64,000 nucleotides of DNA from Streptomyces sp. NBC_01275. GTDB taxonomy: Bacteria; Actinomycetota; Actinomycetes; Streptomycetales; Streptomycetaceae. The stretch lies in the NCBI RefSeq assembly GCF_026340655.1, contig NZ_JAPEOZ010000001.1, positions 3,410,001-3,474,000 on the forward strand, read 5' to 3'. Position numbers and translations under genes: made by a program. The first letter of the stretch is position 1; each line of letters begins with the position of its first letter. Shown piece after piece: positions 1 to 64,000 of this stretch. The notes under the pieces were generated by a model that saw nothing but the letters and a program-made list of their open reading frames with translations, made no database searches and was not told the origin of the DNA.

Positions 1-139
1 CAGGACCGCTTCACCGAACCTCCACATTGAGCCACGGAGGGGAAGCAACCGGGACAAGGAACCGGGAGCCCTATCCTTGTCCCCGGCAACGTCACGGATC
101 AGCCCACACCCGGGCAGCACGTACGAGGCCACCACACCG

Positions 140-212
140 GCCCCCGTAGCTCAGTGGATAGAGCAGGCGCCTTCTAAGCGCTTGGCCGCAGGTTCGAGTC
201 CTGCCGGGGGCG
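140..212 (+). tRNA. tRNA-Arg (anticodon TCT)
   Basis: A complete cloverleaf can be folded. The acceptor stem pairs GCCCCCG (140-146) with CGGGGGC (205-211), the discriminator base is G212, the T-arm is GCAGG-TTCGAGT-CCTGC, and the anticodon loop is CTTCTAA with TCT in the middle. No CCA is encoded (the next bases are CAA), as is usual in Streptomyces. It should read AGA codons, which are rare in this high-GC genome. Confidence 0.95.
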
Positions 213-221
213 CAAGTCTCC

Positions 222-245
222 GCCCTCCCTCCGGGAGGGCTTTTT
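222..245 (+). terminator. Rho-independent terminator of the tRNA
   Basis: GCCCTCCC (222-229) pairs with GGGAGGGC (233-240) across a 3-base loop and is followed by five T residues. It lies ten bases after the tRNA, so it probably ends that transcript. Confidence 0.8.
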
Positions 246-357
246 GCTGGTCAGGGCAGGTACAGGGGACGGGACGCCGCCTCTCGCGGAACCCTGCGGA
301 GGGCATCGCGCCGGACGCGGCCACGACAACGGCCGGAAAACGCAGGCGCCCGCAGCG

Positions 358-1104
358 CTACGGCCCTCGACGGCCGTAGGCCGACACCGCCGCCGACCCG
401 TCGTGCCGCACCAGCCGCGCCCCGCCGGCCCCCGTCGCCGCGACCGCCGCCGGATGCACGCCGTCGACGACCATGTCCGCCATGGCGAGTGGGGGCCGTA
501 CGGCGATCTGATCCGGCCAAGCGCGCACGGTCGGCGCGTGTTCGGGGGCGGACACCTCGAGGCGGCGCAGGGGCGCGCCCAGACCCACGCCGAGGGCCTT
601 CAGGACGGCTTCCTTGCGCGTCCAGGTGCGCAGGAAGGCGAGCCGGCGTTCGGCCGGCGGGCGGGCGTACAGGGCGGCGAGTTCGGCGTCGGAGAGGGCG
701 GTCCGCGCCGCCGTGTCGACGTCGACCGCGCCATAGGCGTCCTCGACGTCGAGGCCCACCTCCACGCCCCGGCAGACGGCGACGCCGACGACGTCACCGC
801 TGTGCGTGACGGAGAAGCCGTACTCCGGCAGCCGCGGCGCGGCCGACCGGTCCAGCCGGACCTTGCCGTGCGGACCGCCGCAGCGCGCGCACACGCGCCG
901 CAGCGGCACATCGGCGGGGGGTACGTCGAGAAGCTCGCCCAGGAGCAGTCGGCTGAGCGCGACGCCGAGCAGGAACCGGTCCCGGTCGCCGGGGCCGACG
1001 GTGGCCGCGTGCCGACCGCGTTCCACGGGGTCGAGCAGGTCCAGGAGACCGTCGTGGGCGTCGCCGAGGCGAGCCCACGAGACCTGCACCAAGACCTGCA
1101 CCAA
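358..1104 (-). CDS. Sfp-type 4'-phosphopantetheinyl transferase
   Basis: This 248-residue protein should transfer phosphopantetheine from CoA to a carrier-protein serine. The family motifs are clear: FSVTHSGD (about 97-104), the Mg-binding GLDVED (117-122) and WTRKEAVLKALG (161-172). The length fits the Sfp/Gsp group rather than AcpS. The start is uncertain: TTG at 1104 and GTGs at 1101 and 1089 lie in or beside a duplicated 12-bp segment (CACCAAGACCTG on the + strand), with no convincing ribosome site. It lies 3.9 kb from the acyl carrier protein gene at 4958, which makes that carrier a candidate substrate, though such enzymes are often genome-wide in scope. Confidence 0.85.
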   Translation of the reverse strand: MVQVLVQVSWARLGDAHDGLLDLLDPVERGRHAATVGPGDRDRFLLGVALSRLLLGELLDVPPADVPLRRVCARCGGPHGKVRLDRSAAPRLPEYGFSVTHSGDVVGVAVCRGVEVGLDVEDAYGAVDVDTAARTALSDAELAALYARPPAERRLAFLRTWTRKEAVLKALGVGLGAPLRRLEVSAPEHAPTVRAWPDQIAVRPPLAMADMVVDGVHPAAVAATGAGGARLVRHDGSAAVSAYGRRGP

Positions 1105-1200
1105 GACCTGTCCCGACCATCTGCACGGAGACCTGTCCCGAAACCGGCACCGAGCCGTGCACGAGAATGACCGGCGCCGGTACGGGAATTGCCGGATTTA

Positions 1201-1581
1201 CTAGTGGACCGCGCGCAGCATGCGCGTCACGTTGATCCTGGTCGGCGAAAGGCCGAGCTCCACGCTCTGCATCATCCGCTCGCCGTTCAGCCGGCCGTAG
1301 GCCAGCAGATCGACGTTGGCCAGGCTGAATTCGGGCCAGGTGTGAATGCTCAGATGCGATGCGGAAAGCAGGAGAATGGCGGTGACCGCACCGTTCGGGA
1401 AAACGTGCGACGCCTCACCGAGTACCGTGGCGTTTCCCTTTTCGGCGGCCGTGCGCAGTACCTGGAGGAGGCGCTCCTCGTCGGTCAGGATGCTGTGGTC
1501 GCTCACCCATACGTCAACGGCATAAGAGCACAGATCGTCGACGTTTATACCCTCGGTGGCGAGGCTGGCGGAGTTGGTCAT
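1201..1581 (-). CDS. SpeD-like pyruvoyl-dependent decarboxylase (atypical)
   Basis: This 126-residue protein has the fold signature of bacterial class 1B S-adenosylmethionine decarboxylase (SpeD). That enzyme cleaves itself at a serine to make a pyruvoyl cofactor. The segment around residues 73-84 reads SASHLSIHTWPE, placing the predicted cleavage serine at 75 and the processing histidine at 80. Canonical enzymes read ESH at the serine and FTCG downstream. Here the Glu is Ala74 and the catalytic Cys position is Tyr95 (context DLLAYG). It may therefore decarboxylate something other than AdoMet; SpeD relatives acting on ornithine or arginine are known. It is divergent from the polyamine-synthase operon starting at 2017, and the two probably share control in the region between. 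Confidence 0.75.
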   Translation of the reverse strand: MTNSASLATEGINVDDLCSYAVDVWVSDHSILTDEERLLQVLRTAAEKGNATVLGEASHVFPNGAVTAILLLSASHLSIHTWPEFSLANVDLLAYGRLNGERMMQSVELGLSPTRINVTRMLRAVH

Positions 1582-2016
1582 GGGGAACCGGGGGTGACGA
1601 ACCTCTGCCCCCGTCTCCTTTCACATAGATCTGCGCTGGTCCGCGCGGCCGAAGAGGAAGGTCGCGAGGCCGGTAAGTGGCGCTCGGTGGTGCCCAGCGT
1701 AGCATCAGGGTCGCTCTACGGCTCGCGCGCACAGTGCGTCAAGGGGGGCGGGGGGTGTCGGGGCGATTTGGCCGAAAATCTTCGGAAGGCATTCCAGAAG
1801 GCATTTCGGAAGGCGTTTCGGGAAACAGTCCCCAGACCCCCCTCCGAACGTCTCCGAAAGCCTTTCCGGAACTTTCCTGAATACTCTCGCCGGAAATTCC
1901 GGAGGATTTCCTTCGACTCACTCGGATTCGACTGTTCCGCACCGAGTCCGATCGGCTCCCCACCAGCCCGTATACTCGATACTCCCGGAATCCATCAGCT
2001 TGCCTGGAGCGGCATT
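1582..2016. promoter_or_regulatory. Divergent intergenic region with repeats and a promoter
   Basis: This 435-base gap separates the divergent SpeD-like and BpsA-like genes. It is less GC-rich than its surroundings. At 1782-1880 it carries short direct and inverted repeats of a GGAAGGC(A/G)TTTC type, and the left copies can pair with the complementary CCGAAAGCCTTTCCGG near 1853-1868. A good -10 hexamer TATACT (1971-1976) faces the rightward operon, which would give a leader of about 35 bases. GGAG at 2006-2009 serves the GTG start at 2017. I see no open frame here with coding character. Confidence 0.5.
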
Positions 2017-3876
2017 GTGACCAACGCGCGTCGGCACCCTCGGAGCACCACCGCCGATTCTGTGCTCACGGAAGTCGCGGACGCCGTCCGTCTCCAGGAG
2101 GGCCCGCCCGGAGTGCGGTCCGTCCTGCGCGCCCTGCGCCGTCTGGCCCCCGCCTCCACCAAGGACCTCAGCCGCGCCACCGGCCTGCCCGTCCCGATCG
2201 TGGCCGCCCTGGGCAACGAACTGCGCCGCCGGGGCCTCGTCACCAAGGAGCGCCCCTCCCGGCTGACCGAGGCCGGCCAGGACGTCGTCGCGCAGCTCGG
2301 CATGGACCTCACGCTCGACGCCACGTGCCGCACCTGCGACGGGCGCGAGCTGGTCATCCCCGACGTGCTGGACGAGGCCGTACGCCGGCTGCGCGCCCTG
2401 ATGGAGTCGGGGCCCGCCGCCGACATGGCGATCGACCAGTCGCACTGCACGGCCGAGACCAAGGTGCGCCGGGTGCTGGCGCTGCTGACGGCGGGCGCGC
2501 TGCCGGGCGGCTCCCTGCTGCTGATCGGCGACGACGACCTCGTCTCGCTGGCCGTCGCGGTCGTGGGGGACGTACTGGGCGGGCCGATCGTCGAGCGGGT
2601 GACCGTCGTCGACATCTCCCCCGAGATCCTCGACTACATCCAGAAGGTGTCCGCCGGCCTCGGCACCCCCGTCGACACGGTCCGGCACGACCTGCGCCAG
2701 CCGCTGCCCGAGGCCCTCCACGACCAGTACGACGTGGCGATGACCGACCCGCCGTACACCCCCGAAGGGGCCCGGCTCTTCCTCTCGCGCGCCGTGGAGG
2801 GCCTGCGGCCCGGCCCCGCGCACAGCGTCTTCTTCTCCTTCGGCGGCAAGAGCCCGGACGAGATGCTGGAGGTGCAGCGGGAGATCATGGGGCTCGGCCT
2901 GATCACCAACGGCTACATCCGCAACTTCAACGAGTACGAGGGCAGCGGCATCCTGGGCGGCGTCGGCTTCTTCCAGCACCTGCTCACCACCAACTCCACC
3001 GCGCCCTCCCACCAGGGCGAGTTCAGCGGTCCCCTCTACACCGGCGACAAGCGGACCCGGCAGCGCGAGTACACGTGCGTGGCGTGCGAGGGCAAGGTCC
3101 GCGTCGGCCCCGGGGCCCGCTGGACCTCGGTCGCCGCCCTGCGCGCCGACGGCTGCCCCCACTGCGGCAAGGGCCCCTTCCGCCCGGGCCGCCTGGTCCC
3201 GGTGGAGGACTCCCCGGCCCTGCCCACGGCCCCGGCCCCCACCGAGACACCGGCTCCGGTACAGGAGGCCCCGGTACAGGAGGCCCCGACGCCGACCCCG
3301 GCTCCCGCGGCGGCTCCCGCGCCGGCCCCGGCTCCCGCCCCCACGAGCCGAACGTACGGCTGGAGCCCCCCGGCCGACGACGAGCGTGCCGCCCTCGTCC
3401 AGCGGGCGCGGCCGTACGTCACGCGTCAGGCCGACGAGCGGGATCTGCCCGCCATCGGGGAGTTCGAGGCCGAGATCGCCCGGGTCTCCTTCGGCGAGGA
3501 CGCCGTCGACGACCCCGCCCGGTGGGCGTCCCGGCTGGGCCGTGCCATGGAGAAGTCGAAGGAGGGCATGATCGTCGCCCACGGTCCGGGCGAGCAGCCC
3601 GTCGGCTGGTGCTGGGTGAGCATCAACCAGAACGCGATGACCGGCGACCGCTACGCCAACTTCCGCTCCCTGGCCGTGTCCCCGGTGGACAACCGCGGCG
3701 ACGTCGCCGAGCTCCTGCTCACCGCGGGCCTGGAGTTCTGCCTGGCCAACGGCATCACGGAGGTCGTCGGCCGGGTCCACGTCGGCAACGTCCCGATGCG
3801 CACGGTCTACCGCAAGTTCGGCTTCGACCCCACCAGCCTGTCGATGAAGCTGTTCCTGCCCCGGGAGGCCACGTGA
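2017..3876 (+). CDS. BpsA-like branched polyamine synthase fused to a GNAT acetyltransferase domain
   Basis: The protein has 619 residues. Residues 1-385 resemble BpsA, N4-bis(aminopropyl)spermidine synthase, which adds aminopropyl groups from decarboxylated AdoMet to spermidine. An N-terminal winged-helix-like region is followed by CxxC (104/107), GDDDL (171-175), DPPY (244-247) and GGKS (276-279). A second Cys4 zinc ribbon follows (354/357 and 380/383). A Pro/Ala/Glu linker (about 395-450) then leads to a GNAT domain (467-619) ending VYRKFGF. Archaeal and thermophile BpsA proteins, as I recall them, end near 350 residues, so the GNAT half is an addition. GTG 2017 is chosen because GGAG lies seven bases upstream. 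It overlaps the next gene by four bases. The substrate is inferred: a polyamine or related amine is aminopropylated and perhaps acylated. Confidence 0.75.
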   Translation: MTNARRHPRSTTADSVLTEVADAVRLQEGPPGVRSVLRALRRLAPASTKDLSRATGLPVPIVAALGNELRRRGLVTKERPSRLTEAGQDVVAQLGMDLTLDATCRTCDGRELVIPDVLDEAVRRLRALMESGPAADMAIDQSHCTAETKVRRVLALLTAGALPGGSLLLIGDDDLVSLAVAVVGDVLGGPIVERVTVVDISPEILDYIQKVSAGLGTPVDTVRHDLRQPLPEALHDQYDVAMTDPPYTPEGARLFLSRAVEGLRPGPAHSVFFSFGGKSPDEMLEVQREIMGLGLITNGYIRNFNEYEGSGILGGVGFFQHLLTTNSTAPSHQGEFSGPLYTGDKRTRQREYTCVACEGKVRVGPGARWTSVAALRADGCPHCGKGPFRPGRLVPVEDSPALPTAPAPTETPAPVQEAPVQEAPTPTPAPAAAPAPAPAPAPTSRTYGWSPPADDERAALVQRARPYVTRQADERDLPAIGEFEAEIARVSFGEDAVDDPARWASRLGRAMEKSKEGMIVAHGPGEQPVGWCWVSINQNAMTGDRYANFRSLAVSPVDNRGDVAELLLTAGLEFCLANGITEVVGRVHVGNVPMRTVYRKFGFDPTSLSMKLFLPREAT

Positions 3877-4961
3877 CCGGCTTCGACGTGGACGGCGTCA
3901 AGTGCGTCGTCTGGGACCTCGACGGCACCCTCTGGGACGACGTCGCCGTGGAGACCCCCACCGACGAACTCCCCGCCCCCCGCCCCGAGATGCTCGCCGC
4001 GATCGACGCGCTGGCGGGGCTCGGCGTGCTCAGCAGCGTCGCGAGCCGCAGCGCGCCCGCCGTCCTGGACCGGCTGGCCGCCGGGCGCCCGGAGGTGCGG
4101 ACGCGCTTCCTCGCCCCGCAGGTGTCCTGGCAGGACAAGAGCGAGTCGCTGCGCCGGATCGCGAAGGACCTCGGCATCGCCGTGGAAGCGCTGGTCCTGG
4201 TCGACGACTCGCCCTACGAGCGCGCCGAGGTCGAGGCGCTGCTGCCCGGCGTGCGCACCCTCGCCCCCGAGGACGTACCGGAGCTCCTGGCCGCGTTCGA
4301 GGGCCGCGAGGTCACCCCCGAGTCACGCGAGCGGGTCCACCGCTACCGCACGGAGGAGACCCGCCGTGCCGAGGGCGAACGCTTCCAGGGCACCCGGGAG
4401 GAGTTCCTCGCCTGGTGCGACATGCGGCTCACGATCGGCGCCGCCGCCCCCGACGAACTCCCCCGCGCGCTGGAGCTCGCCGCCCGCACCCACCGCCTCA
4501 ACTCCTCCGGCCTCACCCCCGACCGGCTGCGCGAGCTGGCCGCCTCGGACGGGCACGAGGTGTACACCGCCCGGATGACCGACCGGTTCGGTGCGTACGG
4601 CGTCATCGGCGCCGCCCTCGTCGACCGCACCGCGCCCGCCGTCTGGTCCGTGCCGCTGCTCGCCCTCTCCTGCCGGGTGGCCGGCCGGGGCGCCGCGGCC
4701 GCCTTCCTGTTCCGGCTGATGGAACGGGCCCGGGAGGCAGGCGCCGACGAGTTCCGGGTGACCCTGCGCCCGACGGACGCCAACCTGGAGATGCGCATCC
4801 TGCTCCGCCAGGCGGGCCTGCGCCGAACGGACGTAACGGACGCGACGGACGCGGCCGGGGGCGCTGCGGATTCGGCGGTCCTGGGCAGGTCCCTCCACGG
4901 CGACCTGCCGACACCGCCCCCCTATCTGCATGTATCCGACCGAGAGGACGCCGACGCGTGA
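3873..4961 (+). CDS. FkbH-like HAD-family / acyltransferase protein
   Basis: This 362-residue protein matches FkbH-type enzymes. These pair a HAD phosphatase-like domain with a GNAT-like domain and load a glyceryl unit from 1,3-bisphosphoglycerate onto an acyl carrier protein. The HAD motif is DLDGTLW (15-21), with VDDSPYE further on. The C-terminal half contains RTHRLNSSG and LSCRVAGRG, whose Cys267 corresponds to the conserved cysteine of the family. No polyketide synthase is nearby, so methoxymalonyl extender synthesis is unlikely. The GTG start overlaps the upstream stop, with GGAGG at 3864-3868. The next gene is a carrier protein, also overlapping, as expected of a loading pair. Confidence 0.8.
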   Translation: MTGFDVDGVKCVVWDLDGTLWDDVAVETPTDELPAPRPEMLAAIDALAGLGVLSSVASRSAPAVLDRLAAGRPEVRTRFLAPQVSWQDKSESLRRIAKDLGIAVEALVLVDDSPYERAEVEALLPGVRTLAPEDVPELLAAFEGREVTPESRERVHRYRTEETRRAEGERFQGTREEFLAWCDMRLTIGAAAPDELPRALELAARTHRLNSSGLTPDRLRELAASDGHEVYTARMTDRFGAYGVIGAALVDRTAPAVWSVPLLALSCRVAGRGAAAAFLFRLMERAREAGADEFRVTLRPTDANLEMRILLRQAGLRRTDVTDATDAAGGAADSAVLGRSLHGDLPTPPPYLHVSDREDADA

Positions 4962-5236
4962 CGAACGCCCTGGACCGGGCCACGGTGGAGCGCGAGCTCC
5001 GTTCGATGATCGCCGAGGCCGCCCGGCTCGACCCTGCCGTGGTCGGGGAACTCCCGGCGGACACCGACCTGTTCGGCCCGCGGATCGGTCTCACCTCGCT
5101 GGCCGGCGTGACGCTGCTGGGCACGGTCGACGCCCGCTTCGGCGTGGACGTCGCCGCGCTGGACCTGAGCCTGGACAGCCTGCAGTCCATCGCCACGCTC
5201 ACCGACTTCGTCGCCGAGCACCTCCAGCCTCTCTAG
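4958..5236 (+). CDS. Acyl carrier protein
   Basis: This 92-residue acidic helical protein is the size of a free-standing acyl carrier protein. The attachment serine is most likely Ser47 in the context IGLTSLAGV, so the usual Asp-Ser-Leu is Thr-Ser-Leu here. The region after it (DARFGVDV) matches helix II and the following loop of carrier proteins. The start overlaps the stop of the FkbH-like gene (GTGA), so the two are translationally coupled. The likely role is to carry the small acyl group made by the FkbH-like enzyme. The nearby phosphopantetheinyl transferase may activate it. Confidence 0.8.
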   Translation: MTNALDRATVERELRSMIAEAARLDPAVVGELPADTDLFGPRIGLTSLAGVTLLGTVDARFGVDVAALDLSLDSLQSIATLTDFVAEHLQPL

Positions 5237-5377
5237 GCACCCGTCTGTAGGTCATCCCTGTTCAAAAAGGGTGATCCGCACGGACGTGCCGTGACTCGCC
5301 CAGGGCGGCGGCGTTGAAGGGGGAGTGCGGCGGCGCGTCCTGCCGTCGCGCGAACCGATCCCCTTAAGGAGAACGTG

Positions 5378-5674
5378 ATGTCTCGCATCGCGAAGGTGGC
5401 CGCGGTCGCCCTCGGCACCAGCGCCGTAGTGGTCAGCGGCGCCGGTCTGGCCATGGCGGACGCGGGTGCGCAGGGTGCGGCCGTGGGCTCGCCGGGTGTC
5501 CTGTCGGGCAACGTCATCCAGGTCCCGGTCCACGTGCCGGTCAACGTCTGCGGCAACACCATCGACGTCGTCGGCCTGCTGAACCCGGCCTTCGGCAACA
5601 CCTGCGCCAACGTCAGCGACCACGACGGCGGCGACAAGCACGGCCACGACCACGACCACGGCTACGGCAACTGA
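5378..5674 (+). CDS. chpG: Short chaplin with His/Asp-rich tail (ChpG-like)
   Basis: The 98-residue product has a Sec signal peptide (to about residue 28) and one chaplin domain. Its marks are GSPGVLSGN, QVPVHVPVNVCG and LLNPAFGNTC, with the two conserved cysteines. Chaplins form amyloid-like rodlets that make aerial hyphae and spores hydrophobic. The ATG at 5378 is preferred over GTG 5375 because AAGGAG (5366-5371) sits six bases before it. After the domain there is an added tail rich in His, Asp and Gly (about 18 residues), which is unlike typical short chaplins and could bind copper or another metal. The symbol is suggested by its position next to melC2. Confidence 0.85.
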   Translation: MSRIAKVAAVALGTSAVVVSGAGLAMADAGAQGAAVGSPGVLSGNVIQVPVHVPVNVCGNTIDVVGLLNPAFGNTCANVSDHDGGDKHGHDHDHGYGN

Positions 5675-5696
5675 CGTACCCCGTACGCAGCACGGA

Positions 5697-5729
5697 GAGA
5701 GCCCCGGCACCTCGAGCGCCGGGGCTCTC
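5697..5729. terminator. Bidirectional terminator between chpG and melC2
   Basis: GAGAGCCCCGGC (5697-5708) pairs perfectly with GCCGGGGCTCTC (5718-5729) around a nine-base loop. It sits between two convergent genes. Confidence 0.8.
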
Positions 5730-5777
5730 CCCGTGTTTCCTGATGTCTCCGGGTTCTTCCGGGTGCTTCCGGGCGGG

Positions 5778-6644
5778 TCAGGCGTACCGGTAGATCCGGC
5801 TCGCGTCCTCCAGCTGGTCCGGCGTCACGTCCCATGGGGGCAGCTTCTGGTGGCGGGCGACGACGCGGCCGCGCTGGCGGTCGCCGGGGCCCGGCGGCCC
5901 GGCCGGCAGATAGCGGTGGTCGCGGTGGCGGTGCTGCCAGCGGGTCCACACCAGGTCGATGAAGGCGTGGTGCAGCCAGAACACGGGGTCGTTGACGGAG
6001 GCGCCGCCGAGCATCGCCCCGCCGACCCACCGGTGCACCCGGTTGTGGTTGCGCCAGGCGACGCTGCCCCGGCCGGTCCCCCAGCCCTCCAACCTGTTGC
6101 GGAACCCCCTGGTGACCGTCGAGTCCCAGGGCGAGACGTCGTAGACCGGGTCCTGCAGCGCCCACTCCAGCTCGCTCGGGGTGGGCAGGTCGATGGGGTC
6201 GCGGGCGCGGCCGAGGTCCCGGGTGAGGAACTCCCCGTCGGTGATGCCCTCCTTGAGAGGCCAGTCGCCGGTGGAGTAGGCGAACGGCCCGGTCGTCACC
6301 TGGTGGTCGGAGGAGCGCCCGTTACCGCCGAGGAGGTCCTTCGTCCAGGGCGCGGAGGTCTTGCCGCGGTCCCGCGTCCAGTCCCAGTACGGCACCGTCA
6401 CCGAGGAGTCGACCCGGCGCAGCGCCTGCTCCAGATCCAGCAGGAACTGGCGGTGCCAGGGCAGGAAGGAGGGCGCCATGTGGGCTGTACGCAGGTCGCC
6501 CTCGCCGTCGGAGGCGTAGTAGTCGATGTGCGTCCGGACGAACTCGTCGTACTCGCCGCGCCGTTTGATCTCCAGGAGCGCCTTCACGAACCGCCTGCGT
6601 TCGGCGACGGTGAGCGTGCTGACGTCCTTACGCGTGTAGACCAT
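5778..6644 (-). CDS. melC2: Tyrosinase MelC2
   Basis: This 288-residue type-3 copper enzyme oxidises tyrosine and DOPA to quinones, giving melanin. The CuA histidines are visible at about 39, 55 and 64 (SFLPWHRQFLLD). The CuB set is at about 200, 204 and 225-226 (NHNRVH, then NDPVFWLHHAFID). PYWDW near residue 85 is typical. It has no signal peptide of its own and is normally carried out of the cell by MelC1. Its start overlaps the end of melC1 by 17 bases, so the two form an operon. Confidence 0.95.
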   Translation of the reverse strand: MVYTRKDVSTLTVAERRRFVKALLEIKRRGEYDEFVRTHIDYYASDGEGDLRTAHMAPSFLPWHRQFLLDLEQALRRVDSSVTVPYWDWTRDRGKTSAPWTKDLLGGNGRSSDHQVTTGPFAYSTGDWPLKEGITDGEFLTRDLGRARDPIDLPTPSELEWALQDPVYDVSPWDSTVTRGFRNRLEGWGTGRGSVAWRNHNRVHRWVGGAMLGGASVNDPVFWLHHAFIDLVWTRWQHRHRDHRYLPAGPPGPGDRQRGRVVARHQKLPPWDVTPDQLEDASRIYRYA

Positions 6645-7203
6645 GGCGTCCCCCCATGTGCGTTCCGTCGTGCGGGTGGCTGCTGCCGGTGGAACCGGTG
6701 TCGCGCAGCTTCTCCCCCGGCCCGAGCTCGTCGACGGCGGCCCGGGCCGCGGCCAGCGGGGTGTCGTACGAGCGGTAGTGGTCGACCATGCTCAGCCAGG
6801 TGCCGTCCGCCCGGCGCATGAGGTGCAGCGGGCGGCCGTCGACGGTGACCTGCCACCGGGGGCCGGCGGGGGCGCGGTCCGTCGGGGCGTGCTCCGGCGG
6901 GGCGAGGACGCCCCGGAGGTGCCGACCGCGGTACACCTCGTCGAACTCGTCGGCCTTGTCGACCCTGGTGTCCGCGGCGGCGTCCTGCGGACCCGGGGGC
7001 GGGGACGCGGCGACGACCGGGGCGATGGTGAAGGCGGCCGCCGCGGCGCCGAGCAGCCCGCGCAGCAGGTCGCGCCGGGTGCGCCGGGGGCTCGGGTCCG
7101 GACCGAGTCTCCCCGCGCCCACCGGCCTCGCGCCCACGGTGCTCGCGGGGTTCATGGTCACGGATGCTGCGGTCGCGGGTACCGCGTCGACGCTGACGGC
7201 CAT
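6628..7203 (-). CDS. melC1: Tyrosinase cofactor / chaperone MelC1
   Basis: This 191-residue protein is the copper chaperone that binds apo-tyrosinase, delivers copper and exports it through the Tat pathway. A twin-arginine signal (RRTRRDLLRG, near residue 43) is followed by a hydrophobic stretch. The mature part has the MelC1 features FDEVYRGR and VTVDGRPLHLMRRADGTW. ATG 7203 is chosen because GAGGAG lies eight bases before it; a start at 7155 would also keep the twin arginine. The N-terminal extension ahead of the Tat motif is longer than usual. Confidence 0.9.
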   Translation of the reverse strand: MAVSVDAVPATAASVTMNPASTVGARPVGAGRLGPDPSPRRTRRDLLRGLLGAAAAAFTIAPVVAASPPPGPQDAAADTRVDKADEFDEVYRGRHLRGVLAPPEHAPTDRAPAGPRWQVTVDGRPLHLMRRADGTWLSMVDHYRSYDTPLAAARAAVDELGPGEKLRDTGSTGSSHPHDGTHMGGRHGLHA

Positions 7204-7323
7204 GGTGTGTGCTCCTCGTCCGGTTCGGTTGTCGTTAGCGGTAACCGCCCGGCGGCCCTCCTGGTCACCGCTCGGCGCCCGAACACCCGTCAGAAGCACG
7301 CAGAAGCACGCAGACGTACGCAG

Positions 7324-7355
7324 ACGGGCCCGGACGGCGATCCGTCCGGGCCCGT
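7324..7355 (-). terminator. Terminator of the secreted-protein gene at 7398
   Basis: ACGGGCCCGGACGG (7324-7337) and CCGTCCGGGCCCGT (7342-7355) form a perfect 14-bp stem with a CGAT tetraloop, just downstream of the leftward gene ending at 7398. It also lies upstream of melC1, so it insulates that operon. Confidence 0.75.
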
Positions 7356-7397
7356 GGTCGTCCAGAGCCTGCGTCCAGGCGTGCGTCCGGGTGCGCG

Positions 7398-7916
7398 TTA
7401 CAGCCCCTGGCCCAGACCGAGGTCCGCGCCGGGCACCGTCTGCAGCACCGGGGTGAGCACGCCGGCCTGCGGCATCTTCAGGTCCGGCAGACCGAAACGG
7501 TCGGGGTTGGGCGCGGTCAGCGGAGCGTCCAGGGAGAGGCCCGGGCCCATCGTGCGCAGGTCGGAGGCGGGGGCCTCGAGGCCTACGTGGTTGAAGCCGT
7601 CCCCGAGGATCTCCGGCAGCGGGGCGCGCAGTCCCGCGCCGGGCAGCCCGGCGCTGACGGGCAGCTGCGGGATGACCCGCTCCGGGATCAGACGGCCCTC
7701 GACATAGCGCGGCCCCTCGGGCGCGCCGGGCATCGGCAGCGGGATCTCGCCGCCGATCTCGGGCAGTTCCACGTTGAGGGACTTCTCGACGCCGTCCAGC
7801 GGAACGGGGACGGGGACGGTGCCGACCGCGGCGGCGGGGGTCGCGACGGCGGCGCCGGCCGCGGCCGCCACGCACGTCAGCACTGCGGCGAGGGTTCCTC
7901 GGGTGGTCGACTTCAT
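7398..7916 (-). CDS. Secreted Pro/Leu-rich protein of unknown function
   Basis: The 172-residue product starts with a clear Sec signal peptide (cleavage after about residue 30, AVATPAAA). The mature protein is rich in Pro, Gly and Leu with repeated VPVPVPL- and LPEIGGEIPLPMP-like stretches. There are no cysteines beyond the signal peptide, and no catalytic motif, membrane anchor or sortase signal. I do not recognise the family. It lies between chaplin genes with other exported proteins, so a role at the hyphal surface is possible. GAAAGGG upstream of ATG 7916 supports the start. Confidence 0.65.
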   Translation of the reverse strand: MKSTTRGTLAAVLTCVAAAAGAAVATPAAAVGTVPVPVPLDGVEKSLNVELPEIGGEIPLPMPGAPEGPRYVEGRLIPERVIPQLPVSAGLPGAGLRAPLPEILGDGFNHVGLEAPASDLRTMGPGLSLDAPLTAPNPDRFGLPDLKMPQAGVLTPVLQTVPGADLGLGQGL

Positions 7917-8090
7917 CTCGGGTACGGGCCCTTTCGGAGAAGATCGGAGGAGAGAGCGGAGGAGAACGGAGGAGAACGCAGGAGAACGGACGGGATTCGG
8001 GAGGCTGTGCGTCCGTACCTGGTAACGAGCCGGAAAACGGCATCAGTTCACAATTCCCCCGAGCGCAGCAATCGCCCGACAATGGGATGT

Positions 8091-8741
8091 TCAGCTCGTC
8101 CAGAAATCCCACCATCGGGTCAGGATCAGCATCCCGACCACCCCGATGTGCAGCAGCGGCAGCACCCAGGCGAACTCGGCGAAGAACGTCCGCAGCCCGG
8201 CCGGCGCCGGCAGGAACCCGTGGCGTACGTCGAGGGAGACGGCGTACCAGAACAGCAGGATCGTGGCGATCCACGCCAGACAGCACCACAGGCACAGCGC
8301 GTTGATCCGGTACAGGGACTCGAACTGCAGCCAGGACACGAACCCCACGCCGAACAGACAGCCGCCGGTGAAGGTCAGCCAGTACCAGCGGGGGAAGGCC
8401 GCGCCGGCCAGCACGCTCACGCCGACGCAGACGACCACGCCGTAGGCCACCAGGCCCAGCATCGGATTGGGGAACCCGAACGCCGAGGCCTGGTCGCTCG
8501 TCATGACGCTGCCGCAGGAGACCACCGGGTTCAGGCTGCACCCGGGCGTGAAGCCGGGGTCCTCCAGCAGTTTGAACTTGTCGAGGGTGATGACCCAGGA
8601 GGCCAGCAGCCCGGCCGCGCCGGCGAGGACGAGCAGCAGGGCGTACGCGCGGCCGCCCCCGACGGCGTACGCCCGGCCGCCCTCGACGGTCGGGTGCGCG
8701 GGGCCGCCCTCCGCGGTGTGCGCCGGGCCGCCGTGCGCCAT
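8091..8741 (-). CDS. Vitamin K epoxide reductase (VKOR) family membrane protein
   Basis: This 216-residue integral membrane protein has about five transmembrane segments. The VKOR redox pairs are visible: the active-site CLWC in NALCLWCCLAW and the partner cysteine in NPVVSCGSVM. In actinobacteria VKOR re-oxidises a DsbA-like protein, so it supports disulphide formation in exported proteins, which could include the cysteine-containing chaplins around it. The first 30 or so residues are a Gly/Ala-rich cytoplasmic leader. The ATG overlaps the stop of the upstream gene (ATGA), giving a two-gene operon. Confidence 0.85.
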   Translation of the reverse strand: MAHGGPAHTAEGGPAHPTVEGGRAYAVGGGRAYALLLVLAGAAGLLASWVITLDKFKLLEDPGFTPGCSLNPVVSCGSVMTSDQASAFGFPNPMLGLVAYGVVVCVGVSVLAGAAFPRWYWLTFTGGCLFGVGFVSWLQFESLYRINALCLWCCLAWIATILLFWYAVSLDVRHGFLPAPAGLRTFFAEFAWVLPLLHIGVVGMLILTRWWDFWTS

Positions 8742-9244
8742 CAGCTGCGCAGGCTGCGGGCCGGAAGGACGACGTGGGCCGCGGCCGTGAGGGTCTCGTC
8801 GGCGCCCGCGAACGCGGCCAGCGCCTCCGGCTCGACGGGCTTGCCGGGCACGGCCTCGGGCCACGGGCGGGTGGTGAAGACGAGGTAGGCGTAGCCGCGC
8901 TCCTCGACCGCCGCGAGCCACTCGGGCGGCGGCACGCACTGGGCGCTGAAGCTCGGCATGTTCAGGACGGCCTGGCCGAACTGAACGAGGAGGGTCACCG
9001 GCAGGCCGGGCCGGTCGGCGCCGTCGACGAGGTCGCCGCCGACGGGCAGTCCGTTGTCGGTGAGCATGCGCTCGATGGCGGCGGCCGTCGTCTCGGCGCC
9101 GCCGTCCGCCGCGTCGCCGAGGGAGTAGGCGAGGAGGTAGGGCATGTCGCTGCCGCCGGGCGCCTCGCCGCTCCACGGCATCACGACGAGGGTGCCGAGG
9201 TCGGCCACGCGGAAGGGGAGGGTTGCGCTGGGGGTTGAGGTCAC
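8741..9244 (-). CDS. Conserved actinobacterial protein, DUF5949-like
   Basis: This 167-residue soluble protein has no signal peptide or membrane segment. It begins with a run I associate with the Streptomyces DUF5949 family (FRVADLGTLVVMPWSGE); the assignment is from memory. No catalytic motif is evident. Its stop codon overlaps the start of the VKOR gene, so the two are co-translated. Function is unknown. Confidence 0.55.
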   Translation of the reverse strand: MTSTPSATLPFRVADLGTLVVMPWSGEAPGGSDMPYLLAYSLGDAADGGAETTAAAIERMLTDNGLPVGGDLVDGADRPGLPVTLLVQFGQAVLNMPSFSAQCVPPPEWLAAVEERGYAYLVFTTRPWPEAVPGKPVEPEALAAFAGADETLTAAAHVVLPARSLRS

Positions 9245-9398
9245 CGCGCGACCCTATCGGCGGGCCGCGGGGCGTCCGCGCGCGTTCTCACCCGTGCGGA
9301 GGACGCCCCGTCGGCGCGCCACACGAACGAGGGACGCGCACCGCGCCTTTCTCGAACAGCACGGACCACGGCACGGACCGCAGCGCCCGGAACACGCC

Positions 9399-9433
9399 GA
9401 GGGCCGGTCCCGTGGCGCACAGGACCGGCCCTC
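9399..9433 (-). terminator. Terminator downstream of the small secreted protein gene
   Basis: GAGGGCCGGTCC (9399-9410) pairs with GGACCGGCCCTC (9422-9433), an exact 12-bp stem, directly after the leftward gene ending at 9444. Confidence 0.75.
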
Positions 9434-9443
9434 CGGGAACGTC

Positions 9444-9740
9444 TCAGCCCTGCAGGGGCAGCCCGCCGAGGAGCGGGTTGTGGGTGTTGAGAGCGCCGGT
9501 CGCGCCCTTCACGGTGCTGAGCACGGAGTCCTTGTTCTCGGTGTCGAGCGCGTTCGACTGGTGCTGGAGCGGCATCATGTCGGCCGGGTCGATGACGAGC
9601 GGGCGGCTGGTGAGGGTGTTCACGGCGCCGTTGAGGCTGGTGGGCGTGAGGTCGGCGGTGCTGTAGGCGAACGCGGGCGCGGCGGCGCCGGCGAGGACCA
9701 CGGATCCGGCGACGACAGCGGCAGCCTTCAGGGACTTCAT
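9444..9740 (-). CDS. Small secreted protein of unknown function
   Basis: The 98-residue product has a signal peptide ending about residue 25 (AAAPAFA). The mature peptide is about 73 residues, rich in Asn, Thr and Leu, with no cysteines. The in-frame stretch upstream of ATG 9740 is rejected because AAGGAA lies just before this ATG. It is not a chaplin or rodlin by motif. It sits in the chaplin neighbourhood with its own terminator, so it is probably a single-gene surface or matrix protein. Confidence 0.65.
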   Translation of the reverse strand: MKSLKAAAVVAGSVVLAGAAAPAFAYSTADLTPTSLNGAVNTLTSRPLVIDPADMMPLQHQSNALDTENKDSVLSTVKGATGALNTHNPLLGGLPLQG

Positions 9741-9870
9741 CGGGTTCCTTTCTTCGGCGACTCGGCAACTCAAGTCACCACGGGAAATCACCAGAGGTAA
9801 TTCTGACGTCGTGCTTAACGAGCCCTGCCGGATGCGGAAACCCCGTGCGCGGAATGTTTGCACAGAATGT

Positions 9871-9925
9871 TTCTGCACCCCGACCGAAAGCCCGCCCGAA
9901 AGGAAGGCCGTGCCGGGGTGCAGAA
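9871..9925 (-). terminator. Terminator downstream of the Pro/Thr-repeat protein gene
   Basis: TTCTGCACCCCG (9871-9882) pairs with CGGGGTGCAGAA (9914-9925), separated by 31 bases. It follows the leftward gene ending at 9974. Confidence 0.55.
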
Positions 9926-9973
9926 GGTGCGCTGAAGGCGCGCGGAAGGCGCGCTGAATTCGGCGGGCTGCCG

Positions 9974-10840
9974 TCAGCTCGCCGGGAGCAGGCTTCCGGT
10001 CGACAGCGCCGGGGTCGTGACCGGAAGCGCCGGAGCGGTGACCGGAAGCACCGGGGTCGTGACCGGCAGCTCGGGAGTCGTGACCGGCAACTCCGGTTTC
10101 GTCACGGGCAGTTCCGGAGTGGTGGTGGTCGGCAGCGCCGGAGTCGTGACCGGCAACTCCGGAGTCGTCGCCGGCAGTTCCGGAGTGGTGCTGGTCGGCA
10201 GCGCCGGAGTCGTCGCCGGCAGTTCCGGAGTGGTGCTGGTGGGCAGCGCCGGAGTCGTCGTCGGCAGGCTCGGCAGGGTCAGGCCGACGCTCGCCAGGGT
10301 GGCGGCGAGCAGGTTGACCAGGTTGGTCACCACGCCCGTGCCCGCGGTGACGATCCCGCCGACGTCGGCGGAGGTGGCGGCCGCGAGCAGTGCGGCGACC
10401 GCGCTCTGCACGGCGGCGACGGCGTCGGCGACGGGGTCGGCGGCGGCCGCCTTCGACCGCGCCTTGTCGGCGTCGCCGCTCTTGGCGGGCTTGGGCAGCG
10501 TCGGCGGGGTCACCGGAGCCGCTGCCGTGATCTTGGCGACGGCCTCGTCGACGGCGCCCTTGAGCCGGGTCGCCTGGTCGGCCGAGAGCTTGCCGTCGTC
10601 GGCCTTGAGGACGCCGTCGAGGGCGTCGGTGACCGGTTTGAGCACGCCGCCGAGATCACCCAGACTCTTGGTCTGGGCGAGGAGCGCGTCCGCGCCGGGG
10701 ACGGGCGCACCGGTCGCCGCAGCGGTGCGCCCACGAGCCGTGTCGCCGTCGGCCGCCAGGGCGACGGGGGCGGCGATGCCGAGGACGAGAGAGGCGCAGA
10801 GTGCGGTGGAAGCGATACGCCGTGCGGGCAGCCCACGCAT
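9974..10840 (-). CDS. Secreted protein with Pro/Thr/Glu repeat tail
   Basis: The 288-residue product has a signal peptide (to about 30, APVALA). An Ala/Asp/Lys-rich helical middle (about 40-185) contains repeated DALDGVLK- and AVDEAVAKI-like segments. A C-terminal third is made of about a dozen TTPELPVTTPALP-type units. It ends LSTGSLLPAS, so there is no sortase motif followed by a hydrophobic helix. Such a Pro/Thr tail could span the wall or be O-mannosylated. ATG 10840 is preferred to earlier in-frame starts because AAAGGAAC lies just upstream. The family is not recognised. Confidence 0.65.
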   Translation of the reverse strand: MRGLPARRIASTALCASLVLGIAAPVALAADGDTARGRTAAATGAPVPGADALLAQTKSLGDLGGVLKPVTDALDGVLKADDGKLSADQATRLKGAVDEAVAKITAAAPVTPPTLPKPAKSGDADKARSKAAAADPVADAVAAVQSAVAALLAAATSADVGGIVTAGTGVVTNLVNLLAATLASVGLTLPSLPTTTPALPTSTTPELPATTPALPTSTTPELPATTPELPVTTPALPTTTTPELPVTKPELPVTTPELPVTTPVLPVTAPALPVTTPALSTGSLLPAS

Positions 10841-11050
10841 GGGAGTTCCTTTCGATGGTGCTCGGGTCCTGAGCCCACCGTGCGAGGGCCTGTAGCACTC
10901 CGCAACAGATCGACTGCATGGCGTAACCGTGACGTGACCGCCCGATGCCGCATCGCCCCTGGTGGGGCCCGCCCCGGGCCGTCCGTCTGAGCTCGCCGGC
11001 CCGTGCCCCCATCCGAGGCGCATCCAAGGAACGCACGCGAGGAGCACACG

Positions 11051-11087
11051 CGAACGGCCGCCCTCCTGGCGGGAGGACGGCCGTTCG
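11051..11087 (-). terminator. Terminator of the ChpF-like chaplin gene
   Basis: CGAACGGCCG (11051-11060) pairs with CGGCCGTTCG (11078-11087), with an inner CCTCC/GGAGG pairing, immediately after the leftward chaplin gene. Confidence 0.75.
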
Positions 11088-11113
11088 ACGTAGCGCGTCG
11101 TGACGTCGTGACG

Positions 11114-11353
11114 TCAGTCGTTGACGCAGGTGTTGCCGAACGCCGGGTTCAGCAGGCCGATCACGTTGACCGTGTTGCCGCAGACGTTGACCGGAACGTG
11201 AACGGGAACCTGGATCAGGTTGCCCGACAGCACGCCCGGGGAGTGCTCGGCGATGCCGTTCGCGCCGCTGTCGGCAGCGGCGATGCCGGAGGCGCCGGCG
11301 ACGGCCGCGGCGGCAACGGAGGTCAGGACCAGGCCCTTCGCGATACGCGACAT
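11114..11353 (-). CDS. chpF: Short chaplin (ChpF-like)
   Basis: This 79-residue short chaplin has a signal peptide to about residue 27 and a single domain with HSPGVLSGN, QVPVHVPVNVCG and LLNPAFGNTCVND. The two cysteines of the class form the intramolecular disulphide. AAGGAG lies nine bases before ATG 11353. Secreted monomers coat aerial hyphae as amyloid fibrils. The symbol is proposed from the gene order (downstream of melC, beside the polysaccharide genes), not from alignment. Confidence 0.85.
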   Translation of the reverse strand: MSRIAKGLVLTSVAAAAVAGASGIAAADSGANGIAEHSPGVLSGNLIQVPVHVPVNVCGNTVNVIGLLNPAFGNTCVND

Positions 11354-11647
11354 GGAGAGGTGCTCCTTGGGGTTTTGACACAAACACCCGGGCGGGGATG
11401 CCCGGCGCTGAAGTCAACGCGCGGTACTCCCCGGGGTTGTGCCGCCAATGGAGTGACGTCCCGCCAGGCCGGTTTCACGATTCCGACACACTTGACCGGT
11501 TTCGACGGATTAGTCCCTACACCTACTAGAGTTGCGCCCCGTCCGACGTATCCCTATTGCCAGCAAATCGCACCGCAGTTCTCCGCCTCACGGTCTCCTC
11601 CGACCCGCTCCCGCTCCACGGTCTTCTTCGAAAGGGCACCGCCGGTC
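11354..11647. promoter_or_regulatory. Divergent control region between chpF and a secreted-protein gene
   Basis: About 290 bases separate the divergent genes. The part at 11470-11580 is AT-richer than its surroundings (for example ACACACTTGACCGGTTTCG, with TTGAC as a possible -35 element for the rightward gene). I do not see a confident operator. Confidence 0.35.
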
Positions 11648-12886
11648 ATGCGCAATTCCCTGGGTCCGCTGCTGCGCCGCGCGACGGTCGGCGGGCTCGC
11701 CCTCGTCTCGATCTGGACGCCGGGCGGGGCCCTGGCGGCCGGTGCACCGCCCTCCGCGGAGGCCGAGAGCGTCCCCTTCGCGCAGCGCTACCACGCCAGG
11801 CAGCACGGCGGGATCGTCCGCGCGGCCAACGCGGCCGTCAGCTGCCGCACCGCGCCGACGACCCGAGCGGACGCAGCGGTCCCGGCGGTGTCAGCGGTCC
11901 CAGCCGTCCCAGTGGCCCCGGCGGTGTCGGCGGTGTCGGCGGTGTCGGCGGTCCCAGCCGTCCCAGTGGCCCCGGCGGTGTCAGCGGTCCGGGCGCTCTG
12001 GGCGGCCCCGGACTGTCCGGCCGTGCGGGAGGGACAGGCGGCCGTCAACGGCGACTTCGACATGTTCTACGTCGACGTCGACAGCGACCCCAACACCTAC
12101 AACTCCTCCCAGGCCGAGGTCCGGCTCCCGGGGGGCGCGCAGGTCACGTACGCCCGGCTGTACTGGGGCGGCAATCTGCGCGTCGGCGAGCAGAAGCCGC
12201 CCGAGGACAACGGGCGGGTGCTGATCGCCGAGCCGGGCGGGCAGTACAAGGAGGTTCTCGCGGACACGCTCGTCGGGCACCGGGTCAACCAGAGCGCCGA
12301 CGCCTTCCAGGCCTCTGCCGACGTCACCGGCCTGGTGCGCTCCAGCGGCCAGGGCCTGTACACGGTCGCGCAGATCAACGTGGCCATGGGAAGGTCCACG
12401 GCCGGCGCCTGGGGCGGCTGGACGCTGGTCGTGGTGTACGAGAACCCGGCGGAGCCGCTGCGGGACCTCTCGCTCTGGGACGGCTTCGGCCCTCTCGGCG
12501 CCGGCGCCGGGCACGAACTCCGGCTGCGCGAGCTGGACATCCCCCAGGGTGCGTACGGCCGGGTCGGCCTGGTGGCGTACGACGGTGACTGCGGCCGTTC
12601 GGGTGACTCGCTCACCCTCTCGAGCGATTCCGGGGCGGCCTCGACGCTCACCAATGCCGTCAACCCGGCGGACGACGTGCTGAACTCCACGATCAGCGAG
12701 CCGGGGGAGGCTCCGGCGGCGCGTGTACCGGCGTACGTCAACACCCTCGGCTACGACTCCGATGTGTTCGATCTCGGCGAGGGATTGCGGCGCGGCGGTG
12801 ACCAGCTGACCGTCCGGCTCGTTTCCCACCGGGACGCGGCGTGGGCCGGGGCGCTCTTCGTCGCCGTCGACACACGGACGAATTAG
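11648..12886 (+). CDS. Secreted protein, DUF3344-like, with Val/Pro/Ala repeats
   Basis: The 412-residue product has an N-terminal signal (to about 32, GGALAAGAP). A low-complexity AVPAVPVAPAVSAV-type stretch (about 77-115) comes from a near-perfect DNA tandem repeat (11877-11990). The folded part starts near residue 125 with NGDFDMFYVDVDSD, then RLYWGG and WTLVVVYENP. This resembles a family of exported actinobacterial and archaeal proteins annotated DUF3344, probably beta-sandwich. No catalytic residues are recognised. It is the last gene before the polysaccharide genes and reads in the same direction, 52 bases apart, so it may start that transcript. Confidence 0.6.
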   Translation: MRNSLGPLLRRATVGGLALVSIWTPGGALAAGAPPSAEAESVPFAQRYHARQHGGIVRAANAAVSCRTAPTTRADAAVPAVSAVPAVPVAPAVSAVSAVSAVPAVPVAPAVSAVRALWAAPDCPAVREGQAAVNGDFDMFYVDVDSDPNTYNSSQAEVRLPGGAQVTYARLYWGGNLRVGEQKPPEDNGRVLIAEPGGQYKEVLADTLVGHRVNQSADAFQASADVTGLVRSSGQGLYTVAQINVAMGRSTAGAWGGWTLVVVYENPAEPLRDLSLWDGFGPLGAGAGHELRLRELDIPQGAYGRVGLVAYDGDCGRSGDSLTLSSDSGAASTLTNAVNPADDVLNSTISEPGEAPAARVPAYVNTLGYDSDVFDLGEGLRRGGDQLTVRLVSHRDAAWAGALFVAVDTRTN

Positions 12887-12938
12887 TCAGGCGCGTTCCG
12901 CCCGTCCCGAGCGCCACCGTGAGCGAGGAAACCGCGCC

Positions 12939-14216
12939 ATGCACCAGCCAGAACCCGACGTAGGAACCCGGGTCCTGCACCTCACCCAGCCCGTGGACGG
13001 CGGGGTCGCCCGGGTCGTGTCGGACCTGACGCGGGCCCAGCTCGCCGCCGGTCTGCACGTCACCGTCGCCTGCCCCGACAGCGCCCTCGCCGAGGAGTTG
13101 CGCTCGCTGGGCGCGGACGTGCGCAGATGGCAGGCGACCCGGTCGCCGGGCCCTTCGCTCCCGGGTGAGGTACGACGGCTCGCGCGCGTGCTCGACGAGG
13201 CGCGCCCCGAACTGGTGCACGCCCACAGCGCGAAGGCCGGGCTCGCCGGACGGCTCGCGGTGCGCGGGCGGATCCCGACCGTGTTCCAGCCGCACGCCTG
13301 GTCCTTCGAGGCGGTCGGCGGGGCCACCGCGGCCCTCGCCCTGCGCTGGGAGCGGTTCGGGGCGCGGTGGGCCGACCGGCTGGTGTGCGTGAGCGAGGCG
13401 GAGCGCACGACCGGGCTGCGCGCCGGGATCGCCGGGCGGTGGAGCGTCGTCCCCAACGGCATCGACCCCGAGCGGTTCCGTCCGGCCCCCGCCGCCGACG
13501 CCGTACGGGCCGCTCTGCTGCCGGATCTCGAGGCGGGCGCGCCGTTGGTGGTGTGCGTGGGGCGGCTGTGTCGGCAGAAGGGGCAGGACGTGCTGCTCGA
13601 CGCGTGGGCGGACGTCCTGCGGAAGGCGCCCGGTGCGCGGCTGGCGCTGGTGGGCGACGGTCCCGACCTTGCGGAACTCCGAGCCCGCGCCCCGGAGTCC
13701 GTGCGGTTCGCCGGGGCGGTCGCGGACGTCGCGCCCTGGTACCAGGCCGCCGATCTGGTGGTGCTGCCCTCGCGCTGGGAGGGTATGGCGCTGGCCCCCC
13801 TGGAGGCGCTGGCCTGCGGGCGTCCCGTGGTGGTGACCGACGTGGACGGCGCCCGGGAGAGCCTGCCGGCCGCGCTCGCGCCCCGCTGTCTGGTGCCCGC
13901 CGAGAACCCGGCGGTGCTGGCCGCAGCGGTCGCGGAACTGCTCCTCGACCCGCCGTTGCGGGAGTCGCTCGGCAGACAGGGGCGCCGGCACGTCCTGTCC
14001 ACGCACGACGTGCGGGGCACGGCCCGGGCGGTCGCGGGCGTGTACGGCGCGCTGCTCACGGCCGAGAAGCCCGAGACGACCGCGGACGCCGAAGCCGAGC
14101 CGCGCGTCGCGTCCGCCCAGCGCCTCCCCCAGAACCCCACCCAGAGGCCCGCCCCGTGCCCCAGCCAGTGCTCAACCGAGTGCACCACCGAGTGCAGGGA
14201 GTCCATCCACTCGTGA
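12939..14216 (+). CDS. GT4 family glycosyltransferase
   Basis: This 425-residue GT-B enzyme has the usual order: VLHLTQPVDGGVARVV at the N-terminus, HAHSAKAGLAGRLA, VVPNGIDPERF, and the donor-binding end PSRWEGMALAPLEALACGRPVV with the EX7E glutamates. It should add a sugar from a nucleotide donor to the growing lipid-linked glycan on the cytoplasmic side. A C-terminal tail beyond about 385 is unrelated to the fold and ends in a Cys/Thr/Glu-rich segment (CSTECTTEC). The stop overlaps the next gene's GTG, so it is coupled to the priming transferase. Confidence 0.85.
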   Translation: MHQPEPDVGTRVLHLTQPVDGGVARVVSDLTRAQLAAGLHVTVACPDSALAEELRSLGADVRRWQATRSPGPSLPGEVRRLARVLDEARPELVHAHSAKAGLAGRLAVRGRIPTVFQPHAWSFEAVGGATAALALRWERFGARWADRLVCVSEAERTTGLRAGIAGRWSVVPNGIDPERFRPAPAADAVRAALLPDLEAGAPLVVCVGRLCRQKGQDVLLDAWADVLRKAPGARLALVGDGPDLAELRARAPESVRFAGAVADVAPWYQAADLVVLPSRWEGMALAPLEALACGRPVVVTDVDGARESLPAALAPRCLVPAENPAVLAAAVAELLLDPPLRESLGRQGRRHVLSTHDVRGTARAVAGVYGALLTAEKPETTADAEAEPRVASAQRLPQNPTQRPAPCPSQCSTECTTECRESIHS

Positions 14217-15637
14217 CTGCGGAAAGCACCGTCCCCTCCCCCGGCGCGCAGCCCGGATACTCGTCCGTCTCGGTCTTCCCCCGGCGCGAGAGCGCCGCGG
14301 GCTTCCGGTTCCCCGCCAGACATCCCCCCGTGCGGCCCGCCGCGCCGCTGCCCCTGCTGCTCGCCGACGGCCTCGCCGCCGCCGTCGGCGCGTCCGTGCT
14401 CGTCGCGGCGGGGCACCGCCCGCTGCTGGTGGCCCTGCTGGTCGCGGCGACGATGCTGCTGCGCCCGCAGCGCCCGCGCCCGGTGGTCGGCGTACTGGAC
14501 GAACTGCCCGTCCTCTGCGGCCGGATCGCGGTGGCCTGGCTGGCGCTCGGCGCGCTCGCCGCGGTGTGGCACCCGGCGCACCCCTTCTCGGCGCACACCC
14601 TCCTGCTCGGCTTCGCCGCCCAGACCGCGGTCGACGGCGCCGCCCGGTCCGTGGTCCATCTGAGCCGCCGCCGGGAGCTGCTGCGCCGCCCGCGCTCCGC
14701 GCTCGTCATCGGCCCGGCGGCGACCGCGCAGCGGGTGGCCGCCGCCGTGCTGCGTCACCCCCGCTCCGGGATGGAGCCGGTGGGCGTGGTGGCCGAACGC
14801 CCCGACGGCCCCGAAGGCGCCGACGAACTGCCCGTGCTGACGACCGGTCAGGAGGTGCAGCGGGCCCTCATCCAGAACGGCGTCCAGGAGGTCCTGTGCG
14901 TCCACCCGGCCGTGCGCACCGTCCAGGGCCCGCTGCTGCGGGCGCTCGCCGAGTCGGGCTGCACGGTGTGGGAGGTCGACGCCGAGACCCCCTCGTACAC
15001 GAGCCGCGAGCAGCTCGCCGGGTTCTCCTGCCGACGGCTGGACCTGGGCCGCAGACGGCGGGGCAGCTTCGGCAAGCGGCTGATGGACGTCACCGTCTCC
15101 GGGGCCCTGCTGCTGCTGGTCAGCCCGCTGCTGCTGGGGTGCGCGACGGTGCTGCGGCTGACCGCAGGGCCGGGGGTGGTGTTCCGGCAGGAGCGCATCG
15201 GCATGGACGGGCGTCCGTTCACCCTGCTGAAGTTCCGCACCCATCGTCCGGTCGACGAGCACGAGGCCGCGACCCGCTGGAGCGTGGCGGGCGAGCGGGA
15301 GATGAGCCGTTTCTGCCGTTTCCTGCGCCAGACCTCGCTGGACGAGCTGCTCCAGCTGTGGAACGTCCTGCGGGGCGATATGAGCCTGGTCGGCCCGCGC
15401 CCCGAACGCCCCTACTTCGTCGGCCAGTTCAGCCAGAGCTACCCCGGCTACGCGGCCCGTCACCGGATGCGGGCCGGCATCACCGGCCTGGCCCAGATCC
15501 ACGGACTGCGCGGCGACACCTCGATCGAGGACCGGGCCCGCTTCGACAACGCGTACATCGACAACTGGTCGCTGTGGCAGGACGTGTGCATCCTGCTGCG
15601 CACCGCGGCCGCCCTCGTGCGACCGACCGGGAGCTGA
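14213..15637 (+). CDS. Exopolysaccharide priming glycosyl-1-phosphate transferase (WcaJ/WbaP type)
   Basis: This 474-residue membrane enzyme would start repeat-unit synthesis by moving a sugar-1-phosphate onto undecaprenyl phosphate. The N-terminal half has four to five membrane segments and a CoA-binding-like cytoplasmic region. The catalytic domain from about 285 has KRLMDVTVSG, FRQERIGMDGRPFTLLKFRT, NVLRGDMSLVGPRPERP and GLAQIHGLRG. GTG 14213 overlaps the previous stop. Being the committed priming enzyme, it defines this as a polysaccharide locus. Confidence 0.9.
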   Translation: MTAESTVPSPGAQPGYSSVSVFPRRESAAGFRFPARHPPVRPAAPLPLLLADGLAAAVGASVLVAAGHRPLLVALLVAATMLLRPQRPRPVVGVLDELPVLCGRIAVAWLALGALAAVWHPAHPFSAHTLLLGFAAQTAVDGAARSVVHLSRRRELLRRPRSALVIGPAATAQRVAAAVLRHPRSGMEPVGVVAERPDGPEGADELPVLTTGQEVQRALIQNGVQEVLCVHPAVRTVQGPLLRALAESGCTVWEVDAETPSYTSREQLAGFSCRRLDLGRRRRGSFGKRLMDVTVSGALLLLVSPLLLGCATVLRLTAGPGVVFRQERIGMDGRPFTLLKFRTHRPVDEHEAATRWSVAGEREMSRFCRFLRQTSLDELLQLWNVLRGDMSLVGPRPERPYFVGQFSQSYPGYAARHRMRAGITGLAQIHGLRGDTSIEDRARFDNAYIDNWSLWQDVCILLRTAAALVRPTGS

Positions 15638-15646
15638 AACCGACCG

Positions 15647-16957
15647 ATGAGTCTCGCCCTGCCCCTCCCCCGCGCCCGGGCCTGGTCCCCGGTGCTGCCC
15701 GTCGTGGCCGTGGTCGCCCTGCTCGGCCTGCCGGCCTCCCCCGGCGGCGAGGGCGGCGCGGGCCCGGCCGACGCGCTCTCCGCGCTCGTCGTCCTGTTCT
15801 GCGTACTGCGGCTGCTGCGGCAGCGGCGGCGGCCCCTGTCCCGTACGGCCGCCGTGGTCCTCGGGCTGCCGGTCGTCGGGCTGGCGCTCGCCGCGATGGG
15901 CGCGTCCTCGCCGGGCGCGGGGCTGACCGGCCTCGGCCGCTATCTCCAGGTCTTCGTCCTCGTCCCGACGGCCGTGCTGCTGCTCGTCCGCGACCGCCAT
16001 GACTTCCGGGTGCTGGCCTGGTCGTTCGTGGGGCTCGCGGGGTGGCAGGGGGCGGTCGGCGTGCACCAGTTCGTCACCGGGACCGGCGCCTCCTACCAGG
16101 GCGAGGACATCCGGGCGGTCGGCACCTTCGGACCGCAGGACGTGATGGGCATGGCGACGGTCGTGTCCTTCGGGCTGATCTGCGCGGTGGGGCTGGCCCT
16201 GGGCCGGACCTCCGTACGGCAGCGGGGCGTCGCCGCGGCCTGCGCGCTCGCGCTGTTCGTGCCGCTCGCCCTCTCCTTCAGCCGGGGCGCGTGGATCGCG
16301 ACCGCGCTGACCTGCACGCTCCAGCTGGCGCTGGCCGGAGTGCGGCGGGCGCTGAAGGTGGGCGCCGTGGCGGTCGCGGCCGGGGTGATCCTGGTGGGCG
16401 GCTTCGGCGTCGGCTCGGCGATGCTCCAGCAGCGCATCGGCAGCATCACCCAGGTCGCGGACGCCCCCGACCAGTCGGTCACCGACCGGTACACGATGTG
16501 GGCGGCCGCGGTCGGCATGTGGCGGGCGCAGCCGCTGACCGGCGTCGGGCTGAAGGGCTTCCCCGAGCACCGGGACGCGCACGCCTCGCTCGCGCTGTCC
16601 TCCGGCAGCGACACCGCGGGCGCGGGCTCCGGCTTCGTCAAGCAGCCGCTGCTGTCCCCGCACAACATGTATCTGCTGGTCCTGAGCGAACAGGGCCTGA
16701 TCGGACTGCTCGCCCTCGCGGGCGGCTGGCTGGCGATGCTGGCGTGCGGGCTGCGCGGCTGGTGGCGGGCGCGCGCGTCCGCCGCCGGCACGGGCCTCGA
16801 CTGCGCGCTCGTCGCCTGCGGACTGCTCCTCTGGCAGCTCGTCGACTTCATGTACGCCGACATCGGCGGGCCCTCGACCGTGCTGACCGCCGTCGTCCTC
16901 GGGCTCGTGGCCTGGTGGGCGCTGGTGGGCAGCGGCCGGAAGGCGCTGACCCGATGA
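15647..16957 (+). CDS. O-antigen ligase / Wzy-like polymerase
   Basis: This 436-residue protein has about eleven hydrophobic segments and a large external loop (about 245-330). The loop bears the Wzy_C-type pattern: FSRGAWIA before it, YTMWAAAVGMWRAQPLTGVG, then SPHNMYLLVLSEQGLIGLL. Such proteins polymerise or ligate lipid-linked repeat units outside the membrane. It lies nine bases after the priming transferase, and its stop overlaps the flippase start (ATGA). Confidence 0.85.
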   Translation: MSLALPLPRARAWSPVLPVVAVVALLGLPASPGGEGGAGPADALSALVVLFCVLRLLRQRRRPLSRTAAVVLGLPVVGLALAAMGASSPGAGLTGLGRYLQVFVLVPTAVLLLVRDRHDFRVLAWSFVGLAGWQGAVGVHQFVTGTGASYQGEDIRAVGTFGPQDVMGMATVVSFGLICAVGLALGRTSVRQRGVAAACALALFVPLALSFSRGAWIATALTCTLQLALAGVRRALKVGAVAVAAGVILVGGFGVGSAMLQQRIGSITQVADAPDQSVTDRYTMWAAAVGMWRAQPLTGVGLKGFPEHRDAHASLALSSGSDTAGAGSGFVKQPLLSPHNMYLLVLSEQGLIGLLALAGGWLAMLACGLRGWWRARASAAGTGLDCALVACGLLLWQLVDFMYADIGGPSTVLTAVVLGLVAWWALVGSGRKALTR

Positions 16958-18750
16958 CGGCGACGCCCGCCCGGACACCTGGGACGCCCGGGACACCCTC
17001 GACACCCCCGACGCCCCCGACACCCCCGACACCCCGGACCGACGGGGCCACGGGGGCCGTACCGTCGGCGCGAGCCGCGGCAGGGGCGGCGGAGGCCGTG
17101 GAGGCGGCAGGAGCCGCGGAGTTCGGCGAGGGCGGATCCCGAAACGCCGAGGGCGGGCCGACGGGCGGCAGGGCCGAACTCCCCTCCGTCTCCCGGAACT
17201 TCCTCGCCAAGGCCGCTCTCGTCACCGCCGTCCTCTCGGTCGCCGGGGCCCTGCTCGGCCTGGTCCGGGATCAGGCGCTGGCCCGGCTGTTCGGGGCGGG
17301 CAGCGACACGGACGCCTTCCTCGTGGCGTGGACCGTGCCCGAGTTCGCCTCGACGCTGCTCATCGAGGACGGGCTGTCCTTCGCGCTGATCCCGGCGTTC
17401 AGCATGGCGCTGGCCCGGCGCTCCCAGGGCGCCCCCGGGGACCCGGTCCGCGCCCTGGTCGCCGGCACGCTCCCCCGGCTGTCGCTGGCCTTCGTCGCCG
17501 TCGGCGCGCTGCTCATCGGCACCGCCCCCCAGCTGGTCGAGGCCCTCGCCCCCGGGCTGCCCGACCCGGCCCTCGCCGTCGACTGCACCCGGCTCACCGC
17601 GACCTGCGTGGTGAGCTTCGGGCTCGCCGGGTACTGCAGCGCGGCCCTGCGCGCGCACCGGCGGTACGTGGCGCCGGCGGCGATCTACGTGGCGTACAAC
17701 ACCGGGATCATCACCGGGATGTTCGTCCTGGGCGGGCACTGGGGGGTGCGGTCGGCGGCGGCCGGGGTGGCGGTCGGCGGGCTGCTCATGGTCGTCGTGC
17801 AACTGCCTTCGCTGTTGCGGCAGTTGAGGAAGCGGGGGGCGGCCGGGGAGGAGGCGGCCCCGGGCGAGGAGGCGCGGCCGCTCGACACCGCGCTGCTCGC
17901 GACGGTGCTGCTCTTCGCGTTGTGCCGGCAGTCCCAGGTGCTCATCGAGCGGTTCCTCGCCTCACATCTGCCGGCCGGGGCGATCTCGCATCTGAACTAC
18001 GCGCAGAAGGTCGCCCAGATGCCGATGATCTTCTCGGTGATGGTGTGCACGGTCACCTTCCCGGTGGTCGCGCGGGCGCTGGCCGAGGGGGACACCGAGC
18101 GGGCCCGGGGCCGGGTGGAGCGTGATCTGTCGCTGGCCGCGTGCATCGTGCTGCTCGGCACGGCCGCGGTCGTGGCCTGCGCCCCACAGATCGTCGAAGT
18201 CCTCTTCCAGCGGGGCGCGTTCACCGCGCGGGACACGACGGCGACGGCGGGCGTGATGCGCGTGTACGCGCTCGGGCTGCTCGGCCAGACCCTGGTCGGC
18301 GTACTGGTCCGCTCCTACTTCTCGGCGGGCCGCGGCTCCTGGTACCCGGTGGGCGCGATGGCCGCAGGGATCGTCCTGACCGCCTGGATCGGCGCGCTGA
18401 CCGTCGGGCCCTGGGGCGTGTACGGGATCGCCGCCGCCAATGCGACCGGCATCACCGTCACCGCCCTGGTGCTGCTGGCCGGCATGGGCCCGCGCAGCGT
18501 CCCGATCAGCACCCGGGGCGTGCTGCGCGAGCTGAGCCGGCCGGTGCGGGCCGCCGTCGTCGCCGCCCTCGCCGGGGGTTTCGTCGCGGCCCGGTTCGCC
18601 GGCCCGCTGTCCGGGCTCGCCGCCGGGGGGCTCACCGTCACCGCCGTGTTCGTCCTGCTCGGCCGGGCCCTGGGCGCCCAGGGCATCGCCTGCGCACTCC
18701 GATCCGTACGTTCCGCGACCCGAAGGCTGCCTCATGCCCCTTCCCGTTGA
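16954..18750 (+). CDS. MurJ/MviN-family lipid-linked oligosaccharide flippase
   Basis: The 598-residue protein has about fourteen transmembrane helices of the MOP superfamily. MurJ marks include RDQALARLFGAGSDTDAFLVAW and ALIPAFSMAL, with HLNYAQKVAQMP later. MurJ moves lipid II; a copy inside a polysaccharide operon more likely moves the undecaprenyl-linked repeat unit made here. The first 75 residues are low complexity (repeated TP-type units, then Ala/Glu-rich) and not part of the fold. It overlaps the upstream gene by four bases and the downstream one by 17. Confidence 0.85.
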   Translation: MTATPARTPGTPGTPSTPPTPPTPPTPRTDGATGAVPSARAAAGAAEAVEAAGAAEFGEGGSRNAEGGPTGGRAELPSVSRNFLAKAALVTAVLSVAGALLGLVRDQALARLFGAGSDTDAFLVAWTVPEFASTLLIEDGLSFALIPAFSMALARRSQGAPGDPVRALVAGTLPRLSLAFVAVGALLIGTAPQLVEALAPGLPDPALAVDCTRLTATCVVSFGLAGYCSAALRAHRRYVAPAAIYVAYNTGIITGMFVLGGHWGVRSAAAGVAVGGLLMVVVQLPSLLRQLRKRGAAGEEAAPGEEARPLDTALLATVLLFALCRQSQVLIERFLASHLPAGAISHLNYAQKVAQMPMIFSVMVCTVTFPVVARALAEGDTERARGRVERDLSLAACIVLLGTAAVVACAPQIVEVLFQRGAFTARDTTATAGVMRVYALGLLGQTLVGVLVRSYFSAGRGSWYPVGAMAAGIVLTAWIGALTVGPWGVYGIAAANATGITVTALVLLAGMGPRSVPISTRGVLRELSRPVRAAVVAALAGGFVAARFAGPLSGLAAGGLTVTAVFVLLGRALGAQGIACALRSVRSATRRLPHAPSR

Positions 18751-19510
18751 CGCTGTCGGCGCCGCCGGCACTTCTGCCGCCTCTCGCGGCGTCGGCGCCA
18801 GAGTCCCCTGGGTGGCGATGTACCACTCCGTGGGCGACTGCGCCGACGACCCGTACCGCATCACCGTCGCCCCCGAACGGCTCGACCGGCAGCTGGCCTG
18901 GCTGCGCGGGCGGGGTCTGCGGGGCGTGTCCCTGGCCGAGTTGCTCGCCGCCCGCGCCCGGGGCGAGGGCCGGCGGCTGGTCGGGCTGACCTTCGACGAC
19001 GGGTACGCCGACTTCCTCACCGGCGCGCTGCCCGTCCTGCGCCGGCACGGCTGCACGGCCACCCTGTTCGTGCTGCCCGGCCGGCTCGGCGGCGAGAACG
19101 CCTGGGATCCGCTGGGCCCGCGCAAGCCGCTGCTGACCGCCGACGCCATCCGGCAGGCCGCCGCCGAGGGCGTCGAGATCGGCTCCCACGGGCTGACCCA
19201 CGTCGACCTCACCCGGGCCGACGACCGCACCCTGAACGCGGAGACGGCCGAGAGCCGCACCGCCCTCGCCGAACTCCTGGACGCCGAGGTCGCCGGCTTC
19301 TGCTACCCCTACGGGACGATCGACCAGCGGGCCGTGGCCGCCGTACGCGACGCCGGCTACGCCTACGCGTGCGCGATCGACCCCGGCCCGCTGAACGGCC
19401 CGCACGCCCTGCCCCGCGTGCACATCGGGCAGAACGACACCGCCGTACGGCTGTTCCTGAAGTACCGGCTGCACCGGCTGCGTCGGCGTCCCGTCGAGGG
19501 GCTGCGGTGA
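18734..19510 (+). CDS. Polysaccharide deacetylase (NodB/CE4 family)
   Basis: This 258-residue protein has the CE4 motifs TFDDGYAD (metal-binding Asp pair), SHGLTH (metal-binding histidines) and YPYG, with YHSVGD near the N-terminus. The family removes N-acetyl groups from GlcNAc-type sugars. No signal peptide is obvious, so it may act on the lipid-linked intermediate or be exported atypically. It overlaps the flippase gene, and its stop overlaps the next glycosyltransferase start (GTGA). It suggests the polymer contains an N-acetylated sugar, perhaps made cationic. Confidence 0.85.
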   Translation: MPLPVDAVGAAGTSAASRGVGARVPWVAMYHSVGDCADDPYRITVAPERLDRQLAWLRGRGLRGVSLAELLAARARGEGRRLVGLTFDDGYADFLTGALPVLRRHGCTATLFVLPGRLGGENAWDPLGPRKPLLTADAIRQAAAEGVEIGSHGLTHVDLTRADDRTLNAETAESRTALAELLDAEVAGFCYPYGTIDQRAVAAVRDAGYAYACAIDPGPLNGPHALPRVHIGQNDTAVRLFLKYRLHRLRRRPVEGLR

Positions 19511-20694
19511 AGGCGCTGCACGTCATCACCGGGCTCGGGGTCGGCGGGGCCGAGCAGCAACTGCGGCTGCTGCTGCGGCACTTGCCGGTCGAGTGCGATG
19601 TGGTGACGTTGACCAACCCGGGGGCGGTGGCCGACGGGCTGGCGGCGGACGGCGTGCGGGTCGTGCACCTCGGCATGACCGGCAACCGCGACCTGGCCGC
19701 CCTGCCCCGCCTGGTCCGCGTCATCCGCTCCGGCGGCTACGACCTCGTCCACACCCACCTCTACCGCGCCTGCGTGTACGGCAGGCCGGCGGCGCGGCTG
19801 GCGGGCGTGCGGGCGGTCGTCGCCACCGAGCACTCCCTGGGCGACTCGCAGATGGAGGGCCGCAGGCTGACCGCGGGGGTCCGCGCGCTCTATCTGGCCA
19901 GCGAGCGGCTGGGCCGGTCCACCGTCGCGGTCTCCCCCACGGTCGCCGAACGCCTGCGGCGCTGGGGCGTTCCGGCCCCCCGGATCGAGGTCGTGCCCAA
20001 CGGCATCGACCTCGCCCGCTTCCGCTTCGACCCGGTCGCCCGGCTGCGCACCCGAGCCCGCCTCGGCCTGCCCGACCACGCCTACGTGATCGGCGGCATC
20101 GGACGGCTGACGGCCGGCAAACGCTTCGACGTCGCCGTCCAGGCCCTCGCCCGACTCCCGCAGGACTGCTGGCTGTTGCTGGTCGGCGGCGGCCCCGAGG
20201 AGAACGTGCTGCGGCGCACCGCGCAGGAGGCGGGGGTCGCCGACCGCGTCCTGTTCACCGGCGAACGCCCCTACGTCCCCGACGGCGCCCCCGGCCCGGA
20301 CCTGCCCTCCCTCGCCGCCGCCATGGACCTGTTCGTCTCCCCGTCCCCCGAGGAGACCTTCGGCCTGGCCGTGGTGGAGGCGCTGGCCTGCGGACTGCCC
20401 GTCCGCTACGCCTCCTGCCCCGCCCTCGAGCACCTGCCCGCGCAGGCCGCGGCGGGCGCCCGGCGGGTGACCGGCGGCGTCGAGGCGTTCGTCCGCGCCC
20501 TGGCCGAGGCCCGCGCGCAGGGCCCCGGCCCGCGCACCGCGCCCGACGCCGCCCACCACTACGACATCGCCCGCAGCGCCGCCCAGCTCATGGACGTGTA
20601 CGCGGCCGCCGTCTCCCCCCAGCAGCCCCAGCAGCCTCTGTCGCCTCCGTCGTCCTCGTCGCCCCCGTCATCCCAGGGAGTCGCTTCCTCATGA
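19507..20694 (+). CDS. GT4 family glycosyltransferase
   Basis: This 395-residue GT-B enzyme shows VITGLGVGGAEQQL at the N-terminus, HTHLYRACVYGR, VVPNGIDLARF, and SPSPEETFGLAVVEALACGLPV at the donor site. It is the second glycosyltransferase of the cluster, so the repeat unit probably has at least three sugars counting the primer. Position 20403 onward reads RYASCP where many relatives have VVAT-like residues. The C-terminal 25 residues are Pro/Ser/Gln-rich low complexity. It overlaps both neighbouring genes. Confidence 0.85.
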   Translation: MKALHVITGLGVGGAEQQLRLLLRHLPVECDVVTLTNPGAVADGLAADGVRVVHLGMTGNRDLAALPRLVRVIRSGGYDLVHTHLYRACVYGRPAARLAGVRAVVATEHSLGDSQMEGRRLTAGVRALYLASERLGRSTVAVSPTVAERLRRWGVPAPRIEVVPNGIDLARFRFDPVARLRTRARLGLPDHAYVIGGIGRLTAGKRFDVAVQALARLPQDCWLLLVGGGPEENVLRRTAQEAGVADRVLFTGERPYVPDGAPGPDLPSLAAAMDLFVSPSPEETFGLAVVEALACGLPVRYASCPALEHLPAQAAAGARRVTGGVEAFVRALAEARAQGPGPRTAPDAAHHYDIARSAAQLMDVYAAAVSPQQPQQPLSPPSSSSPPSSQGVASS

Positions 20695-21350
20695 CCGAGA
20701 ACTCCGCCCGGGCCCACCGCCCGACCACCGCCCTGCGCCGCGCCAAGGCGCTCCCGCCGTGGTCCCTGCTCGCGGCCGGCGCCGTCGCCGGCGGCCTGCT
20801 CGGGGGCGCGTACGGCGTCGTCAAGCCGCCCGTGTACACGGCCACCGCCTATGTCGTCGCCGTCCCCACCGCGAAGTCCGACCCGGCGTCCGCGCTCGGC
20901 TTCGCACAGGCCTACGGACGGGTCGCCACGCAGCTCGCGGTGCTCGGGGACGCCCAGGTGTGGGCGGGCGTGCCGGCGCGGACGCTGCAGCAGAACGTGC
21001 AGACCGCGACCTCGCCGGACGCGCCGATGGTCGCGATCACCGGCACCTCCTCGCGCCCCGACCTGGCCGCCGACATGGCCAACGCCGTCTCCCGCTCCCT
21101 GACCCAGCACGCCAGGACCACCCGGGCCACCACCAACGTCGAGCTCCAGCAGTTCGCCCGCGCGGTCCGGCCGACCAGCCCCTCCTCGGCCTCCCCGGCG
21201 GTGACCGGACTGGTGGGCGCGTGCGCGGGCGGGCTCCTGGGCGGGCTGGTGCTGCTGGTGCGGCCCCGGCGCGCCCCCCAGGAGGAGGCCGCCCGTCCGG
21301 CCGCCGTGCCCGGTCCGGCCCTCGCCGCCGACGCCCACGGGGCGCTGTGA
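20691..21350 (+). CDS. Wzz/YveK-like polysaccharide chain-length regulator
   Basis: The 219-residue protein has one N-terminal membrane helix (about 25-47), an extracytoplasmic domain opening with VVKPPVYTATAYVV, and a second helix (about 165-190) before a short cytoplasmic tail. This is the topology of Wzz-type chain-length determinants, and the pattern of TAxxYVxVP followed by ITGTSSRPDLAADMANAV fits them. There is no fused tyrosine kinase. It probably sets polymer length with the ligase/polymerase at 15647. Confidence 0.75.
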   Translation: MTENSARAHRPTTALRRAKALPPWSLLAAGAVAGGLLGGAYGVVKPPVYTATAYVVAVPTAKSDPASALGFAQAYGRVATQLAVLGDAQVWAGVPARTLQQNVQTATSPDAPMVAITGTSSRPDLAADMANAVSRSLTQHARTTRATTNVELQQFARAVRPTSPSSASPAVTGLVGACAGGLLGGLVLLVRPRRAPQEEAARPAAVPGPALAADAHGAL

Positions 21351-22480
21351 AACCGACGTACGCGTGCGCGACGGGCCTCGTCACCGAACTCGTGACCGAC
21401 GAGCGGGCCTTCGCCGACCTCGCCCCCGCCTGGGGCCGGCTGTACCGGCGGTGCGCGAGCGCCACCCCGTTCCAGAGCCACGCCTGGCTGCACTCCTGGT
21501 GGCTGTCGTACGGCAGGCGGGGCCGGCTGCGGCTGCTGGTGGTGCGCAACGGCGGCGAACTCCTGGCCGTCGCCCCGCTGATGGCCGTACGCAGACCGCT
21601 GCCCGCGCTCGTGCCGCTGGGCGGGGCGATCTCCGACTACGGGGACGTCCTGGTCGACGACGAGCACGGCGAGCGGGCCGTCGCCGCGCTCACCGAGGGT
21701 CTCGCGGCGGCCGCCCGCACCGCGCTGATCGACTTCCGCGAGGTACGGCCGGGCGGCGCGGTGGAACAGGTCTACGAGCACTGGCGCGGGCCGCGGCGAC
21801 GGGTGAGCGACTCGGTGTGCCTGGAGCTGCCGGCCGTGCCCATGGACGAACTGCTGGCCAGGCTGCCCTCGGCGAAGGCCCAACGGGTCCGCGCCAAGCT
21901 GCGCAAGCTGACCGCGCTGGGCGTCGAGCGGCAGGTCGTGTCCCCGGAGGACGTGGACTGCGCGCTGCGTCGGCTCATCGAACTGCACCGGTTGCAGTGG
22001 CAGGGGCGGAAGGTGACGGGCGAACACCTGCGGGCGCGGTTCTGCGAGCACCTGGTGCGCTCGGTGGGGCCGATGGTGCGCTCCGGGGACGCGGTGGTCA
22101 CCGAGTTCCGGCTCGACGACGACGTGGTGGCCGTCGATCTGACCCTGCTGTCGCGGCGGCTGGCCGGGGGCTACCTCTACGGCGCCCATCCCCGGCTGCG
22201 CGAACGCAAGGCGGACGTGGCGGTGATGCTGCTCGACGCCTGCGCCGAGCACACCCGGGGCGGCGGGCGGGCCGCGCTGAGCCTGCTGCGCGGCAACGAG
22301 CCGTACAAGCACCACTGGCGGCCCGAACCGGTCGTCAACCAGCGGCTGTTGCTGGCCCGTCGGCGCACCGCCCCGCTGCTGTCGGCGGCCGTCTGCGACG
22401 TGGTCGCGCGGCGGCGGGGCAAGGAGTTGCTGCTGCGTCTGGAGCAGCGGAAGGAGCGCGACGGTGGCGGCGGGTCCTGA
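21347..22480 (+). CDS. CelD/BcsL-like GNAT acetyltransferase
   Basis: This 377-residue protein matches the CelD/BcsL (Acetyltransf_6) group found in cellulose and exopolysaccharide clusters. It has FQSHAWLHSWW at the N-terminus and a C-terminal GNAT half with ELHRLQWQGRK, VVTEFRLDDDVVAVDL and LLRGNEPYKHHW. The group is thought to acylate sugars or precursors. The GTG start overlaps the Wzz-like stop by four bases. It is the last gene of this rightward run, ending convergently with the GH26-like gene. Confidence 0.75.
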   Translation: MKPTYACATGLVTELVTDERAFADLAPAWGRLYRRCASATPFQSHAWLHSWWLSYGRRGRLRLLVVRNGGELLAVAPLMAVRRPLPALVPLGGAISDYGDVLVDDEHGERAVAALTEGLAAAARTALIDFREVRPGGAVEQVYEHWRGPRRRVSDSVCLELPAVPMDELLARLPSAKAQRVRAKLRKLTALGVERQVVSPEDVDCALRRLIELHRLQWQGRKVTGEHLRARFCEHLVRSVGPMVRSGDAVVTEFRLDDDVVAVDLTLLSRRLAGGYLYGAHPRLRERKADVAVMLLDACAEHTRGGGRAALSLLRGNEPYKHHWRPEPVVNQRLLLARRRTAPLLSAAVCDVVARRRGKELLLRLEQRKERDGGGGS

Positions 22481-22508
22481 CGCGGGCCTGCCGCCACCGC
22501 ACCGCGGC

Positions 22509-23888
22509 TCACCGGTTGCGCGACCACCAGTCCAGACGTACGCACAGCCTGCCGCCGAGCCAGTGCTCGACCCAGTCGCCGAGCTCCAGCGGGGAGCAGT
22601 TCGCCGGGGGCTCCGGCGTGCCGGGCGTCGTGGGCCGGCCGGTGGGCACCGGAGTCGTCGGGTCCACGGGCGCCGGGATCGACGGCGCCGGCTCGTCGGT
22701 GCGGCCGGACAGGAGCGAGCGGTAGACCGCGGTCGACTGCGGGTTCTGCCGGCACTGGAACACGCCGTGCGGGCAGTAGTCGGTCAGCGTGTTGTACAGC
22801 GCCTGGTGCTCGTCCATCCAGGTGAGCATGCGCCGCATGTATGCGGCGTTGTCGCCGTTGCGGAAGAGTCCCCATTCAGGATAGGAGATGGGCTTGCCGT
22901 GGGATTTGGCGAAGTCCACGTGTTCCTGAAGTCCGTAGGGCTCTTTCACCTGTTCATCGAACGAAAGTCCGGTCGGCTGGTCGTAGGAGTCCATTCCGAC
23001 GATGTCGACCGTGTCGTCGCCCGGGTAGCACTCGGTCCAGGGAACGGCGTCCCGGCCGCGGGTCGGCGTGAAGTCGAACCGGAATTTCTGGCCCGGCACC
23101 GACCGCATGGTCGTCACGATCCGATTCCAGTACGTCTTCCAGGCCTCCGGGTCCGGCCCGCAGCGGTGGGTGTACGTGGTGCCGTTCATCTCCCAGCCGA
23201 GCACGATCACCGTGTCCGGCACCTCGAGTCGGACCAGCCGCTCGGCGAGGGCCTTGAAGTGGTGATCGAACTCTCCGGCCGCGCCCTGCCGCAGCAGCGT
23301 GCGCACGTCGGCGTCGGAGACGCCCTCCTCGTTGCGCTCCAGCATGGGCACGTTGAGGACGAGCATCCGGTCGTCCTTCTCCCGCCGCCAGTCCGCCCAC
23401 ACGTCGAGGAAGCCGGGCGGGCCCTCGATGCTGCGCCACCGGTCGCCCGGCAGGTAGGTGTGGCCGACCCGCAGCTCCGCACCGCCCAGCCACTCGCTGA
23501 GCTGCGCGATCCGCGCGACGCCCCGGGCGCCGTAGTCGAGGTAGGCGCCGAAGGCGGGGACGGGCTTGACCGGGGTCACGGTCACGGGCGCGGGCACGGG
23601 CACCGGCGGCGGCTGGACCGGGGTCGTGGGCAGCGCGGGCGTGACGGGGATGTCGGGCGTCGCAGGGGTGTCGGGGGTCGCGGAGGTCGCGGAGGTCGCG
23701 GCCGGGACGGTCGCCGCGGGGGCGTCCACTGCGGGAGCGTCCACTGCGGGAGCGGGAGGATCGGCGAACCGCCCCACCCCCGCGCCCGCGGCGAATCCAG
23801 GTCCGGACGCCAGCGCGGCCGAGGCCGCGACCGCCGCCGCGACGACGGCCAGCCGCCAGGACCGCGTGCGTCGCTGCTGTGGGGTCAT
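22509..23888 (-). CDS. Secreted GH26-like glycoside hydrolase
   Basis: The 459-residue product is exported (signal peptide to about 35, LASGPGFAAGAG). A Pro/Thr/Val-rich linker (about 45-105) leads to a TIM-barrel domain. VLGWEMNG carries the likely acid/base Glu and PEWGLF the likely nucleophile, the GH26 pattern (mannanase / lichenase type). ATG 23888 has AAGGAG six bases upstream, so the earlier in-frame ATG at 23906 is less likely. Reading opposite to the cluster but enclosed by it, it may trim or release the polysaccharide. Confidence 0.75.
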   Translation of the reverse strand: MTPQQRRTRSWRLAVVAAAVAASAALASGPGFAAGAGVGRFADPPAPAVDAPAVDAPAATVPAATSATSATPDTPATPDIPVTPALPTTPVQPPPVPVPAPVTVTPVKPVPAFGAYLDYGARGVARIAQLSEWLGGAELRVGHTYLPGDRWRSIEGPPGFLDVWADWRREKDDRMLVLNVPMLERNEEGVSDADVRTLLRQGAAGEFDHHFKALAERLVRLEVPDTVIVLGWEMNGTTYTHRCGPDPEAWKTYWNRIVTTMRSVPGQKFRFDFTPTRGRDAVPWTECYPGDDTVDIVGMDSYDQPTGLSFDEQVKEPYGLQEHVDFAKSHGKPISYPEWGLFRNGDNAAYMRRMLTWMDEHQALYNTLTDYCPHGVFQCRQNPQSTAVYRSLLSGRTDEPAPSIPAPVDPTTPVPTGRPTTPGTPEPPANCSPLELGDWVEHWLGGRLCVRLDWWSRNR

Positions 23889-23925
23889 GCCTGCTCCTTT
23901 CTCCACTCTGGTGCTGCTCGCGCTC

Positions 23926-23970
23926 TTCGCGTTGTTCGCGTTGTTCGCGTTGTTCGCGTTGTTCGCGTTG
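23926..23970. repeat. Five tandem copies of a 9-bp unit
   Basis: TTCGCGTTG is repeated five times without interruption (starts 23926, 23935, 23944, 23953, 23962), with a degenerate extra unit on the left. It sits between the divergent starts of the GH26-like gene and the ATP-grasp gene, 38 bases from the former. It could be a slippage-prone promoter spacer or an array of protein sites; either is inference. Confidence 0.85.
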
Positions 23971-24125
23971 CCGGTGCTGATCGCGCTGTAGCGCCTGGGG
24001 CATTCGCCTTACTGACGCCCTGTCATATGAAAGTCACACGAAAAGGAATTACGCCACCGCCGCTACGGCTTTCGAGTGTCCTGATCGCCCATACCGGTGA
24101 CCTGAAACGAAGGACCCTGAGAAAA

Positions 24126-25520
24126 ATGCCCGTGTCGCTGCTCGACACCCGCGTCCCCGCCGTCCTCCTGCGAATCGACCAAAACCCCTTTCACCACGGA
24201 ACGCTGGGAGCCGTGCGCTCGCTCGGCCGAGCCGGCGTGGACGTCCACGTCGTCGCCGACTCGACGGGAAGTCCCGTACGCATGTCCCGTTTCGTACGCC
24301 AGTTGCATCCCCCGCCGCCGCCCGGCGCCTCCCACGACGACATCGCCGCCGTCCTGCTGCGAGTGGCCGCCCGCATCGAACGGCCCGCCGTGCTGATCCC
24401 GATGGACGACGCGGGCGCGGTCGCGGTGAGCAGGCTGCGCGAGGAGCTGGCGCCCGCCTATCTGCTGCCCCAGCAGCCGGGGGCGGTGCCCGAACGGGTC
24501 GCCGACAAGGCGGAGCTGGCCGGGCTGTGCGCCGCGGCGGACGTGCCGCACCCGCTGACGGTGGTCCCGGACAGCGCCGCGCAGGCCGCCTCCGACGCCT
24601 GGCGCCTCGGAATGCCGGTGGTGGCGAAGTGGAGCCGTCCCTGGCTGCTGCCGACCGGAACAGGGCTGCGCAGCACGGTCGTCGTGCGCTCCGCGCAGCA
24701 GGCGCGCGAACTGTATCTGCGCACCGAGGAGGCCGGCAGCAGACTGCTGCTCCAGGCCTTCCTGCCGCCGGGAACGGACCTCGACTGGTTCTTCCACGGG
24801 TACGCCGACCGCTCCGGCGTGGTCCACGGCGGCGGTCCGGGCCGCAAGCTGTGCGCCTGGCCGCGCGGCGCGGGTCTGACGGCGGTGGGCGAGTGGACCG
24901 AGAACCCACAGGTGCGGGCGCTGGCCGAGCGGCTCACCGGCCGAGTCGGCTACCGGGGCATCTTCGACCTCGACTTCCGCCGCTGCGCCACGACCGGCGA
25001 CTACCACCTGCTCGACTTCAACCCACGCCCCGGCGCCCAGTTCCGGCTCTTCGCCGACGCGGGCGGGCTGGACGTCGTACGGGCGCAGCACCTGGATCTG
25101 ACGCACCGTCCGCTGCCGGAGCCGGCGGCGTTGCCGGGGCGGGCGTTCGTGGTGGAGAACTACGCGCCGCTGGCCGCGCTGCGCCGCGCGCCCCGCGGCC
25201 GCGAGCTGGCCTGGCACGCCCGTGACGACACCGCTCCCGGGCGGGCGATGTGGGGCCTGTGGTGCACCCATGTCGGCCGCCGACTGCTCGACCGGCTGCG
25301 CGGCACCAGCGCGGCCGGAGCGACGGGTGCGCCGGGTGCGCCGGGTGCGGCCAGGAACCGACCCCATGTGGTCCGCCAGACGCCGTCGCCGTCGCCGTCC
25401 CCGTCTCCGGCCGAGGTGACGGATGCGACGGGAGCGACCGGTGTGGCCGGCATGCCTGGTGCAAGCGGTGTGGCCGATGTGGCCGAACCGACCGACGACG
25501 AGAAAGCGAGCAGCTGCTGA
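24126..25520 (+). CDS. ATP-grasp family ligase
   Basis: The 464-residue protein has the ATP-grasp layout. There is an N-terminal Rossmann part (to about 100), a central ATP-binding region (VADKAELAGLCAAADVPHP, PVVAKWSRP), and a C-terminal acid cluster with FDLDFR and LDFNPRPGAQ, which bind Mg-ATP. Such enzymes join a carboxylate to an amine through an acyl phosphate. The substrate is unknown; amino-acid or peptide decoration of the glycan is possible. ATG 24126 is chosen over 24027 because homology-like sequence starts there. The last 75 residues are repetitive (GAPGAPGA, PSPSPSPSP, ATGATGVAG). It overlaps the next gene by one base. Confidence 0.75.
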   Translation: MPVSLLDTRVPAVLLRIDQNPFHHGTLGAVRSLGRAGVDVHVVADSTGSPVRMSRFVRQLHPPPPPGASHDDIAAVLLRVAARIERPAVLIPMDDAGAVAVSRLREELAPAYLLPQQPGAVPERVADKAELAGLCAAADVPHPLTVVPDSAAQAASDAWRLGMPVVAKWSRPWLLPTGTGLRSTVVVRSAQQARELYLRTEEAGSRLLLQAFLPPGTDLDWFFHGYADRSGVVHGGGPGRKLCAWPRGAGLTAVGEWTENPQVRALAERLTGRVGYRGIFDLDFRRCATTGDYHLLDFNPRPGAQFRLFADAGGLDVVRAQHLDLTHRPLPEPAALPGRAFVVENYAPLAALRRAPRGRELAWHARDDTAPGRAMWGLWCTHVGRRLLDRLRGTSAAGATGAPGAPGAARNRPHVVRQTPSPSPSPSPAEVTDATGATGVAGMPGASGVADVAEPTDDEKASSC

Positions 25521-26764
25521 TGTACGACCTGCTGGTGGTGGGCGCGGGCCCGTACGGCCTGTCCATCGCGTCCCATGCCGCGGACGCGGGGCTGAGCCTG
25601 CGCGTCTTCGGCCGGCCGATGGCCTCCTGGCGCGACAACATGCCCCGCGGCATGTTCCTCAAGTCCGAGCCCTGGGCCTCCAACCTCTCCGACCCCGGGG
25701 CCCGTTGGCGGCTCGACGCGTACTGCGCGACCCAGGGCGTGACGGCCCGGCACGGGGAGCCGATCCCGGTGGAGATGTTCGCCGAGTACGGCCTGTGGTT
25801 CGCCCGCAACGCCGTCCCCGAAGTGGACGAGCGCACGGTGACCCGGATCGTCGCCCGGCCCGGCGGTTTCGAGGCGGTCACCGAGGACGGCGAGACCGTG
25901 CAGGCCCGGACCGTCGCCCTCGCCGTCGGCGTCATGCCGTTCGTCGAGATCCCGGCCGCCCTGCGCGGACTCTCCCCCGGCCTCGTCTCGCACAGCAGCC
26001 ACCACGGCGACCTCGACCGCTTCCGCGGCCAGGACGTCACCGTGATCGGCGGCGGCCAGGCGGCCCTGGAGACGGCGGCCCTGCTCGCCGAACAGGACAC
26101 CCGCGTCCGGGTGTTGGCCCGCGCCGACCGGCTGTGCTGGAACGACGTGCCGCCGCCCTGGGAGCGCCCCTGGTGGCAGTCGGCCCGCTCCCCGCACAGC
26201 GGCCTGGGCCCCGGCTGGCGCAACTGGTTCTACTCCGAGCGGCCCGGCCTCTACCGCAGGCTCGCGGAACCGACCCGGGCGCGCATCGCGGCGACGGCGC
26301 TGGGACCGGCGGGCGCGTGGTGGGTGCGGGACCGGGTGGAGGGCGCCGTGGAGGTGCGCCTCGACCACGAGGTGACGTCGGCGCGGGCGGTGCCGGGCGG
26401 GGTGCGGCTCGAGGCGACGGGGGCGGACGCCTTCGAGACCGAGCACGTGATCGCGGCCACCGGCTTCAAGGCGACCCGGGACCGGCTCGGGCTGCTCGCC
26501 GGCGAACTGCGCGGCGCGCTGACCACGGTGGCCGACGGCTCGCCCGAGGTGGGCCGGGACTTCGAGTCGTCCCACCCCGGTCTGTTCCTGGCCGGTCTGC
26601 TCACGGCGGCCGGCTTCGGCCCGTCGATGCGCTTCGTCCACGGCGCGACCTTCACCGCGGGAACCCTCGTCCGAGGAGTACGGCGCCGACTGCACACCGG
26701 CGTCCCCAGCGGTGCGATCCCGGCCCCGGGACGACACGGGGCGACGGAGGCGGTACGGGGCTGA
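25520..26764 (+). CDS. FAD-dependent monooxygenase / oxidoreductase
   Basis: This 414-residue flavoprotein has an N-terminal FAD motif GAGPYGL (8-14) and a second NAD(P)H-type motif GGGQAALE near 178. An ATG-type FxxxHSSxH signature appears around residue 155. This is the layout of SidA/IucD-like and Baeyer-Villiger-like monooxygenases. It shares a base with the ATP-grasp stop, so the pair act together, perhaps making and oxidising an amide-linked group. Convergent with the long chaplin gene. Confidence 0.75.
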   Translation: MYDLLVVGAGPYGLSIASHAADAGLSLRVFGRPMASWRDNMPRGMFLKSEPWASNLSDPGARWRLDAYCATQGVTARHGEPIPVEMFAEYGLWFARNAVPEVDERTVTRIVARPGGFEAVTEDGETVQARTVALAVGVMPFVEIPAALRGLSPGLVSHSSHHGDLDRFRGQDVTVIGGGQAALETAALLAEQDTRVRVLARADRLCWNDVPPPWERPWWQSARSPHSGLGPGWRNWFYSERPGLYRRLAEPTRARIAATALGPAGAWWVRDRVEGAVEVRLDHEVTSARAVPGGVRLEATGADAFETEHVIAATGFKATRDRLGLLAGELRGALTTVADGSPEVGRDFESSHPGLFLAGLLTAAGFGPSMRFVHGATFTAGTLVRGVRRRLHTGVPSGAIPAPGRHGATEAVRG

Positions 26765-26782
26765 ACGGGACGGGACGAGCGC

Positions 26783-26812
26783 GGGTGCCGGACGCGAAGG
26801 CGTCCGGCACCC
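26783..26812. terminator. Bidirectional terminator, monooxygenase / long chaplin
   Basis: GGGTGCCGGACGC (26783-26795) and GCGTCCGGCACCC (26800-26812) make a perfect 13-bp stem with a GAAG loop, between two convergent genes. Confidence 0.85.
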
Positions 26813-26842
26813 GGGTGCGTTCGGCGGAGGAACGCGGTGCGT

Positions 26843-28030
26843 TCAGCGACGGGACGCGGATCGGCCTCGTCGGTACAGGACGGCGCCGCCCGCGATGAGC
26901 GCGGCGCTGACCCCCGAGGCGGCCAGCAGGGCCTCGCGGTCACTGCCGGTGTGCGGCAGCTGCGGCGGCGAGGTGTGGCCACCGCCGTTGGACGGCGGAG
27001 CGTGATCGCCACCGTGCGGGGGCGGAGTGGTGTGACCGCCGCCGTTATGACCGCCGCCGTTGGACGGCGGGGTGTGACCGCCACCGTGCGGGGGCGGAGT
27101 GCTGTGATCGCCACCGTACGGAGGCGGAGTGCTGTGATCGCCACCGTACGGAGGCGGAGTGCTGTGATCGCCACCGTACGGAGGGGGCGTCGTGTGATCG
27201 CCACCGTACGGAGGCGGAGTGGTGTGACCGCCACCGTGCGGCGGAGGCGTCGTATGACCGCCGCCGTGCGGGGGCGGGGTCGTGTGGCCACCCCCGTGCG
27301 GAGGCGGAGTCGTGTGGCCACCCCCGTGCGGAGGCGGGGTCGTATGACCGCCCCCGTGCGGAGGCGGAGTGGTGTGACCACCGCCGTGCGGAGGCGGAGT
27401 GGTGTGATCGCCACCGTACGGAGGCGAGGTCGTGTGGCCACCCCCGTGCGGAGGCGGAGTCGTGTGACCGCCACCGTACGGAGGCGGGGTCGTATGACCG
27501 CCACCGTGCGGCGGGGGCGTGGTGTGACCGCCGCCGCACGAGTCGCCGTACCCGCCGCAGTCGTCCCCGTAGCCGGAGCCTCCCTGACCGGAGTCCCCGT
27601 AACCGGAATCCCCGTAACCGGAGTCGCCGCGGCCCGAGTCGCCGTGGCCCGAGTCGCCGTGGCTCGAGTGCCCGTAACCGGAATCTCCGTAGCCCGAGTG
27701 CGCGTGTCCGGAGCCACCGTCGCCAGAGCCGCCGTAGCCGTCGTCGTCGCTGTGGGGCGTTCGGTGGGGGCTCTTGTGCGTGTCCGATTGGTTCGCACAG
27801 GAGTTGCCGAACGCCGGGTTGAGTGCGGCGACGACGTCGACCGAGTTGCCGCAGGCGTTCACCGGAACGTCCACCGGAACCTGGACGGTATTGCCCGACA
27901 GCACTCCGGGCGAACCCGCGGCCGTCCCGCTCGTCTGCGAGTCCGCCATAGCGGAGCCGCCGCCGCACAGGGACAGAATGCTCGTCGCGGCAGCCGCCGC
28001 GACCATTCCCTTGCTCAGGGTCTGTCGCAA
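26843..28030 (-). CDS. Sortase-anchored chaplin with one domain and a long repeat spacer
   Basis: The 395-residue protein starts with a signal peptide (to about 30) and one chaplin domain (about 34-80: GSPGVLSGN, QVPVDVPVNACG, LNPAFGNSC). A Gly/Ser/Asp/Tyr/His stretch (about 95-165, GYGDSG-like) follows. Then about 16 near-perfect copies of a 10-residue unit (GGHTTPPP followed by H or Y, then G) and a few decayed ones. It ends with LPHTG, a hydrophobic helix and an Arg-rich tail, the sortase signal. The start is TTG 28030, with AGGAAG eight bases before it. Known long chaplins (ChpA-C) have two domains; this one has a repeat spacer instead. It should be attached to peptidoglycan and display the domain far from the wall. 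Confidence 0.85.
   Translation of the reverse strand: MRQTLSKGMVAAAAATSILSLCGGGSAMADSQTSGTAAGSPGVLSGNTVQVPVDVPVNACGNSVDVVAALNPAFGNSCANQSDTHKSPHRTPHSDDDGYGGSGDGGSGHAHSGYGDSGYGHSSHGDSGHGDSGRGDSGYGDSGYGDSGQGGSGYGDDCGGYGDSCGGGHTTPPPHGGGHTTPPPYGGGHTTPPPHGGGHTTSPPYGGDHTTPPPHGGGHTTPPPHGGGHTTPPPHGGGHTTPPPHGGGHTTPPPHGGGHTTPPPHGGGHTTPPPYGGDHTTPPPYGGDHSTPPPYGGDHSTPPPYGGDHSTPPPHGGGHTPPSNGGGHNGGGHTTPPPHGGDHAPPSNGGGHTSPPQLPHTGSDREALLAASGVSAALIAGGAVLYRRGRSASRR
27030..27540. repeat. 30-bp coding tandem repeat in the long chaplin
   Basis: A 30-bp unit encoding a GGHTTPPP-type decamer is repeated about 16 times with few substitutions, changing mostly His/Tyr and Gly/Asp. Copy number is likely to vary between strains through slippage or recombination. 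It is protein-coding, with no spacers, so it is not a CRISPR array. Confidence 0.9.
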
Positions 28031-28063
28031 TCTCTTGTCTTCCTGCTTGAAGAAGTGGGAAAA

Positions 28064-28101
28064 GCCGGCCTTGGAACGCGCAGAAGCTGTCCAAGGCCGG
28101 C
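28064..28101 (-). terminator. Terminator of the ChpD-like chaplin gene
   Basis: GCCGGCCTTGGA (28064-28075) pairs with TCCAAGGCCGGC (28090-28101), 35 bases after the short chaplin gene and just before the long chaplin start. Confidence 0.75.
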
Positions 28102-28135
28102 CTAGACCCAGCCCTACGGCTGGTGTGGCGCGTCG

Positions 28136-28366
28136 TCAGCCGTTGACGCAGGCGTTGCCGGCCGCCGGGTTCAGCAGGCCGATCACGCTGACCGTGTTGC
28201 CGCACAGGTTGATCGGCACGTGGACGGGAATCTGGACCACGTTGCCCGAGAGGACACCGGGGGAACCGATGGCCGCACCGTTGGCACCCGCGTCGGCGAA
28301 GGCCGGGGCCGCGGCCCCACCGAGGGCCAGGATCAGACCCGTGACGACAGCAGCGCTCTTCTTCAT
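28136..28366 (-). CDS. chpD: Short chaplin (ChpD-like)
   Basis: This 76-residue short chaplin has a signal peptide (to about 24, APAFA) and one domain: GSPGVLSGN, QIPVHVPINLCG, LLNPAAGNACVNG, with both cysteines. The ATG at 28366 is preferred over 28372 because AAAGGG is seven bases before it and only one base before the other. It sits between the long chaplin and the rodlins. The symbol is by assumed gene order. Confidence 0.85.
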   Translation of the reverse strand: MKKSAAVVTGLILALGGAAAPAFADAGANGAAIGSPGVLSGNVVQIPVHVPINLCGNTVSVIGLLNPAAGNACVNG

Positions 28367-28702
28367 GAACATTCCCTTTCTCTGCGGTCATGCCTCGTTG
28401 ACGGCCGAAACCGAGCGAGCAGAACTGGGACGGCTCGCACCATGACCCGCAGGCTGCAAACGAGAGATAGACAGCGAAGGAAACTAACGAACGCGTGCCG
28501 TCGGTGAATTCACTCGAACGCCTTCATATAATTGACTCGTCAGGCCCAATAAAGGAGAAACGGTTCACCTGCGGAGCGGGAACACCCGGGCGGGACATCG
28601 ACGGGACACCGGCGGAACATCGGCGGGGAAGAAACCGCCGGACGGCCCGCGCGTGAGCGACGGGCCGTCCGGTCGGTCGACGCCGGTGGGCGCCGGCCCG
28701 CG
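28367..28702. promoter_or_regulatory. Intergenic stretch with chpD promoter side and a rodlin terminator
   Basis: About 335 bases without a gene. The right part has CCGGACGGCCCG (28638-28649) pairing with CGGGCCGTCCGG (28661-28672), a terminator for the leftward rodlin. Between 28500 and 28570 the sequence is unusually AT-rich for this genome (CCTTCATATAATTGACTCG), a likely promoter zone for the chaplin. A short GGGACATCGACGGGACACCGG-type repeat lies at 28591-28628. Confidence 0.5.
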
Positions 28703-29113
28703 TCAGCCGTTCTGCACGCCGTTGCCCGACAGGGCCGAGATGTCGTCCAGGATGTGCGACAGCGGCTCGTCGCCCTTGGCCTGGGTGCTGTTCTCGGCGC
28801 ACTGCTGGTTCTGCGGGGAGGACAGGATCGGGATGTCCTGGACGGTGACCGGGACCGCGCCGACGACTCCGCCCACGTTCGCCTTGACCGGCAGACCGAC
28901 GCACAGCTTGTTGAGGGAGCTCTGGACCAGCGTGGCCTGGGGGCTCATGTCGCCCTTGGTCACCGAGTTGCCGAACGCCTCGTGCGCGCCGTTGCCGCTG
29001 GCGGAGGTGGTGCCCGCGTCGTCCCCGATGGCAAGCGCCTGAGGCGCGGCCGCCGCCGATACACCCATGACGGAAGCGGCGACCGCCGCCACGGCCATTG
29101 CCTTCTTGAGCAT
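28703..29113 (-). CDS. rdl: Rodlin (first of three)
   Basis: The 136-residue secreted rodlin has a signal peptide ending APQALA and a mature part with [39 protein letters not shown] and [10 protein letters not shown]. Rodlins organise chaplin fibrils into paired rodlets on aerial hyphae and spores. AAGGAA precedes ATG 29113, so the in-frame ATG at 29155 is not used. It is divergent from the next rodlin, the arrangement known for rdlA/rdlB. It is the most different of the three copies ([19 protein letters not shown]). Confidence 0.9.
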
Positions 29114-29342
29114 TTCGCTATTCCTTTCCCTGTCCTGGCTTCGGGCCAGAACCACGTGCCTGCCACCGACTCAACCCGGTGCGCCGGAATTGGTTCCGCC
29201 TCTTCACCCGATCGGTTTTCCGACACCCCGGCCGGACTCGCAGCAATGGGCCATCGGAGTGAACCGGAGCAACCAAACGACCCGAGAGCGGTTGATCAGA
29301 CCGCTCCGGTGGACGGGGTTTCTCACGAAAGGGACTTATCAA

Positions 29343-29753
29343 GTGATCAAGAAGGTACTGGCCACCGCCGCGGTCGCTGCTTCCGTCGTCGGCGCCTCTG
29401 CCGCCGCAGCAGCCCCGGCGCTCGCCATCGGCAACGACAGCGGCACCACCTCCGCCAGCGGCAACGGCGCCAGCCAGTCGTTCGGCAACTCGGCCACGTT
29501 CGGCAACATGAGCCCCCAGATGGCACTCATCCAGGGCTCCCTCAACAAGCCGTGCATCGGCCTGCCCGCCAAGATCAACGCCGGCTCCGTCCTCGGCGCT
29601 GTCCCGATCGCGGTCCAGGACATCAACGTCCTGTCCTCCCCGCAGAACCAGCAGTGCGTCGAGAACAGCACCCAGGCCAAGGGCGACGAGGCGCTGTCGC
29701 ACATCCTGGACGACATCTCGGTGCTCGCCGGCAACGGTGCGGCCAACCACTGA
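29343..29753 (+). CDS. rdl: Rodlin (second of three)
   Basis: The 136-residue rodlin starts at GTG 29343 (GAAAGGG ten bases upstream). The signal ends APALA, and the mature sequence has the family marks [39 protein letters not shown] and [11 protein letters not shown] hairpin with CAGCGGG (29772-29778) and CCCGCTG (29797-29803) follows. It shares a roughly 230-base divergent region with the first rodlin. Confidence 0.9.
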
Positions 29754-29977
29754 GCGGTCTCTCCGTCCCGCCAGCGGGTCGCCGGATCATCGGCGGCCCG
29801 CTGTCCGGCGTTCACACGTGCGGACGAGTGGCTCACGGCCGACGCGAGAGGGGCGCACGTCCGGCGCGGGCGGTGCGCTGCGCCAATCGGGGCAAAGTCC
29901 GCAACCCCGGCGGGGGCTGGAGCGTTGACGATCATGCAGCTCCTCCCCCGGAGTCCGCTTTTCGAAGGGAAAGAAAC

Positions 29978-30385
29978 ATGAAGAAGCTGTGGGCAACCGC
30001 GGCCATCGCCGCCACCGTGGCCGGTGTCGCGGCCATGTCCGCGCCCCAGGCGCTGGCCATCGGCGACGACAGCGGCACCACCTCCGCCAGCGGCAACGGC
30101 GCCTCGTCGGAGTTCGGCAACTCGGCCACGTTCGGCGACATGAGCCCGCAGCTCTCGCTGGTCCAGGGCTCGCTGAACAAGCCGTGCATCGGCCTGCCCC
30201 TCAAGGCGAACGTGGGCGGCGTCCTCGGCGCGGTCCCGATCACCGTCCAGGACGTCAACGTCCTGTCCTCCCCGCAGAACCAGCAGTGCGTCGAGAACAG
30301 CACCCAGGCCAAGGGCGACGAGCCGCTGTCGCACATCCTGGACGACATCTCGGCCCTGTCGGGCAACGGCGCGGGCAACGGCTGA
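29978..30385 (+). CDS. rdl: Rodlin (third of three)
   Basis: The 135-residue rodlin has its ribosome site GAAGGGAAAG just before ATG 29978. Its mature part is close to the second copy ([47 protein letters not shown]), while [10 protein letters not shown] and [18 protein letters not shown] match the first. It therefore looks like a tandem duplicate, possibly mixed by gene conversion. S. coelicolor is known for two rodlins; a third is extra. Its own 224-base leader region and terminator suggest separate transcription. Confidence 0.9.
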
Positions 30386-30405
30386 GCAGCCCCCTAGTCC
30401 CCGCG

Positions 30406-30439
30406 ACGGCGGGTCACCGGTTCTCCGGTGGCCCGCCGT
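30406..30439. terminator. Bidirectional terminator, third rodlin / acyl-CoA synthetase
   Basis: ACGGCGGGTCACCGG (30406-30420) and CCGGTGGCCCGCCGT (30425-30439) pair with one mismatch around a TTCT loop, between convergent genes. Confidence 0.8.
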
Positions 30440-30462
30440 TCGTCATGTGCGGCGACCGTTCG

Positions 30463-32385
30463 TCAGGTGCGGCGGTAGACGGCCTCGATCTCGGTGGCGT
30501 ACGCGGCGGCGACCGCGTGCCGTTTGACCTTCAGGGAGGGCGTCAGCAGTCCTGCCGCCTCGCTGAACTCGCCCTCGACCAGGGTGAAGGCCCGGATCGA
30601 CTCGGCCCGGGACACCGCCTCGTTGGCGTAGTCGACGGCCCGCTGGACGTCGTCCCGCATCCGGGGGTCGGCGACGACCTCGGAGAGCGGGGTGTCGGCG
30701 GGCAGTCCGCGTACGGCGAGCCAGTGGGCGACCGCTTCAGGGTCGAGGGTGATCAGGGCGGCGATGAAGGGGCGGTTGTCGCCGACGACCATGCACTGGC
30801 CGACCGGGGTGCGGCTGCGCAGCCGGTCCTCCAGGACGGCCGGGGAGACGTTCTTGCCGCCGGAGGTGACCAGGAGGTCCTTCTTGCGGCCGGTGATGGT
30901 GAGGTAGCCGTCCTCGTCGAGGGCGCCGAGGTCGCCGGTGGCGAACCAGTCCCCGGTGAGGACCTCGTCGGTGGCCGCCGGGTTGTTCCAGTACGCGCCG
31001 AAGACGACCCCGCCCTTGATCAGGATCTCGCCGTCGTCGGCGATGCGGACCGCGGTGCCGGGGACGGGCCGGCCGACCGTGCCCGGGCGGGGTTGCAGCG
31101 GGGGCATGAAGGTGGCGGCGGCGGTGGTCTCGGTGAGGCCGTAGCCCTCGTAGACGATGATGCCGGCCGCATAGAAGAAGAGGTTGAGGGTGCGGTCGAG
31201 GGGTGAGCCGCCGCTGATGGCGTAGTGCAGGCGGCCGCCGAGTTCCTTGCGGATGCGGCGGTAGACCAGCAGATCGTAGAGGGCCCAGGCGGCGTAGAGG
31301 GTGGGGCCGGGGCCCTTGCCCTGGTCCAGGAACCTGTTCAGGTACGCCTGCGCGAAGCGCACCCCGACGCGTTCGGCGCGGTCGAAGGAGGCGGCGCGGC
31401 CCATCTTCTCGGCGGTGGCGCGGCCGGCCCCGTGGATGCGCTCGAAGAGGTAGGGGACGCCGACCAGGAAGGTGGGCCGGAACTCCTTGAGGGCGGGCCG
31501 GAGTTCGTCGGGTCTGACGCTCGGGAAGTGGCCGGTCTCGATGCGGGCCATCAGACAGGCGATCTGGAGGGTGCGGCCCATGATGTGGGCGAGGGGGAGG
31601 AAGAGGAGCGTCGAGGCGGTCCGGCCGGTGACCGCCTTGAAGACGGGGTGGAGCAGTTCGAGGAGGTTGGCGGCCTCGGCGTGCAGGTTGGCGTGGGTGA
31701 GGACGCAGCCCTTGGGGCGGCCGGTGGTGCCGGAGGTGTAGCAGATGGTGGCGGTGGTGTCGGGGGTGAGGGCGGTGCGGCGCTTGGCGACCTCCTCGTC
31801 GGGGAGGTCGCGGCCGAGGGCGGTCAGTTCGGCGACGGCGTCCGCGTCGAGCTCCAGGATGCGCGGGGGGTGCGGGTGGGCGGCCGTGCCGGCCGTCACC
31901 GTGTCGGCGTTCTCGGTGTTCTCGACGACGACCAGGGCCGCGCCCGAGTCCCGGACGATCCAGTCGACCTGGTCGGCGGAGGAGGTGGCGTAGATCGGGA
32001 CGGTCCGGCCGCCGGCCGCCCAGATCGCGAAGTCCAGGAGGGTCCACTCGTAGCGGGTGCGGGACATCACGGCGACCTGGCCGCCGGGTTCGAGGCCGGC
32101 CGCGATCAGGCCCTTGGCGACGGCGGTGACCTCGGCGGCGAAGACCGCGGCGGTGACCGGGCGCCAGCCGTCGGGCCCCCGGCGGCGCAGGACCACCGCG
32201 TCGGGGGCCTCGGCCGCGTTGACGAAGGGAAGGTCGGCGATGCTGCCGGCGGCGGGCGGCGCCACCAGCGGCAGGGTGCGGACCTCACGGACTGCGCCCG
32301 AGTCGTCCCTGATCAGTTCGGCCTGGACGCGGGAGGCCAGGTCGGTGCGCTGCTTCGCCAGTTTCAGGTCCTTGCGTACGCCCAT
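30463..32385 (-). CDS. Long-chain fatty acid-CoA ligase (AMP-forming)
   Basis: This 640-residue adenylate-forming enzyme would activate a fatty acid to acyl-CoA via acyl-AMP. The P-loop-like motif YTSGTTGRPKG, YEGYGLTETTAA and [21 protein letters not shown] are all present, as are the C-terminal domain and the lysine-bearing end (LTPSLKVKRH). The long version with HIMGRTLQ matches the FadD15/LACS group. Cytoplasmic or membrane-associated. It is a single gene. Confidence 0.9.
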   Translation of the reverse strand: MGVRKDLKLAKQRTDLASRVQAELIRDDSGAVREVRTLPLVAPPAAGSIADLPFVNAAEAPDAVVLRRRGPDGWRPVTAAVFAAEVTAVAKGLIAAGLEPGGQVAVMSRTRYEWTLLDFAIWAAGGRTVPIYATSSADQVDWIVRDSGAALVVVENTENADTVTAGTAAHPHPPRILELDADAVAELTALGRDLPDEEVAKRRTALTPDTTATICYTSGTTGRPKGCVLTHANLHAEAANLLELLHPVFKAVTGRTASTLLFLPLAHIMGRTLQIACLMARIETGHFPSVRPDELRPALKEFRPTFLVGVPYLFERIHGAGRATAEKMGRAASFDRAERVGVRFAQAYLNRFLDQGKGPGPTLYAAWALYDLLVYRRIRKELGGRLHYAISGGSPLDRTLNLFFYAAGIIVYEGYGLTETTAAATFMPPLQPRPGTVGRPVPGTAVRIADDGEILIKGGVVFGAYWNNPAATDEVLTGDWFATGDLGALDEDGYLTITGRKKDLLVTSGGKNVSPAVLEDRLRSRTPVGQCMVVGDNRPFIAALITLDPEAVAHWLAVRGLPADTPLSEVVADPRMRDDVQRAVDYANEAVSRAESIRAFTLVEGEFSEAAGLLTPSLKVKRHAVAAAYATEIEAVYRRT

Positions 32386-32429
32386 GCGGGCAACTTACTG
32401 ACGCGTAGCGCCAAGCACCAGAGGTCGCA

Positions 32430-33920
32430 CTAGACGTCGAGACGGCTTGCCTCGGCGACGGCCCGGGCGAGGTCGCTCACTTCGCCGTCCTCGGTCCTGC
32501 GGGCCAAGTCGGCGGCTCGGTCGGCGAGTTCGGCCAGGGTGAGGGCGTCCGGCAGGGGGTCGTCCGGGTGGCGCAGGGCGTCGGCGAAGTAGGCGGCGGT
32601 CGCGGTGACCTGGAAGCGGACGGGGGCGGCGGACAGGGAGTCGTGCAGGGCGTCGGTCTCCAGCTGGCCGGAGGTCTCGTGCGGGGTGCGGGTGTCGGGG
32701 TCGAGCCAGCGGACGGTGGCGGTGGCGAGGTGGCCGTCGGCGCCGTGTGCGACGCGGACGGCGTAGAGGGCGGTGACGGTGTGGCCGGGGCCGACCTCGC
32801 CGCCGTCGACGCGGTCGTCGCGGAAGTCGTCGTCGGCGACCCGGCGGTCGTCGTAGCCGATGAGCCGGAACTCGGCGACGGTCTCGGGGTCGAAGGCCAC
32901 CTGGGCCTTGGCGTCGCGGGCGGTCAGGTCGACGTTCTGCGGAAGGTCGGTGGAGAAGACCTTGCGCGCGTCGTCCTCGGTGGAGACATAGGCGGTGTGG
33001 CCGTCGCCCTTGTCGGCGAGGCGTTCCATCAGGGCGTCGCCGTAGTCGCTGCCGACGCCCACGCCGAAGAGGGTGATGCCGTGGTCGCGGCGGGCGGTGG
33101 CGACGCGCTCCAGGATCGAGTCGGCGTCCGTGTCGCCGGTGTTGGCGAGGGCGTCGGAGACCAGGACGACCCGGTTGGTGGCGCCCTTGCGCAGGCCCTC
33201 GACGGCGGTGGCGTAGCCGGTCTCGACGCCGGCGCCGAGGTTGGTGGAGTCGGTGGGCTCCAGGCTGTCGACGGCGTCGTGGACGCGGCCTCGGCGGTCG
33301 CCGAGGCGGGTCATCGGCAGGACGGTCTCGGCCTCGCCGCTGAAGGTCACGAGGGCGACCGAGTCGTCGTCGCGCAGTTCGTCCGTCATCGTGCCGAGGG
33401 CGGACTTGGCCAGGTCCAGGCGGCCCGGCTCGCCCATCGAACCGGAGACGTCGACGACGAAGGTGAGGGCGGCGGGCGGGCGTTCGCCCCGCTTGTCGGC
33501 CGTGCGGGTGGCCAGGCCGACGCGGACCAGGGACCAGTCGTCGTCGCCGGTGCGGGCGCCGTCGACGGTGACCGAGAAGCCGTTGCCGTCGGGGCGTTCG
33601 TAGTCCTGGCGGAAGCTGTTGACGAACTCCTCGGGGCGGACGGTCGAGGGGTCGGGCAGCTCGCCGTCGGCGAGGGTGCGGCGGGCGTAGCCGTAGGAGG
33701 CGGTGTCGACGTCGAGGGCGAAGGTGGAGAGGTGGTCGGGGGCGGCCTTGCCGTCCTCGTCCGCGCGGGGCGCGCTGGGCGCCGGGAACGCCTCGCTGCC
33801 GCCTGCCGCCCCGTTCGATCTGCTGCCGCCGTCGTTCGATCCGCCCGCGCCGCAGCCGGTGAGCAGCAGTCCGGCGGCCGCCGCGCAAGCGAACAGTCGT
33901 CGTGTCCGGTAGGTCCTCAT
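32430..33920 (-). CDS. VWA-domain lipoprotein (YfbK-like)
   Basis: The 496-residue lipoprotein has a lipobox LLTGC (Cys23), a Ser/Gly-rich spacer, then an N-terminal YfbK-type domain (TFALDVDTASYGYARRTL). A von Willebrand A domain follows with the MIDAS motif DVSGSMG near residue 157 and its partner Thr and Asp residues (ALVTFSG, LVSDALANTGDTD). The tail (about 385-496) matches DUF3520-like sequence. It should be anchored outside the membrane and bind a protein partner through Mg. No neighbour explains its role. Confidence 0.85.
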   Translation of the reverse strand: MRTYRTRRLFACAAAAGLLLTGCGAGGSNDGGSRSNGAAGGSEAFPAPSAPRADEDGKAAPDHLSTFALDVDTASYGYARRTLADGELPDPSTVRPEEFVNSFRQDYERPDGNGFSVTVDGARTGDDDWSLVRVGLATRTADKRGERPPAALTFVVDVSGSMGEPGRLDLAKSALGTMTDELRDDDSVALVTFSGEAETVLPMTRLGDRRGRVHDAVDSLEPTDSTNLGAGVETGYATAVEGLRKGATNRVVLVSDALANTGDTDADSILERVATARRDHGITLFGVGVGSDYGDALMERLADKGDGHTAYVSTEDDARKVFSTDLPQNVDLTARDAKAQVAFDPETVAEFRLIGYDDRRVADDDFRDDRVDGGEVGPGHTVTALYAVRVAHGADGHLATATVRWLDPDTRTPHETSGQLETDALHDSLSAAPVRFQVTATAAYFADALRHPDDPLPDALTLAELADRAADLARRTEDGEVSDLARAVAEASRLDV

Positions 33921-34067
33921 CTGTCGTGCCCCCTGTGTCCGTTGACGTCCACGTCTGTGACTGTGACGGGACAGGGGGCCGGAACGTGCGCTACGGAGCG
34001 TTGCGGATGGGTCTCGAAGAGGCCACGGCAGCGGCCTGTCGTGACCGGTGGGTGACCCTCCCTTGAC

Positions 34068-34922
34068 CTACGACACGATGTCCTTGCGGGCGAAACCCCG
34101 GAAGGCCAGGGCGAACAGGACCAGGGCGTAGGTCACGGAGACGGCGGTGCCCTGGATCATGCCGGACCACTCGGGGGTGGGCTGGACGGCGTCGGCCCAG
34201 GCGAACTGCCAGTGCGCGGGCAGGAAGTCGCGCCAGTCGCCGAGGGCGGTGACGGCGTCCAGGACGTTGCCGACGATGGTCAGGCCGACCGCGCCGCCGA
34301 CCGCGCCGAGCGGGGCGTCGGTCTTCGTCGACAGCCAGAACGCGAGCCCGGCGGTGACGAGTTGGGAGACGAAGACGTACGCCACGACGATCACGAGGCG
34401 CTGCGCCGCCGTGCCGGAGTCGAGCGCGCCGCCGGTGGGGAGTTCCAGCGGGCCCCAGCCGTAGGCGGCCGAGCCGACGGCGAGGGCGACGACGGGCAAC
34501 AGGACCATCGCGGCCAGGCTGAGGCCGAGCCCGACGACGAGCTTGGACCACAGCAGCCGGGCGCGGGGCACGGGCGCGGCGAGGAGATAGCGCAGGGAGG
34601 ACCAGCCGGCCTCCGAGGCGACGGTGTCCCCGCAGAACAGGGCGACCGGGATGACCAGCAGGAAGCCCGCCGACACGAAGAGGTTGACCGCGGCGAAGTT
34701 GGCGCCGGAGGCGGTCGCCGTGTCCATCAGGGTGACCGTGTCGTTGCGGCCGCCGGGCTGGCCGCCGATGGCGAAGGCGATCAGCAGCACGAAGGGCAGG
34801 GCGGCGAGGATGCCGCCCATGACGAGCGTGCGGCGGCGCTTGAGCTGGCGGGCCAGCTCGACGCGCAGCGGCAGCGTGCGGCCCGCCTGGTAGCCGGAGG
34901 CGACCTCGGTGAGCGTGCTCAT
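34068..34922 (-). CDS. ABC transporter permease
   Basis: The 284-residue ABC-2 type permease has six predicted membrane helices. Typical features are the first helix after RRRTLVMGG, a large loop, and ASEAGWSSLRYLLAAPVPR before helix 3. Its ATG overlaps the stop of the ATPase-bearing gene (ATGA), so the two make one exporter. Substrate unknown. Confidence 0.85.
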   Translation of the reverse strand: MSTLTEVASGYQAGRTLPLRVELARQLKRRRTLVMGGILAALPFVLLIAFAIGGQPGGRNDTVTLMDTATASGANFAAVNLFVSAGFLLVIPVALFCGDTVASEAGWSSLRYLLAAPVPRARLLWSKLVVGLGLSLAAMVLLPVVALAVGSAAYGWGPLELPTGGALDSGTAAQRLVIVVAYVFVSQLVTAGLAFWLSTKTDAPLGAVGGAVGLTIVGNVLDAVTALGDWRDFLPAHWQFAWADAVQPTPEWSGMIQGTAVSVTYALVLFALAFRGFARKDIVS

Positions 34923-37570
34923 GCGGAACCTCCGATCAGGGTGAGGAAGGCGTCCTCCAGGCGGCGGTGCGGTCCGACCGACGTCACCGGCACGTCGAGC
35001 CGGACGAGTTCGGCGACCAGCCGCTGGGCGGTGCCGTCGGTGTCCAGGCGGACCAGCAGGCCCTCGTCGGCCGGGACCGCGGAGGCCACGCCGGGCAGCG
35101 CGGCGATCTTCTCGACGACCGGCTCCTCCACGGGGGCGGCGGTGCCGACGAGGAGGGTGTCGCCGGAGCCGACGATCTCGGCGACCGGGCCCGCCTGCAC
35201 GAGCCGGCCGCGGTCCATGACGACGAGGTGCGTGCAGGTCTGTTCGACCTCCGCCAGCAGATGGCTGGAGACGATCACCGTGCGGCCGGCGGCCGCGTAC
35301 CGGATCATCACCTCGCGCATCTCGCGGATCTGCGGCGGGTCGAGGCCGTTGGTCGGCTCGTCGAGGATGAGCAGGTCGGGCAGGCCGAGCATGGCCTGGG
35401 CGATGGCGAGACGCTGGCGCATGCCCTGGGAGTAGGTGCGCACCGCGCGGGCGAGGGCGTCGCCGAGGCCGGCGATCTCCAGGGCCTCCTCGAGGTGGGC
35501 GTCCTGCGCCGGGCGGCCGGTGGCCTGCCAGTACAGCTCCAGGTTCTCCCGGCCGGACAGGTGCGGCAGGAAGCCGGCGCCCTCGACGAAGGAGCCGACG
35601 CGGGAGAGGACGGGGGCGCCGGGGCGGATGGCGTGGCCGAAGACGCGGATCTCGCCGCCGTCGGGCCTGATGAGGCCCATCAGCATGCGCAGGGTGGTCG
35701 TCTTGCCCGCGCCGTTGGGGCCGAGCAGGCCGAGGACCTGGCCCTTGTCGACGCCGAAGGAGACGTCGCGGACGCTGTAGCGGTCGCCGCCCGCGTACTT
35801 CTTGCTCAGGTCGGTGATCTGGAGCGGGACCTCGGCCAGCTCCGGGTCGGGGGCGGGCATCGCGGTGCGGCGGCGGCCGGTGACCAGCAGGGCCAGGGCG
35901 AGGGCCGCGCCCGCGAGGGGCAGCCACCACACCCAGGACGGCAGCGCGGCGGCCGCGGTCTGCACACCGGGGGCGGTCGGGACCGACAGGTCGCCCTTCA
36001 CCGAGACGGTGTACGTCGCCGCGGTGAGCGGGGAGGCGTAGCCGAGGTCGGTGGAGGCGAGGACCAGGCGCAGACGGTGGCCCTCGTCGACCTTGTGGTC
36101 GATCGCCGGGAGGGTGATCGTCACGTCCTTGCCGGCCTTGGCGCCCTCGACGCGGATCGGGGCGACGAGTTGGGAGGGCAGCACCTGCTGGGCGCCGCCG
36201 GCGCCGACGTCGTAGACCTTGGCGAAGAGGACGGCCTCGTCGGTCGTGGACTTCACATGGACGGTGACCGTCGGGGAGCCGGTGATGCGCAGGTCGTCGG
36301 TGACCGGGGCGGACTCGAACGCGGCGTACTGGCCGGGGAAGTCGAGGGAGACGCCGACGCCGAGGGAGGAGAGCTGGGAGAGGCCTCCGCCGCCGAGGCC
36401 GGGCAGGGCGGAGAGGGCGGGCGGGCTGGCGCCGGGCGGGTTGGCGAAGCTCTGCTCGCGGCCGGTCAGGGCGTAGGAGCGGTCGTCGCCGGTCAGGCCC
36501 GGGTAGGCGGCGGCGCTCGCGCCCCTGAGCTGGGCGGCGCCGTCGGTGGAGTCGACGCCTCCGGTACGGGTGACACGGAAGGCGGGACCGGTGTCGGCGC
36601 TCTTGTCGTCCTTGAGATAGCGGTCGAACCAGGACGTCACGCGGGCCTGGATCCGGCTGGTCTCCAGGTCGCCGCCGTCGTGGCCGCCCGCGATCCAGTC
36701 GACGTCGACGGGCGCGCCGTTGGCCCGGATCGCCTTCGCGGCGGCGTCGGACTGGGCGAGGGTGAAGAGGGAGTCGGTCTGGCCCTGGACGAGGAGGGTG
36801 GGGACCTTGATGCGGTCGGCGACGGCGGACGGGGAGCGCTCTTCGAGCATCGCGCGGGCGGCCGCGTCCGGGGTCCCGGTCTCGGCGACCCGCTCGTACA
36901 TCGCGCACAGCGTGGGCTCGAACTTGGCGCAGCCGCCCGAGGTGTTGAAGAAGATGCCGGTCCACAGCTTCTTGAACACGCCGTCGGGGAACAGGGCGTC
37001 CGCGAGGTTCCAGTAGGTGATCGACGGGGCGATGGCGTCCACCCGGTCGTCGTACCCGGCGGCCAGCAGCGAGATCGCGCCGCCGTACGACGCACCGGCG
37101 ACGCCCACGCGCGGGTCGCCGGTCTTGTCCAGCTGCACCTGGGGCTGCTCGGCGAGCCAGTCGATCAGCTTGGACACGTCGGCGACCTCGCCCTCGGGGT
37201 CGTTCAGGCCGATCTTCCCCGTCGACTCGCCGAAGCCGCGCGCCGACCAGGTCAGCACCGCGTACCCGTCCCGGGCGAGGTCCTCGGCCTGCTGCCGTAC
37301 GTCGTCCTTGCTGCCGCCGAAGCCGTGCCCGAGCAGGACGGCGGGGCGGCGGCCGGCGGAGCCGGAGGTGAAGTAGGAGGTGTCCAGCTTCACCCCGTCC
37401 ACGGCCATGACCCGGTCGGTGCGGTCCACCGCGGGAGCGCCCCCCTCGGAGGCGACGGCCGTCCAGGTGCCGGCGCCGGCGAGCACGACGACGGCGGCCG
37501 CGGCGGCGATGAGCCGTCGCGGCCGCCGTGGCCCTCGTAGGCCTCGCAGCCCGGGCAGTCGAAGATCCAT
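34919..37570 (-). CDS. Fusion: exported S15/CocE-type hydrolase plus ABC transporter ATPase
   Basis: The 883-residue protein has a membrane segment near residues 20-40, then an alpha/beta-hydrolase domain of the X-Pro dipeptidyl-peptidase/CocE class with nucleophile Ser161 (GASYGG) and GHGFGG. A beta-rich PepX_C-like domain follows (about 345-535). A second membrane helix (about 545-565, WVWWLPLAGAALALALLV) leads to a full ABC ATPase (about 578-883) with GPNGAGKTT, YSQGMRQRLAIAQ, LLILDEPTNGLDPP and an H-loop SSHLL. The topology puts the hydrolase outside and the ATPase inside. It pairs with the permease at 34068. It may cleave a peptide or ester linked to transport or act as a sensor; the substrate is not evident. 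Confidence 0.85.
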   Translation of the reverse strand: MDLRLPGLRGLRGPRRPRRLIAAAAAVVVLAGAGTWTAVASEGGAPAVDRTDRVMAVDGVKLDTSYFTSGSAGRRPAVLLGHGFGGSKDDVRQQAEDLARDGYAVLTWSARGFGESTGKIGLNDPEGEVADVSKLIDWLAEQPQVQLDKTGDPRVGVAGASYGGAISLLAAGYDDRVDAIAPSITYWNLADALFPDGVFKKLWTGIFFNTSGGCAKFEPTLCAMYERVAETGTPDAAARAMLEERSPSAVADRIKVPTLLVQGQTDSLFTLAQSDAAAKAIRANGAPVDVDWIAGGHDGGDLETSRIQARVTSWFDRYLKDDKSADTGPAFRVTRTGGVDSTDGAAQLRGASAAAYPGLTGDDRSYALTGREQSFANPPGASPPALSALPGLGGGGLSQLSSLGVGVSLDFPGQYAAFESAPVTDDLRITGSPTVTVHVKSTTDEAVLFAKVYDVGAGGAQQVLPSQLVAPIRVEGAKAGKDVTITLPAIDHKVDEGHRLRLVLASTDLGYASPLTAATYTVSVKGDLSVPTAPGVQTAAAALPSWVWWLPLAGAALALALLVTGRRRTAMPAPDPELAEVPLQITDLSKKYAGGDRYSVRDVSFGVDKGQVLGLLGPNGAGKTTTLRMLMGLIRPDGGEIRVFGHAIRPGAPVLSRVGSFVEGAGFLPHLSGRENLELYWQATGRPAQDAHLEEALEIAGLGDALARAVRTYSQGMRQRLAIAQAMLGLPDLLILDEPTNGLDPPQIREMREVMIRYAAAGRTVIVSSHLLAEVEQTCTHLVVMDRGRLVQAGPVAEIVGSGDTLLVGTAAPVEEPVVEKIAALPGVASAVPADEGLLVRLDTDGTAQRLVAELVRLDVPVTSVGPHRRLEDAFLTLIGGSA

Positions 37571-37824
37571 GCTTCAACGGTACGGGGTCAACCTGTCGTG
37601 GAGTTGTCGACCGCAGGCCGAACTCACCGACCTCCCACGGGCGTACGTGGCCGTGGCCGTGTACCGCAGGCGCGGTATGCCGTCAGGCCTGGCCGCCCTC
37701 GGGGACGGAGACCAGCCAGCGGGGGTCGCGGCGGTGGGAGACGTCTCCCCCGCCGCCCGCGCCGTGATCGCGTCGTCCTACACCACCCGCGCACCACCCG
37801 CGCACACCCGAACCAGTGACCGAC
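37571..37824. other. Intergenic gap, no gene seen
   Basis: About 250 bases between the hydrolase-ATPase gene and the end of mmsA, both leftward. It must hold the promoter of the hydrolase-ATPase gene. I see no coding frame with the local codon bias and no clear terminator. Confidence 0.4.
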
Positions 37825-39327
<1,503 letters not shown>

Positions 39328-39341
39328 GACCAGTTGCTCCT

Positions 39342-41222
39342 TCACAGATGGCGGCGTCGGGTGGAGACGTGCCGTTCGTACAGCTCACGTGCCTTGACCG
39401 CGGACGCGCGCGTCGCGGTCTCGGCCACAGGTACATCCCACCAGGCCTGCGCCGGCGGCGGGCCCGACACAGTGTCGGCCGTTTCGGTCTCGACGTAGAC
39501 ACAAGTGGGAGTGTCGGCGGAGCGCGCTTCGGCGAGGGCCTCGCGCAGCTCGCGGACGGTCTTCGCGCGCAGCACGCGCATGCCCAGGCTCGCCACGTTG
39601 GCGGCCAGGTCGACGGGGAGCGGGGCGCCCGTGAAGGTGCCGTCGTCCGAGGTGAAGCGGTACGCGGTGCCGAACCGTTCGCCGCCCACCGACTCCGACA
39701 GACCGCCGATCGAGGCGTAGCCGTGGTTCTGCACGAGCAGGATCTTGATCGCGATCCCCTCCTGCACGGCCGTCACGATCTCCGTCGGCATCATCAGATA
39801 CGTGCCGTCGCCGACCAGCGCCCAGACGTTGCGCTCGGGCGCGGCCATCTTCACTCCGATGGCCGCCGGAATCTCGTAGCCCATGCAGGAGAAGCCGTAC
39901 TCCAGGTGGTACTGGTCCCGGGAGCGCGCCCGCCACAGCTTGTGCAGATCGCCGGGGAGCGAACCGGCCGCGTTGATGATCACGTCCGACTCGTCGGCGA
40001 GCGCGTCCAGCGCGCCCAGCACCTGCACCTGCGTCGGCCGTACGTCGGGCTCCTCGGCCTCGTAGCAGGCGTCGACGCGCTGCTCCCAGCGCTCCTTGTC
40101 CTCGCCGTACTCGGCGACATAGGCGTCGGCGACGCGGTGGGCGTGCGTGCCCAGGGCCTGGGTGAGTTCCGTGAGGCCGCTGCGGGCGTCCGCGACGAGC
40201 GGCTGACCGGCGAGCTTGTGGCCGTCGTAGGAGGCGATGTTGAGGTTGAGGAAGCGGACGCCGTCGCCCTGGAACAGGGTGTTGGACGCCGTGGTGAAGT
40301 CGGTGTAGCGGGTGCCCACGCCTATCACCAGGTCGGCCGTGCGGGCGAGTTCGTCCGCGGTCGCGGTGCCGGTGTGGCCGACGCCGCCGACGTCCTGGGG
40401 GTGGTCGTAGCGCAGGGAGCCCTTGCCGGCCTGGGTGGAGGCGACCGGGATGCCGGTGGCCTCGGCGAACTCGGCGAGGGCCTCCTCGGCGCGGCTGTGG
40501 TGGACGCCGCCGCCGGCGACGAGGAGGGGGCGCTTCGCGGACCGGATGGCCGTGACCGCCTCGGCGAGTTCGGTGGGGTCGGCGCCGGGACGTCGTACGA
40601 CCCAGGTGCGGTCGGCGAAGAACTCGTCGGGCCAGTCGTAGGCCTCGGCCTGGACGTCCTGCGGGAGGGCGAGGGTCACGGCCCCGGTCTCCACCGGGTC
40701 GGTGAGGACCCGCATGGCCTGCAGGGCCGCCGGGATCAGGGCTTCCGGACGGGTGACCCGGTCGAAGTACTTCGACACCGGGCGCAGGCAGTCGTTGACC
40801 GACACATCGCCCGCGTACGGGACTTCGAGCTGCTGGAGCACCGGGTCGGCGACGCGGGTCGCGAAGGTGTCGCCGGGCAGGAGCAGGACCGGGAGGTGGT
40901 TGACGGTCGCCAGGGCGGCGCCGGTGACCAGGTTCGTCGCGCCGGGGCCGATCGACGTCGTCACGGCGTGCGTGGACAGGCGGTTCGACTGGCGGGCGTA
41001 GCCGACGGCCGCGTGCACCATCGACTGCTCGTTGCGGCCCTGGTGGTACGGCATGTCGTCGGCGTACTCGATGAGCGCCTGGCCGAGGCCCGCGACGTTC
41101 CCGTGGCCGAAGATGCCCCAGGTCGCGCCGATCAGCCGCCGGCGTACGCCGTCGCGCTCGGTGTACTGGGCGGCGAGGAAGCGGACCAGCGCCTGGGCCA
41201 CTGTGAGCCTGGTGGTGGTCAT
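39342..41222 (-). CDS. iolD: 3D-(3,5/4)-trihydroxycyclohexane-1,2-dione hydrolase IolD
   Basis: This 626-residue thiamine diphosphate enzyme opens the inositol-derived ring to 5-deoxy-glucuronate. The N-terminal ATWGIFGHGNVAGLGQAL is diagnostic of IolD. The cofactor site shows GDGTYLMMPTEI with QNHGYASIGGLS. ATG 41222 overlaps the iolB stop (ATGA), with GGAGGG before it; an upstream in-frame ATG at 41264 would lie inside iolB. Confidence 0.95.
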   Translation of the reverse strand: MTTTRLTVAQALVRFLAAQYTERDGVRRRLIGATWGIFGHGNVAGLGQALIEYADDMPYHQGRNEQSMVHAAVGYARQSNRLSTHAVTTSIGPGATNLVTGAALATVNHLPVLLLPGDTFATRVADPVLQQLEVPYAGDVSVNDCLRPVSKYFDRVTRPEALIPAALQAMRVLTDPVETGAVTLALPQDVQAEAYDWPDEFFADRTWVVRRPGADPTELAEAVTAIRSAKRPLLVAGGGVHHSRAEEALAEFAEATGIPVASTQAGKGSLRYDHPQDVGGVGHTGTATADELARTADLVIGVGTRYTDFTTASNTLFQGDGVRFLNLNIASYDGHKLAGQPLVADARSGLTELTQALGTHAHRVADAYVAEYGEDKERWEQRVDACYEAEEPDVRPTQVQVLGALDALADESDVIINAAGSLPGDLHKLWRARSRDQYHLEYGFSCMGYEIPAAIGVKMAAPERNVWALVGDGTYLMMPTEIVTAVQEGIAIKILLVQNHGYASIGGLSESVGGERFGTAYRFTSDDGTFTGAPLPVDLAANVASLGMRVLRAKTVRELREALAEARSADTPTCVYVETETADTVSGPPPAQAWWDVPVAETATRASAVKARELYERHVSTRRRHL

Positions 41223-42070
41223 CGGTAACCCTCCGTGTGGTCGGGGTGGAAGCAGATCCGCCACTCGCGGGTCTCGCCGGGGCCCGCCATGACGTTGAGG
41301 TAGTACATGGCGTGGCCGGGCTGGGCGATCGACGGGCCGTGCCAGCCGTCGGGGACGAGCACGGCGTCACCGGTGCGGACCTCGGCGAGGACCTCGGAGC
41401 CGCCCTCGCGCGAGGGGGACACGCGCTGGTAGCCGAAGCCGTGCGGGCCGTCGATCTCGAAGTAGTAGATCTCCTCGAGCTCGGCCTCCTCGCCCGGCCG
41501 GTGCTCGTCGTGCTTGTGCGGCGGGTACGAGGACCAGTTGCCGCCGGGGGTGATGACCTCGACGGCGATCAGCTTGTCGCAGTCGAAGGCGGCGGCGGAC
41601 GCGAAGTTGCGCACGTGGCGCAGCTGGTTGCCGCTGCCGCGTTCTTCGACGGGGACCTCCGGCGCGGGGCCGTAGCGGGCGGGGAGTCGTCGCTCGCACT
41701 TCGCTCCTGCCAGGGCGAAGCGGCCTCCCGCGCCGGAGGCGATCTGTGCCCGGGCGTCGCGGGGAACGTACGCGAAGTCGGAGACCGACGCGAACACGCT
41801 TTCCCTGCCCAGGAGTTGGAACTCGTTTCCCTCTGTTTGCACGGTACATCCGCCTTCCAGCGGAAGCACGATCCACTCGCTGTCGCCGGTGGTGAAGAGG
41901 TGGGTGCCCCCCGGCTCCAGCTCCACGATCCGCAGACTGCTGTGCGTCCAGCCGGCCCTCTTGGGGTCGATGTCGAGCACGTAGTTCCCGCCGGCGGTCG
42001 CCCCCTTGGGGACGTACAGGTCGTGGTGCGTCGGATGGTTCTCGGTGTGGTGCGGCTCGGTGTTCGTCAT
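41219..42070 (-). CDS. iolB: 5-deoxy-glucuronate isomerase IolB
   Basis: This 283-residue cupin-type isomerase makes 2-deoxy-5-keto-gluconate. Metal-binding residues are visible in SSYPPHKHDEH and ELEEIYYFEI; WHGPSIAQPGHAMYYLNVMAG is typical of the C-terminal part. It lies eight bases after the aldolase-like gene and overlaps iolD, in pathway order. Confidence 0.95.
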   Translation of the reverse strand: MTNTEPHHTENHPTHHDLYVPKGATAGGNYVLDIDPKRAGWTHSSLRIVELEPGGTHLFTTGDSEWIVLPLEGGCTVQTEGNEFQLLGRESVFASVSDFAYVPRDARAQIASGAGGRFALAGAKCERRLPARYGPAPEVPVEERGSGNQLRHVRNFASAAAFDCDKLIAVEVITPGGNWSSYPPHKHDEHRPGEEAELEEIYYFEIDGPHGFGYQRVSPSREGGSEVLAEVRTGDAVLVPDGWHGPSIAQPGHAMYYLNVMAGPGETREWRICFHPDHTEGYR

Positions 42071-42077
42071 GCGGCCC

Positions 42078-42959
42078 TCACAGCAGTCCTACGGCGGTGT
42101 CCACGGCGGCGGCGACGTCCCCGTCGGCCGGGTACAGCAGCGAGCGTCCGACCACGAGACCGCGGACGGTGGGGAGTTGAAGGGCGCCCCGCCACTTCTC
42201 GTACGCCCCGTCCTGGTCGTCGCCGACCTCGCCGCCCAGCAGGACCGCGGGGAGCGTGGACGTCTCCATGACCTGGGCCATGTCGTCGGGGTTGTCGGTG
42301 ACCGGCACCTTCAGCCAGGTGTAGGCGGAGGTGCCGCCCAGGCCGGAGGCGATGGCGATGGACTTGGTGACGGCCTCGGCGGAGAGGTCGTTGCCGAGCT
42401 TGCCGTCGGGGGTGCGACGGCTGATGAACGGCTCGACGAAGAGCGGGAGTCTACGGGCGGCCATGTCGTCGATGGCGCGGGCCGTGGTCTCCAGGGTGGT
42501 GAGGGAGCCCGGGTCGTCGTAGTCGATGCGCAGCAGCAGCTTGCCCGCGTCGAAGCCCAGTCGCTCCATGTCCTCGGCGCGGTGGCCGGTGAAGCGGTCG
42601 TCGAGCTCGAAGACCGCGCCCTGGAGGCCGCCGCGGTTCATGGAGCCCATGACGACCTTGCCGTCGAGGGCGCCGAGCAGCAGCAGGTCGTCGAGGATGT
42701 CGGCGGTCGCGAGGACTCCGTCGACGCCGGGGCGGGAGAGCGCCAGGCAGAGGCGTTCGAGCAGGTCGACGCGGTTGGCCATGGCCAGCCGGTCGCCGCC
42801 GACGCCGAGCGCGCCACGGGCCGGGTGGTCGGCGGCCACGATCATCAGCCGGCCGGAGTCGCCCAGGAGCGGCCTGCGGACACGGCGGGCGGCGGCCTCC
42901 GCGATCGCCTCGGGATGCTGGGTGCGCAGGCGGACGAGTTCGGTCACGTCGACGGTCAC
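42078..42959 (-). CDS. Aldolase-like (beta/alpha)8 protein of the iol operon (Cgl0159 type)
   Basis: This 293-residue protein resembles the Cgl0159 family of TIM-barrel proteins found in actinobacterial iol operons. It has MIVAADHPARGALGVGG, ATADILDDLLLLGAL and LLRIDYDDPGS. No IolJ is present here, so it likely splits 5-keto-2-deoxygluconate-6-phosphate into malonate semialdehyde and dihydroxyacetone phosphate; that is inferred from position. GTG 42959 overlaps the iolC stop. Confidence 0.75.
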   Translation of the reverse strand: MTVDVTELVRLRTQHPEAIAEAAARRVRRPLLGDSGRLMIVAADHPARGALGVGGDRLAMANRVDLLERLCLALSRPGVDGVLATADILDDLLLLGALDGKVVMGSMNRGGLQGAVFELDDRFTGHRAEDMERLGFDAGKLLLRIDYDDPGSLTTLETTARAIDDMAARRLPLFVEPFISRRTPDGKLGNDLSAEAVTKSIAIASGLGGTSAYTWLKVPVTDNPDDMAQVMETSTLPAVLLGGEVGDDQDGAYEKWRGALQLPTVRGLVVGRSLLYPADGDVAAAVDTAVGLL

Positions 42960-43906
42960 CGGACGGCCCCTGCCTTGAGCGCCGCCTCGACCTCGGCCAC
43001 GGTCGGCATCGCCGAGGAGCACTCCAGGCGGGAGGCGACGATGGCGCCGGCCGCGTTGCCGTGACGCATGATCTTCTCCAGGTCCCAGCCCGCGAGCAGG
43101 CCGTGGCAGAGGGAGCCCCCGAAGGCGTCGCCGGCGCCGAGGCCGTTGAGCACGTCGACCGGGAGCGGCGGGACCTCGGCGGACTCGCCCTTGCTGTTGA
43201 CGGCGAGGACGCCCTTGGGGCCCTGCTTGACGACCGCGAGCTCGACGCCGGCGTCCAGCAGCGCCTGCGCGGCGGCCTGCGGTTCGCGCACTCCGGTGGC
43301 GACCTCCACCTCGTCGAGGTTGCCGACGGCGACGGTGGTGTGCTTGAGGGCTTCTTCGTAGAAGGGGCGGGCCGTGTCCGGGTCGGACCAGAACATGGGC
43401 CGCCAGTCGAGGTCGAAGACCGTCGTGCCGGCCTTGGCGCGGTGGGCGAGGGCCGCCAGGGTCGCCGTGCGGCTTGGCTCCTCGCTCAGGCCGGTGCCGG
43501 TGACCCAGAAGATGCGGGCCTCGCGGACGGCGTCGAGGTCGAGGCTGTGGGCGTCGATCTCCAGGTCGGGCGCCTTGGGCTGCCGGTAGAAGTACAGCGG
43601 GAAGTCGTCCGGCGGGAAGACCTCGCAGAAGGTGACGGGCGTCGGCAGCCCGGGGACCGGGGTGACCCAGCGGTCGTCCACGCCGAAGCCGCGCAGGGCC
43701 TCGTGCAGATAGACGCCGAAGGGGTCGTCGCCGGTGCGGGAGATCACCGCGGTGTCCCGCCCCAGGCGGGCCGCGGCGACGGCGACGTTGGTCGCCGAGC
43801 CGCCCAGGAACTTCCCGAAGGACGTGACCTGCGGGAGCGGCACACCTGTCTGCAGCGGGTAGAGGTCCACCCCGATCCGCCCCATGGTGATCAGGTCGTA
43901 CGCCAT
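42956..43906 (-). CDS. iolC: 5-dehydro-2-deoxygluconokinase IolC
   Basis: This 316-residue PfkB-family kinase phosphorylates 2-deoxy-5-keto-gluconate. The N-terminal signature FGKFLGGSATNVAVAAARLG and the catalytic/anion-hole motif NGLGAGDAFGG are complete. ATG 43906 has GAAGGGAA just upstream, and the longer in-frame extension to 44140 has poor coding character and overlaps the divergent promoter. It is the first gene of the leftward operon. Confidence 0.9.
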   Translation of the reverse strand: MAYDLITMGRIGVDLYPLQTGVPLPQVTSFGKFLGGSATNVAVAAARLGRDTAVISRTGDDPFGVYLHEALRGFGVDDRWVTPVPGLPTPVTFCEVFPPDDFPLYFYRQPKAPDLEIDAHSLDLDAVREARIFWVTGTGLSEEPSRTATLAALAHRAKAGTTVFDLDWRPMFWSDPDTARPFYEEALKHTTVAVGNLDEVEVATGVREPQAAAQALLDAGVELAVVKQGPKGVLAVNSKGESAEVPPLPVDVLNGLGAGDAFGGSLCHGLLAGWDLEKIMRHGNAAGAIVASRLECSSAMPTVAEVEAALKAGAVR

Positions 43907-44071
43907 CGAGTTCCCTTCGTGTCGGCTCGCCCCGTGGCGGCCTGTCCGCGTGTCGGCTTCCGTGCACCGGCTCGGCTGCCGAGCGTCGGCTGCCGTGTGT
44001 CGGCTTCCGTGTGTCGGCTTCCCGCGGAACGGCTCTCCACGGCTTTCTAGCCCCGCACCGAGGGCCCTGTC

Positions 44072-44107
44072 AATGTTTTGTCCAGACATTCGGACCAGCC
44101 CTTGACA
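44072..44107. promoter_or_regulatory. Candidate iol operator and promoter
   Basis: In the 232-base region between the divergent iolC and iolE-like genes, AATGT (44072-44076) and ACATT (44086-44090) form an inverted repeat around TTTGTCCAG. A -35-like TTGACA lies at 44102-44107, facing the iolE-like gene. A regulator binding here could control both arms. No iol regulator gene is inside the window. Confidence 0.45.
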
Positions 44108-44138
44108 CCCTCTTCGGGGAGACCGCACGCTGACGTCC

Positions 44139-45056
44139 ATGACGTCGTTGTCACCTCAGTCCTCACTCTCCCGCATCCGGATCGGATCGGCCCCCGACAG
44201 CTGGGGCGTCTGGTTCCCGGACGATCCCGCCCAGGTCCCCTGGCAGCGCTTCCTCGACGAGGTCGCGCAGTCCGGCTACGAGTGGATCGAGCTGGGCCCC
44301 TACGGCTATCTGCCGACCGACCCCGCCGTGCTCGCCGCCGAGACCGCGCAGCGCGGCCTGAAGGTGTCGGCGGGCACGGTGTTCACGGGCCTGCACCACG
44401 GCGAAGCCGTGTGGGACAAGACCTGGGCCCATGTCGCCGACAACGCCACGCTCGCGCAGGCGATGGGCGCGTCCCACCTGGTGGTCATCCCGTCGTTCTG
44501 GCGCGACGACAAGACCGGCGAGGTGCTCGAGCCGGACACGCTCACGCCCGAGCAGTGGCGCAACCTGACCTCGCTCACCGAGCGGCTCGGCAAGGAGGTG
44601 CGCGAGCGGTACGGCCTGCAGATCGTCGTCCACCCGCACGCCGACACCCACATCGACAGCGAGGAGAACGTCGTCCGCTTCCTCGACGGCACGGACTCGT
44701 CGCTGGTGTCGCTGTGCCTGGACACCGGGCACTACGCGTACTGCGGCGGCGACAGCGTCAAGCTGATCGAGACCTACGGCGAGCGGATCGGGTACCTGCA
44801 CCTCAAGCAGGTCGACCCGGAGATCCTCGCGGACGTGCGGGCGAACGAGGTGCCCTTCGGTCCGGCCGTCGGACGCGGTGTGATGTGCGAGCCGCCGACC
44901 GGTGTGCCCGCGCTGGGTCCCGTGCTGGAGGCCGCTCAGAAGCTGGACGTCGACCTCTTCGCGATCGTCGAGCAGGACATGTACCCCTGCGATCCGGACA
45001 AGCCTCTGCCGATCGCCCAGCGGACGCGAGCGTTCCTGCGCTCCTGCGGGGCGTAG
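44139..45056 (+). CDS. iolE: IolE-like inosose dehydratase / sugar phosphate isomerase-epimerase
   Basis: The 305-residue TIM-barrel protein has the IolE opening GSAPDSWGVWFPDDP, and metal ligands in VHPHADTHID, LCLDTGHYAYCGGD and YLHLKQVD. IolE dehydrates 2-keto-myo-inositol to the trihydroxycyclohexane dione used by IolD. It is divergent from the other iol genes. No near ribosome site precedes ATG 44139 (GGGGAG is 17 bases away), so the transcript may be leaderless or the start slightly off. Inositol dehydrogenase (IolG) is not in the window. Confidence 0.85.
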   Translation: MTSLSPQSSLSRIRIGSAPDSWGVWFPDDPAQVPWQRFLDEVAQSGYEWIELGPYGYLPTDPAVLAAETAQRGLKVSAGTVFTGLHHGEAVWDKTWAHVADNATLAQAMGASHLVVIPSFWRDDKTGEVLEPDTLTPEQWRNLTSLTERLGKEVRERYGLQIVVHPHADTHIDSEENVVRFLDGTDSSLVSLCLDTGHYAYCGGDSVKLIETYGERIGYLHLKQVDPEILADVRANEVPFGPAVGRGVMCEPPTGVPALGPVLEAAQKLDVDLFAIVEQDMYPCDPDKPLPIAQRTRAFLRSCGA

Positions 45057-45149
45057 CCCTCACGGTCTGGACCTGGTGACGTCGCGCTTCTTCCGTCCCT
45101 TCCGGTGCCGTAGCACCATGGGTGCCGTTCGGCGGCGCCGGGAGGGGCG

Positions 45150-46154
45150 ATGGCGGGTGCGGCGGCAGGTGCGGTGCGGGCCTGGTCCGGCCAGGGGCCC
45201 GGCGGCTCCTGGGAGTTCGCCCTCGCGGCTCCCCATCCGCGGCTGCGGCCCGGCGTGCTCGGCTACCGGGGGATCCGGCTCGCGATGAACCGGCCCCGGC
45301 GCAGGCTGGAGACGCCGATCGGGGCCGCGACGCTTCTGCTGGGCTTCGAGCACCCCGTCCGCATCTCGCGCGCGGGCCGCGCCCCGGACACCCTCCTGTC
45401 CGCGTACTGCGGGGCCACGACCACGCCGGCCGTCGGCGAGCACGGCGGACGGATGTCGGGCGTCGAGGTGCTGCTCACCCCCTGGGCGGGCTTCACCCTC
45501 TTCGGCACGCCCCAGCACGAGCTCGTCAACCGCACCGTCGACCCCGACGACCTCCCCCACGCCCTGGCCGCCCACCGGGCGGGCGAACCCCGGCGCAGCG
45601 TCGGCGAACTCGCCGCCTCCCTGGCCGCGTTGCCGAGCTGGGAGAAGCGGTTCGGGTTCCTCGACGATCTGCTCACCCACTGGTGGGAGGCCGGCACGCC
45701 GAGTTCGCAGCGGGTCGTGCGGGCCTGGTCGGAGCTGGTGCGGACGAACGGCGCGATACCGGTGCCCCGGCTCGCGGACGAGGTCGGCTGGAGCGTACGG
45801 CAGTTGGAGAACCGCTTCCGTGAGCAGATCGGGCTCGGTCCCAAGGCCGCGGCGCGCGTCCTGCGGCTGCAACGGGCCCGCCGTCTGCTGGCGGCCGGCC
45901 GGGGCGCGGCCGAGACGGCGGCGCTCTGCGGCTTCTACGACCAGGCGCATCTCAGCGGCGAGTTCAAGACGATGACCGGGTGCACACCCCGTGAGTTCGC
46001 GGCGGCCCGCCGACGGCCCTGGTCGACGTCGCCGGCGGCCGACCGGCTGAGCGGGGAGGCCACGAGCCTCGTCCTGCCGGCCCGGCCGACCGATCCGACG
46101 ACGGATTGGTCCGGACCGGGTGCGCTTTTTTCCAAGACCCGGCGGGTCGGCTGA
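45150..46154 (+). CDS. AraC-family transcriptional regulator
   Basis: This 334-residue regulator carries a C-terminal AraC-type double helix-turn-helix (about 190-290): IPVPRLADEVGWSVRQLENRFREQIG and ALCGFYDQAHLSGEFKTMTGCTPREF. The N-terminal 150 residues are a sensor domain of unknown ligand (RAWSGQGPGG, DTLLSAYCG). It follows the iolE-like gene by 93 bases in the same direction, but nothing shows it regulates inositol genes. Confidence 0.85.
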   Translation: MAGAAAGAVRAWSGQGPGGSWEFALAAPHPRLRPGVLGYRGIRLAMNRPRRRLETPIGAATLLLGFEHPVRISRAGRAPDTLLSAYCGATTTPAVGEHGGRMSGVEVLLTPWAGFTLFGTPQHELVNRTVDPDDLPHALAAHRAGEPRRSVGELAASLAALPSWEKRFGFLDDLLTHWWEAGTPSSQRVVRAWSELVRTNGAIPVPRLADEVGWSVRQLENRFREQIGLGPKAAARVLRLQRARRLLAAGRGAAETAALCGFYDQAHLSGEFKTMTGCTPREFAAARRRPWSTSPAADRLSGEATSLVLPARPTDPTTDWSGPGALFSKTRRVG

Positions 46155-46530
46155 ATGCAGGGTTGGGATCCGGCCAATCGATCCGGGGGAATGGCGGGGA
46201 AGCGGGGCAGGGCAGGACTCGTCGCAGCGAGCCCGGCCCTGCTCCTGCTCGCCGCCCGAGCCGAGGGCCGACCCTTTTCGAGGCGCTTGTCAACGCGCCC
46301 CTCCCACAGGCCCCGTGTGCGCCTTTGCGTCACCTGTGTCACAAATACCCCCTTCCTGTCACACATGTCGCGTGTACGCGGGCCTTGCGTCACACCCGGT
46401 CCACAGCCGCTTCCTCACGGTCACTCTGCGTCGTTCACCGGGCAACTGCTTGGTGATCGCCAGCGCAGCGCCGGGCTCCCCCGGGCGGCCTCCCGGCCGC
46501 CGCCCCCGCGCGCGCAGGGAGGTGCAGCTC
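46155..46530. promoter_or_regulatory. 376-base intergenic region with repeated TGTCAC-type boxes
   Basis: Between the AraC gene and the small DNA-binding protein there is no convincing coding frame. At 46325-46393 are four similar boxes: TTGCGTCAC (46325 and 46385) and TGTCACA (46337 and 46357). They lie about 140-200 bases before the small gene. The segment 46335-46370 is also AT-rich for this genome, fitting a promoter. Confidence 0.45.
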
Positions 46531-46731
46531 ATGACCGACCGAAGGCTCTGGTCCTACAAGGAGATCGCGGCACACATCAAGGTGCAGCCGGACACCGTAC
46601 GGTCCTACCGCAAGCACGGACTGCTGCCCTCGCCCGACCACGTCGAGGGCGGCAAGCCCTACTGGTACGCCGAAACCGTCCGCGCCTGGGTCGCCTCCCG
46701 GCCCGGCAACCGGGGCCGCAGACTCGACTGA
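46531..46731 (+). CDS. Small MerR/BldC-like DNA-binding protein
   Basis: This 66-residue protein is a single winged helix-turn-helix: WSYKEIAAHIKVQPDTVRSYRKHGLLPSP, then a short wing and YWYAETVRAWVASRPG. The layout matches excisionase-like and BldC-like MerR-superfamily proteins, which bind direct repeats cooperatively. GGGAGG precedes ATG 46531. It has its own promoter region with repeated boxes, so autoregulation is possible. Confidence 0.8.
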   Translation: MTDRRLWSYKEIAAHIKVQPDTVRSYRKHGLLPSPDHVEGGKPYWYAETVRAWVASRPGNRGRRLD

Positions 46732-46842
46732 CCGTTCCTCTGTCCTCTGCATCTCTGCCCCTCTGTCCCCGTGCCCCACCTCCGCGTGGGGCACGGTCCT
46801 GTCGGATGCGGTGCGGTGGGGCGCCGTGTGATGCATGGCTTC

Positions 46843-47886
46843 TCAGCTCCACGGCTCGATGACCGTCACGCCCGCCCCGGGCGCCGAGCCCAGCGCCGCC
46901 AGGGCGGCCGGGGTCGCGTCCAGCGTGATCGTGGACGTGACCAGCAGGTCGGGGCGCAGTACGCCCGCCCTGACCAGCTCCAGCATCTCCGGGTAGGCGT
47001 GGGCGGCCATGCCGTGGCTGCCGAGGAGTTCCAGCTCGAGAGCGATGGCGCGGGCCAGGGGGACGGGGGTCGTGCCGTCCGCCGAAGGCAGCAGGCCGAC
47101 CTGGACATGGCGGCCGCGGCGGCGCAGGCCGTTGACGGAGGCGGCGCAGGTGGCGGGGGAGCCCAGGGCGTCGAGGGAGAGCTGGGCGCCACCCCCGGTC
47201 AGCTCACGGACCGCCGCCGCGGTGTCCGGCGTCCGCGTCGCGTCCACACACTCCGCCGCGCCGAACGCCCGCGCCAGCTCCAGCGCCTTCGGCGATACGT
47301 CCACGGCGATCACCCTGGCTCCCGAGGCCGCCGCGATCATCACCGCCGAGAGGCCCACGCCTCCGCAGCCGTGGACCACCGTCCACTCCCCCGCCGCGAC
47401 CCGGCCCTGGTGCACGACCGCCCGGAACGCGGTGGCGAACCGGCAGCCGAGCGAGGCCGCGGTGGCGTAGGACAGGCCGTCCGGGATCGCGACCAGGTTC
47501 ACGTCGGCGTGGTCCAGGGCCACGTACTGGGCGAAGGAGCCCCAGTGGGTGAAGCCGGGCTGGGTCTGGCGTTCGCACACCTGGTGGTCGCCGGCCGCGC
47601 AGGACGGGCAGCTCCCGCAGCCGCAGACGAAGGGGACGGTGACCCGGTCGCCGGGCTTCCAGCCGGTGACCCGGTCGCCGACCTCCGCCACGACTCCGGC
47701 GAGTTCATGACCGGGGACGTGCGGCAGGGCGATGTCCGGGTCGTGGCCCGCCCAGCCGTGCCAGTCGCTGCGGCACAGGCCGGTGGCCTCGACGCGCACC
47801 ACGACCCCGTGGCCGGCGGGCCGGGGGTCGGCCACCTCCCGCACCTCGGCCGGCTCCCCGAACCGTTCGAACACCACAGCCCGCAT
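46843..47886 (-). CDS. Zinc-dependent alcohol dehydrogenase
   Basis: This 347-residue medium-chain dehydrogenase has the catalytic zinc site GLCRSDWHGW and GHELAG. Four structural-zinc cysteines are in CGCGSCPSCAAGDHQVC, and GCGGVGLSAV forms the NAD(P) fold. ATG 47886 has AGGGAG seven bases before it. The substrate cannot be read from the sequence. It stands alone, ahead of and in line with the leftward MMPL gene. Confidence 0.85.
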   Translation of the reverse strand: MRAVVFERFGEPAEVREVADPRPAGHGVVVRVEATGLCRSDWHGWAGHDPDIALPHVPGHELAGVVAEVGDRVTGWKPGDRVTVPFVCGCGSCPSCAAGDHQVCERQTQPGFTHWGSFAQYVALDHADVNLVAIPDGLSYATAASLGCRFATAFRAVVHQGRVAAGEWTVVHGCGGVGLSAVMIAAASGARVIAVDVSPKALELARAFGAAECVDATRTPDTAAAVRELTGGGAQLSLDALGSPATCAASVNGLRRRGRHVQVGLLPSADGTTPVPLARAIALELELLGSHGMAAHAYPEMLELVRAGVLRPDLLVTSTITLDATPAALAALGSAPGAGVTVIEPWS

Positions 47887-47963
47887 CCACGACTCCCTGC
47901 TCTTCCGGCTCCGGGGCGCTTGGCGGCGCCCCGGAGAGATCCCTACGAACGCTAGGGCCTGCG

Positions 47964-50213
47964 CTAGCTGGACGCACCCACCGTGTCCCGGTCCCCCTGG
48001 TCCCGGTCCTCGCGGTCCCGGTCCCGTTCCTCCCGGGGAACCGGCGTCGACTCCCCCTCGCTCAGCCCGAACCGCTGGTGGAACCTGCGCAACGGCGCCG
48101 GCGCCCACCAGGTGGCCTCGCCCGTCAGGCGCATGACGGCCGGGACCAGAAGGCTGCGGACCACCATCGCGTCCATCAGGACCGCCAGGGCGATGCCGAG
48201 GCCGAGCATCTTGGTGTTGGTGACGCGCGAGGTGCCTATCGCGACCATCACCACGGCCAGGATGACGGCCGCCGCCGTGATCAGACCGCCCGTGCGCTGC
48301 AGGCCGAGACGGACCGCCCGCTCATGGTCGCCGGTGCGGTCGTACTCCTCCTTGATGCGGGAGAGCAGGAACACGCCGTAGTCCATGGAGAGGCCGAAGG
48401 CCACGCAGAACATCAGGACGGGGAGCGTGGTCTCTATGGAGCCGGGGCTGGTGAAGCCGAGCAGGCCGGAGAGGTGGCCGTCCTGGAAGACCCAGACCAC
48501 CGCGCCGAACATCGCCGTCAGGCTGAGCGCGTTGAGCAGCACGGCCTGGAGCGGGATCACGACGCTGCCGGTGAGCAGGAAGACCAGGAGCAGGGTGACG
48601 ATCGCGATGAAGGCCGCCGCCCAGGGCAGTTGGGAGCCGATCGCGTGCTTGGAGTCGACCAGGACGGCGGCCGTGCCGGTCACCTTGGTGTCGAAGGGGG
48701 CCTGGGCGGCGCGCAGGTCGCCGACCAGCCTCTGGGCCGCGTCGTCGACGGACTCGCCCTTGGGCTGCACCGTGAAGTACGCCGAGTCGCCGTTCACCAA
48801 CGGGCCGTCCACCCGGGCCACTTCGGGCAGGGCGGCGATGCGCTCCTTGTAGGCCGTGTACTGGGCCTGGGTCGCCCTGCCCTCGGCGAGGACCTCCAGA
48901 CCGCCGCCGGGGCTGCCCGGGAAGCCGTCCCTGATGTGCTGCTGGACGACGTGGGACTCGGCGGAGGAGGGCAGTTGGCGGTCGTCGGCCGTGCCGAACC
49001 TCACGCCCAGGAAGGGCAGCCCGAGGAGGACGAGGACGGCGGTGGTCCCGAGGGCGAAGAAGGGGGCCCGGCGCATGACGAGGCTCGCCGTGCGCGTCCA
49101 CCCCTTGCCGCCCTCCTGCCCGGAGGGCCTGCCGTCGGCGGATCGGCCGCCCCGGCGGAACGCCTTGCGCAGGTCCAGGGAGTTGACCCGGTCGCCGAGC
49201 AGGACGAGCGCCGCCGGGAGCAGGATCAGGGCGGCCGCGGCGGCCAGCAGGACGACCGCCATGCCGGCGTAGGCGAAGGACCGCAGGAAGTACTGCGGGA
49301 AGACGAGCATCGCCGCCAGGGACACGGCGACCGTGAGCGCGGAGAACAGCACGGTGCGGCCGGCCGTGCGCAGGGTGGCGGCGATGGCGGCCGGCGGCTC
49401 GGCGCCCGTGGCGAGTTCCTCGCGGAAGCGGCGGACGATGAACAGCGCGTAGTCGACGGCGAGGCCGAGGCCCAGGGCCGTGGTGAGGTTCATCGCGAAG
49501 ACGGAGACGTCGGTGAACTCCGTGAGGCCGCGCAGGACCGCGTTGGTGCCGAGGATCGCGACGATGCCGATGCCCAGGGGCAGCAGGGCGGCGATCGCGC
49601 TGCCGAAGACCATCACCAGCAGCACCAGCGTGATCGGCAGGGCGATCATCTCGGCGCGGGTCAGGTCCTCCTGGATGATCGTCTGCATCTCGTGCCGCAC
49701 GGCGACGATGCCGCCGATCCTCACCTCCACCGGACCGTGCGTGCCGCGGAGCGTGGGCGCGATGCGGTCGAGGGTCTCGCCCATCGCCTTCTCGTCGCCG
49801 GTGATACGGGCCGCTATCAGCGCCTCGTGGCCGTCCTCGGCGCGCAGGGCGGGCGACCGCGACTGCCAGTAGGAGCCGACGCCCACGACGCCCTTCTCGT
49901 CGGCCAGGCGCGCGGCCAGCCGGTTCGCCTCGGCGGCGACGGCCGGGGCGTCGACCGAGGCGGCTCCGGAGTCGACCAGGAGCAGCAGATTGGGCTGGGA
50001 GTCCGGGAACTCGCGCTCCAGGGCCTTGGTCGCGTACGTGGACTGGGCGTCCGGGTCCTCCCAGCCGCCGCTGCCCAGTCGGTCGGCCACCCCGCTGCCG
50101 GCCAGCACCGCGAGCACGGTGAGCACCAGGGCCGCGAGGAGCGACAACCGAGGGCGGGAGGTCACGAGGCGGGTCCAGCGTCCGCCGCGGGACGGGATCT
50201 TGACTTCGGTCAT
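47964..50213 (-). CDS. MMPL/RND family transporter
   Basis: The 749-residue protein has the two-fold MMPL layout: one N-terminal helix, a soluble loop, five helices, and then the same again from about residue 370. The marks are GLGLAVDYALFIVRRFREEL in the first half and AFGLSMDYGVFLLSRIKEEYD in the second. Such proteins export lipids or drugs using proton flow. It is divergent from a TetR gene with a large dyad between them, so it is likely repressed by that regulator. Confidence 0.9.
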   Translation of the reverse strand: MTEVKIPSRGGRWTRLVTSRPRLSLLAALVLTVLAVLAGSGVADRLGSGGWEDPDAQSTYATKALEREFPDSQPNLLLLVDSGAASVDAPAVAAEANRLAARLADEKGVVGVGSYWQSRSPALRAEDGHEALIAARITGDEKAMGETLDRIAPTLRGTHGPVEVRIGGIVAVRHEMQTIIQEDLTRAEMIALPITLVLLVMVFGSAIAALLPLGIGIVAILGTNAVLRGLTEFTDVSVFAMNLTTALGLGLAVDYALFIVRRFREELATGAEPPAAIAATLRTAGRTVLFSALTVAVSLAAMLVFPQYFLRSFAYAGMAVVLLAAAAALILLPAALVLLGDRVNSLDLRKAFRRGGRSADGRPSGQEGGKGWTRTASLVMRRAPFFALGTTAVLVLLGLPFLGVRFGTADDRQLPSSAESHVVQQHIRDGFPGSPGGGLEVLAEGRATQAQYTAYKERIAALPEVARVDGPLVNGDSAYFTVQPKGESVDDAAQRLVGDLRAAQAPFDTKVTGTAAVLVDSKHAIGSQLPWAAAFIAIVTLLLVFLLTGSVVIPLQAVLLNALSLTAMFGAVVWVFQDGHLSGLLGFTSPGSIETTLPVLMFCVAFGLSMDYGVFLLSRIKEEYDRTGDHERAVRLGLQRTGGLITAAAVILAVVMVAIGTSRVTNTKMLGLGIALAVLMDAMVVRSLLVPAVMRLTGEATWWAPAPLRRFHQRFGLSEGESTPVPREERDRDREDRDQGDRDTVGASS

Positions 50214-50252
50214 CGTGCGGTGTCCCCTTCACCGAGAAAGCCGTAAAATGGA

Positions 50253-50309
50253 AAACACGAGATAGCGCTCGCGTTTCCGAGTCCAGAATGCGAGCGACCA
50301 CTCGTGTTT
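50253..50309. promoter_or_regulatory. 57-bp symmetric TetR-type operator
   Basis: AAACACGAG (50253-50261) is the inverse of CTCGTGTTT (50301-50309). Inside, GCTCGC (50267-50272) is the inverse of GCGAGC (50290-50295), and both gaps between arms are exactly five bases. It lies between the divergent MMPL and TetR genes, where it could repress both. Confidence 0.7.
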
Positions 50310-50341
50310 GTCAACCGTGTGCGAGAAACTGGGGATGACGC

Positions 50342-50995
50342 GTGCCCGAGAACCAGGAGAAGGAGCAGCCGCGCCGGCGTCAGGCGCGCGGCGAGCGGCG
50401 CATCGCCCAGCTCCTCGAGGCCGCCGCGTCCGTCTTCTGCACCACCGGCTACACGGCCGCCAGCACCAACGCCATCGCCCGCGAGGCGGGCGTCTCGCCT
50501 GGCACGCTCTACCAGTTCTTCCCGAACAAGGAAGCCATCGCCATCGAGCTGGGCGACCGGCTCATGCACGAGATGCGCGACGCCTACGGCGAGGCGCTCG
50601 CCCCGATCGACCCCGCGACCCCGCTGGAGGAGGCCGTCGGCGGGGCCGTCGACCGGTTCATCGCGTTCAACTGCGACCATCCGGTGTTCTTCGCGCTGAT
50701 GCACGGCCCCGACATCCCGGGCCGCATCGCCGAGGACCACGACGCGCTGCACGCCACGCTGCTCTCCCGTATCGAGGGCCTGCTCTCCTCCCTCCTGCCC
50801 GACGCACCCCCCGCCGACCTCGCCCGCACCGCCCAGATGTGCCTGGGCCTGTACAAGGCGGGCCTGGAGCTGGTCCTGGGCCACGAGGGCGCCGAGCGCG
50901 ACGCGTACGTCCAGGAGCTGAAGCACGTCCTGATCCGCTACCTGGAACCGCTCGTCGGCGCCCGCCTCGGAACCGGCCTCGCCAGGACGCCGTAG
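50342..50995 (+). CDS. TetR-family repressor
   Basis: The 217-residue regulator has a classic N-terminal helix-turn-helix (about 15-62: RIAQLLEAAASVFCTTGYTAASTNAIAREAGVSPGTLYQFFPNKEAI, shown here only by key residues TLYQFF). A C-terminal ligand pocket of the TetR_C type follows. GTG 50342 is used, with GGGG about seven bases upstream. It probably represses itself and the MMPL transporter through the dyad at 50253-50309. Confidence 0.85.
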   Translation: MPENQEKEQPRRRQARGERRIAQLLEAAASVFCTTGYTAASTNAIAREAGVSPGTLYQFFPNKEAIAIELGDRLMHEMRDAYGEALAPIDPATPLEEAVGGAVDRFIAFNCDHPVFFALMHGPDIPGRIAEDHDALHATLLSRIEGLLSSLLPDAPPADLARTAQMCLGLYKAGLELVLGHEGAERDAYVQELKHVLIRYLEPLVGARLGTGLARTP

Positions 50996-51044
50996 CCGAT
51001 CCCGCTCGGCAGCCTCCCGGCGCCCGTGACCTGACGAGGAGGCG

Positions 51045-51620
51045 GTGAAGCTCGGCGCACTGATGTTCGCGCTGCGCCGACAGACCCGGATCCACGGAAG
51101 GCAGGCCGGGCCGGCGCTCGGCGCGAGCGCGGGCTTCGGCTTCGCGGCTGCGGAGAGCGCCGGGCACGCCTTCAACCGGCCGTCTCGACGGACGGCGTCG
51201 ATCCGCGCGCCCTGCTGGGGCGAGCACCCCGCGCGGGATGCTCGCCCCCTTCGGGCACGGCCTGTGGACGGCGATCGCGGGCGGCGCGCCGTCGGCGCAC
51301 CGCCGCCCGAACGGACGCTTCCGCTTCTCCGCGCCCGTCATCGGCGCCCGTCATCGGCGCCTGTCGTCGGCATCCGTCTCGGCGTCTGGCTGCCGCACGC
51401 GCCGTGGGACTCCACGCACGGCGTCGCGATCTGGCTGGCGGCGCGGCGGACCGCGACCGGCCTGGGAGGGACAAGCGGCTGTTCGCCGAGGGGTGCATCC
51501 CGCGGCCGACCGCCGAGCAGGAGCATCTGTTCACGCTGTTCCCGGTCGGCGGAACGGCCCTGGCGTCCCCGCTCGGGGTGGCCTGGGTGCGCTCGTCGGC
51601 GCGCCGTGATCCTTCTTGGG
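51045..51620 (+). pseudogene. Decayed PrsW-family intramembrane protease gene
   Basis: No single frame is open as a real gene, but pieces of a PrsW-type protein appear in order on the + strand in three frames. They are GFGFAAAESAGHAFN (frame of 51045), then MLAPFGHGLWTAIAGG (51238, another frame), then LPHAPWDSTHGVAIW (back in the first frame), then EQEHLFTLF and SPLGVAWVRSS (third frame, near 51530). PrsW proteins are membrane metalloproteases whose conserved Glu and His residues sit in such segments. At least three frameshifts are needed. The N-terminal helices are missing. Confidence 0.7.
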
Positions 51621-51623
51621 GAA

Positions 51624-51640
51624 ATACCCCCTAGGGGTAT
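51624..51640. promoter_or_regulatory. CsoR-type copper operator
   Basis: ATACCCC (51624-51630) CTA GGGGTAT (51634-51640) is a near-perfect palindrome of the kind bound by CsoR copper-sensing repressors in actinobacteria. It is 66 bases before the copper chaperone gene. CsoR itself is not in the window. Confidence 0.85.
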
Positions 51641-51705
51641 AGGGTGGGTATCGGAAGGCCCCTCGCGGCCTCACCGACCCCACATGCCTCGACGAGGAGA
51701 ACGAC

Positions 51706-51948
51706 ATGACCGCGCAAACCGACACTCCGGGCACCGTCACCGCCGTCTACAAGGTGAGCGGCATGAGCTGCGGCCACTGTGAGGGCGCCGTCTCCGGCGA
51801 GCTCTCCGAGCTGCCCGGCGTCACCTCGGTGAAGGCCGTCGCCTCGGCCGGCGAGGTCACGGTCGTCTCCACCGCCGCCCTCGACGAGGAGGCCGTGCGC
51901 GCGGCCGTCGACGAGGCCGGCTTCGAGCTGGTCGGCCGCGAGGCCTGA
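51706..51948 (+). CDS. copZ: Copper chaperone, heavy-metal-associated domain (CopZ-like)
   Basis: This 80-residue protein is a single HMA domain with the metal site MSCGHC near residue 22. It should hand Cu(I) to the ATPase CopA downstream. GAGGAG lies six bases before ATG 51706, and the CsoR-type site lies just upstream. Confidence 0.9.
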   Translation: MTAQTDTPGTVTAVYKVSGMSCGHCEGAVSGELSELPGVTSVKAVASAGEVTVVSTAALDEEAVRAAVDEAGFELVGREA

Positions 51949-52072
51949 GGCCCCCCTTCTGCACCCCCTCTCCGCACCCCCTCTCCGCACCACCCCTTCC
52001 TCCACCCACCGGGCCGTACCGACCAGCTGATACTGGTTCCGTGCGGCCCGGCCAGCTTCCTGGAGTACGGAC

Positions 52073-54322
52073 ATGACCAGCACCACCACGGACACGCCCA
52101 CGCCGATAGCCGCGCCGACCGCCGAGGTCGAGCTGCTGATCGGCGGGATGACCTGCGCCTCCTGCGCGGCCCGCGTGGAGAAGAAGCTCAACCGGCTGGA
52201 CGGCGTCACCGCCACGGTCAACTACGCGACCGAGAAGGCGAAGGTCAGCTACCCGGCCGGGATCGAGGTCGCCGATCTGATCGCGACCGTGGTGAAGACC
52301 GGGTACACGGCCGAGGAGCCCGCGCCCCCGGTGCACACGCCCGAGGAGACCCCCGAGGAGACCTCCGCCGACCCCGAGCTGTCGGGGCTGCGGCACCGCC
52401 TCCTCGTCTCCGCCGCTCTCGCCGCACCCGTCGTACTCCTGGCGATGATCCCGTCCCTGCAGTTCGACAACTGGCAGTGGCTGTCGCTGACGCTCGCCGC
52501 GCCCGCCGTCGTCTGGGGCGGCGGGCCGCTGCACAAGGCCGCCTGGACGAACCTGCGGCACGGTGCGGCCACCATGGACACGCTCGTCTCCGTCGGCACG
52601 CTGGCCGCGCTCGGCTGGTCGCTGTGGGCGCTCTTCTTCGGCGACGCGGGCATGCCCGGCATGCGGCACCCCTTCGAGCTCACGGTCTCCCGTACGGACG
52701 GCGCCTCGACGATCTATCTGGAGGTCGCCGCCGGCGTCACCGCCTTCATCCTGCTCGGCCGCTATCTGGAGGCCCGCTCCAAGCGACGCGCGGGAGCCGC
52801 GCTCAGGGCGCTGATGGAGCTGGGCGCGAAGGACGTGGCCGTGCTGCGGGAGGGGCGCGAGGAGCGGATCCCCGTGGACCGGCTGGCGGTCGGGGACCGG
52901 TTCGTCGTACGGCCCGGGGAGAAGGTCGCCACGGACGGGACGGTCGTGGCGGGGGCGTCCGCCGTGGACGCCTCGATGCTGACCGGGGAGTCGGCGCCGG
53001 TGGACGTCGGCCCCGGCGACGCCGTCACCGGCGCGACCGTGAACGCCGGCGGGCGGCTCGTCGTCGAGGCCACCCGGATCGGCGCCGACACCCGGCTCGC
53101 GCGCATGGCGAAGCTGGTCGAGGACGCGCAGAACGGCAAGGCCGAGGTGCAGCGGCTGGCCGACCGGATCTCCGGGATCTTCGTGCCCGTGGTGCTGCTG
53201 ATCGCCGTAGCCACCTTCGGCGCCTGGCTGGGCGTCACCGGGGACGCCGTCGCCGCGTTCACCGCGGCCGTGGCGGTGCTGATCATCGCCTGCCCGTGCG
53301 CCCTCGGCCTCGCCACGCCCACCGCGCTCATGGTCGGCACGGGCCGCGGCGCGCAGCTCGGCATCCTCATCAAGGGCCCCGAGGTCCTGGAGTCCACCCG
53401 CCGCGTCGACACGGTCGTCCTCGACAAGACCGGCACGGTCACCACGGGCCGCATGACCCTCCAGGAGGTGTACGTCGGGAAGGGCGTCGACGAGCGGGAG
53501 CTGCTGCGGCTCGCGGGCGCCCTGGAACACGCCTCCGAGCACCCGGTCGCCCGGGCGGTCGCCGCGGGCGCCGAGGAGCGGGTCGGGGAGCTGCCGGCGG
53601 TCGAGCACTTCGAGAACGTGCCCGGGCGGGGCGTACGCGGACGCGTGACGGGGCTGGAGGTGGCCGTCGGGCGGCTGTTCGAGACCCTTCCCGAGGAACT
53701 GGCCCGCGCCAAGGACGAGGCCGAGCGGGGCGGTCGTACGGCTGTCGTCGTGGGGTGGGACGGCGTGGCGCGCGGGGTGCTGGCGGTCGCCGACGCGGTC
53801 AAGGAGACCAGCGCCGAGGCGGTGCGCGAGCTGCGGGCTCTGGGGCTCACGCCGGTGCTGCTGACCGGCGACAACCGGGCGGTCGCGGAGGCGGTCGCGG
53901 CCGCCGTGGGGATCGACCGGGTGATCGCCGAGGTGCTGCCCGAGGACAAGGTCGACGTCGTACGGCAGTTGCAGGGCGAGGGACGGGTCGTCGCCATGAT
54001 CGGCGACGGCGTCAACGACGCGGCGGCGCTCGCGACGGCGGACCTGGGGCTCGCTATGGGGACGGGCACGGACGCGGCGATCGAGGCGAGCGATCTGACG
54101 CTGGTGCGCGGGGATCTGCGGGTGGCCGTGGACGCCATCCGGCTGTCCCGGCGGACCCTGGCGACGATCAAGGGCAATCTCGTGTGGGCCTTCGGATACA
54201 ACGTGGCGGCGCTGCCGCTGGCCGCGGCGGGGCTGCTGAACCCGATGATCGCGGGAGCGGCGATGGCCTTCTCGTCGGTGTTCGTCGTGACCAACAGCCT
54301 GCGGCTGCGCGCATTCAAGTAA
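52073..54322 (+). CDS. copA: Copper-exporting P1B-type ATPase CopA
   Basis: This 749-residue ATPase has one N-terminal metal-binding domain (MTCASC, 26-31), eight membrane helices, the Cu(I) transport motif CPC near 407, the phosphorylation site DKTGT near 450, SEHPVARA for ATP binding, and [10 protein letters not shown] near 645. It pumps Cu(I) out. It is 124 bases after copZ, with a GGAG before ATG 52073, so it may be transcribed from the CsoR-regulated promoter. Its acceptor fits a region that also makes a copper enzyme (tyrosinase), though far away. Confidence 0.95.
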
Positions 54323-54950
54323 GGCCGGGCCTTTAAGGGCCTTTAAGCGAAGACCCCCTGGAGTCCTGCGCGAGCCTCACATAAGCTCTTCACAAGGCTC
54401 GCGCATCATCCTTACGCTGGGGTCTCGCTCGCTGTATCCGGTCTCTTGCGCATCTAACGGACATATGCAAGAGACACAGATCACAGTGATGTGAACGTAA
54501 CCATCGAAGGGGTTCGAAGGTCTAAGTTGACGGTGTCAGGGAGCGTCTTGGGGGGCGCGACCTGGCATCTGGGGATGTCTTGGGGGACTTCCTCAGAGAT
54601 GCGTTGCCGGGGCACGTACACCGGGAAGCTTTGAGCGGCCCTCCCAGCGTGCGCTGTCCCGGCAGATCGCACACGACGGTGGTACGACGAGTTCTGCTCG
54701 TTCTGCTCAACCGCCCGTTCAACAACCGCACATGGTGGAAAACAGCGAATTCAGGCGCTGTCCTCACATACGCCCGGCCGGATCCCGTGGGGGGAATCCG
54801 CACCGGGACATGGGAAGGCGCCCTGGTCGTCGGCCCGTGGGGGGACCGCCGCCAGGGCGCCTTCCGTATGCCCTGCTCAACTCTCGAACAGTCGGTGCGA
54901 CCCTGCGTCAGGACGGGGCGCCGGCGAACCGGCGCCCCCACCGGCAGGTG
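54323..54950. other. Apparently non-coding region with strong hairpins
   Basis: This 628-base gap lies between copA and the end of citrate synthase, which converge. The longest + frame here (54580-54999) lacks the third-position GC bias of genes in this genome. An exact 14-bp inverted repeat, GGAAGGCGCCCTGG (54813-54826) with CCAGGGCGCCTTCC (54852-54865), and a separate terminator further right are seen. TTAAGGGCCTTTAA at 54331 is a small palindrome. A small RNA is possible; I cannot show it. Confidence 0.5.
54915..54938 (-). terminator. Terminator of citrate synthase
   Basis: GGGGCGCCGG (54915-54924) and CCGGCGCCCC (54929-54938) make a perfect 10-bp stem with a CGAA loop, 13 bases after the citrate synthase stop. 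Confidence 0.8.
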
Positions 54951-56240
54951 TCAGCGCTCCTCGACCGGGATGAAGTCGCGCTCGACCACGCCCGTGTAGA
55001 TCTGGCGCGGGCGGCCGATGCGGGAGCCGGGCTCCTTGATCATTTCGTGCCACTGGGCGATCCAGCCCGGGAGGCGGCCGAGGGCGAAGAGGACCGTGAA
55101 CATCTCGGTCGGGAAGCCCATGGCGCGGTAGATCAGGCCGGTGTAGAAGTCGACGTTCGGGTAGAGGTTGCGCGAGACGAAGTAGTCGTCGGAGAGCGCG
55201 TGCTCCTCCAGCTTCAGCGCGATGTCCAGCAGCTCGTCGGACTTGCCGAGGGCCGAGAGGACGTCGTGCGCCGCCGCCTTGATGATCTTGGCGCGCGGGT
55301 CGAAGGACTTGTACACCCGGTGGCCGAAGCCCATCAGGCGGACGCCGTCCTCCTTGTTCTTCACCTTGCGGATGAAGGAGTCGACGTCGCCGCCGCCCGC
55401 CTGGATGCCCTCGAGCATCTCCAGCACGGACTGGTTGGCGCCGCCGTGCAGCGGGCCCCACAGGGCGTTGATGCCGGCCGAGATCGACGCGAACATGTTC
55501 GCCTGGGACGAGCCGACGAGGCGGACCGTGGACGTCGAACAGTTCTGCTCGTGGTCCGCGTGCAGGATCAGCAGCTTGTCGAGCGCGGAGACGACGACCG
55601 GGTCCAGGTCGTACTCCTGCGCCGGGACCGAGAACGTCATGCGCAGGAAGTTCTCGACGTAGCCGAGGTCGTTGCGCGGGTAGACGAACGGGTGACCGAT
55701 CGACTTCTTGTAGGCGTACGCCGCGATCGTCGGAAGCTTGGCGAGCAGCCGGATCGTGGAGAGGTTGCGCTGCTTCTCGTCGAACGGGTTGTGGCTGTCC
55801 TGGTAGAACGTGGACAGCGCGGAGACCACCGAGGACAGCATGGCCATCGGGTGGGCGTCGCGCGGGAAGCCCTTGTAGAAGTTCTTGACGTCCTCGTGCA
55901 GCAGGGTGTGCTGCGTGATGTCGTTCTTGAACACGGTGAGCTCGTCGACGGTCGGCAGCTCGCCGTTGATCAGCAGGTAGGCGACCTCGAGGAAGGTCGA
56001 CCGCTCGGCCAGCTGCTCGATCGGATAGCCGCGGTACCGGAGGATGCCCTGCTCACCGTCGAGGTAGGTGATGGCGGATTTATAGGCGGCGGTGTTGCCG
56101 TACCCGCTGTCCAGGGTCACCAGACCGGTCTGGGCGCGCAGCTTCCCGATGTCGAAGCCCTTGTCGCCGACGGTGCTGTCGATCACCGGGTAGGTGTACT
56201 CGCCGTCGCCGAACCGCAGTACTACAGAGTTGTCGCTCAC
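54951..56240 (-). CDS. gltA: Citrate synthase
   Basis: This 429-residue enzyme condenses acetyl-CoA and oxaloacetate in the TCA cycle. Family residues are visible: NGELPTVDEL, HPMAMLSSVVSAL, the catalytic His in LILHADHEQNCSTSTVRLVG, the CoA-binding MGFGHRVYKSFDPRAK, and the catalytic Asp in NVDFYTGLIY. GTG 56240 (SDNSVVLRF) is preferred over GTG 56252 because GAGGG sits five bases before it. The type is the longer hexameric bacterial form (with GDGEYTYPVIDST N-terminal domain). Confidence 0.95.
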   Translation of the reverse strand: MSDNSVVLRFGDGEYTYPVIDSTVGDKGFDIGKLRAQTGLVTLDSGYGNTAAYKSAITYLDGEQGILRYRGYPIEQLAERSTFLEVAYLLINGELPTVDELTVFKNDITQHTLLHEDVKNFYKGFPRDAHPMAMLSSVVSALSTFYQDSHNPFDEKQRNLSTIRLLAKLPTIAAYAYKKSIGHPFVYPRNDLGYVENFLRMTFSVPAQEYDLDPVVVSALDKLLILHADHEQNCSTSTVRLVGSSQANMFASISAGINALWGPLHGGANQSVLEMLEGIQAGGGDVDSFIRKVKNKEDGVRLMGFGHRVYKSFDPRAKIIKAAAHDVLSALGKSDELLDIALKLEEHALSDDYFVSRNLYPNVDFYTGLIYRAMGFPTEMFTVLFALGRLPGWIAQWHEMIKEPGSRIGRPRQIYTGVVERDFIPVEER

Positions 56241-56471
56241 GTCATCCCTCACCGACGTTGTGCCTCTTCTTCGAGGTTGCCCTGACTGTCTCTACCATCC
56301 CCCATTTGGCGCAGGAGAGTGCACTCGGGGTCGACCATTGGGCTTATCGGCGGCACTCAGTGCCGCCAACTAGCTCATCCTGCCGCCTTCGTCATGATTG
56401 GGGAAGTGCTCTGTGACCTTCGTGACTCATTTGATCGATCATTTTTGTCGATCGTTTTCGCGACTCCCCCG

Positions 56472-58733
56472 TCATCCGCCGGCCAGCCGGAAGTCGAGGG
56501 CCGTGCAGCGGCGGCCCGCCGACACCGTGCGCACCGCCTGGCCGATCGCCCTGCGGGAGCCGACCAGGACGACCAGCTTCTTCGCGCGGGTGACGGCCGT
56601 ATACAAGAGGTTCCGCTGAAGCATCATCCATGCTCCCGTCGTGACGGGGATCACCACGGCGGGATATTCACTCCCCTGTGAACGATGGATCGTCACCGCG
56701 TACGCGTGCGCCAGTTCGTCCAACTCGTCGAACTCGTACGGCACCTCCTCGTCCTCGTCCGTCAGCACCGTGAGCCGCTGGTCGACCGGATCGAGCGAGG
56801 TGACGACGCCCACGGTGCCGTTGAAGACACCGTTCTCCCCCTTCTCGTAGTTGTTGCGGATCTGGGTGACCTTGTCGCCGACGCGGAAGACCCGGCCGCC
56901 GAACCGCTTCTCGGGGAGATCGGGGCGGCCGGGGGTGATGGCCTGCTGGAGCAGCCCGTTGAGGGCGCCGGCGCCGGCCGGGCCGCGGTGCATCGGCGCG
57001 AGGACCTGCACGTCCCGGCGCGGGTCGAGGCCGAACTTGGCCGGAATGCGGCGCGCGGCCACGTCCACCGTGAGGCGGCCGGTCTCCTCCGTGTCGTCCT
57101 CGACGAAGAGGAAGAAGTCCTTCATGCCGTCGGTGACCGGGTGCTGTCCGGCGTTGATCCGGTGCGCGTTGGTGACCACGCCGGACTGCTGGGCCTGGCG
57201 GAACACGCGTGTGAGACGCACCGCGGGGACCGGGCTGTCGTCGGCGAGCAGATCGCGGAGCACCTCGCCCGCGCCGACACTGGGCAGTTGGTCGACGTCT
57301 CCGACGAACAGCAGATGCGCCCCCGGCGCCACGGCCTTCGCCAGCTTGTTGGCGAGCAGCAGATCCAGCATGGAGGCCTCGTCCACGACCACCAGGTCGG
57401 CGTCGAGCGGGCGGTCTCGGTCGTACGCCGCGTCGCCGCCGGGCCTGAGCTCCAGCAGGCGGTGGACGGTGGAGGCGTCGGCGCCGGTGAGCTCGGCCAG
57501 CCGCTTGGCGGCGCGGCCGGTGGGGGCGGCCAGCACGACCTTGGCCTTCTTGGCGCGGGCCAGCTCCACGATCGAGCGCACGGTGAAGGACTTGCCGCAG
57601 CCGGGGCCGCCGGTGAGGACGGCGACCTTCTCGGTCAACGCGAGCCTGACGGCGGCCTCCTGCTCGGGGGCGAGGTCGGCGCCGGTGCGGGCCTTGAGCC
57701 AGGCGAGCGCCTTGTCCCAGGTCACGTCGCGGAAGCCCGGCATCCGGTCCTCGCCGGTGCGCAGCAGGCGCGACAGCTGGGCGGAGAGGGACAGTTCGGC
57801 GCGGTGGAAGGGGACCAGGTAGACGGCCGTGACCGGTTCCGCGGCGCCGTCGGGACCCGGGACCTTCTCGCGTACGACGCCGGGGTCCTCGCCCTCCTGC
57901 GGGGGCGCGGCGAGTTCGGCGAGGCACTCGATGACAAGGCCGGTGTCGACCTGGAGGAGCTTGACCGCGTCGGCGATCAGACGCTCCTCGGGCAGATAGC
58001 AGTGGCCCTGGTCGGTGGCCTGGGACAGCGCGTACTGCAGGCCCGCCTTGACGCGCTCCGGGCTGTCGTGCGGGATGCCGACGGACTGGGCGATCTTGTC
58101 GGCGGTGAGAAAGCCGATGCCCCAGACGTCGGCGGCCAGCCGGTAGGGCTGGTTCTTCACGACGGAGATGGAGGCGTCGCCGTACTTCTTGTAGATGCGC
58201 ACGGCGATGGACGTCGACACCTCGACGGTCTGGAGGAAGAGCATGACCTCCTTGATCGCCTTCTGTTCCTCCCAGGCCTCGGCGATCTTCTTCGTGCGCT
58301 TGGGGCCCAGTCCCGGCACCTCGATGAGCCGCTTGGGCTCCTCCTCGATGATCGTGAGGGTGTCCATGCCGAAGTGCTGGGTGATGCGGTCGGCGAAGAT
58401 CGGGCCGATGCCCTTGACCAGGCCGGATCCGAGGTAGCGGCGGATGCCCTGGACGGTGGCGGGCAGCACGGTCGTGTAGTTCTCCACCGTGAACTGCTTG
58501 CCGTACTGCGGGTGGGAGCCCCACAGGCCCTCCATGCGCAGCGACTCGCCGACCTGCGCGCCGAGCAGCGCGCCGACGACCGTGAGGAGGTCGCCGCCGC
58601 CCCGGCCGGTGTCGACCCGGGCGACCGTGTAGCCGTTCTCCTCGTTGGCGTACGTGATGCGCTCCAGCACGCCTTCCAGCGTGGCCAGTCGCCGTTCTCC
58701 CGCCGCCTGGGCGGCCCCCGTCTGTTGGGACAT
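56472..58733 (-). CDS. recD2: RecD2-like DNA helicase (ATP-dependent)
   Basis: This 753-residue SF1 helicase has an N-terminal OB-like and helix-hairpin region (VPGLGPKRTKKIAEAW), the Walker A motif GGPGCGKSFTVR near 380, DEASMLDLLLANKL, GDVDQLPSVGAGEVL, and the final HRSQGSEYPAVVIP with TRAKKLVVLVG. RecD2 proteins work without RecB and RecC in DNA repair. No accessory genes are present. It is leftward, like citrate synthase. Confidence 0.9.
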   Translation of the reverse strand: MSQQTGAAQAAGERRLATLEGVLERITYANEENGYTVARVDTGRGGGDLLTVVGALLGAQVGESLRMEGLWGSHPQYGKQFTVENYTTVLPATVQGIRRYLGSGLVKGIGPIFADRITQHFGMDTLTIIEEEPKRLIEVPGLGPKRTKKIAEAWEEQKAIKEVMLFLQTVEVSTSIAVRIYKKYGDASISVVKNQPYRLAADVWGIGFLTADKIAQSVGIPHDSPERVKAGLQYALSQATDQGHCYLPEERLIADAVKLLQVDTGLVIECLAELAAPPQEGEDPGVVREKVPGPDGAAEPVTAVYLVPFHRAELSLSAQLSRLLRTGEDRMPGFRDVTWDKALAWLKARTGADLAPEQEAAVRLALTEKVAVLTGGPGCGKSFTVRSIVELARAKKAKVVLAAPTGRAAKRLAELTGADASTVHRLLELRPGGDAAYDRDRPLDADLVVVDEASMLDLLLANKLAKAVAPGAHLLFVGDVDQLPSVGAGEVLRDLLADDSPVPAVRLTRVFRQAQQSGVVTNAHRINAGQHPVTDGMKDFFLFVEDDTEETGRLTVDVAARRIPAKFGLDPRRDVQVLAPMHRGPAGAGALNGLLQQAITPGRPDLPEKRFGGRVFRVGDKVTQIRNNYEKGENGVFNGTVGVVTSLDPVDQRLTVLTDEDEEVPYEFDELDELAHAYAVTIHRSQGSEYPAVVIPVTTGAWMMLQRNLLYTAVTRAKKLVVLVGSRRAIGQAVRTVSAGRRCTALDFRLAGG

Positions 58734-58839
58734 GATCCGACGGTACCGCCCGGCACCGACAGCCTTGTCCGGTCCGCCCTTTCGGCGCCCGGCGGCCGGA
58801 CGCCGGGCGCCGGGCGCCGGATGCGCGGAAGGCGCCGGA

Positions 58840-59154
58840 TCAGGAGGTCAGCACGCAGGTGCCGACCACGTACCCGGTGACACCGCTCCTGGTGACCTTC
58901 ACCCACCGATTGCTGGTGATGCCGCACGCGGTGTACGAGCCGTTGTAGTACATCGTGCAGGGCGAGGACGCGGTCTGCCCCTTGTTGAGCTGGGCGAGGG
59001 CCGTGCCGCCGGTGCTCGTGGCGGACCGGATGACGACTGTCTCCAGGGCCGTGGTCGTGCAGGTCGCCGCGGATGCGGGGCTCGCGACGACGAACGTGGT
59101 CCCGACCAGGGCGGCCGCCGCGATGGAGACGCCGAGTGTCCGGCCTGCGCGCAT
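58840..59154 (-). CDS. Small secreted SH3-like protein
   Basis: The 104-residue product has a signal peptide (to about 30, SPASAA) and a mature SH3-type fold with TTALETVVIRSATSTGGTALAQL, WVKVTRSGVTGYVVG and four cysteines (two likely disulphides). Such domains bind cell-wall components. AGGGGAG precedes ATG 59154; an earlier in-frame start exists but adds no signal. It is divergent from the LacI gene. Confidence 0.7.
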   Translation of the reverse strand: MRAGRTLGVSIAAAALVGTTFVVASPASAATCTTTALETVVIRSATSTGGTALAQLNKGQTASSPCTMYYNGSYTACGITSNRWVKVTRSGVTGYVVGTCVLTS

Positions 59155-59292
59155 GTCTGGTTCTCCCCTGTCGATCGACCCTGCCGATTGGCGCGGGCAT
59201 GCCACCGCCACGGAAGGGAAGCCTAGATCCCTTCGCGCCGCCGTTCATCACGATCAGGTCTCGGGATGTGCGCCGGGGGTTGCTTACGGCCA

Positions 59293-59339
59293 TGTAATCG
59301 ATTCCAATCCTCTGTACACATCGATGTAATCGATTCCAC
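59293..59339. promoter_or_regulatory. Two LacI-type operators
   Basis: ATGTAATCGATTCCA occurs twice (59293-59307 and 59325-59339), each with the palindromic core AATCGATT. The copies are 32 bp apart, about three helical turns, and lie just before the LacI gene. They are typical half-sites for LacI/GalR repressors and probably allow autoregulation of the rbs operon. Confidence 0.85.
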
Positions 59340-59355
59340 AAGGAGGTGGAGGGCG

Positions 59356-60420
59356 ATGGCGAGCATCAAGGACGTCGCCGCCGAGGCGAGGGTCTCCGTC
59401 GCCACGGTGTCGCGCGTCCTGAACGACCATCCGTCGGTCAGCGAGGACGCACGCACACGCGTGCTGGCCGCCGTCGAGACGCTGGGCTACCGCCCCAACG
59501 CCGTCGCCCGGTCGCTGCGCACCGACCAGACCCGCACCCTCGGCCTGGTCATCAGCGACGTGCTGAACCCCTACTTCACCGAACTGGCCCGCTCCGTCGA
59601 GGAGGAGGCCCGCGCGCTCGGCTACAGCGTGATCATCGGCAACGCCGACGAGCGGCCCGACCTCCAGGACCACCACGTCAGGACCCTGCTGGACCGCCGG
59701 ATCGACGGTCTCCTGGTCTCCCCCGCCGACGGCGGCTCCCCGCTGCTGCCGGACGCCGCGCGCGCGGGGACGCCGATGGTGTTCGTCGACCGGTGGATCC
59801 CGGGCGTGGACGTGCCGGTGGTCCGGGCGGACGGACGGGCGGCCATACGGGACCTGGTCGCGCATCTGCACGGGCTCGGGCACCGGCGGCTCGCCATCAT
59901 CGCGGGGCCCGCCGCCACCACGACCGGCAGCGAGCGCGTCGAGGCCTTCCGGGCCGCGATGGCCGAGTACGGGCTTCCCCTGCCGGACGCCTACATAGGG
60001 CAGGGCGACTTCCAGGCCGAGAGCGGACGGCGGGTCACCGAGGGCTTCCTCGACCTGCCCGAGCCGCCCGAGGTCGTGTTCGCGGCCGACAACCTGATGG
60101 CGCTGGGCGCGCTGGACGCCGTACGCGCGCGTGGGCTGCGTGTTCCGGACGACCTCGCGCTCGCCGCGTTCGACGACATCCCGTGGTTCGTGCACACCGA
60201 TCCGCCGATCACCGCGATCGCCCAGCCCACGGGCGAGTTGGGGCGGGCCGCCGTGCGCGCGCTCGTCGACCGCATCGAGGGGCGGCCCCCGCAGTCCGTC
60301 ACCCTCGCCGCCCGGCTCGTCGTACGCCGTTCGTGCGGCGAGCCGGATCCACTGGAGCGACGGGCCTGCGCGGAGCCGTCGCCCGAGCCGTCCCCCGTAA
60401 CGAACAGGAGCCAGTCGTGA
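59356..60420 (+). CDS. LacI-family repressor of the ribose-type operon
   Basis: The 354-residue regulator has an N-terminal helix-turn-helix ending at the hinge (SIKDVAAEARVSVATVSRVL, YRPNAVARSLRT). A periplasmic-binding-like core follows, opening LGLVISDVLNPYFTEL, with FAADNLMALGALDAV and AFDDIPWF. AGGAGG precedes ATG 59356. It overlaps the ATPase gene by four bases, so it leads the operon and likely binds the operators upstream. Confidence 0.9.
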   Translation: MASIKDVAAEARVSVATVSRVLNDHPSVSEDARTRVLAAVETLGYRPNAVARSLRTDQTRTLGLVISDVLNPYFTELARSVEEEARALGYSVIIGNADERPDLQDHHVRTLLDRRIDGLLVSPADGGSPLLPDAARAGTPMVFVDRWIPGVDVPVVRADGRAAIRDLVAHLHGLGHRRLAIIAGPAATTTGSERVEAFRAAMAEYGLPLPDAYIGQGDFQAESGRRVTEGFLDLPEPPEVVFAADNLMALGALDAVRARGLRVPDDLALAAFDDIPWFVHTDPPITAIAQPTGELGRAAVRALVDRIEGRPPQSVTLAARLVVRRSCGEPDPLERRACAEPSPEPSPVTNRSQS

Positions 60421-61994
60421 GCAACGCGGACGAGTTGCTGCGCATCGAAGGCATACGCAAGACCTTCCCCGGCGTGGTCGCGCTCGACGGCGTCGACTTC
60501 GATCTGCGCCGCGGCGAGGTGCATGTGCTGCTCGGTGAGAACGGCGCGGGCAAGAGCACCCTCATCAAGATGCTCTCCGGCGCCTACCGCCCCGACGCCG
60601 GGCGGATCCTGGCCGGCGGCGAGGAGGTGCGCATCCATGGCGCACAGGACTCCGAGCGCCTCGGGATCGCCACCATCTACCAGGAGTTCAACCTCGTACC
60701 CGATCTGACGATCGCCGAGAACATCTTCCTGGGACGGCAGCCGCGTCGCTTCGGGATGATCGACCGGAAGCGGATGGAGGCCGAGGCCGCCGTCCTGCTG
60801 GAGCGGGTGGGCGTGCACGTGTCGCCCCGCGCGCGGGTGCGTGAACTGGGCATCGCGCGGCTGCAGATGGTCGAGATCGCCAAGGCGCTGAGCCTGAACG
60901 CGCGCGTGCTCATCATGGACGAGCCGACCGCCGTGCTGACCTCCGAGGAGGTCGAGAAGCTCTTCGCCATCGTGCGCAGGCTGCGCGAGGACGGCGTCGG
61001 GGTCGTCTTCATCACCCACCACCTGGAGGAGATCGCCGCCCTCGGCGACCGCGTCACGGTCATCCGGGACGGGAAGTCGGTCGGCCAGGTCCCCGCCACC
61101 ACCCCCGAGGACGAGCTCGTACGGCTCATGGTGGGCCGTTCCATCGAGCAGCAGTACCCGAGGGAGCGCGCCGACACGGGCGCCGCCCTGCTGTCCGTCG
61201 AGGGGCTCACGCGCGACGGCGTCTTCCACGACGTCAGCTTCGAGGTGCACGCCGGTGAGGTCGTCGGCATCGCGGGGCTGGTCGGCGCCGGTCGTACCGA
61301 AGTGGTACGGGCCGTCTTCGGGGCGGACCCCTACGACCGGGGAGCGGTGACGGTCGGGGGCGCGCGACTCCCCCGGTACGACGTGAACGCGGCCCTGGCC
61401 GCCGGGATCGGGCTCGTGCCCGAGGACCGCAAGGGCCAGGGGCTGGTGCTCGACCAGTCGGTCGAGGAGAACCTCGGTCTGGTGACCATGCGGTCCGCGA
61501 CCCGCGGCGGGCTCGTCGACCTCAGGGGCCAGCACGAGGCGGCCGCGCGGATCGCCGAGCAGCTGGGCGTGCGGATGGCCGGACTCGGCCAGCAGGTGCG
61601 CACGCTCTCCGGCGGCAACCAGCAGAAGGTCGTCATCGGCAAGTGGCTGCTGGCCGACACCAAGGTGCTGATCCTCGACGAGCCGACGCGCGGGATCGAC
61701 GTCGGCGCCAAGGTCGAGATCTACCAGCTGATCAACGAGCTGACGGCCGCCGGGGCCGCCGTCCTGATGATCTCCAGCGATCTGCCCGAGGTGCTCGGCA
61801 TGAGCGACCGGGTGCTGGTGATGGCCCAGGGCCGGATCGCCGGCGAACTCCCGGCCGACCAGGCCACGCAGGACGCGGTGATGGCCCTCGCCGTCAGCAC
61901 CCCTGGCGCTCCTGGCACACCGGGCGCCCCTAGTACCCCTGATACCCCCACTACTACTTCTGCTAGCGAACTGGAGGCCGGCCGTGGCCGCTGA
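60417..61994 (+). CDS. rbsA: Sugar ABC transporter ATPase, RbsA type
   Basis: This 525-residue ATPase has two ABC domains, as in ribose transporters. The first has GENGAGKST, ELGIARLQMVEIAKAL and LIMDEPTAVLT. The second has GLVGAGRTE in place of the Walker A lysine, LSGGNQQKVVIGKWL and LDEPTRGIDVG. It should power import of ribose or another monosaccharide. Its tail is low complexity (GAPGTPGAPSTPDTP), and GTG 60417 uses CAGGAG six bases upstream. Confidence 0.9.
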   Translation: MSNADELLRIEGIRKTFPGVVALDGVDFDLRRGEVHVLLGENGAGKSTLIKMLSGAYRPDAGRILAGGEEVRIHGAQDSERLGIATIYQEFNLVPDLTIAENIFLGRQPRRFGMIDRKRMEAEAAVLLERVGVHVSPRARVRELGIARLQMVEIAKALSLNARVLIMDEPTAVLTSEEVEKLFAIVRRLREDGVGVVFITHHLEEIAALGDRVTVIRDGKSVGQVPATTPEDELVRLMVGRSIEQQYPRERADTGAALLSVEGLTRDGVFHDVSFEVHAGEVVGIAGLVGAGRTEVVRAVFGADPYDRGAVTVGGARLPRYDVNAALAAGIGLVPEDRKGQGLVLDQSVEENLGLVTMRSATRGGLVDLRGQHEAAARIAEQLGVRMAGLGQQVRTLSGGNQQKVVIGKWLLADTKVLILDEPTRGIDVGAKVEIYQLINELTAAGAAVLMISSDLPEVLGMSDRVLVMAQGRIAGELPADQATQDAVMALAVSTPGAPGTPGAPSTPDTPTTTSASELEAGRGR

Positions 61995-63939
61995 AACGCT
62001 CAAGAGCGGGGCGGGCGTCGGTGGCGCCGCGGCGGTCCGCCGTCTGCTCCTCGACAACGGCGCGCTGACCGCGCTGATCGTCCTCGTCATCGCCATGTCG
62101 GCGCTGTCGGGCGACTTCCTGACCACCGACAACCTTCTGAACGTCGGCGTCCAGGCGGCCGTGACCGCCATCCTCGCCTTCGGCGTGACCTTCGTGATCG
62201 TCTCGGCGGGCATCGACCTGTCGGTCGGCTCGGTGGCCGCGCTGTCGGCGACCGTGCTGGCGTGGAGCGCGACGCAGCACGGCGTCCCGGTCGTCATAGC
62301 GGTGGTCCTCGCCGTCGCCACCGGCATCGCGGCCGGCCTGGTGAACGGTTTCCTCATCGCGTACGGCAAGCTGCCGCCGTTCATCGCGACGCTCGCGATG
62401 CTGTCGGTGGCGCGCGGTCTGTCGCTGGTGATCTCCGAGGGCTCGCCGATCCCCTTCCCCGACTCGGTCTCGCACCTCGGGGACACGCTCGGCGGCTGGC
62501 TGCCCGTGCCCGTGCTGGTCATGGTCGTCATGGGGCTCGTCGCCGCGTTCGTGCTCGGCCGGACCTACATCGGCCGCTCGATGTACGCCATCGGCGGCAA
62601 CGAGGAGGCGGCCCGCCTTTCGGGGCTGCGGGTGAAGAAGCAGAAGCTCGCGATCTACGCCCTTTCCGGGGTGTTCGCGGCCGCCGCGGGCATCGTGCTC
62701 GCCTCCCGGCTGTCCTCCGCGCAGCCGCAGGCCGCCGACGGCTACGAACTGGACGCGATCGCCGCCGTCGTCATCGGCGGCGCGTCCCTCGCAGGGGGTA
62801 CGGGCAAGGCCTCGGGCACCCTGATCGGCGCGCTGATCCTGGCGGTGCTGCGCAACGGCCTCAACCTCCTGTCCGTCTCCGCGTTCTGGCAGCAGGTCGT
62901 CATCGGCGTCGTCATCGCGCTGGCGGTGCTGCTGGACACGGTGCGCCGCAAGGCGGGGGCGAGCCCGGTGGCGGCCGGGACCGGCTTCGGCGGCGGCAAC
63001 AAGGGCAGGCAGGCGGCGACGTACGGTCTCGCGGCCGTGGTCACCGTGGCGATCGTCGGCGCGACCTCCTTCCTGCACGGCGGGACCTCGTCGACCGCGA
63101 ACCCGAAGGTCGGGCTGGCGCTGTCCACGCTCAACAACCCGTTCTTCGTACAGATCCAGTCGGGCGCGAAGGCCGAGGCGAAGAAGCTGGGCGTGGACCT
63201 GACGGTCACCGACGCGCAGAACGACGCCTCGCAGCAGGCCAACCAGCTGCAGAACTTCACCAGCTCCGGCTACGACTCGATCATCGTCAACCCGGTCGAC
63301 TCGGACGCGGCGAGCAACTCCGTGAACGCCGCCGACAAGGCGAAGATCCCGGTCATCGCCGTCGACCGGGGCGTCAACAAGGCCACGGTGGACGCGCTGG
63401 TCGCCTCCGACAACGTGGCGGGCGGTGAACTGGCCGCGAAGACCGTCGCCGAGAAGCTGGGCGGCACCGGCAAGATCGTGATCCTTCAGGGCCAGGCGGG
63501 CACGTCGGCGGCGCGGGAGCGGGCGGAAGGTTTCGCCAAGGGGCTGAAGGCCTACCCCGGCATCCAGGTGCTGGCCCAGCAGCCGGCCGACTTCGACCGC
63601 ACCAAGGGCCTCGACGTGATGTCGAACCTGCTCCAGGCCCACCCGGACGTCCAGGGCGTCATCGCCGCCAACGACGAGATGGCGCTCGGCGCGATCAAGG
63701 CGCTGGGCTCCAAGGCCGGCAAGTCCGTCCAGGTCGTCGGCTTCGACGGCACCCCGGATGGGCTGACGGCGGTAAAGGACGGCACGCTGTACGCGTCCGT
63801 GGCGCAACAGCCTTCCCAGTTGGGCAGGATCGCCGTGGACAACGCGCTGAAGGCGTTGCAGGACAAGAAGGTCCAGGAGACGGTGAAGGTGCCGGTGAAG
63901 GTGGTCACCAAGGAGAACGTGGCCGGGTTCAGCGGTTGA
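61984..63939 (+). CDS. rbsC: Fusion of RbsC permease and RbsB substrate-binding protein
   Basis: The 651-residue protein joins two normally separate parts. Residues 1-320 are an RbsC permease (GDFLTTDNLLNVGVQ, SAGIDLSVGS, GGNEEAARLSGLRV, GGASLAGGTGKASG). A hydrophobic helix (about 345-362) then leads to an RbsB binding protein (about 372-651: LALSTLNNPFFVQIQ, AVDRGVNKATVDALVASDN, VVGFDGTPDGL). The binding part is thus tethered to the membrane instead of being a separate lipoprotein. GTG 61984 overlaps rbsA by 11 bases. Downstream genes lie outside the window. Confidence 0.9.
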   Translation: MAAETLKSGAGVGGAAAVRRLLLDNGALTALIVLVIAMSALSGDFLTTDNLLNVGVQAAVTAILAFGVTFVIVSAGIDLSVGSVAALSATVLAWSATQHGVPVVIAVVLAVATGIAAGLVNGFLIAYGKLPPFIATLAMLSVARGLSLVISEGSPIPFPDSVSHLGDTLGGWLPVPVLVMVVMGLVAAFVLGRTYIGRSMYAIGGNEEAARLSGLRVKKQKLAIYALSGVFAAAAGIVLASRLSSAQPQAADGYELDAIAAVVIGGASLAGGTGKASGTLIGALILAVLRNGLNLLSVSAFWQQVVIGVVIALAVLLDTVRRKAGASPVAAGTGFGGGNKGRQAATYGLAAVVTVAIVGATSFLHGGTSSTANPKVGLALSTLNNPFFVQIQSGAKAEAKKLGVDLTVTDAQNDASQQANQLQNFTSSGYDSIIVNPVDSDAASNSVNAADKAKIPVIAVDRGVNKATVDALVASDNVAGGELAAKTVAEKLGGTGKIVILQGQAGTSAARERAEGFAKGLKAYPGIQVLAQQPADFDRTKGLDVMSNLLQAHPDVQGVIAANDEMALGAIKALGSKAGKSVQVVGFDGTPDGLTAVKDGTLYASVAQQPSQLGRIAVDNALKALQDKKVQETVKVPVKVVTKENVAGFSG

Positions 63940-64000
63940 GCACGGCTGAGCATGGCTGAGTACGGCTGGATGCGGCCGAGCACGGTCGGCATCGGCTGAG
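63940..64000. other. Window end, short repeats
   Basis: The last 61 bases hold repeated GCACGGCTGAGC and ATGGCTGAGTACGGCTG-like units. No gene is seen; it may be a linker to the next rbs gene. Confidence 0.4.

What the first reader, a model, noticed from the sequence alone, without database searches (positions are those of the whole stretch)
358..5236. A SpeD-like / BpsA-GNAT / FkbH / carrier protein cluster that looks like an undescribed pathway
A SpeD-like decarboxylase is divergent from an overlapping operon of a BpsA-type aminopropyl transferase fused to a GNAT domain, an FkbH-like acyl loader and an acyl carrier protein, with a phosphopantetheinyl transferase 0.1 kb past the decarboxylase. 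Each part is known singly, but I know of no system that combines them. A coherent reading is: decarboxylated AdoMet or another amine is made; BpsA builds a branched amine; FkbH loads a glyceryl-like acyl group onto the carrier; the GNAT domain joins acyl and amine. There is no polyketide synthase or adenylation enzyme. Seen: genes and motifs. Inferred: order of reactions and product.
Basis: partly seen in the sequence, partly recalled or inferred. Interest (0 to 1): 0.85.

Follow-up and report, generated by a model that had tools for sequence, protein, structure and literature searches.

The report
Conserved aminopropyl–glyceryl-carrier gene cluster
A small set of genes in this Streptomyces genome, found together in several distantly related actinobacteria, looks like an undescribed pathway that makes an aminopropyl-bearing amine and probably caps it with a three-carbon acid delivered by a carrier protein; the product is not known.

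Summary
SpeD-like + PPTase genes lie divergent from an overlapping BpsA–GNAT, FkbH, ACP operon. Among loci with a GDDD-type BpsA and complete flanks, all five core functions lie together in 23 of 23 (19 Streptomycetaceae, 4 from other families), down to about 40% identity. Six genomic settings share only cluster genes, apart from one weak generic match. Outside Streptomycetaceae the GNAT is a separate gene in 3 of 4 loci.

The logic is partly readable. Cluster BpsAs keep GDDD, which holds the aminopropyl end of dcSAM; 25 of 25 scanned loci with SpeD-unlinked BpsA read GDHD. FkbH and ACP active-site residues are invariant. The GNAT lacks the first CoA-loop glycine, which suits an acyl-ACP donor.

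Two results go against the simple reading: SpeD has Tyr for catalytic Cys83, and BpsA's acidic spermidine-site residue E259 is Gly. Acceptor, product and even SpeD's substrate are unproven. No listed result of ten literature searches describes the combination. Best reading: a dedicated pathway to an N-glyceryl-acylated, aminopropylated amine.

The parts
358..1104 (-). Sfp-type 4'-phosphopantetheinyl transferase (would activate the ACP)
   Evidence: PF01648 52.8 bits; a homologue lies in the locus in 20 of the 23 complete loci: 19 of 19 Streptomycetaceae and L092 (38% identity, E 1e-12, next to SpeD); none found in L139, L140, L141
1201..1581 (-). SpeD-like pyruvoyl decarboxylase, 126 aa; S75 and H80 = T. 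maritima S63 and H68; C83 is Tyr95, E62 is Ala74
1582..2016 (.). 435-bp divergent intergenic region
   Evidence: sequence; no Rfam family matched in it
2017..3876 (+). BpsA-GNAT fusion, 619 aa: winged-helix-like N-terminus, aminopropyltransferase core, zinc ribbon, Pro/Ala-rich linker, GNAT
   Evidence: PF01861 and PF00583; MarR/IclR-type HTH matches below their cut-offs; first nine fold matches are BpsA structures or the P. furiosus homologue 2qm3
2377..2994 (+). BpsA catalytic core (residues 121-326) with GDDD (171-174) and DPPY (244-247)
   Evidence: GDDD and DPPY invariant in 31 aligned proteins, the window's included
3064..3186 (+). Zinc-ribbon-like module with C354, C357, C380, C383
   Evidence: four Cys invariant in 31 aligned proteins
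3424..3825 (+). GNAT domain (residues about 470-603) without the first Gly of the CoA pyrophosphate loop
   Evidence: separate gene in L139, L140, L141
3873..4961 (+). FkbH-type HAD/acyl loader, 362 aa; DLDGT, K89, D111/D112, C267
   Evidence: TIGR01686 180.2 bits; residues invariant in 15 aligned proteins, the window's included
4958..5236 (+). Acyl carrier protein, 92 aa, phosphopantetheine Ser47
   Evidence: PF00550; Ser47 invariant in 8 aligned ACPs, the window's included

Best explanation
The five core genes plus the PPTase encode one dedicated small-molecule pathway. (1) The SpeD-like protein makes decarboxylated AdoMet (inferred). (2) The BpsA domain moves the 3-aminopropyl group from dcSAM to an amine acceptor that is not yet known (donor supported by motif, acceptor unknown). 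(3) The PPTase arms the ACP, and FkbH loads a D-glyceryl unit from 1,3-bisphosphoglycerate onto it (inferred from family and conserved residues). (4) The GNAT moves the glyceryl group from the ACP to the aminopropyl amine, giving an N-glyceryl amide and freeing the ACP (inferred). BpsA and GNAT are fused in Streptomyces so that steps 2 and 4 act on one molecule. The unit is shown; the reaction order and product are inferred.
For: One unit: SpeD, BpsA, GNAT, FkbH and ACP are together in 23 of 23 complete loci that hold a GDDD-type BpsA: 19 Streptomycetaceae plus L092, L139, L140, L141. All-against-all comparison of six settings shares only cluster genes, apart from one generic NAD-binding-like pair at 30% identity, E 7e-5. 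L139, L140 and L141 carry the five genes as one run SpeD-BpsA-GNAT-FkbH-ACP with GNAT separate, so the Streptomyces fusion joins neighbours. Donor is dcSAM: GDDD, which in T. kodakarensis BpsA positions the dcSAM aminopropyl group (PMC12979288, section 11; passages), is kept in the cluster BpsAs, while 25 of 25 SpeD-unlinked loci L053-L077 read GDHD. Of 74 class genomes with BpsA_C but no cluster, 6 have a SpeD hit. The window genome has one SpeD, in this cluster. Acyl-ACP donor: the first Gly of the Q/R-x-x-G loop is Asp/Glu in 103 of the 105 proteins that the pattern matched, and Ala in 2 (109 examined, 4 unmatched). FkbH D15, D17, D111, D112, C267 invariant; ACP Ser47 invariant; FkbH-ACP fusions P0265, P0272. 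FkbH domains are reported to load glycerate units from phosphoglycerates (PMC10099666, passages). A second SpeD-bearing locus in one genome (L022) pairs a 92%-identical SpeD, a PPTase, an ACP and a divergent BpsA with a BtrH-type domain, the same theme with another acyltransferase.
Against: C83, named as essential in AdoMetDC and expected by the authors in the ADC and ODC offshoots (PMC10407285, section 7), is Tyr here and in 91 of the 120 listed closest SpeDs; E62 is Gln/Ala in 120 of 120. Genome G901 has a canonical-type SpeD elsewhere and still keeps a cluster SpeD, so plain dcSAM supply does not fully explain the gene. Tk E259, which helps activate spermidine, aligns with Gly, followed by a Lys invariant in 31 proteins, so the acceptor may not be a polycation. 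The Tk C-terminal acidic carrier cluster was not seen; a zinc ribbon lies there. GDDD does not follow SpeD without exception: the SpeD-bearing L022 has GDDE. I saw no gene for acceptor synthesis, export or regulation shared by the six settings.
Confidence: 0.5

Rival explanations
1. The SpeD-like protein is no longer an AdoMet decarboxylase. With Tyr for Cys83 and Ala/Gln for Glu62 it decarboxylates another substrate, for example an amino acid, and supplies the amine rather than dcSAM; BpsA then uses SAM or dcSAM from elsewhere.
For: Residue changes; SpeD offshoots that decarboxylate ornithine or arginine are documented (PMC10407285, abstract, passages and section 7); the cluster SpeD is kept beside a canonical-type SpeD in G901; the cluster clade is split from the canonical SpeDs on a long branch, support 97/93.
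Against: The window genome has no other SpeD hit, yet its BpsA keeps GDDD. L140/L141 SpeDs in the same operon keep E62, S63, H68 and C83, and L092 keeps C83.
Confidence: 0.2
2. BpsA-GNAT modifies a macromolecule (RNA or a protein): the winged helix and zinc ribbon bind it, BpsA adds aminopropyl, GNAT caps it.
For: HTH-like matches below cut-off and a zinc ribbon with invariant Cys; DPPY, recalled as common in N-methyltransferases of nucleic acids and proteins; the human RNA methyltransferase METTL5 among the fold matches (rank 42, rmsd 3.9, target TM 0.73).
Against: The N-terminal part and a CxxC also align with the small-molecule BpsAs of Thermococcus and Thermus. The first nine fold matches are BpsA structures or 2qm3, though at rmsd 16-17 over about 350 columns because the domains are placed differently. 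The cluster is rare and patchy (9 of 297 Streptomycetaceae), unlike housekeeping RNA modification.
Confidence: 0.12
3. FkbH-ACP makes glyceryl- or hydroxymalonyl-ACP for a polyketide or tetronate assembly elsewhere in the genome, and SpeD-BpsA-GNAT is a separate function that travels with it.
For: Known FkbH-ACP pairs supply assembly lines (recalled; paper listings).
Against: The five genes stay together in 23 of 23 loci, and no dehydrogenase, methyltransferase or ketosynthase gene is shared by the six settings; the largest protein called in the 64-kb window by my own simple gene caller is 855 aa.
Confidence: 0.08
4. The genes are neighbours by accident or by simple inheritance of a chromosomal region.
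For: Most Streptomyces copies share one place: a tyrosinase lies beside the cluster in 17 of the 19 Streptomycetaceae loci and a chaplin in 15.
Against: L013, L014, L092, L139 and L140/L141 have unrelated flanks but the same genes.
Confidence: 0.02

Closest known systems
BpsA, branched-chain polyamine synthase of Thermococcus and Thermus (EC 2.5.1.128)
   Same: Same Pfam family over the core; GDDD in both; DPP and NEY as in Thermococcus; best-ranked fold matches
   Different: Acceptor residue E259 is Gly with an invariant Lys next to it; zinc ribbon and GNAT at the C-terminal side; actinobacterial host; sits with FkbH and ACP
Class 1b AdoMet decarboxylase (SpeD) and its ADC/ODC offshoots
   Different: Cys83 is Tyr and Glu62 is Ala; the partner gene is BpsA-GNAT rather than the SpeE, SpeB or SpeY-type neighbours reported for SpeD and its offshoots (PMC10407285, passages)
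FkbH/ACP glyceryl loading in methoxymalonyl-ACP and tetronate pathways
   Same: FkbH above its curated cut-off, free-standing ACP
   Different: No oxidising or methylating partners and no ketosynthase shared among the loci compared; partnered with a GNAT and an aminopropyltransferase
BtrH-type acyl-ACP to amine transfer (butirosin; function recalled)
   Same: Proposed joining logic: carrier-bound acyl group moved to an amine
   Different: GNAT fold here; a BtrH_N protein is seen only in the related locus L022
Microcin C aminopropylation (MccD/MccE)
   Same: Aminopropyl group from SAM used in a natural product (PMC10491745, passages)
   Different: MccE decarboxylase domain is PLP-dependent, acceptor is a phosphate; no carrier protein or FkbH named in those passages

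Membership tests
AdoMet decarboxylase class 1b (SpeD) | Pfam AdoMet_dc above cut-off | tested here: met
   81.8 against 25 bits
AdoMet decarboxylase class 1b (SpeD) | NCBIfam equivalog TIGR03330 above cut-off | tested here: not met
   74.0 against 75.65 bits, a narrow miss
AdoMet decarboxylase class 1b (SpeD) | Pyruvoyl-forming Ser63 and His68 | tested here: met
   S75 and H80; Ser in 120 of 120 and His in 117 of 120 listed relatives
AdoMet decarboxylase class 1b (SpeD) | Catalytic Cys83 | tested here: not met
   Tyr95 in the window; Tyr in 91 and Cys in 29 of 120 listed relatives; therefore not filed as a bona fide AdoMetDC
AdoMet decarboxylase class 1b (SpeD) | SAM decarboxylation | not testable with these tools
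   needs enzyme assay
BpsA (EC 2.5.1.128) | Pfam BpsA_C and BpsA fold | tested here: met
   138.9 against 27 bits; 5xnc first in Foldseek
BpsA (EC 2.5.1.128) | GDDD motif that holds the dcSAM aminopropyl group | tested here: met
   invariant in 31 aligned proteins
BpsA (EC 2.5.1.128) | Acidic acceptor residue E259 | tested here: not met
   aligns with Gly (numbering checked); therefore BpsA-like donor chemistry, not filed as a spermidine N4-aminopropyltransferase
BpsA (EC 2.5.1.128) | C-terminal acidic aminopropyl-carrier cluster | tested here: inconclusive
   alignments end before it; a zinc ribbon follows the core here
FkbH glyceryl transferase/phosphatase | FkbH domain above cut-off, DxDxT and conserved residues | tested here: met
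   180.2 against 146.65 bits; invariants
FkbH glyceryl transferase/phosphatase | Glyceryl transfer to ACP | not testable with these tools
   needs assay
Methoxymalonyl-ACP pathway | Oxidising and methylating partner genes | tested here: not met
   none shared by the six settings; an F420_oxidored-family gene follows the ACP in L140 and, 75% identical, in L141 only
CoA-dependent GNAT acetyltransferase | Q/R-x-x-G-x-G/A loop (motif recalled; seen in 5t7d) | tested here: not met
   first Gly replaced by Asp/Glu in 103 and by Ala in 2 of 105 matched proteins; the last G/A position is kept as Ala or Gly
Acyl carrier protein | PP-binding domain with Ser | tested here: met
   30.5 against 20.8 bits; Ser47 in 8 of 8

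The most novel reading that the evidence does not exclude
A new class of carrier-protein-dependent acyl-aminopropyl natural product in actinobacteria, made without polyketide synthase, NRPS adenylation or CoA ligase. Dedicated dcSAM is made by a pyruvoyl decarboxylase whose catalytic Cys has been replaced by Tyr, a mesophilic BpsA puts aminopropyl on a non-spermidine acceptor, and a GNAT that has given up CoA takes glyceryl straight from a FkbH-loaded ACP.
Probability: 0.4. Interest if true: 0.85.

Novelty: new variant of a known kind. Interest (0 to 1): 0.7.

Why it matters
If right, it links polyamine chemistry (dcSAM, aminopropyl transfer) to carrier-protein chemistry (FkbH, ACP), which I saw joined in no listed result of ten literature searches. 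It would give a short six-protein route to a compound class that clusters defined by polyketide or NRPS core enzymes would not reveal. It also offers a direct test of how a pyruvoyl decarboxylase works, or changes substrate, when its catalytic Cys becomes Tyr, and of whether the GDDD/GDHD switch reports dcSAM or SAM as donor across the BpsA family.

Tried and rejected
Chance neighbourhood: rejected by the comparison of six settings. Ordinary spermidine branching as in thermophiles: weakened, because acceptor residue E259 is not kept. Methoxymalonyl supply for a polyketide synthase: rejected as main reading (no shared partner genes). Phage or plasmid origin: the window SpeD found no phage match at E 1e-5, although a canonical-type SpeD (from L142, E limit 1e-3) matched 147 phage records; BpsA-GNAT found only a 38% partial match in one Nonomuraea record of the plasmid collection, which is 11.85 Mb long. 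Rfam found only the tRNA at 140-212 in window 1-6500. The alpha/beta hydrolase called between PPTase and SpeD in 7 of 19 Streptomycetaceae loci has no close copy in the window genome (best 42 bits), so it is an accessory at most. The SpeD tree has few columns: Cys/Tyr83 needs two changes, one origin is not ruled out, the place of L140/L141 is unsure, and 6 loci were left out because no motif was found in them. I expected a proline criterion from PMC10407285 to separate AdoMetDC from ADC, but the figure is not held and I could not tell which proline is meant, so I dropped it. Fold comparison of the GNAT alone was not run. The BpsA-GNAT model has pTM 0.56 and a low-confidence linker, so inter-domain placement is not used. 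A draft of this report said that the PPTase was confined to Streptomycetaceae; a recheck found it in L092 too, missed by my gene caller.

Rows left out of the 23-locus count: L021 and L022 (other clusters), the SpeD-unlinked loci L078-L091 and L097, L096 (no window-protein match), L093-L095 (SpeD only), L032 (same record as L018) and L033, L034, L036 (cut by contig ends). The loci were picked by BpsA or SpeD matches, so the count says what travels with those genes, not how often FkbH or ACP occurs alone. In the motif scan L096 gave no motif, L011 gave GDSD and L012 (the L022 protein) GDDE; for L083 and L141 a chance match was listed first. The class-wide SpeD search scored at most 11 candidates a genome, so a few distant SpeDs could be missed.

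Literature: ten searches listed no paper describing this combination. I saw titles and starts of abstracts of the listed part only (for example 20 of 219, 20 of 258, 15 of 30). The library holds open-licence papers only, so absence there is not proof.
Full report
What is there. The first 5.2 kb of the window hold two divergent transcription units. To the left: a 126-aa SpeD-like protein (1201-1581, minus strand) followed after 96 bp by an Sfp-type PPTase (358-1104). To the right: a 619-aa BpsA-GNAT fusion (2017-3876), a FkbH protein (3873-4961) and a 92-aa ACP (4958-5236), joined by 4-bp GTGA overlaps. Each assignment has a Pfam or NCBIfam match above its curated cut-off; the AdoMet decarboxylase equivalog, however, is missed by under two bits. 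A tRNA lies just left (140-212); a chaplin and a tyrosinase lie right.

Do the genes stay together? Yes. tblastn of the window proteins against loci fetched around BpsA found PPTase, SpeD, BpsA, GNAT, FkbH and ACP together in 19 of 19 Streptomycetaceae loci with complete flanks. Three more loci are cut by contig ends and show what they can show, and one is a duplicate record. Searches with BpsA and SpeD models in other taxa found the core in L092 (G370; its FkbH is 100% identical to one named Nocardioides alkalitolerans), L139 (G901, a Pseudonocardiaceae genome by my inference, perhaps Allokutzneria albata as its contig length differs by 100 bases from that of P0252), and L140 and L141 (G825, G815, another family). 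Identities of the core proteins to the window in the four range from 40 to 68%; the L141 ACP is a called gene whose tblastn match is weak (E 5e-4, not listed). L139, L140 and L141 have the order SpeD, BpsA, GNAT, FkbH, ACP on one strand, with GNAT a separate gene. L092 has the fusion, FkbH and ACP in one run, SpeD converging on the ACP, and a PPTase homologue (38%) diverging from SpeD. So the PPTase is linked in 20 of 23 loci and was not found in L139, L140 or L141. An all-against-all comparison of the proteins called in six settings (window/L023, L013, L014, L092, L139, L140/L141) finds shared cluster genes and, beyond them, only one weak pair between L092 and L140 (30% over 144 residues, E 7e-5); L140 and L141, which are of one genus, share flanks as well.

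How common is it? BpsA_C is in 10 of 297 and SpeD in 12 of 297 Streptomycetaceae genomes; 9 genomes hold both and these are the cluster genomes. The other three SpeDs (G225, G228, G261) keep E62 and C83 and lie in other gene neighbourhoods. The tenth BpsA (G134) has GDSD and lies in a different gene cluster. In a class-wide sample of 394 genomes, 17 have SpeD by the A1 model; 6 score 191 bits or more and all 6 have the cluster, while the rest score at most 76 bits. In 392 genomes of the order of G326, 88 have SpeD, 3 score above 110 bits, and all 3 have the operon. In 196 genomes of the order of G370, 4 have SpeD and only G370 scores above 50 bits. This is suggestive only, as I did not read those contigs.

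The donor side. T. kodakarensis BpsA uses GDDD to position the aminopropyl end of dcSAM (PMC12979288, section 11; passages). The cluster BpsAs aligned or scanned have GDDD, as do 116 of 120 listed relatives, 4 giving no pattern match. All 25 SpeD-unlinked loci L053-L077 read GDHD, and so do L088-L091 and L097 where read. Exceptions: L022, which has SpeD nearby, reads GDDE; G134 reads GDSD; L096 gave no motif. In the class sample 74 genomes have BpsA_C above the cut-off without the cluster, and 6 of them have a SpeD hit, all weak and canonical in type or unread. My inference: GDDD means dcSAM, and GDHD means a donor that keeps its carboxylate.

The acceptor side. Asp225 (DPP) and Tyr290 (NEY) of Tk BpsA are kept; Glu259 aligns with Gly, followed by a Lys invariant in 31 proteins and Arg in L140/L141 (numbering checked). 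The acceptor may therefore carry a negative group, and the word 'polyamine' is not earned. A zinc ribbon with four invariant Cys follows the core.

The acyl side. FkbH residues D15, D17, K89, D111, D112 and C267 are invariant in 15 proteins, and ACP Ser47 in 8. P0265 and P0272 are FkbH-ACP fusions by their Pfam domains or name and length. FkbH domains of known assembly lines are said to load glycerate units from 1,3-bisphosphoglycerate or 3-phosphoglycerate (PMC10099666, passages). The GNAT loop that in phosphinothricin acetyltransferase 5t7d reads QRTGLG reads NRGDVA here. The first Gly is Asp/Glu in 103 of 105 matched proteins of 500 aa or more and Ala in 2; 4 of the 109 examined did not match the pattern. 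L092, L139, L140 and L141 also lack it. That these are the CoA-loop positions is recalled knowledge of GNATs. This fits an acyl-ACP donor but does not prove one.

A related locus. The genome of L019 carries a second SpeD-bearing cluster, L022, whose SpeD is 92% identical to the window's, with a PPTase, an alpha/beta hydrolase like the one beside SpeD in 7 Streptomyces loci, a BtrH_N protein, a divergent BpsA (GDDE), an ACP, a PIG-L-like protein (just under its cut-off) and radical SAM genes. Carrier-bound acyl transfer to an aminopropyl product thus seems to recur with a different acyltransferase.

Conclusion. The unit is real, conserved and, as far as the listings of ten searches of an open library show, undescribed. 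The glyceryl-amide reading is the best-supported mechanism at about even odds. The main uncertainty is what SpeD decarboxylates and what BpsA acts on.

Noticed in passing
L022:52-10877 (second SpeD locus in the genome of L019): A separate gene cluster with a 92%-identical SpeD, PPTase, alpha/beta hydrolase, BtrH_N protein, divergent BpsA (GDDE), ACP, PIG-L-like protein and radical-SAM genes; looks like a sister pathway.
   Followed up: partly
L021:8050-9135: A BpsA-family protein with GDSD in a large unknown cluster (radical SAM, aminotransferase, ATP-grasp, carbamoyltransferase-like, NAGK-like genes; names by eye) in a genome where PF02675 found no SpeD.
   Followed up: no
L078:7175-8941 and similar places in L079-L091: SpeD-unlinked actinobacterial BpsA-like protein of about 500-600 aa, GDHD where read; in 8 of these 14 loci a gltB-like gene of about 1,500 aa lies beside it. 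Function unknown, probably not a dcSAM enzyme.
   Followed up: partly
L093, L094, L095: Canonical-motif SpeD genes in three Streptomycetaceae genomes; L093 and L094 share their neighbours, and L095 has similar-looking ones; function unknown.
   Followed up: no
window 28703-30385: Three small secreted repeat-like proteins resembling rodlins (recalled; the two that were scanned have no Pfam match).
   Followed up: no
window 5375-5674 and 11114-11353: Two chaplin-like genes; the first matches PF03777, lies right after the ACP and keeps a place in the locus in 15 of 19 Streptomycetaceae copies of the cluster.
   Followed up: partly
window 12939-26764: Glycosyltransferase, MurJ-like flippase and polysaccharide deacetylase genes, apparently an exopolysaccharide cluster.
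   Followed up: no
window 1582-2016: The divergent promoter region holds repeated and inverted GGAAGGCATTTC-like stretches (by eye) that might be regulatory.
   Followed up: no
L140:4338-5195 and L141:13170-13979: A protein that by eye resembles SAM hydroxide adenosyltransferase (SAM hydrolase) near the unit in both genomes of one genus (69% identical).
   Followed up: no
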